DNA of 44,292 nucleotides, from the NCBI RefSeq assembly GCF_008016535.1, contig NZ_SAXY01000010.1, positions 1 to 44,292 on the forward strand, read 5' to 3'. A program made the position numbers and the translations under genes. Under the pieces are notes generated by a model. It saw only the letters and a list, made by a program, of their open reading frames with translations. It was not told the DNA's origin and did not search any database. Below are positions 1 to 44,292 of the stretch, piece by piece. Position 1 is the stretch's first letter; each line of letters opens with the position of its first letter. This DNA comes from Brachyspira pilosicoli. Lineage in GTDB: Bacteria; Spirochaetota; Brachyspiria; Brachyspirales; Brachyspiraceae.

Positions 1-129
1 GAAAAATTAAAAGAATATACACATTTTTATAACAATCAAAGATTGATTTCTTCGTTATTGTATATTACAATCAAAGAAAGAATCAAAAATATTATAGCAA
101 GTAAAAGTACAATATCTATGGCTCCATGA
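1..129 (+). CDS. IS481-like transposase, C-terminal fragment
   Basis: This open frame is cut by the window edge and ends at the tga at 127-129. It covers the C-terminal tail of the DDE transposase, after the catalytic residues. The frame is intact through the visible part. A Gly-to-Leu change at the conserved S-L-G-Y position may or may not harm function. Whether the full gene is active cannot be judged from this piece. Confidence 0.85.
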   Translation, partial: EKLKEYTHFYNNQRLISSLLYITIKERIKNIIASKSTISMAP

Positions 130-131
130 CA
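1..131 (+). mobile_element. Right end of an IS481-like element (partial)
   Basis: The window opens inside an insertion sequence. Positions 1-129 encode the last 42 residues of a transposase and its stop, almost identical in DNA to the 3' end of the complete element at 5473-6507. Identity stops after the terminal tgaca at 131, which marks the element's right end. Within the shared part the only difference is one codon (ttg at 58-60 against ggt), giving S-L-L-Y instead of the S-L-G-Y common near the end of integrase-core transposases. Both copies point the same way. The left part lies outside the window, so completeness is unknown. Confidence 0.9.
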
Positions 132-258
132 TTATAAAAAAACAAAATTATTATCAAGCAATTAGCATAATTATTCTTTTTTCCCTTCAACTTTATCAAT
201 TAAACTAATAATTTCAGCTATAATCAATTAAGCAAGTTACTACTCAGATATATAATTC

Positions 259-293
259 TTTTTTAATATACTATATAGTAGTATATTAAAAAA
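259..293. repeat. Perfect 15-bp AT-only-arm inverted repeat after aroC
   Basis: Arms 259-273 and 279-293 are perfectly complementary around a 5-nt loop. The repeat sits 11 bp past the aroC stop (on the minus strand). The T run is in the 5' arm and the A run in the 3' arm, so no unpaired T tract follows on either strand. It may form a 3'-end hairpin for aroC mRNA but is not a textbook intrinsic terminator. The rest of 132-304 shows nothing I recognise. Confidence 0.6.
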
Positions 294-304
294 ATGGAGT
301 TTTG

Positions 305-1414
305 TCAAAGTAATCTGCCTTTCATGTCCAAACATAAATCAAGTATGCTAACAGCGAGTGCCGCCTCCACAACAGCAACAGCCCTCACAGCAATACAAGG
401 GTCATGACGTCCTTTTATAGTTAAAATTTCTTCTTCTTTTGTTTCTATGTTTAATGTTAATTGTTCTTTAGATATTGATGGGGTAGGCTTTATTGCTACA
501 TTCACAACTATAGGCATACCGTTAGCAATACCTCCCAATATTCCGCCATTATTATTAGTTTTTGTTTCTATAGTTTTTATATTGCTGCTTTCTTTTATGG
601 TGTATGCATCGTTACATTCGCTTGCCTTATAATTTACAAAATCAAAACCAAGTCCAAACTCCACACCCTTTACTGCAGGAACAGCAAACATGGACGAAGC
701 AATTCTGCTCTCTATAGAAGAGTAAAAAGGGTCTCCAAATCCAGCAGGTACATTAAAAGCAACTGCCGTTATAATGCCTCCCACAGAGTCCATATTAAGT
801 TTAGCTTTCTCTATTGTGCTAATCATTTTCTCCATAGCATCATCATCAAACACACTCAATTCTTTATAATAATTTTTTATAAACTCCTCATAACTTGGAA
901 GCTCATTATTAGGATATTTATCTTTTATGTTGTATATTTGTTTTATATGTCCTGCTATATTAATATCAAACTTTTCTTTAAGAGCTAATTTAGCCAAAGC
1001 ACCTGCAAATACTAAAGGAGCAGTAAGCCTTCCAGAAAAATGCCCTCCTCCTCTTATATCGTTAAAACCTTCATATCTAAGCATAGCAGTATAATCACTA
1101 TGTGATGGTCTAGGCAAAACTTTTAAATTAGAATAATCGCTACTTCTTTTATTTTCGTTTTTAATAATAGAAGCTATTGGCATACCAGTGCTTATATTAT
1201 TCAAAACCCCTGATAATATTTCAACTTTATCGCTCTCTTGTCTTGTTGTAGAGAGTTTATTGTTTTTAGCTCTTCTTCTCTCCATCTCGCTTTCTATAAA
1301 ATTATTATCTATATTTATTCCATAAGGAAACCCGTCTAATACGCATCCTATAGCCTCTCCGTGAGATTCTCCAAATAGGCTTAATTTCAAATTATTACCA
1401 AATACACTTCCCAT
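305..1414 (-). CDS. aroC: Chorismate synthase
   Basis: Last shared step of the shikimate pathway: 5-enolpyruvylshikimate-3-phosphate to chorismate, using reduced FMN, in the cytoplasm. The 369-residue length is normal. The start M-G-S-V-F-G-N and the following L-F-G-E-S-H-G-E signature are typical, as are the internal R-R-A-K segment, the R-P-S-H-S-D-Y block and the G-G-G-H-F-S-G-R block. The end (G-R-H-D-P-C...R-A-V-A-V-V-E-A) matches the family. An AGGAA lies about 8 nt before the ATG. It is divergent from the oxidoreductase at 1608 and has no other shikimate gene beside it, so it seems monocistronic. Confidence 0.97.
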   Translation of the reverse strand: MGSVFGNNLKLSLFGESHGEAIGCVLDGFPYGINIDNNFIESEMERRRAKNNKLSTTRQESDKVEILSGVLNNISTGMPIASIIKNENKRSSDYSNLKVLPRPSHSDYTAMLRYEGFNDIRGGGHFSGRLTAPLVFAGALAKLALKEKFDINIAGHIKQIYNIKDKYPNNELPSYEEFIKNYYKELSVFDDDAMEKMISTIEKAKLNMDSVGGIITAVAFNVPAGFGDPFYSSIESRIASSMFAVPAVKGVEFGLGFDFVNYKASECNDAYTIKESSNIKTIETKTNNNGGILGGIANGMPIVVNVAIKPTPSISKEQLTLNIETKEEEILTIKGRHDPCIAVRAVAVVEAALAVSILDLCLDMKGRLL

Positions 1415-1537
1415 TATTCTATATTCCTGAAAATTAATTTTTTATTAGTAGTATATATTATTTTTTATAAACTTTCTATATAAAAATATTTAATGGCTAT
1501 ATAATAAATTATTCTTAAATAAAATATCAATTTGTTA

Positions 1538-1565
1538 TTGAATTTTGTTATATTATAATTATAAT
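1538..1565 (+). promoter_or_regulatory. Promoter of the Gfo/Idh/MocA oxidoreductase gene
   Basis: TTGAAT (1538-1543), a 16-bp spacer and a consensus TATAAT (1560-1565) lie about 40 bp before the ATG at 1608. An AAGGA precedes the start. Confidence 0.6.
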
Positions 1566-1607
1566 CGTTAGAGTTTAATTTTTTGAGTATAAAAGGATAT
1601 TATTATA

Positions 1608-2570
1608 ATGGATAAAGTAAATATTTCGCTTATAGGTGTAGGCAGAATGGGCCAATTTCACCTTAATGTTATAAATCAAATAGAGAGTATTAATTTAACA
1701 GGCATATATGATGCCGATGAAAATCATCTTAATGAAGTATCTAATAAATATAATATTAATAAATTTAACAGTTTAGATGAGGCTATAGATAATTCAGATG
1801 CAGTAATAATAGCAAGCCCAACAAAGTATCATTTTGAAATAGCCAAAAAAGCATTAGAAAAAGGTAAGCATGTATTGGTAGAAAAGCCAATGACAGAAAC
1901 TTATGCACAAGCTAAAGAATTACAAGAGATAGTAAACAAAAAAAATCTAATACTTCAGGTAGGGCATGTTGAGAGATTTAATGGAGCAGTTCAAGAACTT
2001 CATCATATAATAGAAAAAACTTATTTAATAGAAGCAAGAAGATTAGCCCCGTTTACGCCTCGTATTACAGATGTTGGAGTTGTATTTGATATAATGATTC
2101 ATGATTTGGATATAGTAACTTCTTTAGTAAAAAAGCCTGTTATAAGATTTTCTGCAAGCGGCAAGAGAGTGAGAACAAACAACGAAGATATTGCAAGTGC
2201 TTTATTAGAGTTTGAAGATGAAACCATAGCAACAATAAGTGCAAGCAGAATTACACAAGAGAAAATTAGAACTTTGGCTATAAGTACAGAAGATGCTTAT
2301 TTTATATTAGATTATGCCACTCAAGATATTACAATACATAGACAAGCAAGCAGCGAAAGTAAAATAAAAACTTCTATAGGAATTAATTATACTCAAGAAT
2401 CTATCATTGAGAGAGTATTTATTCACAGAGATAATCCATTAAAATTAGAAGATGAGCATTTTGCTAATTGTATATTAGGCAAAGATAAAAGGTTTGTTTC
2501 TGTAGAAAATGATGTAAATACTATTAAATTAACAGAAGATATACTCAAAAAAATTAAAGAGACTTGGTAA
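1608..2570 (+). CDS. Gfo/Idh/MocA-family NAD(P)-dependent oxidoreductase
   Basis: A 320-residue dehydrogenase. The N-terminal Rossmann fold starts with the dinucleotide motif G-V-G-R-M-G (residues 10-15). The family motif V-E-K-P-M (about residues 91-95) carries the Lys that usually acts in hydride transfer, and V-G-H-V-E-R-F-N follows near residue 120. The C-terminal half is the usual alpha/beta substrate domain. The G-H-V-E-R-F-N pattern is one I associate with sugar or nucleotide-sugar dehydrogenases, including the GnnA type that oxidises UDP-GlcNAc in making diamino lipid A. No gnnB-like aminotransferase is adjacent, so that assignment is only a suggestion. It has its own promoter and is followed at 2581 by a separate one. 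Confidence 0.85.
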   Translation: MDKVNISLIGVGRMGQFHLNVINQIESINLTGIYDADENHLNEVSNKYNINKFNSLDEAIDNSDAVIIASPTKYHFEIAKKALEKGKHVLVEKPMTETYAQAKELQEIVNKKNLILQVGHVERFNGAVQELHHIIEKTYLIEARRLAPFTPRITDVGVVFDIMIHDLDIVTSLVKKPVIRFSASGKRVRTNNEDIASALLEFEDETIATISASRITQEKIRTLAISTEDAYFILDYATQDITIHRQASSESKIKTSIGINYTQESIIERVFIHRDNPLKLEDEHFANCILGKDKRFVSVENDVNTIKLTEDILKKIKETW

Positions 2571-2580
2571 TAATCTATAC

Positions 2581-2609
2581 TTGACAATGAAAACATATTT
2601 AACTATAAT
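2581..2609 (+). promoter_or_regulatory. Consensus sigma-70 promoter before the mglB-like pair
   Basis: TTGACA (2581-2586), exactly 17 bp, then TATAAT (2604-2609): both hexamers match consensus perfectly. The start would fall near 2616, giving a leader of about 10 nt before ATG 2626, with a short GAGG at 2617-2620. It begins only 10 bp after the stop of the oxidoreductase gene. Confidence 0.8.
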
Positions 2610-2625
2610 TTAAATTGAGGTATTT

Positions 2626-3645
2626 ATGTTTAGGCGAATATTAATTTTTGTTATTTTATTATTTATATCATCTTCTTTAATATTTACTCAAAATAAAAAA
2701 AGCACTATAGGGGTAGCTTTATATAGATTTGATGATAATTATATACAATATTTAAAAAACTATATAGAGAAAAATATTGGAAATAAAGCTTCTCTAACTA
2801 TAATAGATTCTCATAACAGTCAAATAACACAAAATGACCAAATAGATATATTTTTAAATAAAAATGTTAATCTTATAGCAATTAATTTAGTAAATGAAAA
2901 TTATGCTCAAACTATAATAAACAAAGTTAGCGTTAGAAATATACCTATTATTTTTTTTAATAGAGAGCCGTCTTTAGAAGTTCTTAATAGTTATAATAAT
3001 GTTTGGTATATTGGAGGCAGCAGCGAGAATGCAGGCAGAGCACAGGGCAGAGTTATAGCAGATAGTTGGAAGTCTCATTCTAATTGGGATAAAAATGAAG
3101 ACGGAAAGATTCAATGCGTAATAATAAGAGGAAGAACTAACAGTTTTGAGAGTGAGAATAGAACCCAATATATGAAAGATTATTTAAAAAATAATAATAT
3201 TAAACTTGATATATTAGCTGAAGTTTATGCTTTTGATAATAGAAAAACTGCTTCTATAGAAATGGATAAATTAATGACTAAATATTCTCAAAAAATAGAA
3301 TACATTATTGCTAATGATGATAATATGGCTTTAGGGGCATTAGACTCTATTAAAAAATTAGGATTTAATAGTGACAGCAGAATGCTTAATTATATACCAA
3401 TAGTAGGAATAGGCGGAACTCCTGAATATTTAGAAGCAATAAAAAACTATTCAGTATTTGCTACGGTAATGCAAAACCCATCTACACAGGCTGAAGTTTT
3501 GTCTAAAGTTTCATTAAATATAATAAATAATAAAGCTCCATTAGACGGCACAACTTTGAGTTTTGATAATAATAAATATATTTTTGTGCCTTATATACCT
3601 ATAACGATGTTTAATTTGGATAGGGCTATTGAAATTTATAAATAA
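2626..3645 (+). CDS. MglB-like sugar-binding protein with altered ligand site
   Basis: A 339-residue periplasmic binding protein of the galactose/glucose (MglB) type. An N-terminal signal peptide (residues 1 to about 22) has no lipobox Cys, so it is probably soluble, unlike its neighbour. The calcium-loop pattern D-K-N-E-D-G-K-I-Q (155-163) is kept. Compared by eye with E. coli MglB, the Tyr and Asp at the start and the F-F-N (112) are kept, but other sugar contacts differ: His152 is Ser173, Asp154 is Glu175, Trp183 is Phe203, Asn211 is Asp231, Asp236 is Gly263. Arg158 is kept (Arg179). It is first behind a strong promoter with the normal paralogue 27 bp downstream. No mglA or mglC follows. 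It may bind another ligand or serve sensing. Confidence 0.85.
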   Translation: MFRRILIFVILLFISSSLIFTQNKKSTIGVALYRFDDNYIQYLKNYIEKNIGNKASLTIIDSHNSQITQNDQIDIFLNKNVNLIAINLVNENYAQTIINKVSVRNIPIIFFNREPSLEVLNSYNNVWYIGGSSENAGRAQGRVIADSWKSHSNWDKNEDGKIQCVIIRGRTNSFESENRTQYMKDYLKNNNIKLDILAEVYAFDNRKTASIEMDKLMTKYSQKIEYIIANDDNMALGALDSIKKLGFNSDSRMLNYIPIVGIGGTPEYLEAIKNYSVFATVMQNPSTQAEVLSKVSLNIINNKAPLDGTTLSFDNNKYIFVPYIPITMFNLDRAIEIYK

Positions 3646-3672
3646 TATATTTATTAAAATAGGAGTAATTTT

Positions 3673-4707
3673 ATGAGCAAATTTATTTTTTCATTGCTAT
3701 TATTTTTATCTATTTTGTCTAGTTGTTCATCAAATAAGGTTAATGAGTCTAATGATAAGTCAATAGATGTTGCTGTGGCTATATATAGATATGATGATAG
3801 TTTTATTTCTTTTATGAGAAGGAACATAGAAAGCTTTTTAAAGACTGGTAATGTAAAGTTTACTATGACTGATGCAGATAATGATCAGGTTAAGCAGTAT
3901 GATCAAATAGATGCTGCCATACAGAGAAATGTTGATGCTATTGCTATTAATTTGGTTGATCCTTTAGCTGCTAATTTAGTTATAGAAAAAGCAAAACCTT
4001 CAAACATTCCTGTTATATTTTTTAATAAAGAGCCAAAAAAAGATGATTTATTGAGTTATGATAAGGTTTGGTATGTTGGCACTAGAAGTGTAGAGTCTGG
4101 AGATATGCAAGGAAATATAGTATTAAATGCTTGGCTTTCAAATGCTTCTTTGGATAAAAACAAAGATGGCAAATTGCAGTATGTTTTGCTTAAAGGTGAA
4201 GAGGGACACCCAGATGCTGAAGGAAGAACTGAGAGAGTTAAGGCTGTATTAGAAGAAAATGGAATTATATTAGAAGAGTTAGAGATGAATAATGCTAATT
4301 GGGATATACTTCAGGCACAAACTTTAATGGACGCTTGGATAAAAAAACATGAGAATAATATTGAGTTTATATTCTCTAATAATGATGCTATGGCTTTGGG
4401 AGCATTAAAATCCATACAAAAAGAGGGATATAATATAGGCGACAGCAATAAATTTATACCAATAGTAGGAGTTGATGCTATACCAGAAGTAATAGAAGAG
4501 ATAAAGAAAAATGCTATACTTGGTACAGTATTACAAAGTCCTAAAGATCAGGCTAAGGCTATAGTTGATATGGTTATGAATGTTGTAAACAATAAAGATG
4601 TACTTGATGGTACTGGTTATACTTTAGATGAAGTAAAAGCAGTGAGAGTGCCGTATAAGGCAATAACTATAGATAATGTTGATGATGCTATGGATGCTTA
4701 TAAGTAA
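3673..4707 (+). CDS. mglB: Galactose/glucose-binding lipoprotein, MglB type
   Basis: A 344-residue substrate-binding protein for D-galactose/D-glucose ABC uptake and possibly chemotaxis. The signal ends in I-L-S-S-C with the lipid Cys at 18. The sugar-site residues known from E. coli MglB are present: Y-R-Y-D-D near the start, F-F-N-K-E-P, G-H-P-D-A-E-G-R, N-W-D, S-N-N-D-A-M and V-G-V-D-A-I-P-E. The calcium loop D-K-N-K-D-G-K-L-Q is also intact. The one contact that differs is Asn256, here Gln. It follows the divergent paralogue by 27 bp with an AGGAG site and no promoter of its own, so the two are likely cotranscribed. The transporter ATPase and permease must be elsewhere. Confidence 0.93.
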   Translation: MSKFIFSLLLFLSILSSCSSNKVNESNDKSIDVAVAIYRYDDSFISFMRRNIESFLKTGNVKFTMTDADNDQVKQYDQIDAAIQRNVDAIAINLVDPLAANLVIEKAKPSNIPVIFFNKEPKKDDLLSYDKVWYVGTRSVESGDMQGNIVLNAWLSNASLDKNKDGKLQYVLLKGEEGHPDAEGRTERVKAVLEENGIILEELEMNNANWDILQAQTLMDAWIKKHENNIEFIFSNNDAMALGALKSIQKEGYNIGDSNKFIPIVGVDAIPEVIEEIKKNAILGTVLQSPKDQAKAIVDMVMNVVNNKDVLDGTGYTLDEVKAVRVPYKAITIDNVDDAMDAYK

Positions 4708-4736
4708 ATATTAAGTAAATATTGATAAGAATTTTT

Positions 4737-4770
4737 AAAGAGACTTCTTTTTAAAGAGGTCTCTTTTTTT
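4737..4770 (+). terminator. Intrinsic terminator after the mglB pair
   Basis: An 8-bp stem (4737-4744 with 4759-4766) is followed by a T run to 4770. It overlaps the last bases of the convergent lexA gene. The minus-strand reading lacks a clear T tract, so it mainly serves the plus strand. Confidence 0.8.
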
Positions 4771-5389
4771 ATATTTTTAGTCTTATTAATCCAACTACTT
4801 TGCCTACTATAGAAACTTTTTCTTGTATGATAGGAGGATATTCTTTATTTTCAGCAACCAATTTTATGCAGTCTTTTTCTTTAAAAAATCTTTTAATAGT
4901 TATTTCTTCATCACCATTATCATCTATTTTAGCTACTACAATGTCTCCATTTTGAGGCTCTATATTTGAAGGATTAACCAAAACCATATCACCTTCTTTT
5001 ATATGAGCATCTATCATAGAATTTCCTTTTACTTTCATAAGGAAATTGTTTTCATTTTGAGCTATAGATTCTGGCAATGGGAAAAAGTCTTCATAAGATT
5101 CATCAGAAACATCCATCAAAAGACCAGCCTTAACCTCATTTGTAAGCAAAGGTATTCTAATGAGATTATCTTTCTTTGAATCTATAGGCACGCTTCCTCT
5201 TGCTCTTTTGCCTGTTTTTTTTACATAACCTTTTTTTTCTAATGCTGTTAGATGTGTTGTTACGGCTGTTGGAGAGGCAAAATTAAAATGAACCATTATT
5301 TCTTTTACTGTTGGAGGGTATCCATTTTCATTCATGAACTTTTGCAAAAAATTTAATATATGCTTTTGCTTGTCTGTTAATTCTGTCAT
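4769..5389 (-). CDS. lexA: LexA repressor, SOS regulator
   Basis: Represses SOS DNA-damage genes and self-cleaves when RecA is activated. From the ATG at 5387-5389 the protein has 206 residues. A winged-helix DNA-binding domain fills residues 1-65. The cleavage site is A88-G89 (V-K-A-G), the catalytic serine is S124 (G-N-S-M) and the general-base lysine K166. A longer frame beginning with GTG at 5398 is possible, but the GAGG in the upstream DNA sits 8 nt before the ATG and overlaps the GTG, so I chose the ATG, which also matches the E. coli N-terminus. I could not identify a LexA operator by eye. A mobile element sits just upstream of its promoter. Confidence 0.97.
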   Translation of the reverse strand: MTELTDKQKHILNFLQKFMNENGYPPTVKEIMVHFNFASPTAVTTHLTALEKKGYVKKTGKRARGSVPIDSKKDNLIRIPLLTNEVKAGLLMDVSDESYEDFFPLPESIAQNENNFLMKVKGNSMIDAHIKEGDMVLVNPSNIEPQNGDIVVAKIDDNGDEEITIKRFFKEKDCIKLVAENKEYPPIIQEKVSIVGKVVGLIRLKI

Positions 5390-5425
5390 ATTAGACACCT
5401 CATATATATTATTATAATATTTATT

Positions 5426-5453
5426 ATTATACTATACAAAAATATGATGTCAA
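5426..5453 (-). promoter_or_regulatory. lexA promoter
   Basis: On the minus strand TTGACA (5453-5448), a 16-bp spacer and TATAAT (5431-5426) precede lexA. The left target-site duplication of the IS element begins at 5458, only 4 bp beyond this -35. Confidence 0.75.
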
Positions 5454-5457
5454 TATT

Positions 5458-5472
5458 TATAAATTAAAAATA
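5458..5472. repeat. Target-site duplication, left copy (15 bp)
   Basis: tataaattaaaaata directly abuts the left inverted repeat of the IS element and is repeated exactly at 6508-6522. Confidence 0.92.
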
Positions 5473-6507
5473 TGTTTAGGAGTATGAGATATTGGACATT
5501 TTTTAGTATAAAAAAAGCAGTATCCTTGTTATAATATTTTGATATAGAAAATAAATAAAGGATACTACTATGAAAAAAGATTATAGCACAGAATTTAAAT
5601 TATTTATAGTGGATGAAGCATTAGAAACTAAAAATATTAAAAGATTTTTAAAGATAGAAGAAATACCCAAATCTACTTTTTATGCTTGGCTTAAAAAATA
5701 TAAAGACACTGGAACTGTCGCCAATTTTAGCACTAGACCAAAAACTTCCCCAAATATCTTTAATAACCAAAAAGCTATTAATTTAATTATTAAACTCTAT
5801 ACTAAAGAATATCGAGGTAAGCATTATATTAAAGCATATTTAAATCGTAAAGGCATTAAGATAGGTGTTACAGCTATAGAGAATGTACTAAAAAGAAATA
5901 ATCTTTGGAGATATAAAACAAAAAAGAAAAAGAAGCGATATGATAAGCGTAAATTTGTCTCTAAAATACAAAAAGAAGGCAAAATAGTTCAAATAGACAC
6001 TAAATATATCAAATTAGGCAGAAAAACAGTCTATCAGTTCACTGCTGTAGATTTAGCTACTCGTTATAGTTGGAGAGAAATCTATGAAGATAAAACACCT
6101 TCTAGTGCTTTATCTTTCTTAAAATATGTCTTAAAAACTTCACCTTTTAAGATACAGGCTATACAAACGGACAATGGTATAGAATATACTTATCGCTGTA
6201 TTAATACTCCTAAAATAAATATTTTTGATGAATACTGCTTAAAAAATAAATTAGAGAGGAGATATATTCCTATAGCAACACCAAGATACAATGGCGTAGT
6301 AGAAAGAGTACAAGGCATAGACGAAAGAGAATTTTATTCACGATTAAATAAAAATATCACAGTAGAATTATTGAGAGAAAAATTAAAAGAATATACACAT
6401 TTTTATAACAATCAAAGATTGATTTCTTCGTTAGGTTATATTACAATCAAAGAAAGAATCAAAAATATTATAGCAAGTAAAAGTACAATATCTATGGCTC
6501 CATGACA
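5473..6507 (+). mobile_element. Complete IS481-like insertion sequence, 1035 bp
   Basis: Ends are set by terminal inverted repeats (5473-5494 and 6486-6507, about 15 of 22 matches, both starting tgt on their own strand and sharing ggag and agatattg blocks) and by perfect 15-bp direct repeats outside them. It carries a single transposase gene. The undecayed duplication and intact gene suggest a fairly recent insertion. It separates the promoters of lexA (minus) and ferritin (plus). A second copy's right end lies at 1-131. Family is judged from the single integrase-core transposase and the long duplication; I could not check it against an IS collection. Confidence 0.93.
5570..6505 (+). CDS. IS481-like DDE transposase
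   Basis: Cuts and joins the element's ends. At 311 residues it has an N-terminal helix-turn-helix (about residues 5-60, with the P-K-S-T-F-Y-A-W-L pattern), a second DNA-binding helical stretch rich in Lys (105-130) and an integrase core with candidate catalytic D143 (Q-I-D-T), D201 (Q-T-D-N-G) and E245 (V-V-E-R). The D-to-E gap of 43 is longer than the usual 35. The ending N-N-Q-R-L-I-S-S-L-G-Y is the standard integrase-core tail. The frame is intact and its stop lies almost at the element's end. Confidence 0.93.
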   Translation: MKKDYSTEFKLFIVDEALETKNIKRFLKIEEIPKSTFYAWLKKYKDTGTVANFSTRPKTSPNIFNNQKAINLIIKLYTKEYRGKHYIKAYLNRKGIKIGVTAIENVLKRNNLWRYKTKKKKKRYDKRKFVSKIQKEGKIVQIDTKYIKLGRKTVYQFTAVDLATRYSWREIYEDKTPSSALSFLKYVLKTSPFKIQAIQTDNGIEYTYRCINTPKINIFDEYCLKNKLERRYIPIATPRYNGVVERVQGIDEREFYSRLNKNITVELLREKLKEYTHFYNNQRLISSLGYITIKERIKNIIASKSTISMAP

Positions 6508-6522
6508 TATAAATTAAAAATA
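6508..6522. repeat. Target-site duplication, right copy (15 bp)
   Basis: Exact repeat of 5458-5472, starting directly after the right end of the element. Confidence 0.92.
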
Positions 6523-6530
6523 ACATTTTC

Positions 6531-6559
6531 TTGATATATTTGTTATAATATTATACAAT
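6531..6559 (+). promoter_or_regulatory. Ferritin promoter with overlapping 12-bp palindrome
   Basis: TTGATA (6531-6536), 17 bp, TACAAT (6554-6559). A perfect palindrome, tataatattata (6544-6555), covers the spacer and the start of the -10. It resembles the AT-rich half-sites of Fur/PerR operators but with no central base, so an operator role is only possible. Confidence 0.55.
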
Positions 6560-6585
6560 ATTTACATTATAATAGGAGTTATTTT

Positions 6586-7122
6586 ATGTCTATAATAAAA
6601 GAAGATATAATTAAATTATTAAATGAACAGTTAAATAAAGAGCTTTATTCTGCTAGTCTTTATTTCAATATGGCGGGCTGGTGCGATAAAGAGGGATTAA
6701 AAGGATGCAGCCAATTTTTATATGGTCATTTCAAGGAAGAAACAACTCACTTTGAAAAGTTTAGAGATTTTATTAATAAAGTTGGCGGACAGGCTATTAT
6801 TACAGAGATGAAAGCTCCTCAAAGTAACTTCAAATCTGTAGAGGATTTATTTAAAGCTATATTAAAACATGAGGAATATGTTACTTCTTGCATTAATGAA
6901 TTAGTTGGCAAAGCTATGGAAAGTAAAGACCATATTACTGCAAGGTTCTTAGATTGGTTTATACAAGAGCAGTTAGAAGAAGAAGAGCTATTTAATGAAA
7001 TACTTAGTAAAATAAAAATGCTTGGAAATGGAAAATTAGAAGGAAGGGACCTTTATACATTTGATGGTATTATGGCAGATTTTGATTCTAAAAAGCATTC
7101 TGCTTCTTCTGATGAACAATAA
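6586..7122 (+). CDS. ftnA: Bacterial non-haem ferritin
   Basis: Oxidises Fe(II) and stores iron in a 24-mer cytoplasmic shell. At 178 residues it is slightly longer than E. coli FtnA (165). The opening N-E-Q-L-N-K-E-L-Y-S-A-S is diagnostic. Ferroxidase ligands can be placed at E19, E52 and H55 (E-E-T-T-H), with the K-H-E-E and I-Q-E-Q-L-E-E-E-E motifs supplying the later Glu and Gln. About 15 extra residues, Asp/Ser/Lys-rich, follow the core. It has its own promoter and AGGAG; lptB starts 28 bp downstream without an obvious promoter. Confidence 0.96.
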   Translation: MSIIKEDIIKLLNEQLNKELYSASLYFNMAGWCDKEGLKGCSQFLYGHFKEETTHFEKFRDFINKVGGQAIITEMKAPQSNFKSVEDLFKAILKHEEYVTSCINELVGKAMESKDHITARFLDWFIQEQLEEEELFNEILSKIKMLGNGKLEGRDLYTFDGIMADFDSKKHSASSDEQ

Positions 7123-7150
7123 TAAATAATAATAATTAAAGAGAGGGTAT

Positions 7151-7978
7151 ATGTTTCATAAGTTTTTAAATATTTTTAAAAAGAAAGATAAGGATATACC
7201 CTCTGCAAATAGAGTTACTGCAGAGAATTTTTTTAATTATGATAAAGAAAATCCTTCAGAGATAAGGGCTGTAAGTTTAACTAAATTTTACGGTAAGAGA
7301 AAAATAATAGAAGATATTTCTTACAGTGTAAAGCAGGGTGAGGTAGTTGGACTTTTAGGACCTAATGGGGCAGGGAAGACAACAAGTTTTTATATCACGG
7401 TTGGTTTTGTTACGGCTACTAAAGGAAATATTTATTTAAATGATATAGATATTACTAATCTTCATATGTATCAGCGTGCTCAGCTTGGAATAGGTTATTT
7501 ACCGCAAGAGGCTTCTATTTTTAGAAAACTTTCTGTTGAGGACAATTTACTTTCTATACTTGAATATAATGATGCTTTAACTCAAAAAGACAGAATGGAT
7601 ATTACAGATAGATTATTAGAAGAGTTTAATATCACGCATGTAAGAAAACAAAGAGGCTATACACTTTCAGGTGGTGAGAGGAGAAGATGTGAGATAGCAA
7701 GAGCATTAACTGTAAACCCTAAATTTATTTTATTGGATGAACCATTTGCAGGAGTTGACCCTATAGCAGTTATTGATATACAAAATATCATAGCCTCATT
7801 AAAAGAAAAAGGGCTTGGAATATTAATAACCGACCACAATGTACGCGAAACTTTGAGAATTACAGATAGAGCATATATAATGGGTAATGGTAAAATATTA
7901 GTTCAAGGAAGCCCTGAAGAGATTATAGCAAATCCTTTGGCACGTAAGATTTACTTAGGTGAATCTTTCAGTATGTGA
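7151..7978 (+). CDS. lptB: LPS export ABC transporter ATPase LptB
   Basis: ATPase that powers extraction of LPS/LOS from the inner membrane with LptFG. Of 275 residues the first 37 form a charged extension (K-K-K-D-K-D) not present in E. coli LptB (241). Then follow Walker A G-P-N-G-A-G-K-T-T (70-78), the Q-loop Q119, signature L-S-G-G-E (172-176), Walker B I-L-L-D-E-P (193-198) and the H-loop T-D-H-N-V-R-E-T. The L-S-G-G-E-R-R-R sequence and the D-H-N-V-R-E-T motif are specific to LptB. Its presence shows a diderm with lipopolysaccharide or lipooligosaccharide. It follows ferritin closely. Confidence 0.94.
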   Translation: MFHKFLNIFKKKDKDIPSANRVTAENFFNYDKENPSEIRAVSLTKFYGKRKIIEDISYSVKQGEVVGLLGPNGAGKTTSFYITVGFVTATKGNIYLNDIDITNLHMYQRAQLGIGYLPQEASIFRKLSVEDNLLSILEYNDALTQKDRMDITDRLLEEFNITHVRKQRGYTLSGGERRRCEIARALTVNPKFILLDEPFAGVDPIAVIDIQNIIASLKEKGLGILITDHNVRETLRITDRAYIMGNGKILVQGSPEEIIANPLARKIYLGESFSM

Positions 7979-7985
7979 TAATTAT

Positions 7986-8022
7986 AAATAGTGGATAAAA
8001 TATTATCCACTATTTAATTATA
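7986..8022. terminator. Bidirectional terminator between lptB and the symporter
   Basis: A perfect 12-bp stem (7986-7997 with 8004-8015) with a 6-nt loop is flanked by AT-rich sequence on both sides. It sits between two convergent genes. Confidence 0.75.
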
Positions 8023-8031
8023 TTTTTACTA

Positions 8032-9249
8032 TTATTCCATTTGTTTAATATATTTATCCTCAGAACGAGAAACAATTATTGTACCTACTAAATCTCCTAA
8101 ACAATTCATCATAGTATATCCCATATCTATAAGAGCAAATATTCCAGAAACTATACCAACAACTTCTAATGGTAAATTAAAAGCATCTATTACTATTGCT
8201 ATAGTTACTATTCCGCCTCCTGGTACACCACCTGCTCCTGTAGTTAATATTAGAGATATTATTATAACTTTTATCAATATTCCTAAAGATAGAGGTGAGT
8301 TAATAGCCTGTGCGGCAAAAAGAAAAGTGATTGCCAACATCATTCCATTTCCATCTTTATTTACTTGAGATCCTAATGGAATTGTAAAGCTTGATATAGA
8401 TCTGCTGCATTTTAATTCATCAGCACAAGACATACTTACAGGTATGCATGCTAAACTTGAACTAGTACCCAAAGCAGTTATTATTAAAACAGATGCTTGC
8501 TTAAAAAATGTTATTGGATTAACTTTTGCAAATATCATCAATAAAATTAAATATACTAATAAATGTAATATTATAGCTGAATAACTAGCACCTAAATATT
8601 TTGCAATAAAGCCTAACAAATTGCTTCCATAAGTACCTATTGTAGATGCTATTAAAGCACAAATTCCTATAGGAGCATATAACATTATTCCAGCAATTAT
8701 TTTATTAAAAAGCTTTGCTAAAGAGTTGAATAAAGTTGTTAGAGTTTTTTTATCATCTTTTTCTAAGAATAATATAGCTATTCCAACTATAGCACTAAAA
8801 ACTACTATTTGGTCAAATCTAGCATTTGTTAATGCTTCAAATATATTTGATGGTAATAATCCTACTATAGTTTCTCCAAAAGAAGGTATTGTCTGTATAG
8901 CTGTTTCATATTTTTCTTTAAAAGTAAAACCAATACCAGGTTTAAATATATATCCTGATATTAATCCTATTATAATAGCTATAAATGTAGTGAAAAAATA
9001 GTAAATCATTATTTTTAATCCAACTCTTCCAAATATTTTTGGGTCATCTAATGAAGATATACCAGATATAAGATTTACTATAACCAAAGGTAATGCTGCC
9101 ATTTTTAATATATTTAAAAATATAGTTCCTAATGGTTTTATAATTAATATTTTTTCTTTAAATACAATTCCCAATATTACACCAATAAGCATAGATACAA
9201 GTAATTTATTTAATAAAGGTATTTTTTTATAATAAGAAAATATATTCAT
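8032..9249 (-). CDS. DAACS-family (GltP-like) cation/amino-acid symporter
   Basis: Inner-membrane secondary transporter with about 8 membrane helices and two re-entrant loops, 405 residues. I start it at the ATG 9247-9249 because GGAG lies 6 nt before it; an in-frame TTG at 9261 overlaps that site. Family landmarks: the Ser-rich T-S-S-S-L loop (262-266), N-K-D-G-N-G (297-302), G-G-V-P-G-G-G (340-346) and I-D-M-G-Y-T-M-M-N (374-382). By alignment with archaeal GltPh, D394, T398 and N401 are kept, but R397 is Tyr378 and T314 is Asn301, the two residues that hold the acidic side chain. Met311 is Lys298. A neutral or otherwise non-acidic substrate is therefore likely. It ends the ridA cassette, 43-55 bp after the PLP-enzyme gene. 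Confidence 0.92.
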   Translation of the reverse strand: MNIFSYYKKIPLLNKLLVSMLIGVILGIVFKEKILIIKPLGTIFLNILKMAALPLVIVNLISGISSLDDPKIFGRVGLKIMIYYFFTTFIAIIIGLISGYIFKPGIGFTFKEKYETAIQTIPSFGETIVGLLPSNIFEALTNARFDQIVVFSAIVGIAILFLEKDDKKTLTTLFNSLAKLFNKIIAGIMLYAPIGICALIASTIGTYGSNLLGFIAKYLGASYSAIILHLLVYLILLMIFAKVNPITFFKQASVLIITALGTSSSLACIPVSMSCADELKCSRSISSFTIPLGSQVNKDGNGMMLAITFLFAAQAINSPLSLGILIKVIIISLILTTGAGGVPGGGIVTIAIVIDAFNLPLEVVGIVSGIFALIDMGYTMMNCLGDLVGTIIVSRSEDKYIKQME

Positions 9250-9304
9250 TGTTTTCTCCAAAATTATTTAATAAATAAAAGATTATTTTGATTTTTGATA
9301 ATTA

Positions 9305-10468
9305 TTATAGATTAGATATTTCATATATTGCTTTAGCAACTATGTCCATATCCTCTTCTGTATTATAGAAGTTTATTCCTAATCTAATATAGCCTGCTCT
9401 TATGGTACAGTATATCTTATATTTGGATAATATATCTTTTACTTCTTTTTCTCTATTATTTGGATAATATATACATACTATACCACCCCAATTTTTTTCA
9501 TCACTAGCTTGAACTATAGTTAGCGGTACATCTTTTATTGATTCTCTAAGTCTCTTTTCTAATTTTCTTATATGTTTTTCAATTTCATCTATACCTAATT
9601 CTAATATTAAATCTATTCCTTGAGATATAGCTAAAATACAATTATAACTTAAATTTCCAGATTCAAATCTTCTAGCATGTGGATACCATTCTATATATTC
9701 AAAATTACTAGTTATTGCAGGAGGCACTACATGATTTATAGTACTTTGATATCCAGCATATGGCGGTATTATATCTTTTACTATATTATCATCACAATAT
9801 ACAAATCCTGCCCCTAAAGTTCCTAATAACCCCTTATTAGTTCCACATGCTAAATAATTAATATTCATACTTTGAACATCTATTTTCATTCTGCCTAATG
9901 CTTGTATTCCATCCACTGCAAAAATAATTCCTCTCTTTTTACATTCCTCTCCTAAAAAATATAAATCTGAGAAAAAACCTGTAGAAAATTGAATAGATGA
10001 TACTACTAATATTTTTGTATTTTCATCTATGGATTCAACCATCTTTTTATAATCAACCTCATTATTTTTATTTTTTATTACTTTTAGTACAATTCCTTTC
10101 TGTTGATGCATATTTATCCATGGAAATAACGTAGATTGATGTTCCTGATCAGCAATTATAATATTATCACCTTTTTTTAATGGATATCCATTGGCAAGTA
10201 TTGACATGCCTTCACAAGTGTTCTTTACAAATCCTATTTCATGAGAATGTTTGGCATTAATTAATTTAGATACTTTTTCTCTAGTACTATTGACAATTTC
10301 CCATGACTTTGATACAACATCAATACCAAAATTTTTTACGTAATATTCCATAAAATGATTATATGCCTCTTGAACTCTTTTGGGCGGCATCCCAACAGAG
10401 GAGACATTAAGGAATATTACGTCTTTTAAAAAAGAAAATTCTTCTTCAATGAGTCTTTTATTTAGCAT
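9305..10468 (-). CDS. Class V aminotransferase-fold PLP enzyme
   Basis: A 387-residue PLP-dependent enzyme of the cysteine desulfurase/isopenicillin-N-epimerase superfamily. The PLP-binding Lys is K212 (G-T-N-K-G), with D186 in V-D-G-I-Q-A-L-G pairing with the pyridine nitrogen and H110 in D-Q-E-H-Q-S stacking on the ring. The conserved late R-F-E-S-G-N is present. There is no obvious catalytic Cys loop of a sulfur donor, so an Fe-S scaffold role is unlikely. Reactions in this branch include transamination, lyase and epimerase chemistry. It lies 11 bp after the regulator gene, with AGGAGG-like DNA before the start. The partner RidA suggests that it yields enamine/imine intermediates. Confidence 0.88.
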   Translation of the reverse strand: MLNKRLIEEEFSFLKDVIFLNVSSVGMPPKRVQEAYNHFMEYYVKNFGIDVVSKSWEIVNSTREKVSKLINAKHSHEIGFVKNTCEGMSILANGYPLKKGDNIIIADQEHQSTLFPWINMHQQKGIVLKVIKNKNNEVDYKKMVESIDENTKILVVSSIQFSTGFFSDLYFLGEECKKRGIIFAVDGIQALGRMKIDVQSMNINYLACGTNKGLLGTLGAGFVYCDDNIVKDIIPPYAGYQSTINHVVPPAITSNFEYIEWYPHARRFESGNLSYNCILAISQGIDLILELGIDEIEKHIRKLEKRLRESIKDVPLTIVQASDEKNWGGIVCIYYPNNREKEVKDILSKYKIYCTIRAGYIRLGINFYNTEEDMDIVAKAIYEISNL

Positions 10469-10479
10469 TTTTTCCTCCT

Positions 10480-11118
10480 TTATTGATCTATTTTATTAAT
10501 ATAATTATAAACACTATATTTACTAATATCATAATATTTTGCTATGATATTGCTGGCATTTTTTATCCTCATAGCACCTCTCTTATTTAAATATTGAATT
10601 CCTTTAATCTTTTCATTTCTAGTCATATTTGCTACTGGAACTCCTATATAATTAATTGATTCTTGTATTAAATTAATCAACAAGTCCTCAGTATTTGTAA
10701 TTATTGTATCTATTTTTTCATTATTTATTTCTTTAGACATACAAATCTTTTCTAATATTTTACTAGTAGTCAATAATTCAGTTATATCTAAATTTACACA
10801 TAAACTTCCTATCACCTCACCTTTATCATTTTTTAAATAAATGGTGCTGCTTCTAAGAAAATGACCATCTAATGTTTGTGTTATGTAGTTAAATTTACCA
10901 TTTGGTTCTTCTGATGTCTGTAATACTTTTAACCCTATATTCGTACCGCCCATTCCTACTTTTCTATTTGTTACTTCTCCATTTACTATAGCGACTATTG
11001 TAGAATCAAAATATTCTGAATAATCATGTATAACAAATTCGCACCTCTCTCCAAATTGTTTTCCTAAACCAGTAATTATATCTTCTAATAATGGTAATAT
11101 ATCTTTTATAGTTTTCAT
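10480..11118 (-). CDS. YheO/DauR-type PAS-HTH transcriptional regulator
   Basis: A 212-residue regulator. Residues 1 to about 120 match the YheO-like PAS domain (L-G-K-Q-F-G-E-R-C-E-F-V-I-H-D-Y at the start, then I-G-S-L-C-V-N-L-D-I). Residues 170-210 form the C-terminal HTH of this family: L-N-K-R-G-A...I-A-K-Y-Y-D-I-S-K-Y-S-V-Y-N-Y-I. The best-known member, DauR of Pseudomonas, controls D-arginine catabolism. It lies between ridA (22 bp upstream) and the PLP enzyme, so it probably controls this operon. Likely binding sites are the 20-bp repeats at 11593-11632. Confidence 0.88.
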   Translation of the reverse strand: MKTIKDILPLLEDIITGLGKQFGERCEFVIHDYSEYFDSTIVAIVNGEVTNRKVGMGGTNIGLKVLQTSEEPNGKFNYITQTLDGHFLRSSTIYLKNDKGEVIGSLCVNLDITELLTTSKILEKICMSKEINNEKIDTIITNTEDLLINLIQESINYIGVPVANMTRNEKIKGIQYLNKRGAMRIKNASNIIAKYYDISKYSVYNYINKIDQ

Positions 11119-11140
11119 AATTTATATCTGTATTATATTA

Positions 11141-11527
11141 TTATTTTTTGTCTCTTAATGCCATAACTTCTATTTCAACTAATATGTTCCTCAAATTTAC
11201 TCCAATAGTAGTTCTAGTTGGAAATGGCTTTGGAAACAAAGAACTATATATTTCATTCATATCATTAAAATATTTTATATCTGATAGATAAACATTGCTT
11301 TTTACAACATTTTCTAAAGAACTGCCCGCTTCTTCTAATATTGACTTTATGTTCTCTATACATTGTTTTGTTTGAAGCTTTATATCATTTGGTATTTCTT
11401 TTGTTATTGGGTTTTCTGGCCTCTGACCAGCTACAAATACGAAATCTCCAGCTAGTATACATTGAGAGTATGGACCAGCAGGTTGAGGACTATTGTCTGT
11501 ATGTATTTCTATTTTCTTTTTTGTCAT
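11141..11527 (-). CDS. RidA family enamine/imine deaminase
   Basis: Hydrolyses reactive enamine/imine intermediates released by PLP enzymes, preventing damage such as by 2-aminoacrylate. The 128-residue length is exact for the family. R105 (P-T-R-T-T) and E120 (V-E-I-E-V) fall on the same numbers as the active-site Arg and Glu of E. coli RidA. The P-A-G-P-Y-S-Q start and G-Q-R-P-E-N-P loop are normal; position 107 is Thr, not Cys. First gene of the cassette, with GGAG before the ATG and a strong promoter. Confidence 0.93.
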   Translation of the reverse strand: MTKKKIEIHTDNSPQPAGPYSQCILAGDFVFVAGQRPENPITKEIPNDIKLQTKQCIENIKSILEEAGSSLENVVKSNVYLSDIKYFNDMNEIYSSLFPKPFPTRTTIGVNLRNILVEIEVMALRDKK

Positions 11528-11560
11528 AGAATTACTCCTTTAATAATTTTTATATATAAT

Positions 11561-11589
11561 AATATAGTTTTTTTTATTTTTATTGTCAA
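11561..11589 (-). promoter_or_regulatory. Promoter of the ridA cassette
   Basis: On the minus strand TTGACA (11589-11584), a 17-bp spacer and TATATT (11566-11561) precede ridA by about 34 bp. Two 20-bp direct repeats lie just upstream. Confidence 0.75.
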
Positions 11590-11592
11590 TAA

Positions 11593-11632
11593 ATTTCAAC
11601 AAATTTTTTAATATTTCAACAAAATTTTTAAT
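11593..11632. promoter_or_regulatory. Tandem 20-bp direct repeats beside the ridA -35, likely operator
   Basis: Two abutting copies, 11593-11612 and 11613-11632, match at 19 of 20 positions. Each reads atttcaacaaa then an AT run to taat. The near copy ends 3 bp from the -35. A 20-bp period is about two helical turns, so two proteins would bind on one face. The position suits an activator. The adjacent PAS-HTH gene is the obvious candidate. Confidence 0.6.
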
Positions 11633-11857
11633 AAAAAACCTAGCTGCTTACATAATTTAAATATATACAGGCAATTTATTGTATTAGACAATAGAAAATA
11701 TATGAAACATACCGTTAGAATTTATTAAAATACGATAATAGATTTAGCCATAGTGGAATATAGGCATAGTAAGAAGATATTAGTTTTTGTAAAAAAAAAT
11801 TATAAATTATATATAAATAATTTAGTTAAATAACATATTATTTATTATATTTTTATT

Positions 11858-12664
11858 TTATCCTAAAGCAACATCTAAAACCATCATTATAGCAAAGCCG
11901 AATATAAAGCCAAATACTCCGAAGTGATTATGTTCTTCTGCAACAGCTTCTGGAATTAATTCTTCTATAACAACATATATCATAGCACCTGCAGAAAATG
12001 ATAATGCTATAGGTAGTATTAATGTAAGTTTAGTAACGGCAATAGCACCTATCACTGCAGCAATAGGCTCCACTATTCCAGATATTGCTCCAAGTAAAAA
12101 AGATTTTGATTTTGAAACACCTGTGCTTTTAAGAGGCAGAGAAACGGCAGCACCTTCTGGGAAGTTTTGAAGACCTATACCAAGTGCTAAAGCCAAAGCC
12201 GCATTAAAACTCACCCCGCTATCTCCTATAGAAAAAGCTCCAAATGTTACACCAACTGCTAAACCCTCTGGTATATTGTGTAATGTAATAGCTAAAAATA
12301 ATAGTATACTTTTTGATAGTTTTACTTTAGCTCCTTCAATTTCTTCATGTCCATTCACTATATGCATATGCGGTAATGATTTATCTAATACCCATATAAA
12401 AAATGCACCAAATAAAAAACCGCCAACAGGTATAAGCCAATTTGGTAAATTAGTGTTTTCTGATAGCTCTATAGATGGAGCAAGTAAAGACCAAAAACTA
12501 GCAGCTGTCATTACACCACCTGCAAAACCATACATAGTAGCAAGTAGTTTAGGTTTTATTTCAGATACAAAGAAAAATACTAATCCTGCTCCAAGTGCTG
12601 TAAAAGCAAATGTAATTCCTCCTCCAAATAATGCTAAAACAACTGGTGATGCATTCTCTATCAT
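11858..12664 (-). CDS. ZIP family metal transporter
   Basis: Inner-membrane uptake of zinc or related divalent metals. The 268-residue protein has about 8 helices. The metal-site helices carry H-N-I-P-E-G (129-134) and N-F-P-E-G (167-171), the signature of the ZupT/GufA-like branch, here with Asn in place of the second site's His. A short His-bearing cytoplasmic loop (H-M-H-I-V-N-G-H, 99-106) could sense metal. Promoter at 12703-12731 with a palindrome just upstream. Substrate cannot be fixed from sequence. Confidence 0.92.
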   Translation of the reverse strand: MIENASPVVLALFGGGITFAFTALGAGLVFFFVSEIKPKLLATMYGFAGGVMTAASFWSLLAPSIELSENTNLPNWLIPVGGFLFGAFFIWVLDKSLPHMHIVNGHEEIEGAKVKLSKSILLFLAITLHNIPEGLAVGVTFGAFSIGDSGVSFNAALALALGIGLQNFPEGAAVSLPLKSTGVSKSKSFLLGAISGIVEPIAAVIGAIAVTKLTLILPIALSFSAGAMIYVVIEELIPEAVAEEHNHFGVFGFIFGFAIMMVLDVALG

Positions 12665-12702
12665 TAATTACCGCCTTTTATTTTTTTTGTTTTTATTTTA
12701 TA

Positions 12703-12731
12703 ATTATATATATTATTAAATTAATTTTCAA
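12703..12731 (-). promoter_or_regulatory. ZIP transporter promoter
   Basis: On the minus strand TTGAAA (12731-12726), 17 bp, TATAAT (12708-12703), about 40 bp before the start. Confidence 0.65.
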
Positions 12732-12743
12732 TACTAATTAGTA
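12732..12743. promoter_or_regulatory. 12-bp palindrome abutting the ZIP -35
   Basis: tactaattagta is perfectly self-complementary and begins directly upstream of the ZIP -35. A looser 18-bp inverted repeat follows at 12744-12761, close to the HIT gene's Shine-Dalgarno. Operator function for a metal regulator is possible but AT-rich palindromes arise easily by chance. Confidence 0.3.
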
Positions 12744-12775
12744 ATAGTTATTAATAATTATAGGAGTTTTATATT

Positions 12776-13105
12776 ATGAGTAATGATTGCATATTTTGTA
12801 AGATTATTAAAGGAGAAATACCTTCAAACTTTATAAAAGAAAATGAATATTGTGTTGTATTTAAAGATTTAAATCCTAAATCTGATGTTCATTTGCTTGT
12901 TGTACCAAAGAAGCATTTAAAAGACATAACAGAAATAGATAATGATTTGATGGGTAAGGTATTAGATACTATTAAAGAGGTTGCTAAAGAAAATAATTTA
13001 GAATCTTTTAGAATAGTTAATAATTGCGGAGAGAATGCAGGGCAAAGCGTATTTCATTTGCATTTTCATGTTTTGTCTGGAGCTAATTTAAAAGACAATT
13101 TTTAA
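12776..13105 (+). CDS. HIT family purine nucleotide hydrolase (HinT-like)
   Basis: A 109-residue histidine-triad protein that hydrolyses nucleoside phosphoramidates and related adducts in the cytoplasm. The triad H-L-H-F-H-V (94-99) is complete. C5 and C8 (C-I-F-C) together with a later His form the usual zinc site. AGGAG precedes the ATG. The tatD gene starts 19 bp downstream, so the two are likely cotranscribed. Confidence 0.95.
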   Translation: MSNDCIFCKIIKGEIPSNFIKENEYCVVFKDLNPKSDVHLLVVPKKHLKDITEIDNDLMGKVLDTIKEVAKENNLESFRIVNNCGENAGQSVFHLHFHVLSGANLKDNF

Positions 13106-13124
13106 AAATTAATTAGGAGTTATT

Positions 13125-13943
13125 ATGATAGACAGTCATTGCCATCTTACTTATATATCTAAAAAAGCCAAAGATTTGAAAGAGGTTTTGGAGAGAGCAA
13201 ATAAGGCTGGTGTATATTATTTTGTAGATATAGGAGTTCATCCTAGCGATATAGACGAGCGTTTATATATATTATCTGATGCTGAAGGTGTATTTTTTAG
13301 TATGGGTTATTATCCAGACTATGCCAATGAAAATGATGAACATACAATTAAGGCTTTTGAATTAAAAATAAAAACTATAAACAAAAAAACTTTAGAAAAC
13401 AGAAAAAAATTAATTTATGCTGTTGGAGAGATAGGGTTAGATTATTATCATGATGATTCTAACAAAGAGGAACAAAAGAAATTTTTTAGTGCTTTATGCA
13501 ATGCTGCAAAAAATGTTGATCTTCCAATACTTATTCACAGCAGAGATGCTTTTAGAGATACTTTTAGTATACTTAAAGAGGCTGATATACCAAAAAGGGG
13601 AATATTTCATTGTTTCAGCGGAAATGTGGAAGATGCTAAGAATGCTTTAGATTTGGGATATATACTTTCTTTTTCTGGTTCTTGTACATATTTAAAAAAT
13701 GATTTTTTAAGAGAAGCAGCTAAATATGTTCCTAAAGATATGTTTACAATAGAGACTGATTCTCCATATTTAACACCTCAGAAGATGAGAGGAAGAGCTA
13801 ATGAACCTAGCTTTATACCATATACCGCAGAAGTTTTGGCAGAGGCTAGGGGAGAGAGCGTTTCTGATATTATGGAAAATGCTTTAATTAATGCTTCGAG
13901 GGTTTTAGAGCTTCCTATTGACACTAATAAATTTACAAATTAA
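13125..13943 (+). CDS. TatD family metal-dependent hydrolase
   Basis: A 272-residue TIM-barrel DNase-like hydrolase. Metal-binding motifs in order: S-H-C-H (4-7), G-E-I-G-L-D-Y-Y (about 105-112), H-S-R-D-A-F (His in barrel), F-H-C-F-S-G and E-T-D-S-P-Y-L near residue 205. It probably acts as a 3'-5' exonuclease or D-Tyr-tRNA/peptide hydrolase as proposed for relatives. AGGAG site; in operon with the HIT gene. Confidence 0.95.
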   Translation: MIDSHCHLTYISKKAKDLKEVLERANKAGVYYFVDIGVHPSDIDERLYILSDAEGVFFSMGYYPDYANENDEHTIKAFELKIKTINKKTLENRKKLIYAVGEIGLDYYHDDSNKEEQKKFFSALCNAAKNVDLPILIHSRDAFRDTFSILKEADIPKRGIFHCFSGNVEDAKNALDLGYILSFSGSCTYLKNDFLREAAKYVPKDMFTIETDSPYLTPQKMRGRANEPSFIPYTAEVLAEARGESVSDIMENALINASRVLELPIDTNKFTN

Positions 13944-14014
13944 CATAACTATTTTTGTTTAAGCAAATTATATATATTACGATAATAACTCTTAAGGAAG
14001 ACAATTAAAAAAAC

Positions 14015-14677
14015 ATGAGAAAATACTTTACTTTTATAACTTTACTTTTTTTATTATCTTTTTTTAATTTACTTCATTCTCAGGATATTTCTTTTGAAGA
14101 ACTTTATAACAAAATAAAAGATAATTATACAACTATATATCCAAAACGTTTCGAGGCATATATAGAAGGCAAAATAGTAGAAGCTCAAATATCAACTATA
14201 CCTGCAAAAAATTATTTATCTTCAAAAGACAAAATCAGATTAAAGTTCACTCTCGTACAAAACTCTAAACCAAACATTGTGCTTGAAAATGTTGATAGTT
14301 TTTATGCTAAGATGTTTTCTGTGTTTGAAGAGCCTTTGGAGACAGTTGGGTTTTATGCTATTGTATCTGAGAGTTATAGTTCTCTTTCAAAGAAGTTTAC
14401 TGTTGATTCTGTAAAAGAAGATAATGATAAATATGAAGTTGTATTAAGGGCTGTTGGTGAAAATAAAGACTATAGTATAAACTACACAATAAATAAAAAT
14501 AGTCTTTTGGTAGAAAGTGCCGATTATTATAATAAAAAATCAAAGATTTATGATGTTGATATATCATACACCAATATTGATAATTATACTGTTCCTGAGA
14601 TTATTAAATATAAAAGTTCTGATGGCAGAGTAAACTCTCAAATAAAGTTTGTTGATATAAAAGTGTCTTCCAAATAA
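14015..14677 (+). CDS. Exported protein of unknown function
   Basis: 220 residues with a clear signal peptide (about 1-22, ending L-L-H-S-Q) and no lipobox Cys, so probably periplasmic. The mature part is rich in beta-type alternation and Tyr/Lys, with a pattern vaguely like lipid- or lipoprotein-carrier folds (LolA-like), but I do not recognise a motif. AAGGA is about 15 nt from the ATG, an unusually long gap. The next gene, also exported, starts 21 bp downstream and is likely in the same unit. Confidence 0.75.
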   Translation: MRKYFTFITLLFLLSFFNLLHSQDISFEELYNKIKDNYTTIYPKRFEAYIEGKIVEAQISTIPAKNYLSSKDKIRLKFTLVQNSKPNIVLENVDSFYAKMFSVFEEPLETVGFYAIVSESYSSLSKKFTVDSVKEDNDKYEVVLRAVGENKDYSINYTINKNSLLVESADYYNKKSKIYDVDISYTNIDNYTVPEIIKYKSSDGRVNSQIKFVDIKVSSK

Positions 14678-14697
14678 GTATTATTGGATATTTTATT

Positions 14698-15444
14698 ATG
14701 AAAAAATTCTTTATTTTTTGTTTTTTTATTTTTAGCTTTATGAGTTTATATGCTCTTAATGATGATATTAATGCATTATTTAATTTGCAAGGCTCTGGAG
14801 ATATTGTTTATTATAATAGCGATAGTGTTATAGACAGCAGAGAATATTCTCAGGCTGATAATTTAAAAACAAAATTAGAAAGAGATGGTTATAAAGTATA
14901 TTCTATAGTGATAGCAGATGTTTTAGAATCATCAAACGGAAATGAGTTTATAGCTTTGATTAGCTCTATTGAGGGAGAGAAAATATCTGTTTATGGAAGC
15001 AATTTAGATGAAAAGTTTTCTTATCAGTCTTCTAGGATTGGAAAAAATGCTGCTATAGATTTAGAGAGTTTTTATGATAAGAAAAATGAGGTTGGTATTA
15101 TAAAATATTATATACTCAATGACAGCGGAGAGGATAGGGATATTTATCTTTATATTTTTAGAATAGAAGATAGTAAGATTAGTTTGGTTGCTGATGTATC
15201 TTATTATAGAGAGATTAATTCTATGAAAAGCGGCGTTGTAAATGAGATGAAATTTGCTTTTAGAGATATTGATGATGATGGAATAAGCGAGATGTTGGTA
15301 GAGTATAAAGAGAGAGTTGTAGGAAGAGCTGAAAAGATAGAGTATCAAATTTATAAATTAAGCAAGAATAAATATGAATGTGTAGCTTCATCTTGGCTAG
15401 ATGACGAGTATATAGATTTATCTCCGTATTTTAAAAGAGATTAG
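14698..15444 (+). CDS. Exported protein with calcium-loop-like motif
   Basis: 248 residues. A signal peptide (1 to about 20, ending L-Y-A-L-N) has no lipobox. Near residue 198 the sequence D-I-D-D-D-G-I-S-E-M-L matches the acidic loop seen in FG-GAP/VCBS-type and EF-hand-like calcium sites. The rest is not recognisable. Cotranscribed with the exported protein upstream (21 bp). Probably periplasmic or surface-exposed; function unknown. Confidence 0.75.
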   Translation: MKKFFIFCFFIFSFMSLYALNDDINALFNLQGSGDIVYYNSDSVIDSREYSQADNLKTKLERDGYKVYSIVIADVLESSNGNEFIALISSIEGEKISVYGSNLDEKFSYQSSRIGKNAAIDLESFYDKKNEVGIIKYYILNDSGEDRDIYLYIFRIEDSKISLVADVSYYREINSMKSGVVNEMKFAFRDIDDDGISEMLVEYKERVVGRAEKIEYQIYKLSKNKYECVASSWLDDEYIDLSPYFKRD

Positions 15445-15483
15445 TTATATAAATAAGTATATTTTGTAATAGAATTTTTTATT

Positions 15484-15693
15484 CAACTTTTTCCCGCCGC
15501 AAAAAGTTGCAAAAAATGCAAATATTTTGGACTTATATGCAGGATATTATAGATATAAAACAATATATATTTTTTAGATTAAATTTATATTTTATAATAT
15601 ATTTAATACACATTCCAATATATAAAGCTAAAGAACTTGCACTTTTTTGTTCTTTGACGAAGTCCGCACCGTGTAAGGCGGGAAAAAGAACAA
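15484..15693. repeat. Nested inverted-repeat element
   Basis: ctttttcccgcc at 15487-15498 is the exact reverse complement of 15677-15688. Each arm also forms its own shorter local hairpin (loop cccgccgc on the left; stem around tccgc/gcggg on the right). The mix of local and long-range pairing resembles a decayed repeat element rather than a gene. Confidence 0.55.
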
Positions 15694-15729
15694 TAAAAAA
15701 ATTACAAACCTACAAGATTTTAGTATATA

Positions 15730-15767
15730 AAAAAAGAGTGCAAGCAACAAATCTTGCACTCTTTTTT
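15730..15767. terminator. Bidirectional terminator between convergent genes
   Basis: A perfect 15-bp stem (15730-15744 with 15753-15767) with an 8-nt loop; the 3' arm ends in six T, the 5' arm starts with six A, so it works on both strands. It serves the exported-protein genes and the TPR/Gre-like operon. Confidence 0.88.
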
Positions 15768-15793
15768 ATTTTCTAATTAAAATATTTATTTAA

Positions 15794-18001
15794 TTATATT
15801 TTCCAATTTGGGAATCTCTTTAATACAGCTGTTATTATATCTGTTTTATAATGTTGTTCCAAGTTAACCAATTTTTGGAATTCACTAAATACTATTTTTA
15901 CATCTTCTTCATTTTCTGTTTCTATAAACTTAAGTAAATAAGCCTTATCAAATACTAAATCATATACTATTTTTATTAACTTTCTTCCTTGAGGAGATGT
16001 TTCTTTATTGTCGAGCATTTTTGATAAATTAGGTATTATACTTAATAAACCTATCATTAGAGAGTGTTTATTAATTTTTATATCTCCCTCTATTTCATCA
16101 TAATACTCACCGTCAAGTATCTTTTGAGCAAAATAAACAAAAGATTCTGGATATTCTTTGTAATGTAAAAATATATCATCTATAGTTTTAGCAAGCATAT
16201 CTACTTTGCCGTCAGAGAATAATTTATTTACTATTAAATAATGGTTTTTTACTTGAGGTGAATATAATATTTTTAATATAATATTATAATATTCATCTGG
16301 TTTTCCTTCTTGTATAGCTTTTACAAATTTATCTCTATAGTTTGAAGATGGTAATATTTCGTATATATGAGCATAATCATCTATATCTTTTATAAGATCA
16401 GAAAGCATAGGTATATCTTTATTAGTATCATTTTGTGTTTTTAGATATATTGTGCTTATTATTCTATTGTCGCTAGGTGCTTTTTTGTCTTTTGCCGTTT
16501 TAACAAAATAATTATACATCTCTTTTGCTTCATCAGAGTTTAAGTTTGGAGTATAAGTGAGATATTCCATATATATTTGATATCTTTCAAGGAAATTATC
16601 TGTCTTATTAAACTTAGATAAACTTTCAGCATCATAAGTTTCTGCTTCTTCATTATAAAGGAAAGTGTTCTTATCAAATTTTACAGTAGTAGAAGCTCTT
16701 ACAGATTTCTTAGCATTTTCAAGCCATTTGTTGTAAGAAGAATCTGCTATCACTATATGAGGAGGAGCAGTTAATTCTTGTTTTAAATCTTTAGTGTTAA
16801 TAGTTTTTTTGTATTTTAATATTATAGTAAGAAGTTCTGTAGGGTTTTCTTCTGCCATTTTTTTAAGCTCATTTAATTTATAGGCTTTATATACATTTAT
16901 ATCATCTTCTGGAAGTGTTGTGAGAGATTGTATTGCCATATCAAATGTCATTTTTCTCTCTTCCTCTTGAGATACAAATTTTATTTTTAATTCATTGATG
17001 TCTATATATTTAATTTTACCAACACCAAAATTTCTATGCATAACATATTTGCCTACATCATATTGTATATACTTTTCAAATATCTCTATACAAGCTTTTG
17101 GCTGCTTATTAACATTAGTAATAGCTGATATCTCTTCTATCTTTTCAAAAAGAGTATGATTAGGATATAATTTAGCAAAAACATCCACTAATCTATGTCT
17201 GAAAAATTTAGCTTTCTTATTATTTTGTGCTACTATAGCCTGTTCATAATTTAATAAATTTTTAATAGTTTTTAAAGCATCACTAAATCTGTTGTTTTCA
17301 AAATAATAGAAGAATATTATTTTCCATACATCTATCATAATATTAGCATCAACTAATTCTTTTAAAGCATTTTCATATTTTAATAAATAATTATAATTAT
17401 CAGGTTCATATTCAAGTATTTTTTTGATATTGCTCTCTGCATTAGTTCTTTTTCTAATTAAATTCCTCTCAAAAGCAATTTTATAATAATATACAGCACT
17501 AGTAATATCTCCAGCTACCTCTTTTGTATGGGCTATTTTTTCAGGCAATTCAGGGTTTGATACATCAAATTTTATTAATCTCTCTAAAATCTCTAAAGCT
17601 TCTGCTTCTTTATTTGATATTTGATAATAACTAGCTAAATATCTTAGAGCATAATCGCATTCATAATATTCATCTAAAATTTTTTGTGCAATGTATTCTA
17701 CTATATTCCATTTTTTTGCATTTTTAAATATACCTATAAGTTTATCTAGTGCATTATCAGAATAATTTTGAAGTTTAAGGTTTAAAAAACCGCTTGCATA
17801 TAATGCAGATATATGATTAGCATTTTTTTGCAATTGCAAATTGGCAGTATCTAAAGCAGATTTAATTTTTTCATTGCTATTAATATTGTTAATAATTGAA
17901 GATAAATCAGCAAAATATTTCACAGTATAATTTAATAAAGGTTTTCTTGTAAAAGTTTCTTCTGAAAATATGTTTTCTAATTTTTGTAGAGCTTCTGACA
18001 T
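15794..18001 (-). CDS. Large helical-repeat protein, spirochaete Gre-like N-region without Gre domain
   Basis: 735 residues, cytoplasmic (no signal or membrane segment). Residues 1-300 are TPR-like helical repeats. Residues 313-366 hold a small beta domain with Y-D-V-G-K-Y-V-M-H-R-N-F-G-V-G-K-I, a CarD/KOW-like pattern. The rest is helical. I recall this arrangement from the very long spirochaete GreA proteins (about 900 residues), where a Gre domain follows; here the protein stops at R-F-P-N-W-K-I and no Gre coiled coil is seen. A role near RNA polymerase is inference. The smaller TPR gene sits 5 bp upstream. Confidence 0.75.
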   Translation of the reverse strand: MSEALQKLENIFSEETFTRKPLLNYTVKYFADLSSIINNINSNEKIKSALDTANLQLQKNANHISALYASGFLNLKLQNYSDNALDKLIGIFKNAKKWNIVEYIAQKILDEYYECDYALRYLASYYQISNKEAEALEILERLIKFDVSNPELPEKIAHTKEVAGDITSAVYYYKIAFERNLIRKRTNAESNIKKILEYEPDNYNYLLKYENALKELVDANIMIDVWKIIFFYYFENNRFSDALKTIKNLLNYEQAIVAQNNKKAKFFRHRLVDVFAKLYPNHTLFEKIEEISAITNVNKQPKACIEIFEKYIQYDVGKYVMHRNFGVGKIKYIDINELKIKFVSQEEERKMTFDMAIQSLTTLPEDDINVYKAYKLNELKKMAEENPTELLTIILKYKKTINTKDLKQELTAPPHIVIADSSYNKWLENAKKSVRASTTVKFDKNTFLYNEEAETYDAESLSKFNKTDNFLERYQIYMEYLTYTPNLNSDEAKEMYNYFVKTAKDKKAPSDNRIISTIYLKTQNDTNKDIPMLSDLIKDIDDYAHIYEILPSSNYRDKFVKAIQEGKPDEYYNIILKILYSPQVKNHYLIVNKLFSDGKVDMLAKTIDDIFLHYKEYPESFVYFAQKILDGEYYDEIEGDIKINKHSLMIGLLSIIPNLSKMLDNKETSPQGRKLIKIVYDLVFDKAYLLKFIETENEEDVKIVFSEFQKLVNLEQHYKTDIITAVLKRFPNWKI

Positions 18002-18006
18002 CTGTT

Positions 18007-18987
18007 TTACCCCTTATTTAATATTTTTATATAAAATTGAAGCAAATCTTTATCTATTTCCGACATTTTTCTGCCCAATATTTTTATTTCATTCATATCT
18101 TCTTCTGTATGCCTCATTATTAAATAAGTTGTTAAGAAGGCATATGCAGATAGAAGTTTTGGAGCAGCAGCTTCTCTTAATTTTAACTTTCTATAATCTG
18201 CTTCTAGTTTAGATATATTTTTTCTTAATTCAAATTCTTCTTCTTTAGTTAATTCTTTTTTAATATCTAATATATTCATAAGTTCGCCGTAAGCACTCAT
18301 CCAAGAGATGATTTCTTCCTGACTATTATTATGAATACCTCTTCTTATAATAATATCTCTAATCTCTCTTACCGCATCAATAGTAATTCTTTCAAATTCT
18401 ATATCTAAAGGAGCATAAAACAAAGCATCTCTAATATACATTTTTGCTTTCTTAGTATCTCCTAATATATGATTAATTTGTGCTATATTTGAAAGCGTAT
18501 TACCATTATAAGGCTCTATTACATTTAAATATTCATATGCTTTTAATGCTCTAGAATAATCATTAAGTTCTATAAAAGCATTAGCTAGTAAATGTAATTC
18601 ATCTTTACCTCTAATTTCTTCTATATTTTTTTGCATTATAGTTGTTATAATGCTGTTGTATATAAAGTAATGAATGGCCTTTATTGCTATCAAAGTTTTA
18701 TTATACGATTTATTCTTTATAAACTCCTCAAATTTTTTATAAGATAAATCCAAAAACTTGCAGTATTCTAAACAATCTCCTTTAACAGTTTCTATTTTGT
18801 CGGCTCTATTAATCCAAAACTTCACACAAGAGATATTTTCATAAAGATTTGGATATTCAAAGTTCATAGACATAATTTTATCCAAATCTTCCATAGAGTC
18901 TTGGAAGAGCCCTTTTTTTAATTTATCTTCTACAATTAGAAAAATATCTTTTACTGTTTCTTTTCTCGAAAATAGTTCATCCGCCAT
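18007..18987 (-). CDS. TPR-like protein of unknown function
   Basis: 326 residues, no signal peptide. Residues about 130-205 fit two to three tetratricopeptide repeats (A-F-I-E-L-N-D-Y-S-R-A-L-K-A-Y-E-Y-L then I-N-H-I-L-G-D-T-K-K-A-K). The other parts are helical and charged. It precedes the 735-residue protein by 5 bp, so they are translated from one mRNA and may form a complex. GGAGG lies about 13 nt before the ATG, longer than usual. Confidence 0.8.
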   Translation of the reverse strand: MADELFSRKETVKDIFLIVEDKLKKGLFQDSMEDLDKIMSMNFEYPNLYENISCVKFWINRADKIETVKGDCLEYCKFLDLSYKKFEEFIKNKSYNKTLIAIKAIHYFIYNSIITTIMQKNIEEIRGKDELHLLANAFIELNDYSRALKAYEYLNVIEPYNGNTLSNIAQINHILGDTKKAKMYIRDALFYAPLDIEFERITIDAVREIRDIIIRRGIHNNSQEEIISWMSAYGELMNILDIKKELTKEEEFELRKNISKLEADYRKLKLREAAAPKLLSAYAFLTTYLIMRHTEEDMNEIKILGRKMSEIDKDLLQFYIKILNKG

Positions 18988-19037
18988 AAATCAAAAAAAG
19001 CCCTCCAGTATAAAGATATATACTATTCTATAAATAT

Positions 19038-19066
19038 AATATAATAGAATAATTTTAAATTGTCAA
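19038..19066 (-). promoter_or_regulatory. Promoter of the TPR/Gre-like operon
   Basis: On the minus strand TTGACA (19066-19061), 17 bp, TATATT (19043-19038), about 50 bp before the start at 18987. Confidence 0.7.
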
Positions 19067-19092
19067 GTGAACAACAAGGATAAAACTGCATA

Positions 19093-19512
19093 TTAATCAT
19101 CAAATTTTTGTCCTAAAAGCTGCCCATTAACATCTATATAAAGTTCCATAGAATTATTAAGTTTTATTTCGTATAAGTTCCATTTCTTTTCTATTTTGGT
19201 TATAATTGTATTTGGAAAAGTCATAGCTACAGTATTTGCTACAGTTTTTGGCAGTATTTCCGGCGGTACGGCTACATAGTTGCCTTTTACCTCTTTAAAC
19301 TCTCCATTGATAAAAAACTCTAATTCTACACCATTTTCAAGCACTATTTCATACTTTTTTCTATCTCTTTCAGCTAATATTATTCTATTATTTGGAAAGA
19401 ATTTATTGATAAAATCTATAGCACTTTTAGGAAGCTCATTAGGATTAATTTTCCACTCATCTGCAAAAAGCACAAAGCTAAATATAACTAATAATATTAA
19501 TACTTTTTTCAT
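19093..19512 (-). CDS. PepSY-like exported protein
   Basis: 139 residues with a signal peptide (1 to about 17, ending L-F-A-D). The mature part holds two similar halves, each with L-P-K-(S/T)-(A/V) followed by F-P-N and a beta hairpin ending in G-V-E-L-E-F or S-M-E-L-Y. This is the pattern of PepSY-like periplasmic proteins (the BLIP-like fold). Ligand unknown. It is a paralogue of the gene 11 bp upstream and shares the ending G-Q-L-L-G-Q-K-F-D-D / G-M-L-V-G-Q-K-I-P-D. Confidence 0.8.
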   Translation of the reverse strand: MKKVLILLVIFSFVLFADEWKINPNELPKSAIDFINKFFPNNRIILAERDRKKYEIVLENGVELEFFINGEFKEVKGNYVAVPPEILPKTVANTVAMTFPNTIITKIEKKWNLYEIKLNNSMELYIDVNGQLLGQKFDD

Positions 19513-19523
19513 TACTATCCTTT

Positions 19524-19958
19524 TTAATCTGGAATCTTTTGTCCTACAAGCATTCCCGAAGAATCTATAAATATATTAATATGAGTATCTAATGTTATAA
19601 TATAAGTATTCCATTTCTTTACTACTTTTAATACACTTGTATTTGGATTAGTTTTATTAACAGTATACATTACATTTTCTGGTATAAAATTAGTGGGTAT
19701 AGCTTTATCTTTGCCGTCTACTTCATACCAATTTCCTATATCATCAAATATTAGTAGAAAATCATCTTCTAATAATACATGAAAACAATTATTTATTTTG
19801 TTTATAGTTTTTATGTTGGTATTATTAAAATTTTTTTCTATAAAAGCTATTGAATTTTCTGGTAATTTGTCTAATGATATAGAGTTATAAGCTAATAATT
19901 CAAAATGAAAAATTATTATAAGAAATAGATTACTAACTAATACAAATTTCCTGAACAT
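19524..19958 (-). CDS. PepSY-like exported protein, paralogue
   Basis: 144 residues with a signal peptide (1 to about 23). Same two-half layout as its neighbour: L-P-E-N-S-I-A-F-I-E-K-N-F then a beta hairpin, and P-E-N-V-M-Y-T-V-N-K-T-N-P-N-T in the second half. First gene of the pair. No Shine-Dalgarno is seen; the ATG lies 6 nt from a -10 box, so the mRNA may be leaderless. Confidence 0.78.
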   Translation of the reverse strand: MFRKFVLVSNLFLIIIFHFELLAYNSISLDKLPENSIAFIEKNFNNTNIKTINKINNCFHVLLEDDFLLIFDDIGNWYEVDGKDKAIPTNFIPENVMYTVNKTNPNTSVLKVVKKWNTYIITLDTHINIFIDSSGMLVGQKIPD

Positions 19959-19964
19959 ATTTTT

Positions 19965-19993
19965 AATATAACAAATTTTTTACAAAATATCAA
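19965..19993 (-). promoter_or_regulatory. Promoter of the PepSY-like pair, possibly leaderless
   Basis: On the minus strand TTGATA (19993-19988), 17 bp, TATATT (19970-19965), then 6 nt to the ATG at 19958. Confidence 0.55.
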
Positions 19994-20158
19994 CATTTTA
20001 TGACATAAACTTTACATTAGAGTTTTAATTTTAAAAATATATTACTATGTAAATATAATAATTAAAAATAGTAGTATTAATGCTTGTTTTTTATGGTTTT
20101 TTGTTATATTATAGGTATAATAACTATTATTTTATTTTTAGGACAAAAGTAGAAAATT

Positions 20159-20878
20159 ATGAAAAAGATATTGATATTATTGTTTTTATTTTCATTTCCA
20201 TTGTTTTCGCAGATAATGACACCTGAGAGAGTTATCAGTATGATGTCAAATAGATTTGCTGCTATGAATAGTTTTTCATCTAGCTTTACAGAAAGAAATG
20301 GAAGTAAAATAAAAACTGGTACTCTTATAAGTAAAAACCCAAATATATTTAAGTTAGAATATTCAGGCGGCACTAACAGTGATTCTATATATTGCGATGG
20401 TAAAACATTGTGGATGATATTTCCAAGAAAGAAAGTTGTAAGCGAGCAAACATTGCATTATGGAGATTCTGGTGCTATTTATACAAAAGCTGGCATATCT
20501 AGACTTATATCTAAATACAATATAGATTTTTATTCTGATAGGGCATTAAGACCTGTGAGCAGTTTTGACGGCAGTGCTTTAAATATATCTGGTTATAATA
20601 GTTCCCAATATACTGCTGATGATAATAGACTAGCTTATCATATGCTTCTTACACCTAAACAAGCTAGTGTTGATAGAACTGGATTTCCTACAATACATTT
20701 ATGGATTGCTGAAGATGGCATGATTATTAGAATACTTGGAATATCTACTACTAATGTTCCTGTAGAATATTTATTTAAGTCTATTAGATATAATGTTCAA
20801 TATGATAATAAGACATTTGTACCTGTTATACCTGAAGAGATGCAGGTTTTAAAAGATGGTTTAATATCAGGCAATTAA
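20159..20878 (+). CDS. LolA-like outer-membrane lipoprotein carrier
   Basis: Ferries lipoproteins across the periplasm. 239 residues with a signal peptide (1-17, ending F-S-Q). The mature start with M-N-S-F-S-S-S-F-T-E-R, then K-T-G-T-L-I-S-K-N-P-N-I-F-K-L-E-Y and Y-C-D-G-K-T-L-W-M-I-F-P, follows the LolA pattern of beta strands. The carrier fold fits the many lipoproteins in this window. rodZ starts 25 bp downstream. No clear Shine-Dalgarno at usual distance. Confidence 0.85.
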   Translation: MKKILILLFLFSFPLFSQIMTPERVISMMSNRFAAMNSFSSSFTERNGSKIKTGTLISKNPNIFKLEYSGGTNSDSIYCDGKTLWMIFPRKKVVSEQTLHYGDSGAIYTKAGISRLISKYNIDFYSDRALRPVSSFDGSALNISGYNSSQYTADDNRLAYHMLLTPKQASVDRTGFPTIHLWIAEDGMIIRILGISTTNVPVEYLFKSIRYNVQYDNKTFVPVIPEEMQVLKDGLISGN

Positions 20879-20903
20879 AAAATTTATAAGGATTTTAAAT
20901 TAT

Positions 20904-22301
20904 ATGGAAACCATAGGACAAATATTAAAAAATGCCAGAGAAAAAAAAGGGCTTACTATAGAAGAGTTAGCATCAAGTACATATATTGTTTCTAAATTTA
21001 TAAAAGCTTTAGAAGATGAACAGTTTGATTTATTGCCTGGTGAGATATATGTTAAAGGATTTATCAAAAATTTAAGCGACAAACTTTCATTAGATTCTGA
21101 TGCTATGATAGAGCGTTATAATTTGCAAAGAAATGAAAATAAATTTGAAGAAGATTTATCAAAGTCTAGAAAGTTTAAAATATCTCCTAAGAAGAAAGAA
21201 GAAAAAGTAAAAAAAACAGAGAATAAAGTAGAAGAGATAAAAGAAACAACTGCTAATAATGAAGATTCTAAAGAAGAAACTAAAAAAGAAGAAATAAAAG
21301 AAACAACTGCTAATAATGAAGATTCTAAAGAAGAAACTAAAAAAGAAGATATTTTAAAAACTAACAGTAGTGTTTCAGTAAATAATAAAACATATACTCC
21401 AAATAGTGCCGAGGCAGAATTATTGTATATTACAAAAAGAGATTTAAATAAACTTAGAAATAAAAAATCTAGTTCTTTTGTACCTATTATAGTGATATTG
21501 ACCGTATTGGTTATTTTTGCTGTTATATTTTTTAATATAAATAATATAAAATCTATTTTTTCTTCAAATAAGAATAATAATAAAAGGGAAGTTGAAATAG
21601 CAAGAAATATTGTTGATAATAGTGCTAGGCAGAATGTAAAACCTGGAGATATTATATATTTTAAGCCTCTTGGAATATCTGCTACTATTAAATTTAACAC
21701 CATAGGTAATGTTATTAGAATGAATATTAATGGACAGGATTTATCTTTTTCTAAGAGCAATCCTATAATATTAGATTTGAATGGAAATGGTATTAATGAT
21801 TTTAAGATAAGTATAATAGAAGTTTATGATAATTTAGCTACTGTAGAGATGGAAAAACTTGAAGAAAATCAAATGATTAATTCTGTTTATAATAATGAAG
21901 AATCTACAAATTATTTAAATGAAAATAATATTACTAATAATATAGTTGTATCATCAGATGTAAAATTGCCTGTAATAGACGGAGAAACTTATATAGAGCA
22001 GGACACTGATAAATCAAATATTAGAATAGAGATAACAGCTAAACATTTTGTTTATTTAAGATATTTTATTGATTCAGGCGGACCTGCTACTACGAATCTT
22101 TTGAGCGGTAAGACATTATATTTAGAGGCAAGAGATGTGATGATGCTTACTATAGGTAATGCGGGAGAGGTTGTTGTTAAGGTTAATGGAAGGATAGTTG
22201 ATGTGGGAGCTCTTGGAGAAACTGTTAATAAAACTATTAAGTGGACTAATAATTTAAACGATTCTACTAAATACAATTTGATTATGACTGACACTAAATA
22301 A
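20904..22301 (+). CDS. rodZ: RodZ-like cell-shape protein
   Basis: Links the MreB cytoskeleton to the envelope. 465 residues: an N-terminal HTH (residues 1-72, I-G-Q-I-L-K-N-A-R-E-K-K-G-L-T-I), a Lys/Glu-rich linker (75-190), one membrane helix (about 192-211) and a periplasmic region ending in a DUF4115-type beta domain (about 370-450). The linker contains a near-perfect tandem duplication of 19 residues (112-130, 131-149). AAGGA before the ATG. In a probable unit with the LolA-like gene. Confidence 0.9.
   Translation: METIGQILKNAREKKGLTIEELASSTYIVSKFIKALEDEQFDLLPGEIYVKGFIKNLSDKLSLDSDAMIERYNLQRNENKFEEDLSKSRKFKISPKKKEEKVKKTENKVEEIKETTANNEDSKEETKKEEIKETTANNEDSKEETKKEDILKTNSSVSVNNKTYTPNSAEAELLYITKRDLNKLRNKKSSSFVPIIVILTVLVIFAVIFFNINNIKSIFSSNKNNNKREVEIARNIVDNSARQNVKPGDIIYFKPLGISATIKFNTIGNVIRMNINGQDLSFSKSNPIILDLNGNGINDFKISIIEVYDNLATVEMEKLEENQMINSVYNNEESTNYLNENNITNNIVVSSDVKLPVIDGETYIEQDTDKSNIRIEITAKHFVYLRYFIDSGGPATTNLLSGKTLYLEARDVMMLTIGNAGEVVVKVNGRIVDVGALGETVNKTIKWTNNLNDSTKYNLIMTDTK
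21237..21350 (+). repeat. 57-bp tandem duplication inside rodZ
   Basis: Copies 21237-21293 and 21294-21350 differ only at the last base (gaa against gat). Each encodes 19 residues, so the frame is kept. The repeat lies in the flexible linker before the membrane helix. Such identity points to recent slippage, so length may vary between strains. Confidence 0.95.
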
Positions 22302-22310
22302 ATATAATGG

Positions 22311-22596
22311 ACAATAGCTATATGTTTGAGTTTAGAGAGATATTTTAATTATAATGAGTTAGTTATTGAAATTTATATTAATAATACAGATGATGAATAT
22401 AATGTTTTTATATATTTTAGAAAAAGGAAATGTTATAAAAATTAGTGATAAATTAAATATTTTTTTACAAAATATATTATATAATTATGATGATTTTGAT
22501 AAAAATTATTCTAACAATTATGATGAATTAAATTTAGTTTTAAAAAATAAAGATGCATTAATTAATAAAAATATAGAAATGAAATTCCAAGAGTAG
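22311..22596 (+). pseudogene. Possible frameshifted remnant of a small gene
   Basis: From about 22311 one frame reads N-Y-N-E-L-V-I-E-I-Y-I-N-N-T-D-D-E-Y and stops at 22445, while another frame continues from about 22426 with K-G-N-V-I-K-I-S-D-K-L-N-I-F to the stop at 22596. The two look like one protein broken by a frameshift, without a good start. The product is unknown to me. AT-rich DNA makes such frames easily, so this is tentative. Confidence 0.3.
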
Positions 22597-22618
22597 TAAA
22601 TATACCTATTATATAAAC

Positions 22619-22691
22619 ATGCAGTTTTTTTGCTTCTTTGTAACAACAAAAGAAGCGGGGGTATGGTGGCTAGCCCCCATAAATTAAAAAC
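22619..22691. repeat. Dispersed hairpin repeat, copy A
   Basis: Starts atgcagttttttt, then an 8-bp stem gcttcttt (22632-22639) with aaagaagc (22649-22656), then ggggg (22657-22661) pairing with ccccc (22674-22678). The left 47 bp match copy B (29738-29785) with few differences. The GC-rich block is unlike the surrounding DNA. Confidence 0.75.
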
Positions 22692-22717
22692 TATTACTTT
22701 TTTAATTAATATGATAA

Positions 22718-22745
22718 TTGACATTTTTATTATTTTGAGTATATT
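22718..22745 (+). promoter_or_regulatory. rimO promoter
   Basis: TTGACA (22718-22723), 16 bp, TATATT (22740-22745), about 32 bp before the TTG start. Confidence 0.6.
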
Positions 22746-22777
22746 TTTATATAATAATTAGAAGAAGGAAAATTAAT

Positions 22778-24100
22778 TTGCAAAACATATATTTACACAG
22801 TTTAGGATGCGAGAAGAATACAGTTGATGGCGAACATATACTTGCCATATTAGATAAAAATGGATACAAGATAGTTGATAATGCTGAAGATGCAGATGTT
22901 ATAGTTATAAATACTTGTGCTTTTATAGAAGATTCTAAGAAAGAGTCAATAGATGCTATATTTGACCATTCGCTTTATAAGAAATATGGTAAATGTAGGA
23001 GGCTTATAGTATCTGGGTGTATGAGCGAGAGATATAAAGAAAATTTTATGGAGATGTTTAAGGAAGTTGACTCTGCTATTGGTATACATGATTTAGAGAA
23101 GATTTTAACAGCTGTAGAGAAAGATGGTTTTCATGATGCTGAAGAAAATATTACTTATAAAGAGTATGTTGATAGAATAAATACTTCTACAAATTATAGC
23201 GTGTATATAAGAATAAGCGATGGATGTCATGCTAATTGCAGTTTTTGTGCCATACCTTCAATAAGGGGGAAATACAGAAGCAGAAAAATAGAAGATATAG
23301 TTAAAGAGGCTAGAGAATATGCAAAAAATGGTGCTAAAGAAATAAATTTAATAGCCCATGAAACTACTTATTATGGTTATGATATTTATAAAAAGTTAGC
23401 ACTTCCTGATTTATTAAAAGAGCTTTATCTCATTGACGGTATAAAATGGATTAGGGTACTTTATCAAAACCCTGTTATTTTAAATAAAAGCATAATAGAT
23501 GCTATGTTTAAAACAGAAAAAGTTGTTCCTTATTTTGATATACCTTTGCAGCATATAGATAAAGATATATTAAAAGATATGAACAGAGGAAATAGGGGGT
23601 ATTCTTTTTACAAAGATATGATAAATTATATTAGAAGCTATGATGATAATGCGGTTATAAGAACTTCTTTAATTGTAGGTTTTCCGGGTGAAACTGCAGA
23701 GAGCTTTAAGAAATTGGCAGGCTTTGTAAAAAAGATGAAGCTTGATAGGGTTGGAGTTTTTACATATTCTGAAGAAGAAAATACGGATGCATTGCTTATT
23801 AACAAAAAGAAAATTAGTAAAAATAAAATGCTGATGCTTAGGGATAAACTTATGAGAATTGCTCTTGAAGTATCTGAAGAGAGGCTTTCAAGGTTTATAG
23901 GAAAAAGTATTGATGTGCTAATAGAGATAAAAGAGGAAGATAAGTTTATAGGAAGAAGCAAATATGATGCTCCGGAAGTTGATGGATTTGTTGAGGTTTA
24001 TTTTGATAAAAAGAATGTTGATAATATTAATATTGGCGATATAGTAAAGGTGAAAATAGTACATAATACGGAGTATGATTTAATTGGTAATTTAGAATAA
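22778..24100 (+). CDS. rimO: Ribosomal protein S12 methylthiotransferase
   Basis: Radical-SAM enzyme that adds a methylthio group to an Asp of ribosomal protein S12. 440 residues. The N-terminal domain has the three Cys of its auxiliary cluster, C11, C47 and C81. The radical-SAM triad is C150-x3-C154-x2-C157. The sequence I-P-S-I-R-G-K-Y-R-S-R separates RimO from MiaB, whose motif ends R-E-R-S-R. A TRAM domain closes the protein. It begins with TTG, supported by GAAGGAA 7 nt upstream and by the family start. Confidence 0.95.
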   Translation: MQNIYLHSLGCEKNTVDGEHILAILDKNGYKIVDNAEDADVIVINTCAFIEDSKKESIDAIFDHSLYKKYGKCRRLIVSGCMSERYKENFMEMFKEVDSAIGIHDLEKILTAVEKDGFHDAEENITYKEYVDRINTSTNYSVYIRISDGCHANCSFCAIPSIRGKYRSRKIEDIVKEAREYAKNGAKEINLIAHETTYYGYDIYKKLALPDLLKELYLIDGIKWIRVLYQNPVILNKSIIDAMFKTEKVVPYFDIPLQHIDKDILKDMNRGNRGYSFYKDMINYIRSYDDNAVIRTSLIVGFPGETAESFKKLAGFVKKMKLDRVGVFTYSEEENTDALLINKKKISKNKMLMLRDKLMRIALEVSEERLSRFIGKSIDVLIEIKEEDKFIGRSKYDAPEVDGFVEVYFDKKNVDNINIGDIVKVKIVHNTEYDLIGNLE

Positions 24101-24134
24101 TGATTTAATTGTATAATTAATAAAAGGAAAATTA

Positions 24135-25919
24135 ATGAATAAAAAAAATAATAAAAAATATAAAAATAGAGAAGAGGCTTTTAGAGATTATTTTGAAAGC
24201 GTAAGTAAAATTGTATATACATTAAACTTAATATCTGACAGAAATGATATGACAAGAAGACTTTCTAATAATATAAATAGGGTATTGGGTTATGATGATG
24301 AGACAATTATTAATGATGAGAAAGTTGCAAATAATAATAATGATGAGATAGCCATATTAATAGATTCTATAAAAAAAGATTTAAAAAAGATACATACATT
24401 TAAACAATATAATTTTAATATAGAGAGATTTATAGATGAGTTTGAATTAAATGATGATGAAAGATTTATTTTATATTGTTTAATTACTTATACAATTTAT
24501 GGGGACTCTATGTCTGCCATATCTGTAAGAAGGATATTAGAACTCATCACAATGGATGCAGATATTTATATTAACAAGTATCATTATTTTGACAGCAGCA
24601 GCAAATTAATGTCAAGCGGCATACTTGTTTTATCTCATGAACCTTATTCAAGTATTGGACTTTTAGAGGTGTCTAATACTTTGATTACATTTGTTAATTC
24701 AAAGATAGTTTTTGCTTTTTTAGAGAAAGAAAGCTATGATTTAATATTAGATATTACAAACAAAGAAAATTATATAGATACAAAATCTAAAAAGAAGATT
24801 ATAAAAGAGCCAAGAATATTAACACCAAAAGAGATAGTTTCTGAACTTAACAAAACAGTAATAGGTCAAGATGATGCTAAGAAAGCATTGTCTGTACATG
24901 CTTATTTACATTGTTTAAGAATTAATGGCAATAAAGATATACCATTTAGGTCAAATATTCTTATGATAGGACCTACTGGAGTTGGTAAAACATATTTGGT
25001 AAAAACATTAGCAGATATTTTAGGGCTTCCATTTGCACGTGCTGATGTTACTACGCTTACAGAGACGGGTTATGTAGGAGATGATGTTGAGGTTGTATTA
25101 TATAATCTTTATAAGAAGGCTAATGGTGATTTAGATAAAGCACAAAATGGTATAGTATTTTTAGATGAGGTAGACAAGATAGCAAAAGCCGATGCTCATC
25201 AATCTACTACAGGCAACCCATCAGACAAGGCTGTTCAAGAGGCTTTGCTTTCTATGATGAATGGTGAGGATATTAGAGTACCTGAGTTTGGCGATAGAAG
25301 AATGATGCATTCAAGTGATGGTATTATAATGAACACTAAAAATATTTTATTTATTTTCGGCGGTGCTTTTGTAGGGCTTGAAGATATTATAAAGATGCGT
25401 CTTAAAGGGGAGAGTAGTTTAGGCTTTGGTTCTAATGCGGTTGTAAATAAACTTCAGAAAAATAAAATACTCAGTCAGGTAGATGTGAAAGATGTAGAGA
25501 AATATGGTATGATACCAGAGTTTATAGGAAGAATACCGATAATTGTAACTTTAAATGAACTTACTAAAGATAATTTAAAAGATATATTGCTAAAAACTAA
25601 AGAATCACCTATAATAAAATATGTAGATTTCTTTAAGAGCATAGGAAAGAAGCTAATATTAACTGACGATGCTATAAATTATATAGTCGATAAGGCTTCT
25701 ACTATGAATATGGGGGCAAGATCTTTAAAAAGTATAGTTGAAACTGCAATGGTTAATATACTTTTTAATTTAGATGGTATAAAGGGAAATGCTTTAACTC
25801 TAACTAAAAATGATATAGAGAAAGCATTTGAAGAGAGGGAGGTAGTGATTTCAAGCGATAAAGATTTTATTAAAAAGAATAATATAAGTCCAAAAGAAGA
25901 TAAAACTTATATGGCTTGA
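24135..25919 (+). CDS. ClpX-like AAA+ ATPase without zinc-binding domain
   Basis: 594 residues. The C-terminal 360 follow ClpX: Walker A G-P-T-G-V-G-K-T (279-286), pore loop G-Y-V-G (312-315), Walker B V-F-L-D-E (341-345), a ClpP-docking-like L-G-F (429-431), arginine finger in E-F-I-G-R (R466) and the M-G-A-R-S-L-K sensor 2. The N-terminal 230 residues replace the usual C4 zinc domain with a helical region I do not recognise. The ClpX R-K-H loop aligns with G-D-R-R-M-M (386-391), so substrate choice probably differs. Cotranscription with rimO (34 bp) and the sigma gene (60 bp) is likely. Confidence 0.88.
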   Translation: MNKKNNKKYKNREEAFRDYFESVSKIVYTLNLISDRNDMTRRLSNNINRVLGYDDETIINDEKVANNNNDEIAILIDSIKKDLKKIHTFKQYNFNIERFIDEFELNDDERFILYCLITYTIYGDSMSAISVRRILELITMDADIYINKYHYFDSSSKLMSSGILVLSHEPYSSIGLLEVSNTLITFVNSKIVFAFLEKESYDLILDITNKENYIDTKSKKKIIKEPRILTPKEIVSELNKTVIGQDDAKKALSVHAYLHCLRINGNKDIPFRSNILMIGPTGVGKTYLVKTLADILGLPFARADVTTLTETGYVGDDVEVVLYNLYKKANGDLDKAQNGIVFLDEVDKIAKADAHQSTTGNPSDKAVQEALLSMMNGEDIRVPEFGDRRMMHSSDGIIMNTKNILFIFGGAFVGLEDIIKMRLKGESSLGFGSNAVVNKLQKNKILSQVDVKDVEKYGMIPEFIGRIPIIVTLNELTKDNLKDILLKTKESPIIKYVDFFKSIGKKLILTDDAINYIVDKASTMNMGARSLKSIVETAMVNILFNLDGIKGNALTLTKNDIEKAFEEREVVISSDKDFIKKNNISPKEDKTYMA

Positions 25920-25979
25920 TTTTACTTAAATGTTTAAAATCTGTTTTATATATGTAAACAGTAATGGAGTTGACAAATA

Positions 25980-26549
25980 ATGATGACAAAAGAAAAAGAA
26001 TTATTAAAAGATTATGAATTAATAGAAGCCCACAAAAATGGGTATAGTGAAGCTTTAGATATTTTACTTACTAGGTATAAAAATTATATCTTTAACATAT
26101 CCTATCGTTTTATGCATAATTATGAAGATGCTATGGATTTAACTCAAGATGTTTTAATACGCGTTTATAAAGCTATAGGAAGATATGAAGAGAGAAATTA
26201 TTTTAAAGGCTGGTTATATAGAATTATCAGCAATACTGCTATTAATATGTATTCCAAAGCTTATAGGCGTGAGTCTCCTTATCTTGAAAAACTAGAAGTT
26301 GTGGACGATAAGAGATATAATACTGAAAAAGAATATGAGAGAGTGTATTTGCAAGAGAAAATATACTCAGCTTCTAGTAAATTGAAAGGAAAACAAAGAG
26401 ATGTATTCATCTTGAGATATTATGAAAATTATTCTTATAAGGAGATAGCTGATATTTTGAATATATCCAGTGATTCTGCTAAGAGTAATTATTCTTATGC
26501 TCTCAAAAAAATGAAAACTTTGTTAGAAAAAGAAAGGACTCTTTTATGA
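25980..26549 (+). CDS. ECF-type RNA polymerase sigma factor
   Basis: 189 residues with sigma region 2 (about 24-90: D-A-M-D-L-T-Q-D-V-L-I-R-V-Y-K-A then F-K-G-W-L-Y-R-I-I-S-N) and region 4 (about 130-182: L-K-G-K-Q-R-D-V-F-I-L-R-Y-Y then Y-K-E-I-A-D-I-L-N-I-S). The start ATG 25980 is followed at once by a second ATG; GGAG about 11 nt upstream favours either. It overlaps the next gene by 4 nt, a translational coupling typical of sigma/anti-sigma pairs. Confidence 0.95.
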   Translation: MMTKEKELLKDYELIEAHKNGYSEALDILLTRYKNYIFNISYRFMHNYEDAMDLTQDVLIRVYKAIGRYEERNYFKGWLYRIISNTAINMYSKAYRRESPYLEKLEVVDDKRYNTEKEYERVYLQEKIYSASSKLKGKQRDVFILRYYENYSYKEIADILNISSDSAKSNYSYALKKMKTLLEKERTLL

Positions 26550-26887
26550 AACTACATGAAATGATGCAATTCAAAACTAAAATTGAAAGAAAAAGAAATT
26601 ATTTTAGTTTAAATAATTTGCCAGATGATGAGTGGGCTCGTATGTTAAGTAGGGCTAAAGCAGAGAGTGCTATAGTTAAAAAAGAAAATACTCTTTTTAA
26701 TTATATTTATTCTATGATGTGTTCTAGGAAGCTTTCATTTGTATTATCTATGGCTATAATTGTAGCATTGATTTTATCTTTTTTATACGCTAATCCTAGT
26801 GTTATAAAAAATAATGAGTTGGATAATATTAATACGGCTTCTACTAATAGAAGAAATGTACCTGCTATTAATGTATCTAGGTTGTAA
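26546..26887 (+). CDS. Small single-pass membrane protein, probable anti-sigma
   Basis: 113 residues: a charged N-terminal part (1-60), one membrane helix (about 65-82, L-S-F-V-L-S-M-A-I-I-V-A-L-I-L) and a short tail outside. The ATG overlaps the sigma stop as ATGA. Position and layout fit an anti-sigma factor, with the N-terminus inside. The zinc anti-sigma motif H-x3-C-x2-C is absent, so it would be a non-zinc type. Followed by a strong terminator. The role is inferred from context only. Confidence 0.7.
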   Translation: MKLHEMMQFKTKIERKRNYFSLNNLPDDEWARMLSRAKAESAIVKKENTLFNYIYSMMCSRKLSFVLSMAIIVALILSFLYANPSVIKNNELDNINTASTNRRNVPAINVSRL

Positions 26888-26915
26888 TTTTTTCTAAAAG
26901 TATTGTAATATATAG

Positions 26916-26957
26916 TAGAATTGTATATAATAATCTAATATGCAATTCTATTTTTTT
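26916..26957 (+). terminator. Terminator after the sigma/anti-sigma pair
   Basis: A 12-bp stem with one G-U pair (26916-26927 with 26939-26950) is followed by seven T. It separates this unit from clpC. Confidence 0.85.
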
Positions 26958-27038
26958 ATAAGTTTAGTTTTTTTATATCCGATAAATATTGAAAAAAGAA
27001 ATATAATATATACAAATTTATGATTATAGGAAACAAAT

Positions 27039-29543
27039 ATGTCTTATCCATTTCGTCTTACTAATAAAGCCATAAGAATATTAGACCTACATTCTGTGGA
27101 AGAAGCTAAGAGATTAAATCATGATATGCTTACTCCAGAACATGTTTTATTAGGAATATTTCATGAAACAGATTCAATAGTTGTCAATGTTTTGAATAAA
27201 TTAAAAATAGATATAGAAAAGATTAAATTTGATATAGAATCTTCTATGGTAAAATCTACAAGTAATACTAAATTATTTGGTAAAATACCGCCATCACCAC
27301 GCATTCAGCATTTAATAAGCAGAGCGGCAGAAGAGGCTAAATCATTAGGAGATAATTGCATAAGTACAGAGCATTTACTTCTTGGTATTTTAAAAGAGGA
27401 AAATGGCATAGCTTATAATGTACTTACTAGCTATAATTTAGATTTAAAAACATTAAGACATGAGATGATGAGAATTAGGGGTAAATCTGGTTCTTCATCA
27501 AATATTTCTGAATCTTCTTCTAGCACTATTCAAGAAGATAATACAGCAAGAACTCCTACTTTAGATAAGTTTGCCCGTGATTTAACTAAAATGGCTAGAG
27601 AAAAGGCATTGGATAGAGTAATTGGCAGAGAAAATGAGGTAATGAGAGTTGTACAGATACTTTCAAGGAGAAAGAAAAATAATCCTATACTATTAGGGGA
27701 GCCGGGTGTTGGTAAGACTGCTATAGTTGAAGGTTTAGCTGAAAAGATTGTTTCTACTGATGTGCCTGATATATTATTAAAAAAGAGGGTTTTAAGTTTA
27801 GATTTATCTTCTGTTGTTGCGGGTACTAAATATAGAGGTGAGTTTGAAGAGAGAATAAAAAATATAGTAATGGAGATAAAAAAAGTTGGTAATATAATAA
27901 TATTTATAGATGAGCTTCATACTTTAATTGGGGCTGGAGGTGCAGAGGGAGCTTTAGATGCTGCCAATATGCTTAAGCCTGCACTTTCTCGCGGAGAGAT
28001 TCAATGTATTGGGGCAACTACTATCAATGAATATAAAAAGTATATAGAAAAAGATGGTGCTTTAGTGAGAAGATTTCAGCCTATAAATGTGGAAGAGCCT
28101 TCTATTGATGACACTATAGAAATATTAAATGGAATAAAATCTAAATATGAAGAGCATCATAAGGTAAAATATACTGATGGGGCTATTTATGCTTCTGCTG
28201 TATTAAGTAAAAGATATATATTTGAAAGACATTTGCCAGATAAGGCTATAGATTTAATTGATGAGGCAGGTTCAAGAGCAAGACTTATGAATATGGTAAG
28301 ACCTCAGGAATTAAAAGATTTAGAAAACAAAATAAAAGAGCTTAATCAGGAAAAAGAAACAGTTGTAAAAAATCAGATTTTTGAAGAGGCTGTTAAATTA
28401 AGAGATACTATAAAATCTTTGCAAGAGGAATTGGATAAAAAAGAAGCTGAGTGGAGAAGCGAGAGAGATAAGACAGAAACGATTATTAATGAAGATGATA
28501 TAAGACATGTAATATCAGAAATTACAAATATACCAGTAAAAAGATTATTAGATTCTGAGAGTAAAAGACTTATTGGTATGGAAGATGAGCTTCATAGTAA
28601 GATAGTTGGACAAAAAGAGGCTATATCATCCATATCAAAAGCTATAAGAAGGGCAAGAGCGGGGCTAAAAAGCACTAAAAAACCGCTTGGAAGTTTTATA
28701 TTTTTAGGACCTACAGGTGTTGGTAAAACTGCTTTAGCTAAGGTGCTTTCAGAGTTTATGTTTGGAGATAGTGATGCTCTTATAAGAATAGATATGAGTG
28801 AGTTTATGGAGAAGTTTGCAGTAAGCAGACTTATAGGAGCTCCTCCGGGATATGTTGGTTATGAAGAGGGAGGCGGACTTACAGAGAAAGTGAGAAGAAA
28901 ACCTTATTCTTTAATACTTTTTGATGAGATAGAAAAGGCTCATCCTGATATTACAAACATACTTTTACAGGTGCTTGAAGAGGGGCAGCTTACAGACAAC
29001 TTTGGAAGAAAGGTTGATTTCTCTAATACTATAATTATTATAACAAGCAACTTAGGAGCAAGAGATATTGTTAAAGGAACTTCTTTAGGTTTTAATGCTA
29101 TTGGAAGTGAAAAAGATATTAATGACATGAAAAACTTTGCTATGGAAGAATTAAAACAGAATTTCAATCCTGAGTTCTTAAACAGAATAGATGATATTAT
29201 AGTATTCCATACTCTTACAAAAGAAGATTTAAAAGATATTATAGAGATTATGCTTAGAGAGTTGAATGAAGCTATAAAAGATAGAAATATTTTTATAAGT
29301 TTAACTGATGAGGCAAAGAATTATATAATAGATAAAGGTTTTGATAAGAAGTATGGGGCTAGAAGTTTAAGAAGAGCTATACAAAAAGAGGTAGAAGATT
29401 ATATTAGTACAGAGATACTTTTTGGGCACATTGAAGATGGCGATAATGTTAATGTTGATTCTGATGGAGAGTCGCTGCTATTTAATGTTGAAAAGGTAAA
29501 GACCTACAGAGAAAATGAGGTAGAAGAGCTATCTAAGAGTTGA
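27039..29543 (+). CDS. clpC: ATP-dependent Clp protease ATPase subunit ClpC
   Basis: Unfolds proteins for ClpP. 834 residues: a double Clp-N domain (1-150), AAA1 with G-E-P-G-V-G-K-T, a UVR-type region with coiled coil (about 425-480, [10 protein letters not shown]), and AAA2 with G-P-T-G-V-G-K-T. The UVR region and the short middle domain mark ClpC rather than ClpB, and S-L-G-F in AAA2 is the ClpP-docking tripeptide region. AGGA about 9 nt before the ATG. Monocistronic between two terminators. ctsR and mcsAB, its usual neighbours in Firmicutes, are absent. Confidence 0.95.
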
Positions 29544-29551
29544 TTGTTAAG

Positions 29552-29584
29552 AGCTCCAAATATTAATTTATTTGGGGCTTTTTT
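29552..29584 (+). terminator. Terminator after clpC
   Basis: An 11-bp stem with one G-U pair (29552-29562 with 29569-29579) is followed by a run of T to 29584. Confidence 0.85.
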
Positions 29585-29737
29585 ATGGGATATTAATTAT
29601 ATTTAGATAAATAATTTTTGTTTATTTTTATATTTTGTATACGTTTAGAAAAAAGTAAAAGTTTTGATTTTATATGTTAAGAATAGGTATAAAATAATGG
29701 TTTTATTTTGATATATATAAATTTGAACTTCGTTAAA

Positions 29738-29835
29738 ATGCAGTTCTTTTGCTTCTTTTATATCAATAAAAGAAGTGGGGGTATGTACCCTAAGGGCACG
29801 CTTCGCAGGGGGCAAAGCCACCACAAATAAAAAAC
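29738..29835. repeat. Dispersed hairpin repeat, copy B
   Basis: Matches copy A (22619-22691) over its first 47 bp: atgcagttctttt, stem cttctttta (29752-29760) with taaaagaag (29767-29775), then gggggtatg. It then has its own small hairpin ccctaaggg (29788-29796) and about 25 extra bp before a similar AT-rich end (ccacaaataaaaaac). Confidence 0.75.
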
Positions 29836-29887
29836 AAATCTAATATATTTTTTAATTATCAAACTAAAATAATTGTATGAGGTATAT

Positions 29888-31243
29888 ATGATTGATAAGA
29901 AAATTGATGTGTTTGAGAACTACCCTGTTTATAAGGCATTAATTACATTAGCACTCCCCACAATACTAGGAATGCTTGTAAATGTGTTTTATAATATGGT
30001 TGATACTTTTTTTGTAGGAAAAACAAACGACCCTAATCAGGTTGCTGCTGTTTCTTTAACTATGCCTATATATTTGGTTCTTATGTCTTTTGGTTCTATA
30101 TATGGTATAGGGGGAGCATCATATATATCTAGATGTTTGGGTTCTAAGAATTATGATAAGGCTAAAAAGGTTTCATCTTTTGTATTTTATGCAAGTGTTG
30201 TTACTGGTTTGGTGTGTATGATAATATTTTTTATATTTTTAGAAAATATATTAAAATTATCTGGAGCTAGTTCTAACACTTATGTTTTTGCTAAGGATTA
30301 TTTGCTTATAGTTGCTATTGGAGCTATATTTGTGGTTTGTCAAATGTCTATGGGGCAGGTTGTGCGTTCTGAGGGGGCTTCCAAGGAGGCTATGTTTGGA
30401 ATGGTACTTGGAACTGTAGTAAATATTATACTTGACCCTATAATGATACTTTATATGAATATGGGGATTGCGGGTGCTGCTTTGGCTACTATAATAGGAA
30501 ATGCTTGTTCTTTTTTCTATTATACTTTTTACATACTCAAAAAAAGCACTTTTCTCTCTATAAAGATAAAAGATTTTTTAATCAGCAGTGATATATTAAA
30601 TAATGTATTTTCTATTGGTTTTCCTGTGTTTATGAATAATGTTCTTATAAGTGTTGCGAATATTTTAATTAACAATTTTGCTTCTAAATATAATGACAAT
30701 GTAGTTGCTGGGCTTGGAGTGTCGCAGAGAATATTTACGCTTGTACTCTTAGTGTTTATAGGTTTAGGGCAGGGTGTGCAGCCTTTTATAGGGTATAATT
30801 TCGCTTCAAAAAATTATAAGAGAATGAATGCTTCTATAAAACTTTCTTGTTTAATTAGTTTTATTTCTGGTGTTTTATTTTTAATATTTGCTTTTATATT
30901 TTCTAAAGAGTTAATTAGAATATTTATAGATAATGATGAGGTTATAGAATATGGCTCTAAGTTTTTAATAGCGGCTTATTCTGTAGCTCCTGTTATAGGT
31001 TTTCAATTTATATTTATGTCTACATTTCAGGCATTAGGTAAGGCTTTACCGTCTTTAATACTTTCTATATGCAGGCAAGGGTTAGCATTTGTTCCTGCTA
31101 TATACATAGGCACTAAGTTTTTTGGCATAAATGGCATAATATGGTCGCAGCCTATAGCAGATATTGTTTCTATATTATTGTCTGCTATAATGTATATTTA
31201 TATATATAGAAGAGCTAAAAAAAAGTTGGTAGATATTTCATAA
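29888..31243 (+). CDS. MATE family efflux transporter
   Basis: Exports drugs or metabolites using a Na+ or H+ gradient. About 451 residues, 12 predicted helices in two similar halves. The start has the family pattern L-A-L-P-T-I-L-G-M-L-V-N-V-F-Y-N-M-V-D-T-F-F-V-G. The second half contains G-L-G-V-S-Q-R-I and G-L-G-Q-G-V-Q-P-F-I-G-Y-N. I start at ATG 29888 because GAGG sits 5 nt before it; a TTG at 29873 is possible but overlaps that site. MepA-like by eye; substrate unknown. Confidence 0.92.
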   Translation: MIDKKIDVFENYPVYKALITLALPTILGMLVNVFYNMVDTFFVGKTNDPNQVAAVSLTMPIYLVLMSFGSIYGIGGASYISRCLGSKNYDKAKKVSSFVFYASVVTGLVCMIIFFIFLENILKLSGASSNTYVFAKDYLLIVAIGAIFVVCQMSMGQVVRSEGASKEAMFGMVLGTVVNIILDPIMILYMNMGIAGAALATIIGNACSFFYYTFYILKKSTFLSIKIKDFLISSDILNNVFSIGFPVFMNNVLISVANILINNFASKYNDNVVAGLGVSQRIFTLVLLVFIGLGQGVQPFIGYNFASKNYKRMNASIKLSCLISFISGVLFLIFAFIFSKELIRIFIDNDEVIEYGSKFLIAAYSVAPVIGFQFIFMSTFQALGKALPSLILSICRQGLAFVPAIYIGTKFFGINGIIWSQPIADIVSILLSAIMYIYIYRRAKKKLVDIS

Positions 31244-31285
31244 TTATTTTTTATATAAATTTTATATATAATCGAAAAAATAAAT

Positions 31286-31314
31286 TTGACAAAGGGCATA
31301 ATATTTTATATCCT
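31286..31314 (+). promoter_or_regulatory. Promoter of the nucleoside-scavenging locus
   Basis: TTGACA (31286-31291), 17 bp, TATCCT (31309-31314), about 22 bp before ATG 31337, with AGAGG in between. The -10 is weak, so regulation by an activator is possible. Confidence 0.5.
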
Positions 31315-31336
31315 AATATATAGAGGTGTATAAAAA

Positions 31337-31987
31337 ATGGATAATCTTAATCAATTAATAGATCATACTATATTAAGAGCAGATGCCACAATAGATGATA
31401 TAAGAAAATTATGCATAGAAGCTAAGGAGCATAATTTTTATTCTGTATGTGTTAATTCTGCTTATGTTAACGTTGCGTACAATTTTCTCTTACATTCAAA
31501 TGTTAAAGTTTGCTCTGTTGTGGGATTTCCTCTAGGAGCCATGATTAAAGAGGCTAAGGCATATGAAACCAAATTTGCTATTGATAGCGGTGCTAATGAA
31601 ATAGACATGGTGGCAAATATTGGTTTTTTGAAAAGTAAAAAGATAGACTTATTCGAAAGAGATATAAAAAAGGTAAGAGATGCTTGTCATGTAGGGGTTC
31701 TTAAAGTTATAATAGAAACTTGCCTTTTAACGGATGAAGAAAAAGTTTTAGCTTGTAAGATAGCTAAAGAGTTTGGGGCAGATTTTGTTAAGACTTCCAC
31801 TGGTTTTTCTACAGGAGGGGCTACAGAGCATGATGTTGAGCTTATGAGGAAAACAGTTGGCGATAAAGTTGGAGTTAAAGCTTCTGGAGGCATAAAAACT
31901 TATGAAGATGCCGTAAAAATGATAAATGCAGGAGCTAATAGAATAGGTACTAGTAATGGTGTCACTATAATGAAGTCTTTAAAGTAA
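31337..31987 (+). CDS. deoC: Deoxyribose-phosphate aldolase
   Basis: Splits 2-deoxyribose-5-phosphate into acetaldehyde and glyceraldehyde-3-phosphate, feeding nucleoside sugars into glycolysis. 216 residues, TIM barrel. The Schiff-base Lys is K152 (F-V-K-T-S-T-G-F); K123 (V-L-K-V-I-I-E-T) and D90 (E-I-D-M-V) complete the site. First gene of the locus, 43 bp before the phosphorylase pair. No phosphopentomutase (deoB) gene is present here. Confidence 0.96.
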
Positions 31988-32030
31988 TTTTCAATATTTT
32001 TAATAAAATATAAATTAAGGATTATTGTAA

Positions 32031-32831
32031 ATGGAATATAGAGAGCCTAAAGCATTCTATGATGAGAAAGCCTTTAGCAAAGGTTTATTGCAGTATCATA
32101 TAAAATTAAAAAAGTTTGATGTTGCAAGATATGTTTTACTTCCTGGAGATCCTAAAAGAGTTGAGTATATAGCAAGTTTTTTAGATGATGTAGATTTTAA
32201 AGCCGACTATAGAGAATATGTTACAGTTACGGGAAAATATAAAAATATTCCTGTCAGTGTAACTTCAACAGGTGTAGGTGGACCTTCTGCTTCTATAGCT
32301 ATGGAAGAGCTTATAAAGGTAGGAGCTGACACTTTTATACGTGTTGGTACAGGTGGTGGGCTTAGTTTAAAAGTGAAGCCTGGAGATTTAGCTATTGCTC
32401 AAGCTGCCATAAAAGACGAGGGTACTTCTTTAGAATATATACCTTTTGAATATCCTGCCATTGCTAATACAGATATAGTTTTTGCTTTGAGAGATGCGGC
32501 AAAGTTAAAAAATTATAATTATCATATAGGTGTTGTTCATAGTAAAGATTGTTTTTATGGTGAGTTAGAGCCGGAGAATTCTTTTTTTAGAGATAAATTT
32601 GAAAATGATCTTAAATATTATACTTTATGCGGAGCTATAGTTTCAGAGATGGAATGTGCGGCACTTTTTTCTTGTGCGGCTATTAGGAATGTGAGAGCTG
32701 GTGGAATTATGCATGTTGTAGAAAATACTATGATAGAGAGAATGGGTACACATTTAAATTATTCTTCAAATATAGATAATATGATTTTAACTGCATTAGA
32801 AGCTATAGTATTATTAGAAAAGAGAGGATAA
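32031..32831 (+). CDS. Nucleoside phosphorylase, uridine-phosphorylase type (1)
   Basis: 266 residues of the PNP/UDP family 1: phosphorolysis of a nucleoside to base and (deoxy)ribose-1-phosphate. Phosphate-site G-D-P-K-R (39-43) and R-V-G-T (104-107) are present, as is the ribose-site E-M-E (206-208). The uracil-binding Q-x-R of E. coli Udp (F-Y-P-G-Q-E-R) is replaced by F-Y-G-E-L-E-P (175-181), so the base specificity is not certain. AAGGA site. The paralogue starts 8 bp downstream. Confidence 0.9.
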   Translation: MEYREPKAFYDEKAFSKGLLQYHIKLKKFDVARYVLLPGDPKRVEYIASFLDDVDFKADYREYVTVTGKYKNIPVSVTSTGVGGPSASIAMEELIKVGADTFIRVGTGGGLSLKVKPGDLAIAQAAIKDEGTSLEYIPFEYPAIANTDIVFALRDAAKLKNYNYHIGVVHSKDCFYGELEPENSFFRDKFENDLKYYTLCGAIVSEMECAALFSCAAIRNVRAGGIMHVVENTMIERMGTHLNYSSNIDNMILTALEAIVLLEKRG

Positions 32832-32839
32832 TATATTTT

Positions 32840-33649
32840 ATGTCTAATACAAAAAATGCTTTGCCAAAACCTTTTTTTAAAGAAGATGAAAATTTGGTTC
32901 ATCATTTAAAACTAAAAAAGGGCGATGTTGGAAGGTATGTTATAATGCCGGGGGACCCTAAAAGATGCGTGAAGATAGCAAAAAGATTTGATAATGCTAA
33001 ATTAGTTGCAGATTTTAGAGAATATGTTACTTATACTGGTTATATAAACGGAGTTAAGGTTTCTACTACTTCGCATGGTATAGGAGGTCCTTCTACAGCT
33101 ATAGCATTAGAAGAACTTATAAATGTGGGAGCGGACACTTTTATACGTGTTGGTACTTGCGGCGGAATGAATATGAATGTACTTCCGGGAGATGTCGTAA
33201 TAGTAAATGGTGCTATAAAGGTTGGGGGTACTATGAGAAACTATATACCTGATGAGTTTCCTTGTGTGCCTAATATAGATGTATTAGATGCTATGATTGA
33301 TGCTTCAAAAAAAGTAAATATAAAAACTCATAGAGGTGTTGTTCATTGTAAGGATGCTTTTTATGCCCAGCATGCTCCAGAGAGTATGGCAGTTGATAAA
33401 GAGCTTTTGTATAAATGGGAATCATATATAAAGGCTGGTTGTTTAGCTTCAGAGATGGAGTCTGCAGCACTTTTTGCAGTTGGTGCTTCTAAGGGAGTGA
33501 GAACGGGGGCTTCTATGCTTGTGCTTCATAATCAAGAGAGAATAAAAAATGGTATAGATGACCCTAAAGATTACACAGGAGAAGAGGCTATAGATTTAGT
33601 TATAGAATCCATTAAAGTTTTGATAGATAATGATAAAAATGCCATTTGA
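32840..33649 (+). CDS. Nucleoside phosphorylase, uridine-phosphorylase type (2)
   Basis: 269-residue paralogue of the preceding gene, same motifs: G-D-P-K-R (38-42), R-V-G-T (103-106), E-M-E-S (205-208). The base-specificity stretch is F-Y-A-Q-H-A-P (174-180), again without Q-x-R. The C-terminal part (L-V-L-H-N-Q-E-R) is closer to the standard Udp than that of copy 1, whose corresponding stretch has diverged. Two enzymes in tandem may split base or ribose/deoxyribose preference. Confidence 0.9.
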   Translation: MSNTKNALPKPFFKEDENLVHHLKLKKGDVGRYVIMPGDPKRCVKIAKRFDNAKLVADFREYVTYTGYINGVKVSTTSHGIGGPSTAIALEELINVGADTFIRVGTCGGMNMNVLPGDVVIVNGAIKVGGTMRNYIPDEFPCVPNIDVLDAMIDASKKVNIKTHRGVVHCKDAFYAQHAPESMAVDKELLYKWESYIKAGCLASEMESAALFAVGASKGVRTGASMLVLHNQERIKNGIDDPKDYTGEEAIDLVIESIKVLIDNDKNAI

Positions 33650-33696
33650 GTTTAATTTAGAATATAAATGTTTTATAAATAACTAAGGAAAAATAT

Positions 33697-34761
33697 ATGA
33701 AAAAGTTATTATTAATTTTTGCTGTTTTGTTTTTAATATCTTGTGGTGGAGAAAATAGGTCTAATGATTTTGAAATAGCACTTTTAATAGATTTAGGAAC
33801 TGTAGATGATAAATCTTTTAACCAAGGGTCTTGGGAAGGTGTACAGGAATATGCCCAACAAAATAATATAAAATACAAATATTATAAAGTGGCAGATAAA
33901 GATATAGATTCTTATCTTAATACGATAGAGCTTGCTGCTAGAGGCGGGGCAAAATTGATTGTTACTCCCGGATATATGTTTGAGCCTGCTATTTATAAGG
34001 CACAGGATATATATACTAATATTAATTTTATATTGATAGACGGTGTTCCTCAAGACGGTACTTATACTGATTATAGAACTGCTGATAACACAGTGTCTAT
34101 TTTATATGCTGAGGAGGAGGCTGGTTTTTTGGCTGGGTATGCTGCTGTTAAAGACGGATATACAAATTTAGGAGTTATGGGAGGAGTTGCTCATCCTGCT
34201 GTTGTGAGATTTGGATATGGTTTTGTACAGGGAGCAGATTATGCGGCTAAGGAGATGAATTTAGCCAAAAATAGTATTAACATAATATATACATATGTTG
34301 GCAATTATGATGCTACACCAGAAAATCAAACACTTGCTACTTCTTGGTATAGAAATGGGGTAGAGGTAATATTTGCTCCTGCAGGCGGTGCTGCTTATTC
34401 TGTGATGAGTGCTGCTGAGCAGAATAATGGTTTTGTTGTGGGTGTAGATGTTGATCAGAGTTTTGAATCGGGTTCTGTTATTACTTCTTCTATGAAAAAT
34501 ATTAAGGGTTCTGTTTATGATGCTGTAGCTTCATATTATAACAATACTTTTGAAGGCGGAAAGAATTTAACTTTAGATGCTAAGGTTAATGGTGTGGGTC
34601 TTCCTATGGAAACTTCCAAGTTCAGGAATTTTACTAAAGAAAATTATGATAAGATATATAATGAGTTGGTAGAAGGTAATATAAAAATATTAAAAGATAC
34701 TGATGCTAATAGCCCTGATGCATTGCCTTTAACTATAGTAAAGGTAAATTATGTTAAATAA
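33697..34761 (+). CDS. BMP/PnrA family nucleoside-binding lipoprotein (1)
   Basis: 354-residue lipoprotein with Cys16 (F-L-I-S-C). The family start L-I-D-L-G-T-V-D-D-K-S-F-N-Q-G-S-W-E-G is clear, as is A-P-A-G-G-A. The relative in Treponema pallidum (TmpC/PnrA) binds purine nucleosides. It is the receptor of the ABC system encoded downstream. AAGGA before the ATG. A close paralogue follows after 55 bp. Confidence 0.93.
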   Translation: MKKLLLIFAVLFLISCGGENRSNDFEIALLIDLGTVDDKSFNQGSWEGVQEYAQQNNIKYKYYKVADKDIDSYLNTIELAARGGAKLIVTPGYMFEPAIYKAQDIYTNINFILIDGVPQDGTYTDYRTADNTVSILYAEEEAGFLAGYAAVKDGYTNLGVMGGVAHPAVVRFGYGFVQGADYAAKEMNLAKNSINIIYTYVGNYDATPENQTLATSWYRNGVEVIFAPAGGAAYSVMSAAEQNNGFVVGVDVDQSFESGSVITSSMKNIKGSVYDAVASYYNNTFEGGKNLTLDAKVNGVGLPMETSKFRNFTKENYDKIYNELVEGNIKILKDTDANSPDALPLTIVKVNYVK

Positions 34762-34816
34762 TTAGGCTTTAATAAAAATTAAGCAATAAATATTCTACAA
34801 AAAAATAGGAGAAAAT

Positions 34817-35878
34817 ATGAAAAAACTTTTATGTTTATTATTTATTTCTGTAATGATATTATCTTGCGGAAGCGGTGGTAAGGGGTATGAATTAGCTTTG
34901 ATTACTGATGTTGGTACTATAGATGATAGGTCTTTCAATCAAGGGTCTTGGGAAGGTTTAAAAAAATATGCAGAAGAGAAAAAAATTGCTCATAAATATT
35001 ATCAGCCTGTAGAAAAATCTACAGATGCATATATTAATGCTATAGATTTAGCTGTTGCTGGTAAGGCTCAAGTTATAGTTACACCGGGATTTTTATTTGA
35101 GCCTGCTGTATATAAAGCACAAGATACTCATCCTGATGTAAAGTTCATACTTTTAGATGGTGCTCCTCAAGATGGTACATATACTGATTTTAGAATAGAA
35201 AAGAATGTTTATTCTGTATTTTATGCAGAAGAGCAAGCTGGTTTTTTAGCTGGTTATGCTATAATAAAAGAGGGATATACTAATTTAGGTGTTATGGCTG
35301 GTATGGCTGTACCTGCTGTTATAAGATTTGGTTATGGTTTTGTACAGGGTGCTGAATATGCGGCTCAGGAATTAGGATTAGCTAGCGGAAGTATTAAAAT
35401 AAATTATACTTATGTTGGTAACTTTAATTCTACTCCAGAAAATCAAACACTTGCTACTTCTTGGTATCAAAGCGGAGTGCAGGTAATATTTGCTCCTGCA
35501 GGCGGTGCTGGAAACTCTGCTATGGCTGCTGCTGAACAGAATAATGGTCTTGTTATAGGGGTTGATATTGATCAAAGTGCTGAGTCTAAAACTGTTATTA
35601 CTTCTGCTGTAAAGATGCTAGGAGGCTCTGTTTATGATGCTATAGATGCTTATTATAATAACAATTTCCATGGCGGACAATCTGTTGTACTTGATGCTAA
35701 AGTTAATGGTATTGGTCTTCCTATGGAAACTTCTAGATTTAAACACTTTACTAAAGATGAATATGATGCTATATATCAACAATTAGTTGCTGGAAACATC
35801 AAACTTCTTAAAGATACTGATGCAGATTCTGTTAATAAGCTTCCTTTAAATATTGTTAAAGTTAATTTTATACAGTAA
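34817..35878 (+). CDS. BMP/PnrA family nucleoside-binding lipoprotein (2)
   Basis: 353-residue lipoprotein with Cys17 (I-L-S-C). Very similar to copy 1 (shared S-F-N-Q-G-S-W-E-G, Q-V-I-F-A-P-A-G-G-A and G-V-D-I-D-Q-S), so a recent duplication. AGGAG site. The hairpin at 35900-35924 lies between this gene and the ABC ATPase. Two receptors for one transporter would widen ligand range. Confidence 0.93.
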   Translation: MKKLLCLLFISVMILSCGSGGKGYELALITDVGTIDDRSFNQGSWEGLKKYAEEKKIAHKYYQPVEKSTDAYINAIDLAVAGKAQVIVTPGFLFEPAVYKAQDTHPDVKFILLDGAPQDGTYTDFRIEKNVYSVFYAEEQAGFLAGYAIIKEGYTNLGVMAGMAVPAVIRFGYGFVQGAEYAAQELGLASGSIKINYTYVGNFNSTPENQTLATSWYQSGVQVIFAPAGGAGNSAMAAAEQNNGLVIGVDIDQSAESKTVITSAVKMLGGSVYDAIDAYYNNNFHGGQSVVLDAKVNGIGLPMETSRFKHFTKDEYDAIYQQLVAGNIKLLKDTDADSVNKLPLNIVKVNFIQ

Positions 35879-35899
35879 AAAATTTGTTTTTATATAAAA

Positions 35900-35932
35900 G
35901 GGATACCTTTTGATGAGGTATCCCTATATTTT
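35900..35932 (+). terminator. Hairpin between receptor and transporter genes, likely partial terminator
   Basis: A perfect 9-bp stem gggatacct (35900-35908) with aggtatccc (35916-35924) is followed by tatatttt. The short T run suggests partial termination or 3'-end protection, giving more receptor mRNA than transporter mRNA. It sits just before the AGGAGG of the next gene. Confidence 0.6.
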
Positions 35933-35946
35933 AGGAGGAATATATT

Positions 35947-37467
35947 GTGGAATATGTAGTTGAGATGTTAGGAATCACTAAAAGGTTTAAGGGAATAGTA
36001 GCTAATGATAATATCACTATACAATTAAAAAAAGGTGAGATACATGCCTTGCTTGGAGAAAATGGAGCAGGCAAATCTACACTTATGAGCGTACTTTTTG
36101 GGCTTTATAAACAAGAAGAAGGAATTATTAAAGTTAATGGAAAAGAAGTTAATATTGATAACCCTAATACGGCAAATGCTTTAGGTATTGGTATGGTGCA
36201 TCAGCATTTTAAGCTTGTTCATAATTTTACTGCTTTAGAAAATATTATGCTTGGGGTGGAAACTGTAAAAAACGGTGTGCTTCAGGTAGATGATGCTAGA
36301 AAGAAGGTTATGGAACTAAGTAAAACTTATGGGCTTGAAATTTATCCTGATGCTATTATTAGTGATTTAACAGTTGGAATGCAGCAGAGAGTTGAAATAT
36401 TGAAAATGCTTTATAGAGATAATGAAATACTTATCTTTGATGAGCCTACCGCAGTACTTACTCCTCATGAAATCGAAGAACTTATGAAGATAATGAAATC
36501 TTTAACAAAAGAAGGTAAATCTATACTTTTTATTACTCATAAATTAAACGAAATTAAAGAAGTAGCTGATAGATGTTCGGTGCTTCGTAAGGGAAAATAT
36601 ATTGGCACTATTGATGTTAAGACTACTACAAAAGAAGAGATGTCTGAGATGATGGTTGGAAGGAAGGTATCTTTAGTAGTAGAAAAAACTTTAGCTAAAC
36701 CAAAGGATATAATATTATCGGTTAAGGATTTGAATGTTAAATCGCCTCATAGTGAGAAAAATATAGTAAAGAATGTTTCTTTTGATGTACGTGCGGGAGA
36801 GATAGTATGTATTGCTGGTATTGATGGAAATGGACAGACTGAACTTATACATGCTTTAACAGGACTTATGGATATGTCTAGCGGAAGTGTTAGTTTGAAT
36901 GGAAAAGATATTACTAATTTATCTATAAGAAAAAAGACATTAAGCGGTATAGGTCATATTCCTGAAGACAGGCATAAGCATGGACTTGTACTTGATTATA
37001 CGCTTGCTGAAAACACTATACTTCAAACATACTTTACTGACAAATTTCAAAAAAATGGATTTTTAAAATTTAAAGAAATAGAAGAGTATGCTAATGGACT
37101 TATAAAAAGATTTGATATAAGAAGTGCTGAAGGATCTAAAACTTTTGCAAGGAGCATGTCTGGGGGAAATCAGCAAAAGGTAATAGTGGCAAGAGAGATA
37201 GATAGAAACCCTGATTTACTTATAGCAGTTCAGCCTACTAGGGGATTGGATGTTGGTGCTATTGAATATATACATAAAGAATTGGTGGCACAGAGAGACA
37301 GCGGAAAGGCAATTCTTCTCGTATCGTTAGAGCTTGATGAGGTTATGAATTTGAGTGACAGAATACTTGTTATATACGAAGGAGAAATTGTAGCTAATAT
37401 GATAAATAAAGATATTACTATTAATGAGTTAGGCTTATATATGGCTGGTTCTAAAAGGAGTGCTTAA
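35947..37467 (+). CDS. Nucleoside ABC transporter ATP-binding protein (double ABC)
   Basis: 506 residues with two ABC domains. First: Walker A G-E-N-G-A-G-K-S-T, signature L-T-V-G-M-Q-Q-R, Walker B L-I-F-D-E-P-T. Second: Walker A is degenerate (G-I-D-G-N-G-Q-T-E), signature M-S-G-G-N-Q-Q-K, and Walker B reads L-I-A-V-Q-P-T, as usual for the NupO/YufO sugar-like branch. It begins with GTG, supported by AGGAGG 8 nt upstream. The stop overlaps the next start by one base (taATG). Confidence 0.93.
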   Translation: MEYVVEMLGITKRFKGIVANDNITIQLKKGEIHALLGENGAGKSTLMSVLFGLYKQEEGIIKVNGKEVNIDNPNTANALGIGMVHQHFKLVHNFTALENIMLGVETVKNGVLQVDDARKKVMELSKTYGLEIYPDAIISDLTVGMQQRVEILKMLYRDNEILIFDEPTAVLTPHEIEELMKIMKSLTKEGKSILFITHKLNEIKEVADRCSVLRKGKYIGTIDVKTTTKEEMSEMMVGRKVSLVVEKTLAKPKDIILSVKDLNVKSPHSEKNIVKNVSFDVRAGEIVCIAGIDGNGQTELIHALTGLMDMSSGSVSLNGKDITNLSIRKKTLSGIGHIPEDRHKHGLVLDYTLAENTILQTYFTDKFQKNGFLKFKEIEEYANGLIKRFDIRSAEGSKTFARSMSGGNQQKVIVAREIDRNPDLLIAVQPTRGLDVGAIEYIHKELVAQRDSGKAILLVSLELDEVMNLSDRILVIYEGEIVANMINKDITINELGLYMAGSKRSA

Positions 37468-38588
37468 TGAGCAGTAATTTAAAAGATAAATTGGCAAATA
37501 TTTTAGAGAAAGAAGGATTTATAAATGTATTTTCTTCTTTTCTTGCTATTGTTATAGGTTTGCTTTTAGGACTTATAATTCTTCTTGTAAGTAATATAGG
37601 TGATGCTTTTCCTGCTTTTATGACTATACTTTCTGGCGGTTTTTCTGGGGGAATGAGAGGAATAGGGCAGGTTATATATACGGCTACTCCTTTAATATTA
37701 ACAGGGCTTTCTGTTGGTTTTGCTTTTAAAAATGGTCTTTTTAATATAGGAGCTTCCGGTCAATTTATTATAGGGGCTTATGCTGCAGTGTTAGTTGCAA
37801 TTAAATGCACATTCTTGCCTCCTGCTATTCATTGGGTTATTGCTTTGCTTGCTTCATTTATAGCTGGCGGTTTGTGGGCTTATTTACCCGGACTTCTTAA
37901 AGCAAGATTTAATGTTAATGAAGTTATTTCAAGTATTATGATGAATTATATTGGTATGTATCTTGCTAATTATTTAGTTACTTTAACTGTTTATGATATG
38001 CTTAAAAATCAATCGCAGAATATTCCTCCTTCAGCTACATTGCCTGGTATGGGGTTAGATGTATTATTTAGAGGTTCTAGTGCTAATGGCGGTTTTTTTG
38101 TGGCTGTAATAGTTGTTATTATAGTTTATATAATACTTTCTAAAACTACATTTGGTTTTGAGCTTAAGGCTTGCGGATTAAACAAAGATGCGAGCAGATA
38201 TGCTGGAATTAATGAAAAAAGAAATATTGTGCTTTCTATGGTAATAGCTGGTGCTTTAGCTGGACTTGGGGGCGGGCTTCTTTATTTATCTGGTATTGGT
38301 AAGCATATTGAGGTTGTTGATGTGCTTGCTGAAGAGGGCTTTATGGGTATACCTATTGCATTACTTGGGCTTTCTCATCCTATAGGTATTTTAATTGCTG
38401 GGCTTTTTATTGCTCATATTACAGTAGGCGGATTTTATATGCAGGTTTATGATTTTACCCCTGAGATAATAGAGATGATTATTGCTTCTATCATTTATTT
38501 TAGTGCTTTTGCTTTGCTTTTTAAATCTATTGTTGGATTTATATCTAAAAAGATAAACAAAAACCAAGAAACAAATGCTAATGAGTAA
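37467..38588 (+). CDS. Nucleoside ABC transporter permease (1)
   Basis: 373-residue membrane permease of the branched-chain/ribose/nucleoside type (YufP/NupP-like), about 8-10 helices. The coupling stretch N-V-N-E-V-I-S-S-I-M-M-N-Y-I-G and the A-G-A-L-A-G-L-G-G-G loop are typical. Starts inside the stop of the ATPase gene, so translation is coupled. Confidence 0.92.
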   Translation: MSSNLKDKLANILEKEGFINVFSSFLAIVIGLLLGLIILLVSNIGDAFPAFMTILSGGFSGGMRGIGQVIYTATPLILTGLSVGFAFKNGLFNIGASGQFIIGAYAAVLVAIKCTFLPPAIHWVIALLASFIAGGLWAYLPGLLKARFNVNEVISSIMMNYIGMYLANYLVTLTVYDMLKNQSQNIPPSATLPGMGLDVLFRGSSANGGFFVAVIVVIIVYIILSKTTFGFELKACGLNKDASRYAGINEKRNIVLSMVIAGALAGLGGGLLYLSGIGKHIEVVDVLAEEGFMGIPIALLGLSHPIGILIAGLFIAHITVGGFYMQVYDFTPEIIEMIIASIIYFSAFALLFKSIVGFISKKINKNQETNANE

Positions 38589-38619
38589 AAGATATATAAA
38601 TAAAAAAAAGGAGTTTTCA

Positions 38620-39573
38620 ATGGATACAATTTATTTTTTAGTACAGCAGACTATGTTTTTTTCTATTCCTCTTTTACTTGTTGCTTTGGGGGGAATGTTT
38701 TCTGAGAGGAGCGGAGTTGTTAATATTGCTCTTGAAGGCATTATGATAATAGGGGCTTTTGCGGGTATATTTTTTATAAGCAGGCTTGGAGCTAATTTTC
38801 CTCCTACCGTTACATTATTTTTAGCTATGATTATATCTGCTTTAGCGGGAATTATATTTTCTCTTTTTCATGCATACGCTGCTATTAATATGAGTGCCGA
38901 TCAAGTTATTAGCGGTACGGCTTTAAATATATTTGCTCCTGCTTTTGCTATATATGTTACAAGGGCTATACAAACTGTTCAGCAAATATCTTTTGTTAAT
39001 AATTTTAGAATAGAGTCTGTACCTATACTTGGAAGTATTCCTATTATTGGTAATTTACTATTTGAGAATACTTATATAACAACTTATATAGGTTTTATAA
39101 TACTAGCTTTATCTTGGTTTATGCTCTACAAAACAAGATTTGGTCTTAGACTTAGAAGCTGCGGAGAACATCCTCAGGCTGCAGATTCTGTGGGTATTAA
39201 TGTTTATAAGATAAGATATATTGGTGTTGCTATATCTGGTGCTTTAGGCGGGCTTGGAGGATTGGTATTTGTTATACCTACTTCTACAAACTTTAATGCT
39301 ACTGTTGCTGGATATGGATTTTTAGCTTTGGCTGTGCTAATATTCGGTCAATGGAAGCCTATTAAAATACTTTATGCTGCTTTTTTCTTTGGGCTTATGA
39401 AAACACTTGCTTCGGCATATTCTGGTATACCTTTGCTTGCTAATTTGCCTATATCAAACAGCATTTATAAAATGATACCTTATATTGCTACTTTAATTGT
39501 GCTTTCATTTACATCTAAAACTTCTCAAGCTCCTAAGGCTTCTGGTATACCTTATGATAAGAGTGTAAGATAA
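38620..39573 (+). CDS. Nucleoside ABC transporter permease (2)
   Basis: About 317-residue permease (YufQ/NupQ-like). N-V-Y-K-I-R-Y-I-G-V-A and S-G-A-L-G-G-L-G-G match the family. I start it at ATG 38620, with AAGGAG 6 nt before, because the upstream ATG at 38575 overlaps the previous gene, adds 15 charged residues and has no ribosome site. Last gene of the locus; no terminator was found. Confidence 0.9.
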   Translation: MDTIYFLVQQTMFFSIPLLLVALGGMFSERSGVVNIALEGIMIIGAFAGIFFISRLGANFPPTVTLFLAMIISALAGIIFSLFHAYAAINMSADQVISGTALNIFAPAFAIYVTRAIQTVQQISFVNNFRIESVPILGSIPIIGNLLFENTYITTYIGFIILALSWFMLYKTRFGLRLRSCGEHPQAADSVGINVYKIRYIGVAISGALGGLGGLVFVIPTSTNFNATVAGYGFLALAVLIFGQWKPIKILYAAFFFGLMKTLASAYSGIPLLANLPISNSIYKMIPYIATLIVLSFTSKTSQAPKASGIPYDKSVR

Positions 39574-39636
39574 AAATATAATTATATATAAAATAAAAAA
39601 AAATTGTTTAATTATTATAAAATATTATAAAATTAT

Positions 39637-39665
39637 TTGACAAAATTATAAAAATATAATATTGT
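39637..39665 (+). promoter_or_regulatory. Promoter-like sequence far upstream of the small lipoprotein
   Basis: TTGACA (39637-39642), 17 bp, TATTGT (39660-39665). Confidence 0.5.
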
Positions 39666-39704
39666 ACTCTGTATGAATATAAAAAATAACTTAATAATGT
39701 TGAA

Positions 39705-39723
39705 CAACGCAACGCAACGCAAC
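39705..39723. repeat. CAACG short tandem repeat
   Basis: Three full CAACG units and a partial fourth. It lies in the presumed leader of the lipoprotein gene, outside coding sequence. Confidence 0.9.
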
Positions 39724-39901
39724 AAATTTAAACTTTTTATTTAAAATATTTTTTCATAGCTGTTATCATCGTATAAACCGTTCCATATCATTATTGCATA
39801 ATTTTTTAATGCTTTCAAAACTCATTAGTTTCAATACTGTTCAAAAAATCGTAGATAAAACAAATTTTATCATAAATAATTATTTTATAAGGAGTTCTAT
39901 C

Positions 39902-40213
39902 ATGAACAAGAAAAACATAATAGCTTTTATTGCTGTATTATCTATTTTTTTAATTTTTACGGGATGTAAAACTGTTTCAACTGCTTCTGTAATCCCGCAA
40001 TCATTGCAGCTTAGCGGAAGCGACATCACTGTAGGAGAGGTATTAATAGCAGAAATGCCGTATTCAAAAGATGAAAATCTAAAAGAACAATTAATAGCAA
40101 AAGCTTTAAAAGATTCTAAATACGATTTTTTAATAATGCCAAGATATGAAATAGTGCAGGTTGGTTTGTCTAAGAAAATGAGAGTTATAGGAAGAGGTGC
40201 AAAAGTTAAATAA
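39902..40213 (+). CDS. Small lipoprotein of unknown function
   Basis: 103 residues with a signal ending F-T-G-C (Cys22). The mature part has V-G-E-V-L-I-A-E-M-P-Y-S and Y-D-F-L-I-M-P-R-Y-E-I, a beta-type pattern I do not recognise by name. I start at ATG 39902 because AAGGAG lies 7 nt before it and the signal peptide begins there; an in-frame ATG at 39794 would bury the signal. Confidence 0.8.
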   Translation: MNKKNIIAFIAVLSIFLIFTGCKTVSTASVIPQSLQLSGSDITVGEVLIAEMPYSKDENLKEQLIAKALKDSKYDFLIMPRYEIVQVGLSKKMRVIGRGAKVK

Positions 40214-40303
40214 ATAGCATATAGCATATTAATAAAATTTTTAATAAAATTTATTTAATAGTATTACTTTTCTAAAATATAAGCAACGTCTAAACGGCAT
40301 TAC

Positions 40304-40340
40304 AAGAGGTGAGATAATATCAAGCCTCTTTTATTTTTTA
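40304..40340 (+). terminator. Probable terminator after the small lipoprotein
   Basis: A 6-bp stem aagagg (40304-40309) with cctctt (40325-40330), a 15-nt loop and a following T-rich stretch. The stem is short. The rest of 40214-40467 shows only the HAD promoter. Confidence 0.45.
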
Positions 40341-40432
40341 TTTAGCAAAATATTATTTACTTGGTTTAGCAAAGAAATTAAACATTTAATAGTAATATTT
40401 ATTTTTGTATTCATTCACTAATAAAAAGATGC

Positions 40433-40460
40433 TTGAATTAGATTGTTTTTATGGTATTAT
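40433..40460 (+). promoter_or_regulatory. HAD pair promoter, possibly leaderless
   Basis: TTGAAT (40433-40438), 16 bp, TATTAT (40455-40460), then 7 nt to the ATG. Confidence 0.5.
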
Positions 40461-40467
40461 ATAAAGC

Positions 40468-41256
40468 ATGCATGATATAAAATTAATAGCCACAGATTTA
40501 GACGGCACACTTCTCAATAATAATAGTGAGATAAGCGATTACAATAGAGATGTATTAAAGCATTGCATTAATAATGGTATAGAGCTTGTATTTGCTAGCG
40601 GAAGACCTTTTGACGGTCTTAAAAGATACAGTAAATATTTAGATAATAATAATTATTCTATAGTTTGTAATGGTTCTGTTATTACTGATAGTGAAGGCAA
40701 TATTGTATATAATGAAGTTATTAAAGAAAAAGATGTGTTTTATTTAATGGATATTGCTAAAAGTTATGATGTTTATTTGCATGTTTACAATGGCAATCAA
40801 TATATAGTTTCTGAAGAGGATATATATTTTAAAAACTATGCTGAAAAAGAAAATATTACTGATGTTGTTATAGGGTTTGATTCTATTGATAATTATAATT
40901 TTAGTAAGATGTTATTTATTGGGGAGAACGATGTGCTTTCTAATCTTGAGACTCATATAAGAGAAAAACTCGATGTTCACACTTCATTTTCGCACCCAAA
41001 TTTTTTAGAGATTTTAGCTTATGGCATAAACAAGGGCAGTGCTTTGAAGTGGTTATGCGACAAAAAAGGTATTGATAGAAAAAATGTAATAGCTTTTGGA
41101 GATAATTATAACGACATAGAGATGATTGAGTTTGCAGGTATTGGTGTTGCGATGGAGAATGGTGAGGATATTTTAAAACAAAGAGCTGATTATATTGCTT
41201 TAACTAATGAAGATGATGGTGTAGGAAAGTTTTTGAAAGGATTATTTAATTCATGA
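40468..41256 (+). CDS. Cof-type HAD-IIB phosphatase (1)
   Basis: 262 residues. HAD motif I D-L-D-G-T-L-L (9-15), motif II S-G-R-P, and motif IV F-G-D-N-Y-N-D-I-E-M-I with the capping domain between. Dephosphorylates sugar phosphates or cofactors such as flavin or pyridoxal phosphate in relatives. No Shine-Dalgarno precedes the ATG, which lies 7 nt after a -10. Overlaps the next paralogue by 4 nt (ATGA). Confidence 0.94.
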   Translation: MHDIKLIATDLDGTLLNNNSEISDYNRDVLKHCINNGIELVFASGRPFDGLKRYSKYLDNNNYSIVCNGSVITDSEGNIVYNEVIKEKDVFYLMDIAKSYDVYLHVYNGNQYIVSEEDIYFKNYAEKENITDVVIGFDSIDNYNFSKMLFIGENDVLSNLETHIREKLDVHTSFSHPNFLEILAYGINKGSALKWLCDKKGIDRKNVIAFGDNYNDIEMIEFAGIGVAMENGEDILKQRADYIALTNEDDGVGKFLKGLFNS

Positions 41257-42056
41257 ATAACAATATAAAATTAATAGCCACTGATTTAGATGGTACTCTT
41301 CTCAATGATGATACTAAAATAAGTGATTATAATAAAACTGTTTTAAATAAACTTATAGATAAAGGGATTGAGATTGTAATTGCTACAGGAAGACCTATTT
41401 CTGCTATGGATTTTTATTATAAAGAATTGCAAAATAATAAAGAATCTATAGTATTTAATGGAGCTATGGTTGTTGATAATGATTTTAATTGTATTTTTAG
41501 TAGTCCTTTAGAAAATAATACAGTATATAATATTATGAATCTATATAAAGAAAAATATATAAATCATACTTCATTAAACATTTATTCTATAAAAGAATAT
41601 ATAGTAGCTAAAGATAATTTTAAATTTCAAACTCATACAGAAAAAATTGATAAAAAGAATAAAATAATTGGTTTAGAAAATTTTAATAATGATATTGAAG
41701 TTCAAAAGATGATTATACTTGGAGAAAATGATATATTAATTGATATAAAAAAAGATATTGATAATTTGTTTACAGTTCATACTTTTTTTTCTGATCCTCA
41801 TTATTTAGAAATACTTGCAGCAAATACTAATAAGGCGAATGCTTTAAAATGGTTATGTAATAAAAAAAATATTGATAGAGAGAATGTTATTGCTTTTGGA
41901 GATAACTATAATGATATAGAGATGATTGAGTTTGCAGGTGTTGGGGTTGCTATGGAAAATGCTGAAAGCTATGTTAAAAAAAATGCTAAATATATAGCAG
42001 ATACCAATAATAATAATGGAGTAGGTACTTTTTTAAAAGATTTTTTTAATTTGTAG
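41253..42056 (+). CDS. Cof-type HAD-IIB phosphatase (2)
   Basis: 267-residue paralogue of the preceding gene with the same motifs (D-L-D-G-T-L-L, T-G-R-P, F-G-D-N-Y-N-D-I-E-M-I-E-F-A-G-V-G-V-A-M-E-N). The cap domain has drifted more than the core, which suggests a different substrate. Its 3' end overlaps the convergent HD gene by 11 bp, leaving no room for a separate terminator. Confidence 0.94.
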   Translation: MNNNIKLIATDLDGTLLNDDTKISDYNKTVLNKLIDKGIEIVIATGRPISAMDFYYKELQNNKESIVFNGAMVVDNDFNCIFSSPLENNTVYNIMNLYKEKYINHTSLNIYSIKEYIVAKDNFKFQTHTEKIDKKNKIIGLENFNNDIEVQKMIILGENDILIDIKKDIDNLFTVHTFFSDPHYLEILAANTNKANALKWLCNKKNIDRENVIAFGDNYNDIEMIEFAGVGVAMENAESYVKKNAKYIADTNNNNGVGTFLKDFFNL

Positions 42057-43434
42057 GAATATTAAATTTTATTTGATAAGTTTCAGATAAATAATTAACA
42101 AATAAATCCAAAATGATAGGGTCTAATTTTATTTCTTCTGCCATTAATTTACTTTTTATATATATAATTACATCTTCAACCTTTTCTTTTTTCTTTGAGT
42201 TCATAAAAACTAATACATCGAATATATCTACTATTTCTAATATTTTTGAAGGCACATAAGCATATACTTCGCCTCTTATAAAATCTTCTGCTTCAAATGA
42301 TAATATATTATCCGGATATTTATTATTTGAAAATTGTTTTATTAAATTGTTTTTTGAATAGCTATAATAATCATGATGAAGCCCTACTAATAATGACACA
42401 TCATTTTGAAAGTTTAAAGTTTTCTTTATAAAATTATATCCTTTTAATGCATGTAAGTCTTGATTATTATCTGTGTCTTTTAAAAAATTATTCATAGGTA
42501 CAAAATCAAATATTTTCAATAAGCCTACATCATGATATAATGCTCCTATAGAAAAATTAATGATTTCACCATTATTAAATTTCCTTATTCCAAATTTAAA
42601 TACTCTTTCCAAATTATCTATTGATATATCACTTTCAAAATGCGATATTATTTTTTGATATTTATCTATATACTTGCTTTTGTATTCTAATCTTAATTTA
42701 TTTCCTAATCTATTTTTAAACTCTCTGTTATAATAATGCATAAATTCTATCATCATTAAAGCAGTTCTATTGCTATGCGATATCATATTAATGTCTTGAA
42801 AATCAGGATTATCAAAAATATAATTAAAAACATTATTATGTTCTAAATAAGAAACAAGGCTGCTTATTATATGATATATATACATATCTTTTTTATCTAC
42901 TTTGCTTCCTATCATTATAGATTTTTTTATTGCTTGTATGTATTTAATAAAATCAGTTCTTATTAATATTCCTATGTCGCTTAATATTCTATCTATCAAA
43001 TATAATGTATCTATGTTTATATTTTTTTCGGATTTTAATATAGATTTTAATTTATCAACATTCGGCTCTAAAAACAAAAAACGTTCTTCAGATTTTTCTT
43101 TACATATTTTCTTTAAAGTTTCATTATTTTCATCTTTTAGCTTATTAGAATATGGTATGCAATTTAAATAAATACGATAAAAATATTCAGCTGTATTAAA
43201 TTTTTCTTTATTAGGTATTTCTTTTTCGTCTAATAATACATTAGTGTAAAATTTTGAGTTTTTTAATAAAGCATTATTATTTTTTATTTCATCTATAAAT
43301 ATGTCAATAGCCTTGCCTTCAAAATAAGTAACTATTCCATTCATATTTTGGCATTTTATAGTAATATCATCATTATATATTTTTGTCTTTGATCCTATTA
43401 TGGTTTCAAATTCTATTTCATAGTATTTATCCAT
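42046..43434 (-). CDS. HD-GYP-like phosphohydrolase, GYP motif lost
   Basis: 462 residues. The N-terminal 200 are not recognised. The C-terminal part (about 205-440) has the metal ligands of an HD-GYP domain: H220, H301-D302, H328, H353-H354 and D403. But the motif that gives the family its name, normally H-H-E-x-x-D-G-x-G-Y-P, reads H-H-D-Y-Y-S-Y-S. Hydrolysis of cyclic-di-GMP is therefore doubtful although metal binding seems kept. No signal or membrane helix. It follows the exported-protein gene by 3 bp. Confidence 0.82.
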   Translation of the reverse strand: MDKYYEIEFETIIGSKTKIYNDDITIKCQNMNGIVTYFEGKAIDIFIDEIKNNNALLKNSKFYTNVLLDEKEIPNKEKFNTAEYFYRIYLNCIPYSNKLKDENNETLKKICKEKSEERFLFLEPNVDKLKSILKSEKNINIDTLYLIDRILSDIGILIRTDFIKYIQAIKKSIMIGSKVDKKDMYIYHIISSLVSYLEHNNVFNYIFDNPDFQDINMISHSNRTALMMIEFMHYYNREFKNRLGNKLRLEYKSKYIDKYQKIISHFESDISIDNLERVFKFGIRKFNNGEIINFSIGALYHDVGLLKIFDFVPMNNFLKDTDNNQDLHALKGYNFIKKTLNFQNDVSLLVGLHHDYYSYSKNNLIKQFSNNKYPDNILSFEAEDFIRGEVYAYVPSKILEIVDIFDVLVFMNSKKKEKVEDVIIYIKSKLMAEEIKLDPIILDLFVNYLSETYQIKFNIPTN

Positions 43435-43437
43435 AAT

Positions 43438-44049
43438 TTATTCCATCATATTTAATATTTCTTCTATATGCTTTAATTGCCTATCTGCTGTTTTATTATA
43501 ATCTATTTCTCCAAGTGCTATTTTGTATGCTTTGTCTATTAAGTTATCCATTTCTAATTTTGATTTATTTTTCATTACTTTTTGAGCCAAATCTTTAGTG
43601 ATTACCCATCTTTCTTTGGCTAAATTATAAAAATAAACAGCATATTCAAAGCTCTTTTTTATATCTTCATCAAATTGAGAATTATAAAAATAATAATTTT
43701 CTTTATCATAAAGACCTGCTAAATATATGTAATTTTGAGTGATAAGATAATTAAATTGCATATGCATAAGGTCTTTATATTTAGTATATGCTTCTTCTGT
43801 TTCTATTATTGTCAATGCTCTATTTACAAAATCAAAAGGGGCGTTTAATGCTCTTTCTAAATAATCCACATTTCTAAGCAAGTCGTATTCCGCATAATAT
43901 GAAGGAAGTGAGTAGAGCCTATAATAGTCTTCAGCATAAACTATATAGCCATAATCTTTTTTTTCTATTATGGTAGAGCGTTTCATATCTATTTTAGGGT
44001 ATAGATTACTAATAGATAAAATTATAAATAATATAATTAATTTTTTCAT
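43438..44049 (-). CDS. Exported protein of unknown function
   Basis: 203 residues with a signal peptide (1 to about 18, L-S-I-S-N-L-Y-P). No lipobox. The mature part is helical and Tyr/Leu/Asp-rich, with Y-L-A-G-L-Y-D and Y-F-Y-N-L-A-K-E-R segments like a TPR-type solenoid; family not recognised. First gene of a two-gene unit with the HD protein. No Shine-Dalgarno; the ATG lies 7 nt from a TATAAT. Confidence 0.75.
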   Translation of the reverse strand: MKKLIILFIILSISNLYPKIDMKRSTIIEKKDYGYIVYAEDYYRLYSLPSYYAEYDLLRNVDYLERALNAPFDFVNRALTIIETEEAYTKYKDLMHMQFNYLITQNYIYLAGLYDKENYYFYNSQFDEDIKKSFEYAVYFYNLAKERWVITKDLAQKVMKNKSKLEMDNLIDKAYKIALGEIDYNKTADRQLKHIEEILNMME

Positions 44050-44056
44050 ATATCTT

Positions 44057-44084
44057 ATTATATGATATCGGTATAAAAAAACAA
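44057..44084 (-). promoter_or_regulatory. Promoter of the exported/HD pair, possibly leaderless
   Basis: On the minus strand TTGTTT (44084-44079), 16 bp, TATAAT (44062-44057), then 7 nt to the ATG at 44049. Confidence 0.5.
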
Positions 44085-44165
44085 TTCTTTATTACAATTA
44101 AATTTTTGCTTTATTTTATTATTATTATATTTTTTTGTTATATATAAGTACAGTTAATAATTTTT

Positions 44166-44292
44166 GGGGCTGTCCTAGATAACTTAAATTTGTTAAAATT
44201 AAAGTATGAAACGCAGTAAATTAAGTCAAGATAAACAATTAAAATTAATAGAACATTTTGTAGCAGGAACCACAGCAAGAACTACATCAGTT
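44166..44292 (+). mobile_element. Left end of an IS1595-like element (partial)
   Basis: The left terminal repeat begins ggggctgtcctagataac at 44166, the pattern I recall for IS1595/IS1016-group ends, followed at 44206 by a transposase start. The window edge cuts the element, so its right end and any target duplication are not visible. Confidence 0.75.
44206..44292 (+). CDS. IS1595-like transposase, N-terminal fragment
   Basis: 29 codons before the window ends. M-K-R-S-K-L-S-Q-D-K-Q-L-K-L-I-E followed by H-F-V-A-G-T-T-A-R-T matches the N-terminal HTH of IS1016-type transposases. The catalytic core is outside the window. Confidence 0.8.
   Translation, partial: MKRSKLSQDKQLKLIEHFVAGTTARTTSV

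Follow-up and report, generated by a model that had tools for sequence, protein, structure and literature searches.

Results and discussion

A four-gene cluster of Brachyspira pilosicoli, located in the 44,292-nucleotide stretch of DNA analyzed here (the window), is best explained, with a confidence slightly above even, as a mobile catabolic cassette that would import a neutral amino acid, subject it to PLP-dependent elimination and hydrolyze the product with RidA, under YheO control exerted at a tandem repeat. In this mechanism, the SDF symporter would take up a small neutral amino acid, either serine/cysteine-like or a beta-substituted relative, and the class V PLP enzyme would strip its beta- (or alpha-) substituent, so that a reactive enamine, 2-aminoacrylate or a similar compound, is set free. 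Hydrolysis of this enamine/imine by RidA would then give ammonium plus a 2-oxo acid, sparing the other PLP enzymes of the cell, while the YheO-type PAS-HTH protein would govern the operon through an operator made of tandem direct repeats at the -35 box. Within this scheme, we infer the substrate class, the elimination chemistry and the direction of regulation. An earlier proposal that uptake, PLP chemistry, enamine removal and a regulator are combined in one co-directional cassette is supported.

Organization of the cassette and its control region

Gene content and order were computed directly, as were the retained catalytic residues, the missing Arg397 and Cys loop, the repeats, the mobility and the YheO-Rid recurrence. 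Four open reading frames, all on the minus strand, were called within 8032-11632, with Pfam matches far above cut-off. These and the associated features are as follows.

11593..11632, minus strand: predicted operator consisting of a 20-bp direct repeat present twice in tandem, core TTTGTTGAAAT, abutting the -35 box
11561..11589, minus strand: predicted promoter TTGACA-17-TATATT, an 11/12 sigma-70-like match just upstream of ridA
11141..11527, minus strand: RidA (2-iminopropanoate/enamine deaminase), 128 aa (Ribonuc_L-PSP 1.9e-32; TIGR00004)
10480..11118, minus strand: YheO/CfiR-type regulator, PAS_6 + HTH_22, 212 aa (PAS_6 1.3e-32, HTH_22 8e-17)
9305..10468, minus strand: fold-type-I PLP enzyme of class V, 387 aa, lacking the cysteine loop of desulfurases (Aminotran_5 1.3e-53)
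8032..9249, minus strand: SDF (glutamate-transporter-fold) symporter from the likely ATG, the open reading frame extending to a TTG at 9261 (SDF 6e-104)
7985..8016, no strand assigned: hairpin with a 14-bp stem between the convergent ends of an ABC gene and the symporter gene, a possible terminator
7981..11857, no strand assigned: segment that the closest relatives lack at the corresponding site, delimited by homology break points

The first-pass annotation had described four close, same-strand genes read from one promoter. The first part is confirmed, since all domains exceed the Pfam cut-offs and the intergenic gaps are short (22 nt between ridA and the regulator gene, 11 nt between the regulator and PLP genes, 43-55 nt between the PLP and symporter genes). 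The longest gap depends on the symporter start, which is probably the ATG at 9249 rather than the TTG at 9261 because the B. alvinipulli protein begins there. As for the second part, a plausible promoter accompanied by an AGGAG site does lie just upstream of ridA, and the compact co-directional layout behind it suggests one transcript for the four genes. All four are under purifying selection, with dN/dS values of 0.06-0.11, as in neighboring core genes.

Promoter-like matches occur overall at chance level (56 observed vs 57.1 expected), so that this promoter is supported by where it lies and by its retention in B. alvinipulli, which keeps both the -35 and -10 boxes. The tandem 20-bp repeat is a new observation and constitutes the predicted operator of the cassette; none of 300 shuffles gave an equal repeat, and it was found nowhere else in the genome. 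In B. alvinipulli, a repeat occupies the same place with TTTGTGTAAAT in both copies, i.e., the copies changed alike. The YheO-type regulator may be the protein that binds the tandem repeats. The right edge chosen in the first-pass annotation, 11632, is the exact end of the repeat. Across 58 YheO upstream regions, the operator core TTTGTNNAAA was found four times vs 2.45 expected, and thus is not a family-wide site. At the other end of the cassette, the hairpin is followed by poly-T on the + side only.

Conservation and mobility

The PLP enzyme has an ortholog in 2 of 26 Brachyspira species. B. alvinipulli carries the same four genes in identical order, so that the order holds beyond this strain, narrowly, in this one other species. 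Homology to the closest relatives ends at ~7980-7990 and restarts at ~11854-11858, and the cassette loci differ between this B. pilosicoli and B. alvinipulli. The different sites in the two species, together with the absence at the matching site of the closest relatives, indicate that the cassette moves; since the order is kept at the other locus, the four genes moved together.

Between the two species, the cassette has diverged (80-81% nucleotide identity) as far as the core genes have, which makes a recent transfer between exactly these two species unlikely. With a G+C content of 25-30%, the cassette is slightly under its neighbors (31-35%) and too close to the 28% window mean for G+C to prove a foreign origin. 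A donor was searched for among ~800 clostridial-phylum and 296 Spirochaetota genomes as well as plasmids, a sample outside which Fusobacteriota and most other phyla fall. Apart from B. alvinipulli, no relative of the PLP enzyme above 33% identity was found in these genomes and plasmids, and the relatives outside Brachyspira are uncharacterized.

The PLP enzyme

The catalytic residues of the PLP enzyme were predicted from a motif alignment of 40 relatives, which also has a SufS-type control row, and from invariant columns, as Schiff-base Lys212, Asp186, Gln189, stacking His110 and Arg362. The lysine that holds PLP, the Asp, the Gln and the Arg that binds the carboxylate are retained, and the C-terminal loop with the catalytic cysteine is deleted. 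The family of this enzyme also holds epimerases and aminotransferases. In a tree built from 40 class V proteins, the branching does not settle whether the YheO-linked enzymes make up one clade, and a structure prediction from a 4-row alignment (mean pLDDT 49) was discarded.

It had been stated beforehand that the catabolic reading would be overturned if the enzyme proved to be a cysteine desulfurase serving Fe-S cluster assembly. The top general models are the SufS and EF2568-type families and the top PDB matches are named cysteine desulfurase. However, the scores lie far under the curated cut-offs (161.9 vs 475.1 bits and 158.9 vs 377 bits), every desulfurase equivalog cut-off being missed, and the catalytic-Cys loop is absent whereas the control row of the same alignment keeps RAGHHCA, so the enzyme is not a desulfurase. 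Moreover, other class V proteins are encoded in the genome, and the ortholog is missing from 24 of 26 Brachyspira species. A desulfurase is accordingly rejected on loop loss, sub-cut-off scores and species distribution, and we consider it extremely improbable.

An unlikely but more serious alternative is that the enzyme acts as an isopenicillin-N-epimerase-type racemase/epimerase, which would invert an imported D- (or L-) amino acid while RidA clears side products; this is the version nearest to the D-amino-acid idea of the first-pass annotation. Class V proteins lacking the Cys loop and carrying an R-x-S-P-H-F-Y-N-T motif include epimerases. Rhizobiales relatives adjoin aspartate ammonia-lyase, as would an epimerase feeding a stereospecific lyase, and an alanine-racemase-fold PLP protein occupies the equivalent slot on an E. 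coli plasmid, although that protein is actually closer to hydroxy-aspartate aldolase. The fit of isopenicillin-N-epimerase-like enzymes to the PLP enzyme is limited to the general C-terminal motif. Against inversion, the cassette is without a downstream enzyme for the inverted amino acid, and the enzymes that partner RidA are for the most part enamine- or imine-releasing lyases and oxidases (PMC4433059).

The enzyme could also be a class V aminotransferase, the cassette salvaging the nitrogen of a neutral amino acid and RidA protecting the transaminase. This is in line with the aminotransferase-like PLP enzyme of the Yersinia pestis analogue (PMC7221256) and with weak NCBIfam matches to class V aminotransferases. 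Yet the PhnW, BhcA and pyridoxamine-pyruvate transaminase models score 32-41 bits vs cut-offs of 360-650 and their matches span only ~100-165 residues, while transamination yields no enamine requiring RidA. We hold this possibility to be less probable still than epimerization.

The symporter

The symporter matches SDF at 348 bits. In alignments, it retains Asp394, Asn401 and Asp405 of acidic-amino-acid transporters (GltPh, GltP, EAAT), with Tyr at the GltPh Arg397 position and NKDGN replacing NMDGT. Arg397 determines acidic over neutral specificity (PMC12668577), and the GltPh R397C substitution turns transport from Asp to Ser/Ala/Cys (PMC5750217). In the absence of Arg397 and NMDGT, an acidic-amino-acid carrier was rejected. 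The scores against the GltP equivalog (177 bits, cut-off 638) and the SstT serine/threonine equivalog (132.4 bits, cut-off 308) are both below threshold. The mutant that was tested has Cys at position 397, where this symporter has Tyr, and NKDGN stands in place of NMDGT, so that both the ion coupling and the substrate may depart from the usual.

RidA, the regulator and their recurrence

RidA scores 123 bits, above the TIGR00004 curated cut-off of 106.25, and keeps catalytic Arg105 in an alignment to solved Rid structures (2dyy and 1xrg chains). The regulator combines PAS_6 (112.5 bits, cut-off 27) followed by HTH_22 (61.4 bits, cut-off 29.6) and is one of only two HTH_22 proteins in this genome; a sequence search found no solved homolog. 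The rid gene adjoins it at 22 nt, a neighbor expected of YheO/CfiR/DauR-type regulators. The D-amino-acid link drawn from this resemblance finds no specific support, as nothing fixes the stereochemistry. The Pseudomonas dauBAR and dguRABC loci are D-amino-acid loci that combine a regulator, imine chemistry and an FAD dehydrogenase, dgu also with a Rid protein. That catabolic dehydrogenase is missing here: among the open reading frames and Pfam matches between 8032 and 11632, no gene for an FAD-dependent D-amino-acid dehydrogenase was found.

A RidA gene accompanies YheO at 36 of the 57 clostridial loci, compared with 1 of 20 controls (p 3e-6). One of the tested PLP families was present at only 6 of the 57, most loci being plain YheO-RidA pairs; hence, YheO-RidA linkage alone is no proof of a catabolic role. 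YheO, Rid and a class V PLP enzyme occur together in two Clostridia and on one Rhodococcus plasmid. Elsewhere, YheO regulators stand at the head of comparable gene sets whose enamine-forming enzymes and carriers are not homologous to those of the cassette: YheO, PatB C-S lyase, NhaC and RidA; YheO, a BhcC-like PLP enzyme, M20, RidA and MFS; an L-serine dehydratase operon of YheO, SdaAA, SdaAB and an SstT-branch SDF carrier; and, elsewhere in this B. pilosicoli genome, YheO with DpaL. By gene context, the closest parallels to the cassette are loci for L-serine dehydratase, cysteine/C-S lyase, tryptophanase-type enzymes and diaminopropionate ammonia-lyase.

It could be argued that YheO-RidA forms an independent, CfiR-CfiP-like stress module with the PLP and symporter genes as chance neighbors. 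The pair stands without the other two genes at most clostridial loci, and in Campylobacter CfiR represses ridA (PMC4519771), with a phenotype interpreted as flagellar (PMC4519771, PMC6742949). However, the same-strand spacing of just 11 and 55 nt, the order kept at another locus in B. alvinipulli, which implies joint movement of the four genes, and the recurrence of equivalent functional slots in other loci make such a chance arrangement quite improbable.

Comparison with known systems

The first-pass annotation knew of no characterized operon with this set, and a literature search by name for the exact gene set gave nothing relevant. Nevertheless, the horizontally acquired Y. pestis operon y3555-y3554-y3553-y355x-y3551-y3550, which has been studied and has a proven active RidA, fills the same four roles with other PLP and carrier families (PMC7221256). 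Both systems comprise a PLP enzyme, a carrier (there Na+-coupled NhaC), a PAS-HTH regulator and RidA, and all four slots are present in the one co-directional cluster of the cassette. They differ in the PLP enzyme (aspC-like aminotransferase vs class V), the carrier (NhaC vs SDF), the order, and the second Rid protein and y3553 of Y. pestis.

In Campylobacter jejuni cfiR-cfiP (Cj1387c-Cj1388), a YheO-like PAS_6-HTH regulator adjoins a proven RidA, with dcuC alongside, in an arrangement that resembles the cassette; unlike in the cassette, the pair is without a PLP enzyme (PMC4519771, PMC6742949). The clostridial SdaAB-SdaAA-SDF-YheO locus (L210, G327:C15) shares YheO and an SDF-fold carrier, encoded on one strand together with a deaminase that forms aminoacrylate, whereas this deaminase is an Fe-S L-serine dehydratase, its carrier is of the SstT branch and no RidA lies within 6 kb. 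More generally, a survey of 981 genomes showed that RidA clusters with 2-aminoacrylate-forming PLP enzymes; its text places RidA beside a PLP enzyme and does not name a YheO regulator, a class V non-desulfurase or an SDF carrier (PMC4433059). The cassette is one version of a gene kit that recurs among bacteria and no new kind of system.

Implications

A broader and more doubtful proposal is that the class V enzyme represents an undescribed amino-acid lyase family and that YheO proteins are sensors linked generally to enamine-forming amino-acid catabolism. YheO would head swappable kits made of an enamine-forming enzyme, Rid and a carrier, with parts exchanged between non-homologous families, and would act here through the tandem-repeat operator. 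YheO (PAS_6-HTH_22) regulators are widespread, and the cassette offers a testable case, since this compact mobile operon has a predicted operator and a limited range of possible substrates. If the regulator does respond to the amino acid or to the enamine formed from it, this would give a function to a large uncharacterized regulator family. Likewise, a family commonly annotated 'cysteine desulfurase-like' would gain a new reaction through the class V enzyme. For the biology of the genus, the cassette illustrates that gut spirochaetes acquire and relocate amino-acid catabolic cassettes.

Organization and mobility of the cassette

The four cassette genes, each identified as an open reading frame with a Pfam match, are carried on the minus strand and are separated, from ridA to the symporter, by 22, 11 and 43-55 nt.

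Features of the cassette region
11858-12664, ZIP transporter gene, cassette neighbour
11593-11632, predicted operator, two tandem 20-bp direct repeats preceding the promoter and abutting its -35 box
11589-11561, candidate promoter TTGACA-17-TATATT, upstream of ridA
11141-11527, minus strand, ridA
10480-11118, minus strand, regulator with PAS_6 and HTH_22 domains (YheO type)
9305-10468, minus strand, class V PLP enzyme
8032-9261, minus strand, SDF symporter
7151-7978, LptB-like ABC gene, neighbour on the other side

An ortholog of the PLP enzyme was found in 2 of 26 Brachyspira species, that of the window and B. alvinipulli (82% identity), in which the four-gene order is identical. The three closest relatives (ZIP identity, 99%) lack the cassette at this site: ZIP and LptB directly neighbour each other, with 0.6-0.8 kb of other sequence between them, and homology to the window ends at ~7980-7990 and restarts at ~11854-11858. 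ZIP and LptB are neighbours in B. alvinipulli too (~15 nt between them), where the cassette lies at another locus, adjoining genes for a short-chain dehydrogenase and an alpha/beta-hydrolase. The block common to the window and B. alvinipulli (8053-11636) comprises the four genes and the repeats, nothing more. Together, the different loci, the absence from the relatives' site and the extent of this block indicate that the cassette moved as a unit. The flanks hold no transposase, terminal repeat or tRNA that would explain the movement, and no donor was found among the Spirochaetota, one clostridial phylum and the plasmid records sampled. The dN/dS between the two copies (0.06-0.11) resembles that of ZIP (0.10) and LptB (0.07), which argues that all four genes are maintained.

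Besides, the three spacers occupying the place of the cassette (L105, 2305-2928; L106, 767-1500; L107, 2305-3138) differ from each other and contain recurring G+C-richer stretches resembling dispersed repeats. An IS481/IS3-like transposase gene (rve domain) lies at 5570-6505 of the window, between lexA and a ferritin gene, ~1.5 kb from the cassette edge; a link to cassette movement would be conjectural. In B. alvinipulli, the 286-nt regulator-PLP gap holds a sequence resembling the 5' part of the PLP gene (~11377-11545 of L075, the cassette locus), apparently the remnant of a partial duplication. Elsewhere in the window (24135-25919), a 594-aa ClpX-like protein has a long N-terminal extension, the ClpX match starting at about residue 200.

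Predicted operator and regulator

The candidate promoter is the sole clear one upstream of ridA; since promoter-like matches occur across the region at an overall frequency equal to chance, its 11/12 matches carry less than its position and conservation, on which it rests. On the coding strand, the repeat unit reads TTTGTTGAAAT and occurs twice at 20-bp spacing. An equally good tandem pair appeared in 0 of 300 dinucleotide shuffles of the region, and the 2.76-Mb genome has no second instance of the pattern. B. alvinipulli has an equivalent pair at the matching position, with TTTGTGTAAAT in both copies. Such a concerted change, with spacing and place kept, is what would be expected of a binding site, and we infer that the cassette's own regulator binds the repeats. 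The repeat core was not enriched at other YheO loci and is thus local to this lineage. A tandem site just upstream of the -35 box would suit an activator; the Campylobacter homolog of the regulator is a repressor (PMC4519771).

RidA retains Arg105 and scores as an archetypal family member. Among 391 clostridial genomes drawn, 51 had PAS_6 proteins, and RidA was found no more than 6 kb away at 36 of 57 YheO loci vs 1 of 20 control windows drawn from that genome set (Fisher p 3e-6), a linkage known earlier from Campylobacter comparative work (PMC4519771). Plain YheO-RidA pairs form the majority of the RidA-linked clostridial loci, and a PLP enzyme of the tested families was present at only 6 of the 57.

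The genome holds one further PAS_6 and HTH_22 protein (9150-9872 in L094, i.e., G000:C43:19001-38000). It adjoins genes for a diaminopropionate ammonia-lyase (above the equivalog cut-off), a YgeY-like M20 hydrolase and a YgeW-like carbamoyltransferase, with SsnA- and YgfK-like genes lying opposite. This cluster (5340-14412) is an anaerobic purine/urate-type cluster in a spirochaete; YheO is also present in such clusters in Collinsella and Enterococcus.

At several YheO loci, the same roles are filled by unrelated parts. The examples below were chosen by inspection and are illustrative, giving no measure of frequency.

Examples of YheO loci
G352 (L059): YheO, Rid-type protein, SSF symporter, M20, class V PLP
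G1026 (L090): YheO fragment, RidA, class V PLP
Rhodococcus pLRE138: YheO, M20, class V PLP, Rid, with adjoining permease genes
E. coli plasmid: YheO, BhcC-like PLP enzyme, M20, RidA, MFS
Paenibacillus: YheO, PatB C-S lyase, NhaC, RidA
Priestia: YheO, RidA, threonine-synthase-like enzyme
G327 (L210): SdaAB, SdaAA, SstT-branch SDF carrier, YheO
L172: YheO near tryptophanase/TPL-like and CyuA-like genes (names from sequence inspection only)

The common feature of these enzymes is their predicted product, an enamine such as 2-aminoacrylate, and not a fold.

Symporter and PLP enzyme

The symporter retains the equivalents of GltPh Asp394 (amino group), Asn401 (main-chain carboxylate) and Asp405. In GltPh, Arg397 holds the side-chain carboxylate of aspartate; a tyrosine takes its position here and in B. 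alvinipulli. The GltPh R397C variant loses aspartate transport and carries serine, alanine and cysteine instead (PMC5750217), and a neutral substrate is therefore likely. The NMDGT motif of SDF carriers became NKDGN in both Brachyspira proteins (window, 8500-9250; L075, 8860-10080). The resulting lysine at the Met311 position, beside the ion sites, might alter how ions are coupled, which makes sodium coupling uncertain.

The PLP enzyme belongs to fold-type I, class V. In the alignment, the PLP and carboxylate sites retain Lys212, Asp186, Gln189 and Arg362, with His110 at the stacking position. The C-terminal loop bearing the desulfurase catalytic cysteine is deleted, the SufS-type row of the same alignment retaining RAGHHCA, and all NCBIfam desulfurase cut-offs were missed widely. 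The nearest relatives outside Brachyspira show at most 33% identity, with no characterised enzyme found among them in the sampled phyla and plasmids. Most share the C-terminal form without the loop, which places the enzyme in a large, poorly described class V group. A structure model was set aside, its quality being too poor.

The reaction cannot be deduced from the sequence. Elimination of a substituent would supply RidA with an enamine. Racemisation of the amino acid is a less probable but live alternative, as is transamination, with a lower probability again. The D-amino-acid link made in the first-pass annotation derived solely from the DauR name, and no specific support for it was found.

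Related class V enzymes occur in a second recurring cluster of Clostridia and Spirochaetota (L058 of G319, 3496-13077; L060 of G208, 5104-10500; L068 of G244, 9025-11136), with an Asp/Glu/hydantoin-racemase-like gene, RidA and NhaC-like carriers; in the tree, its PLP enzymes group together with support, and the G319 version has three class V paralogs as well as a dihydropyrimidinase-like gene. On Agrobacterium and Mesorhizobium plasmids (L100, 6830-12861; L101, 6917-9638), genes for related enzymes adjoin others annotated as aspartate ammonia-lyase, under an IclR regulator; one in Methylobacterium (L102) adjoins an SDF symporter. A racemase-plus-lyase or other aspartate-derivative pathway is possible at these three loci.

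Proposed function and known systems

In the elimination scheme, the symporter would take up a neutral amino acid, the PLP enzyme would then eliminate a substituent to yield an enamine, RidA would hydrolyse it to a 2-oxo acid and ammonium, and the regulator would tune transcription via the tandem site. Taken whole, we hold this scheme to be slightly better than an even prospect. Among characterised systems, the closest is the y3555-y3550 operon of Y. pestis, which was acquired horizontally and encodes a PLP enzyme, NhaC, a PAS-HTH regulator and a RidA with proven 2-aminoacrylate deamination (PMC7221256). The four roles are alike, whereas the PLP enzyme and the carrier come from different families. 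Clustering of RidA and PLP genes is, in general, also already known (PMC4433059). The Brachyspira cassette is thus a variant on a known theme.
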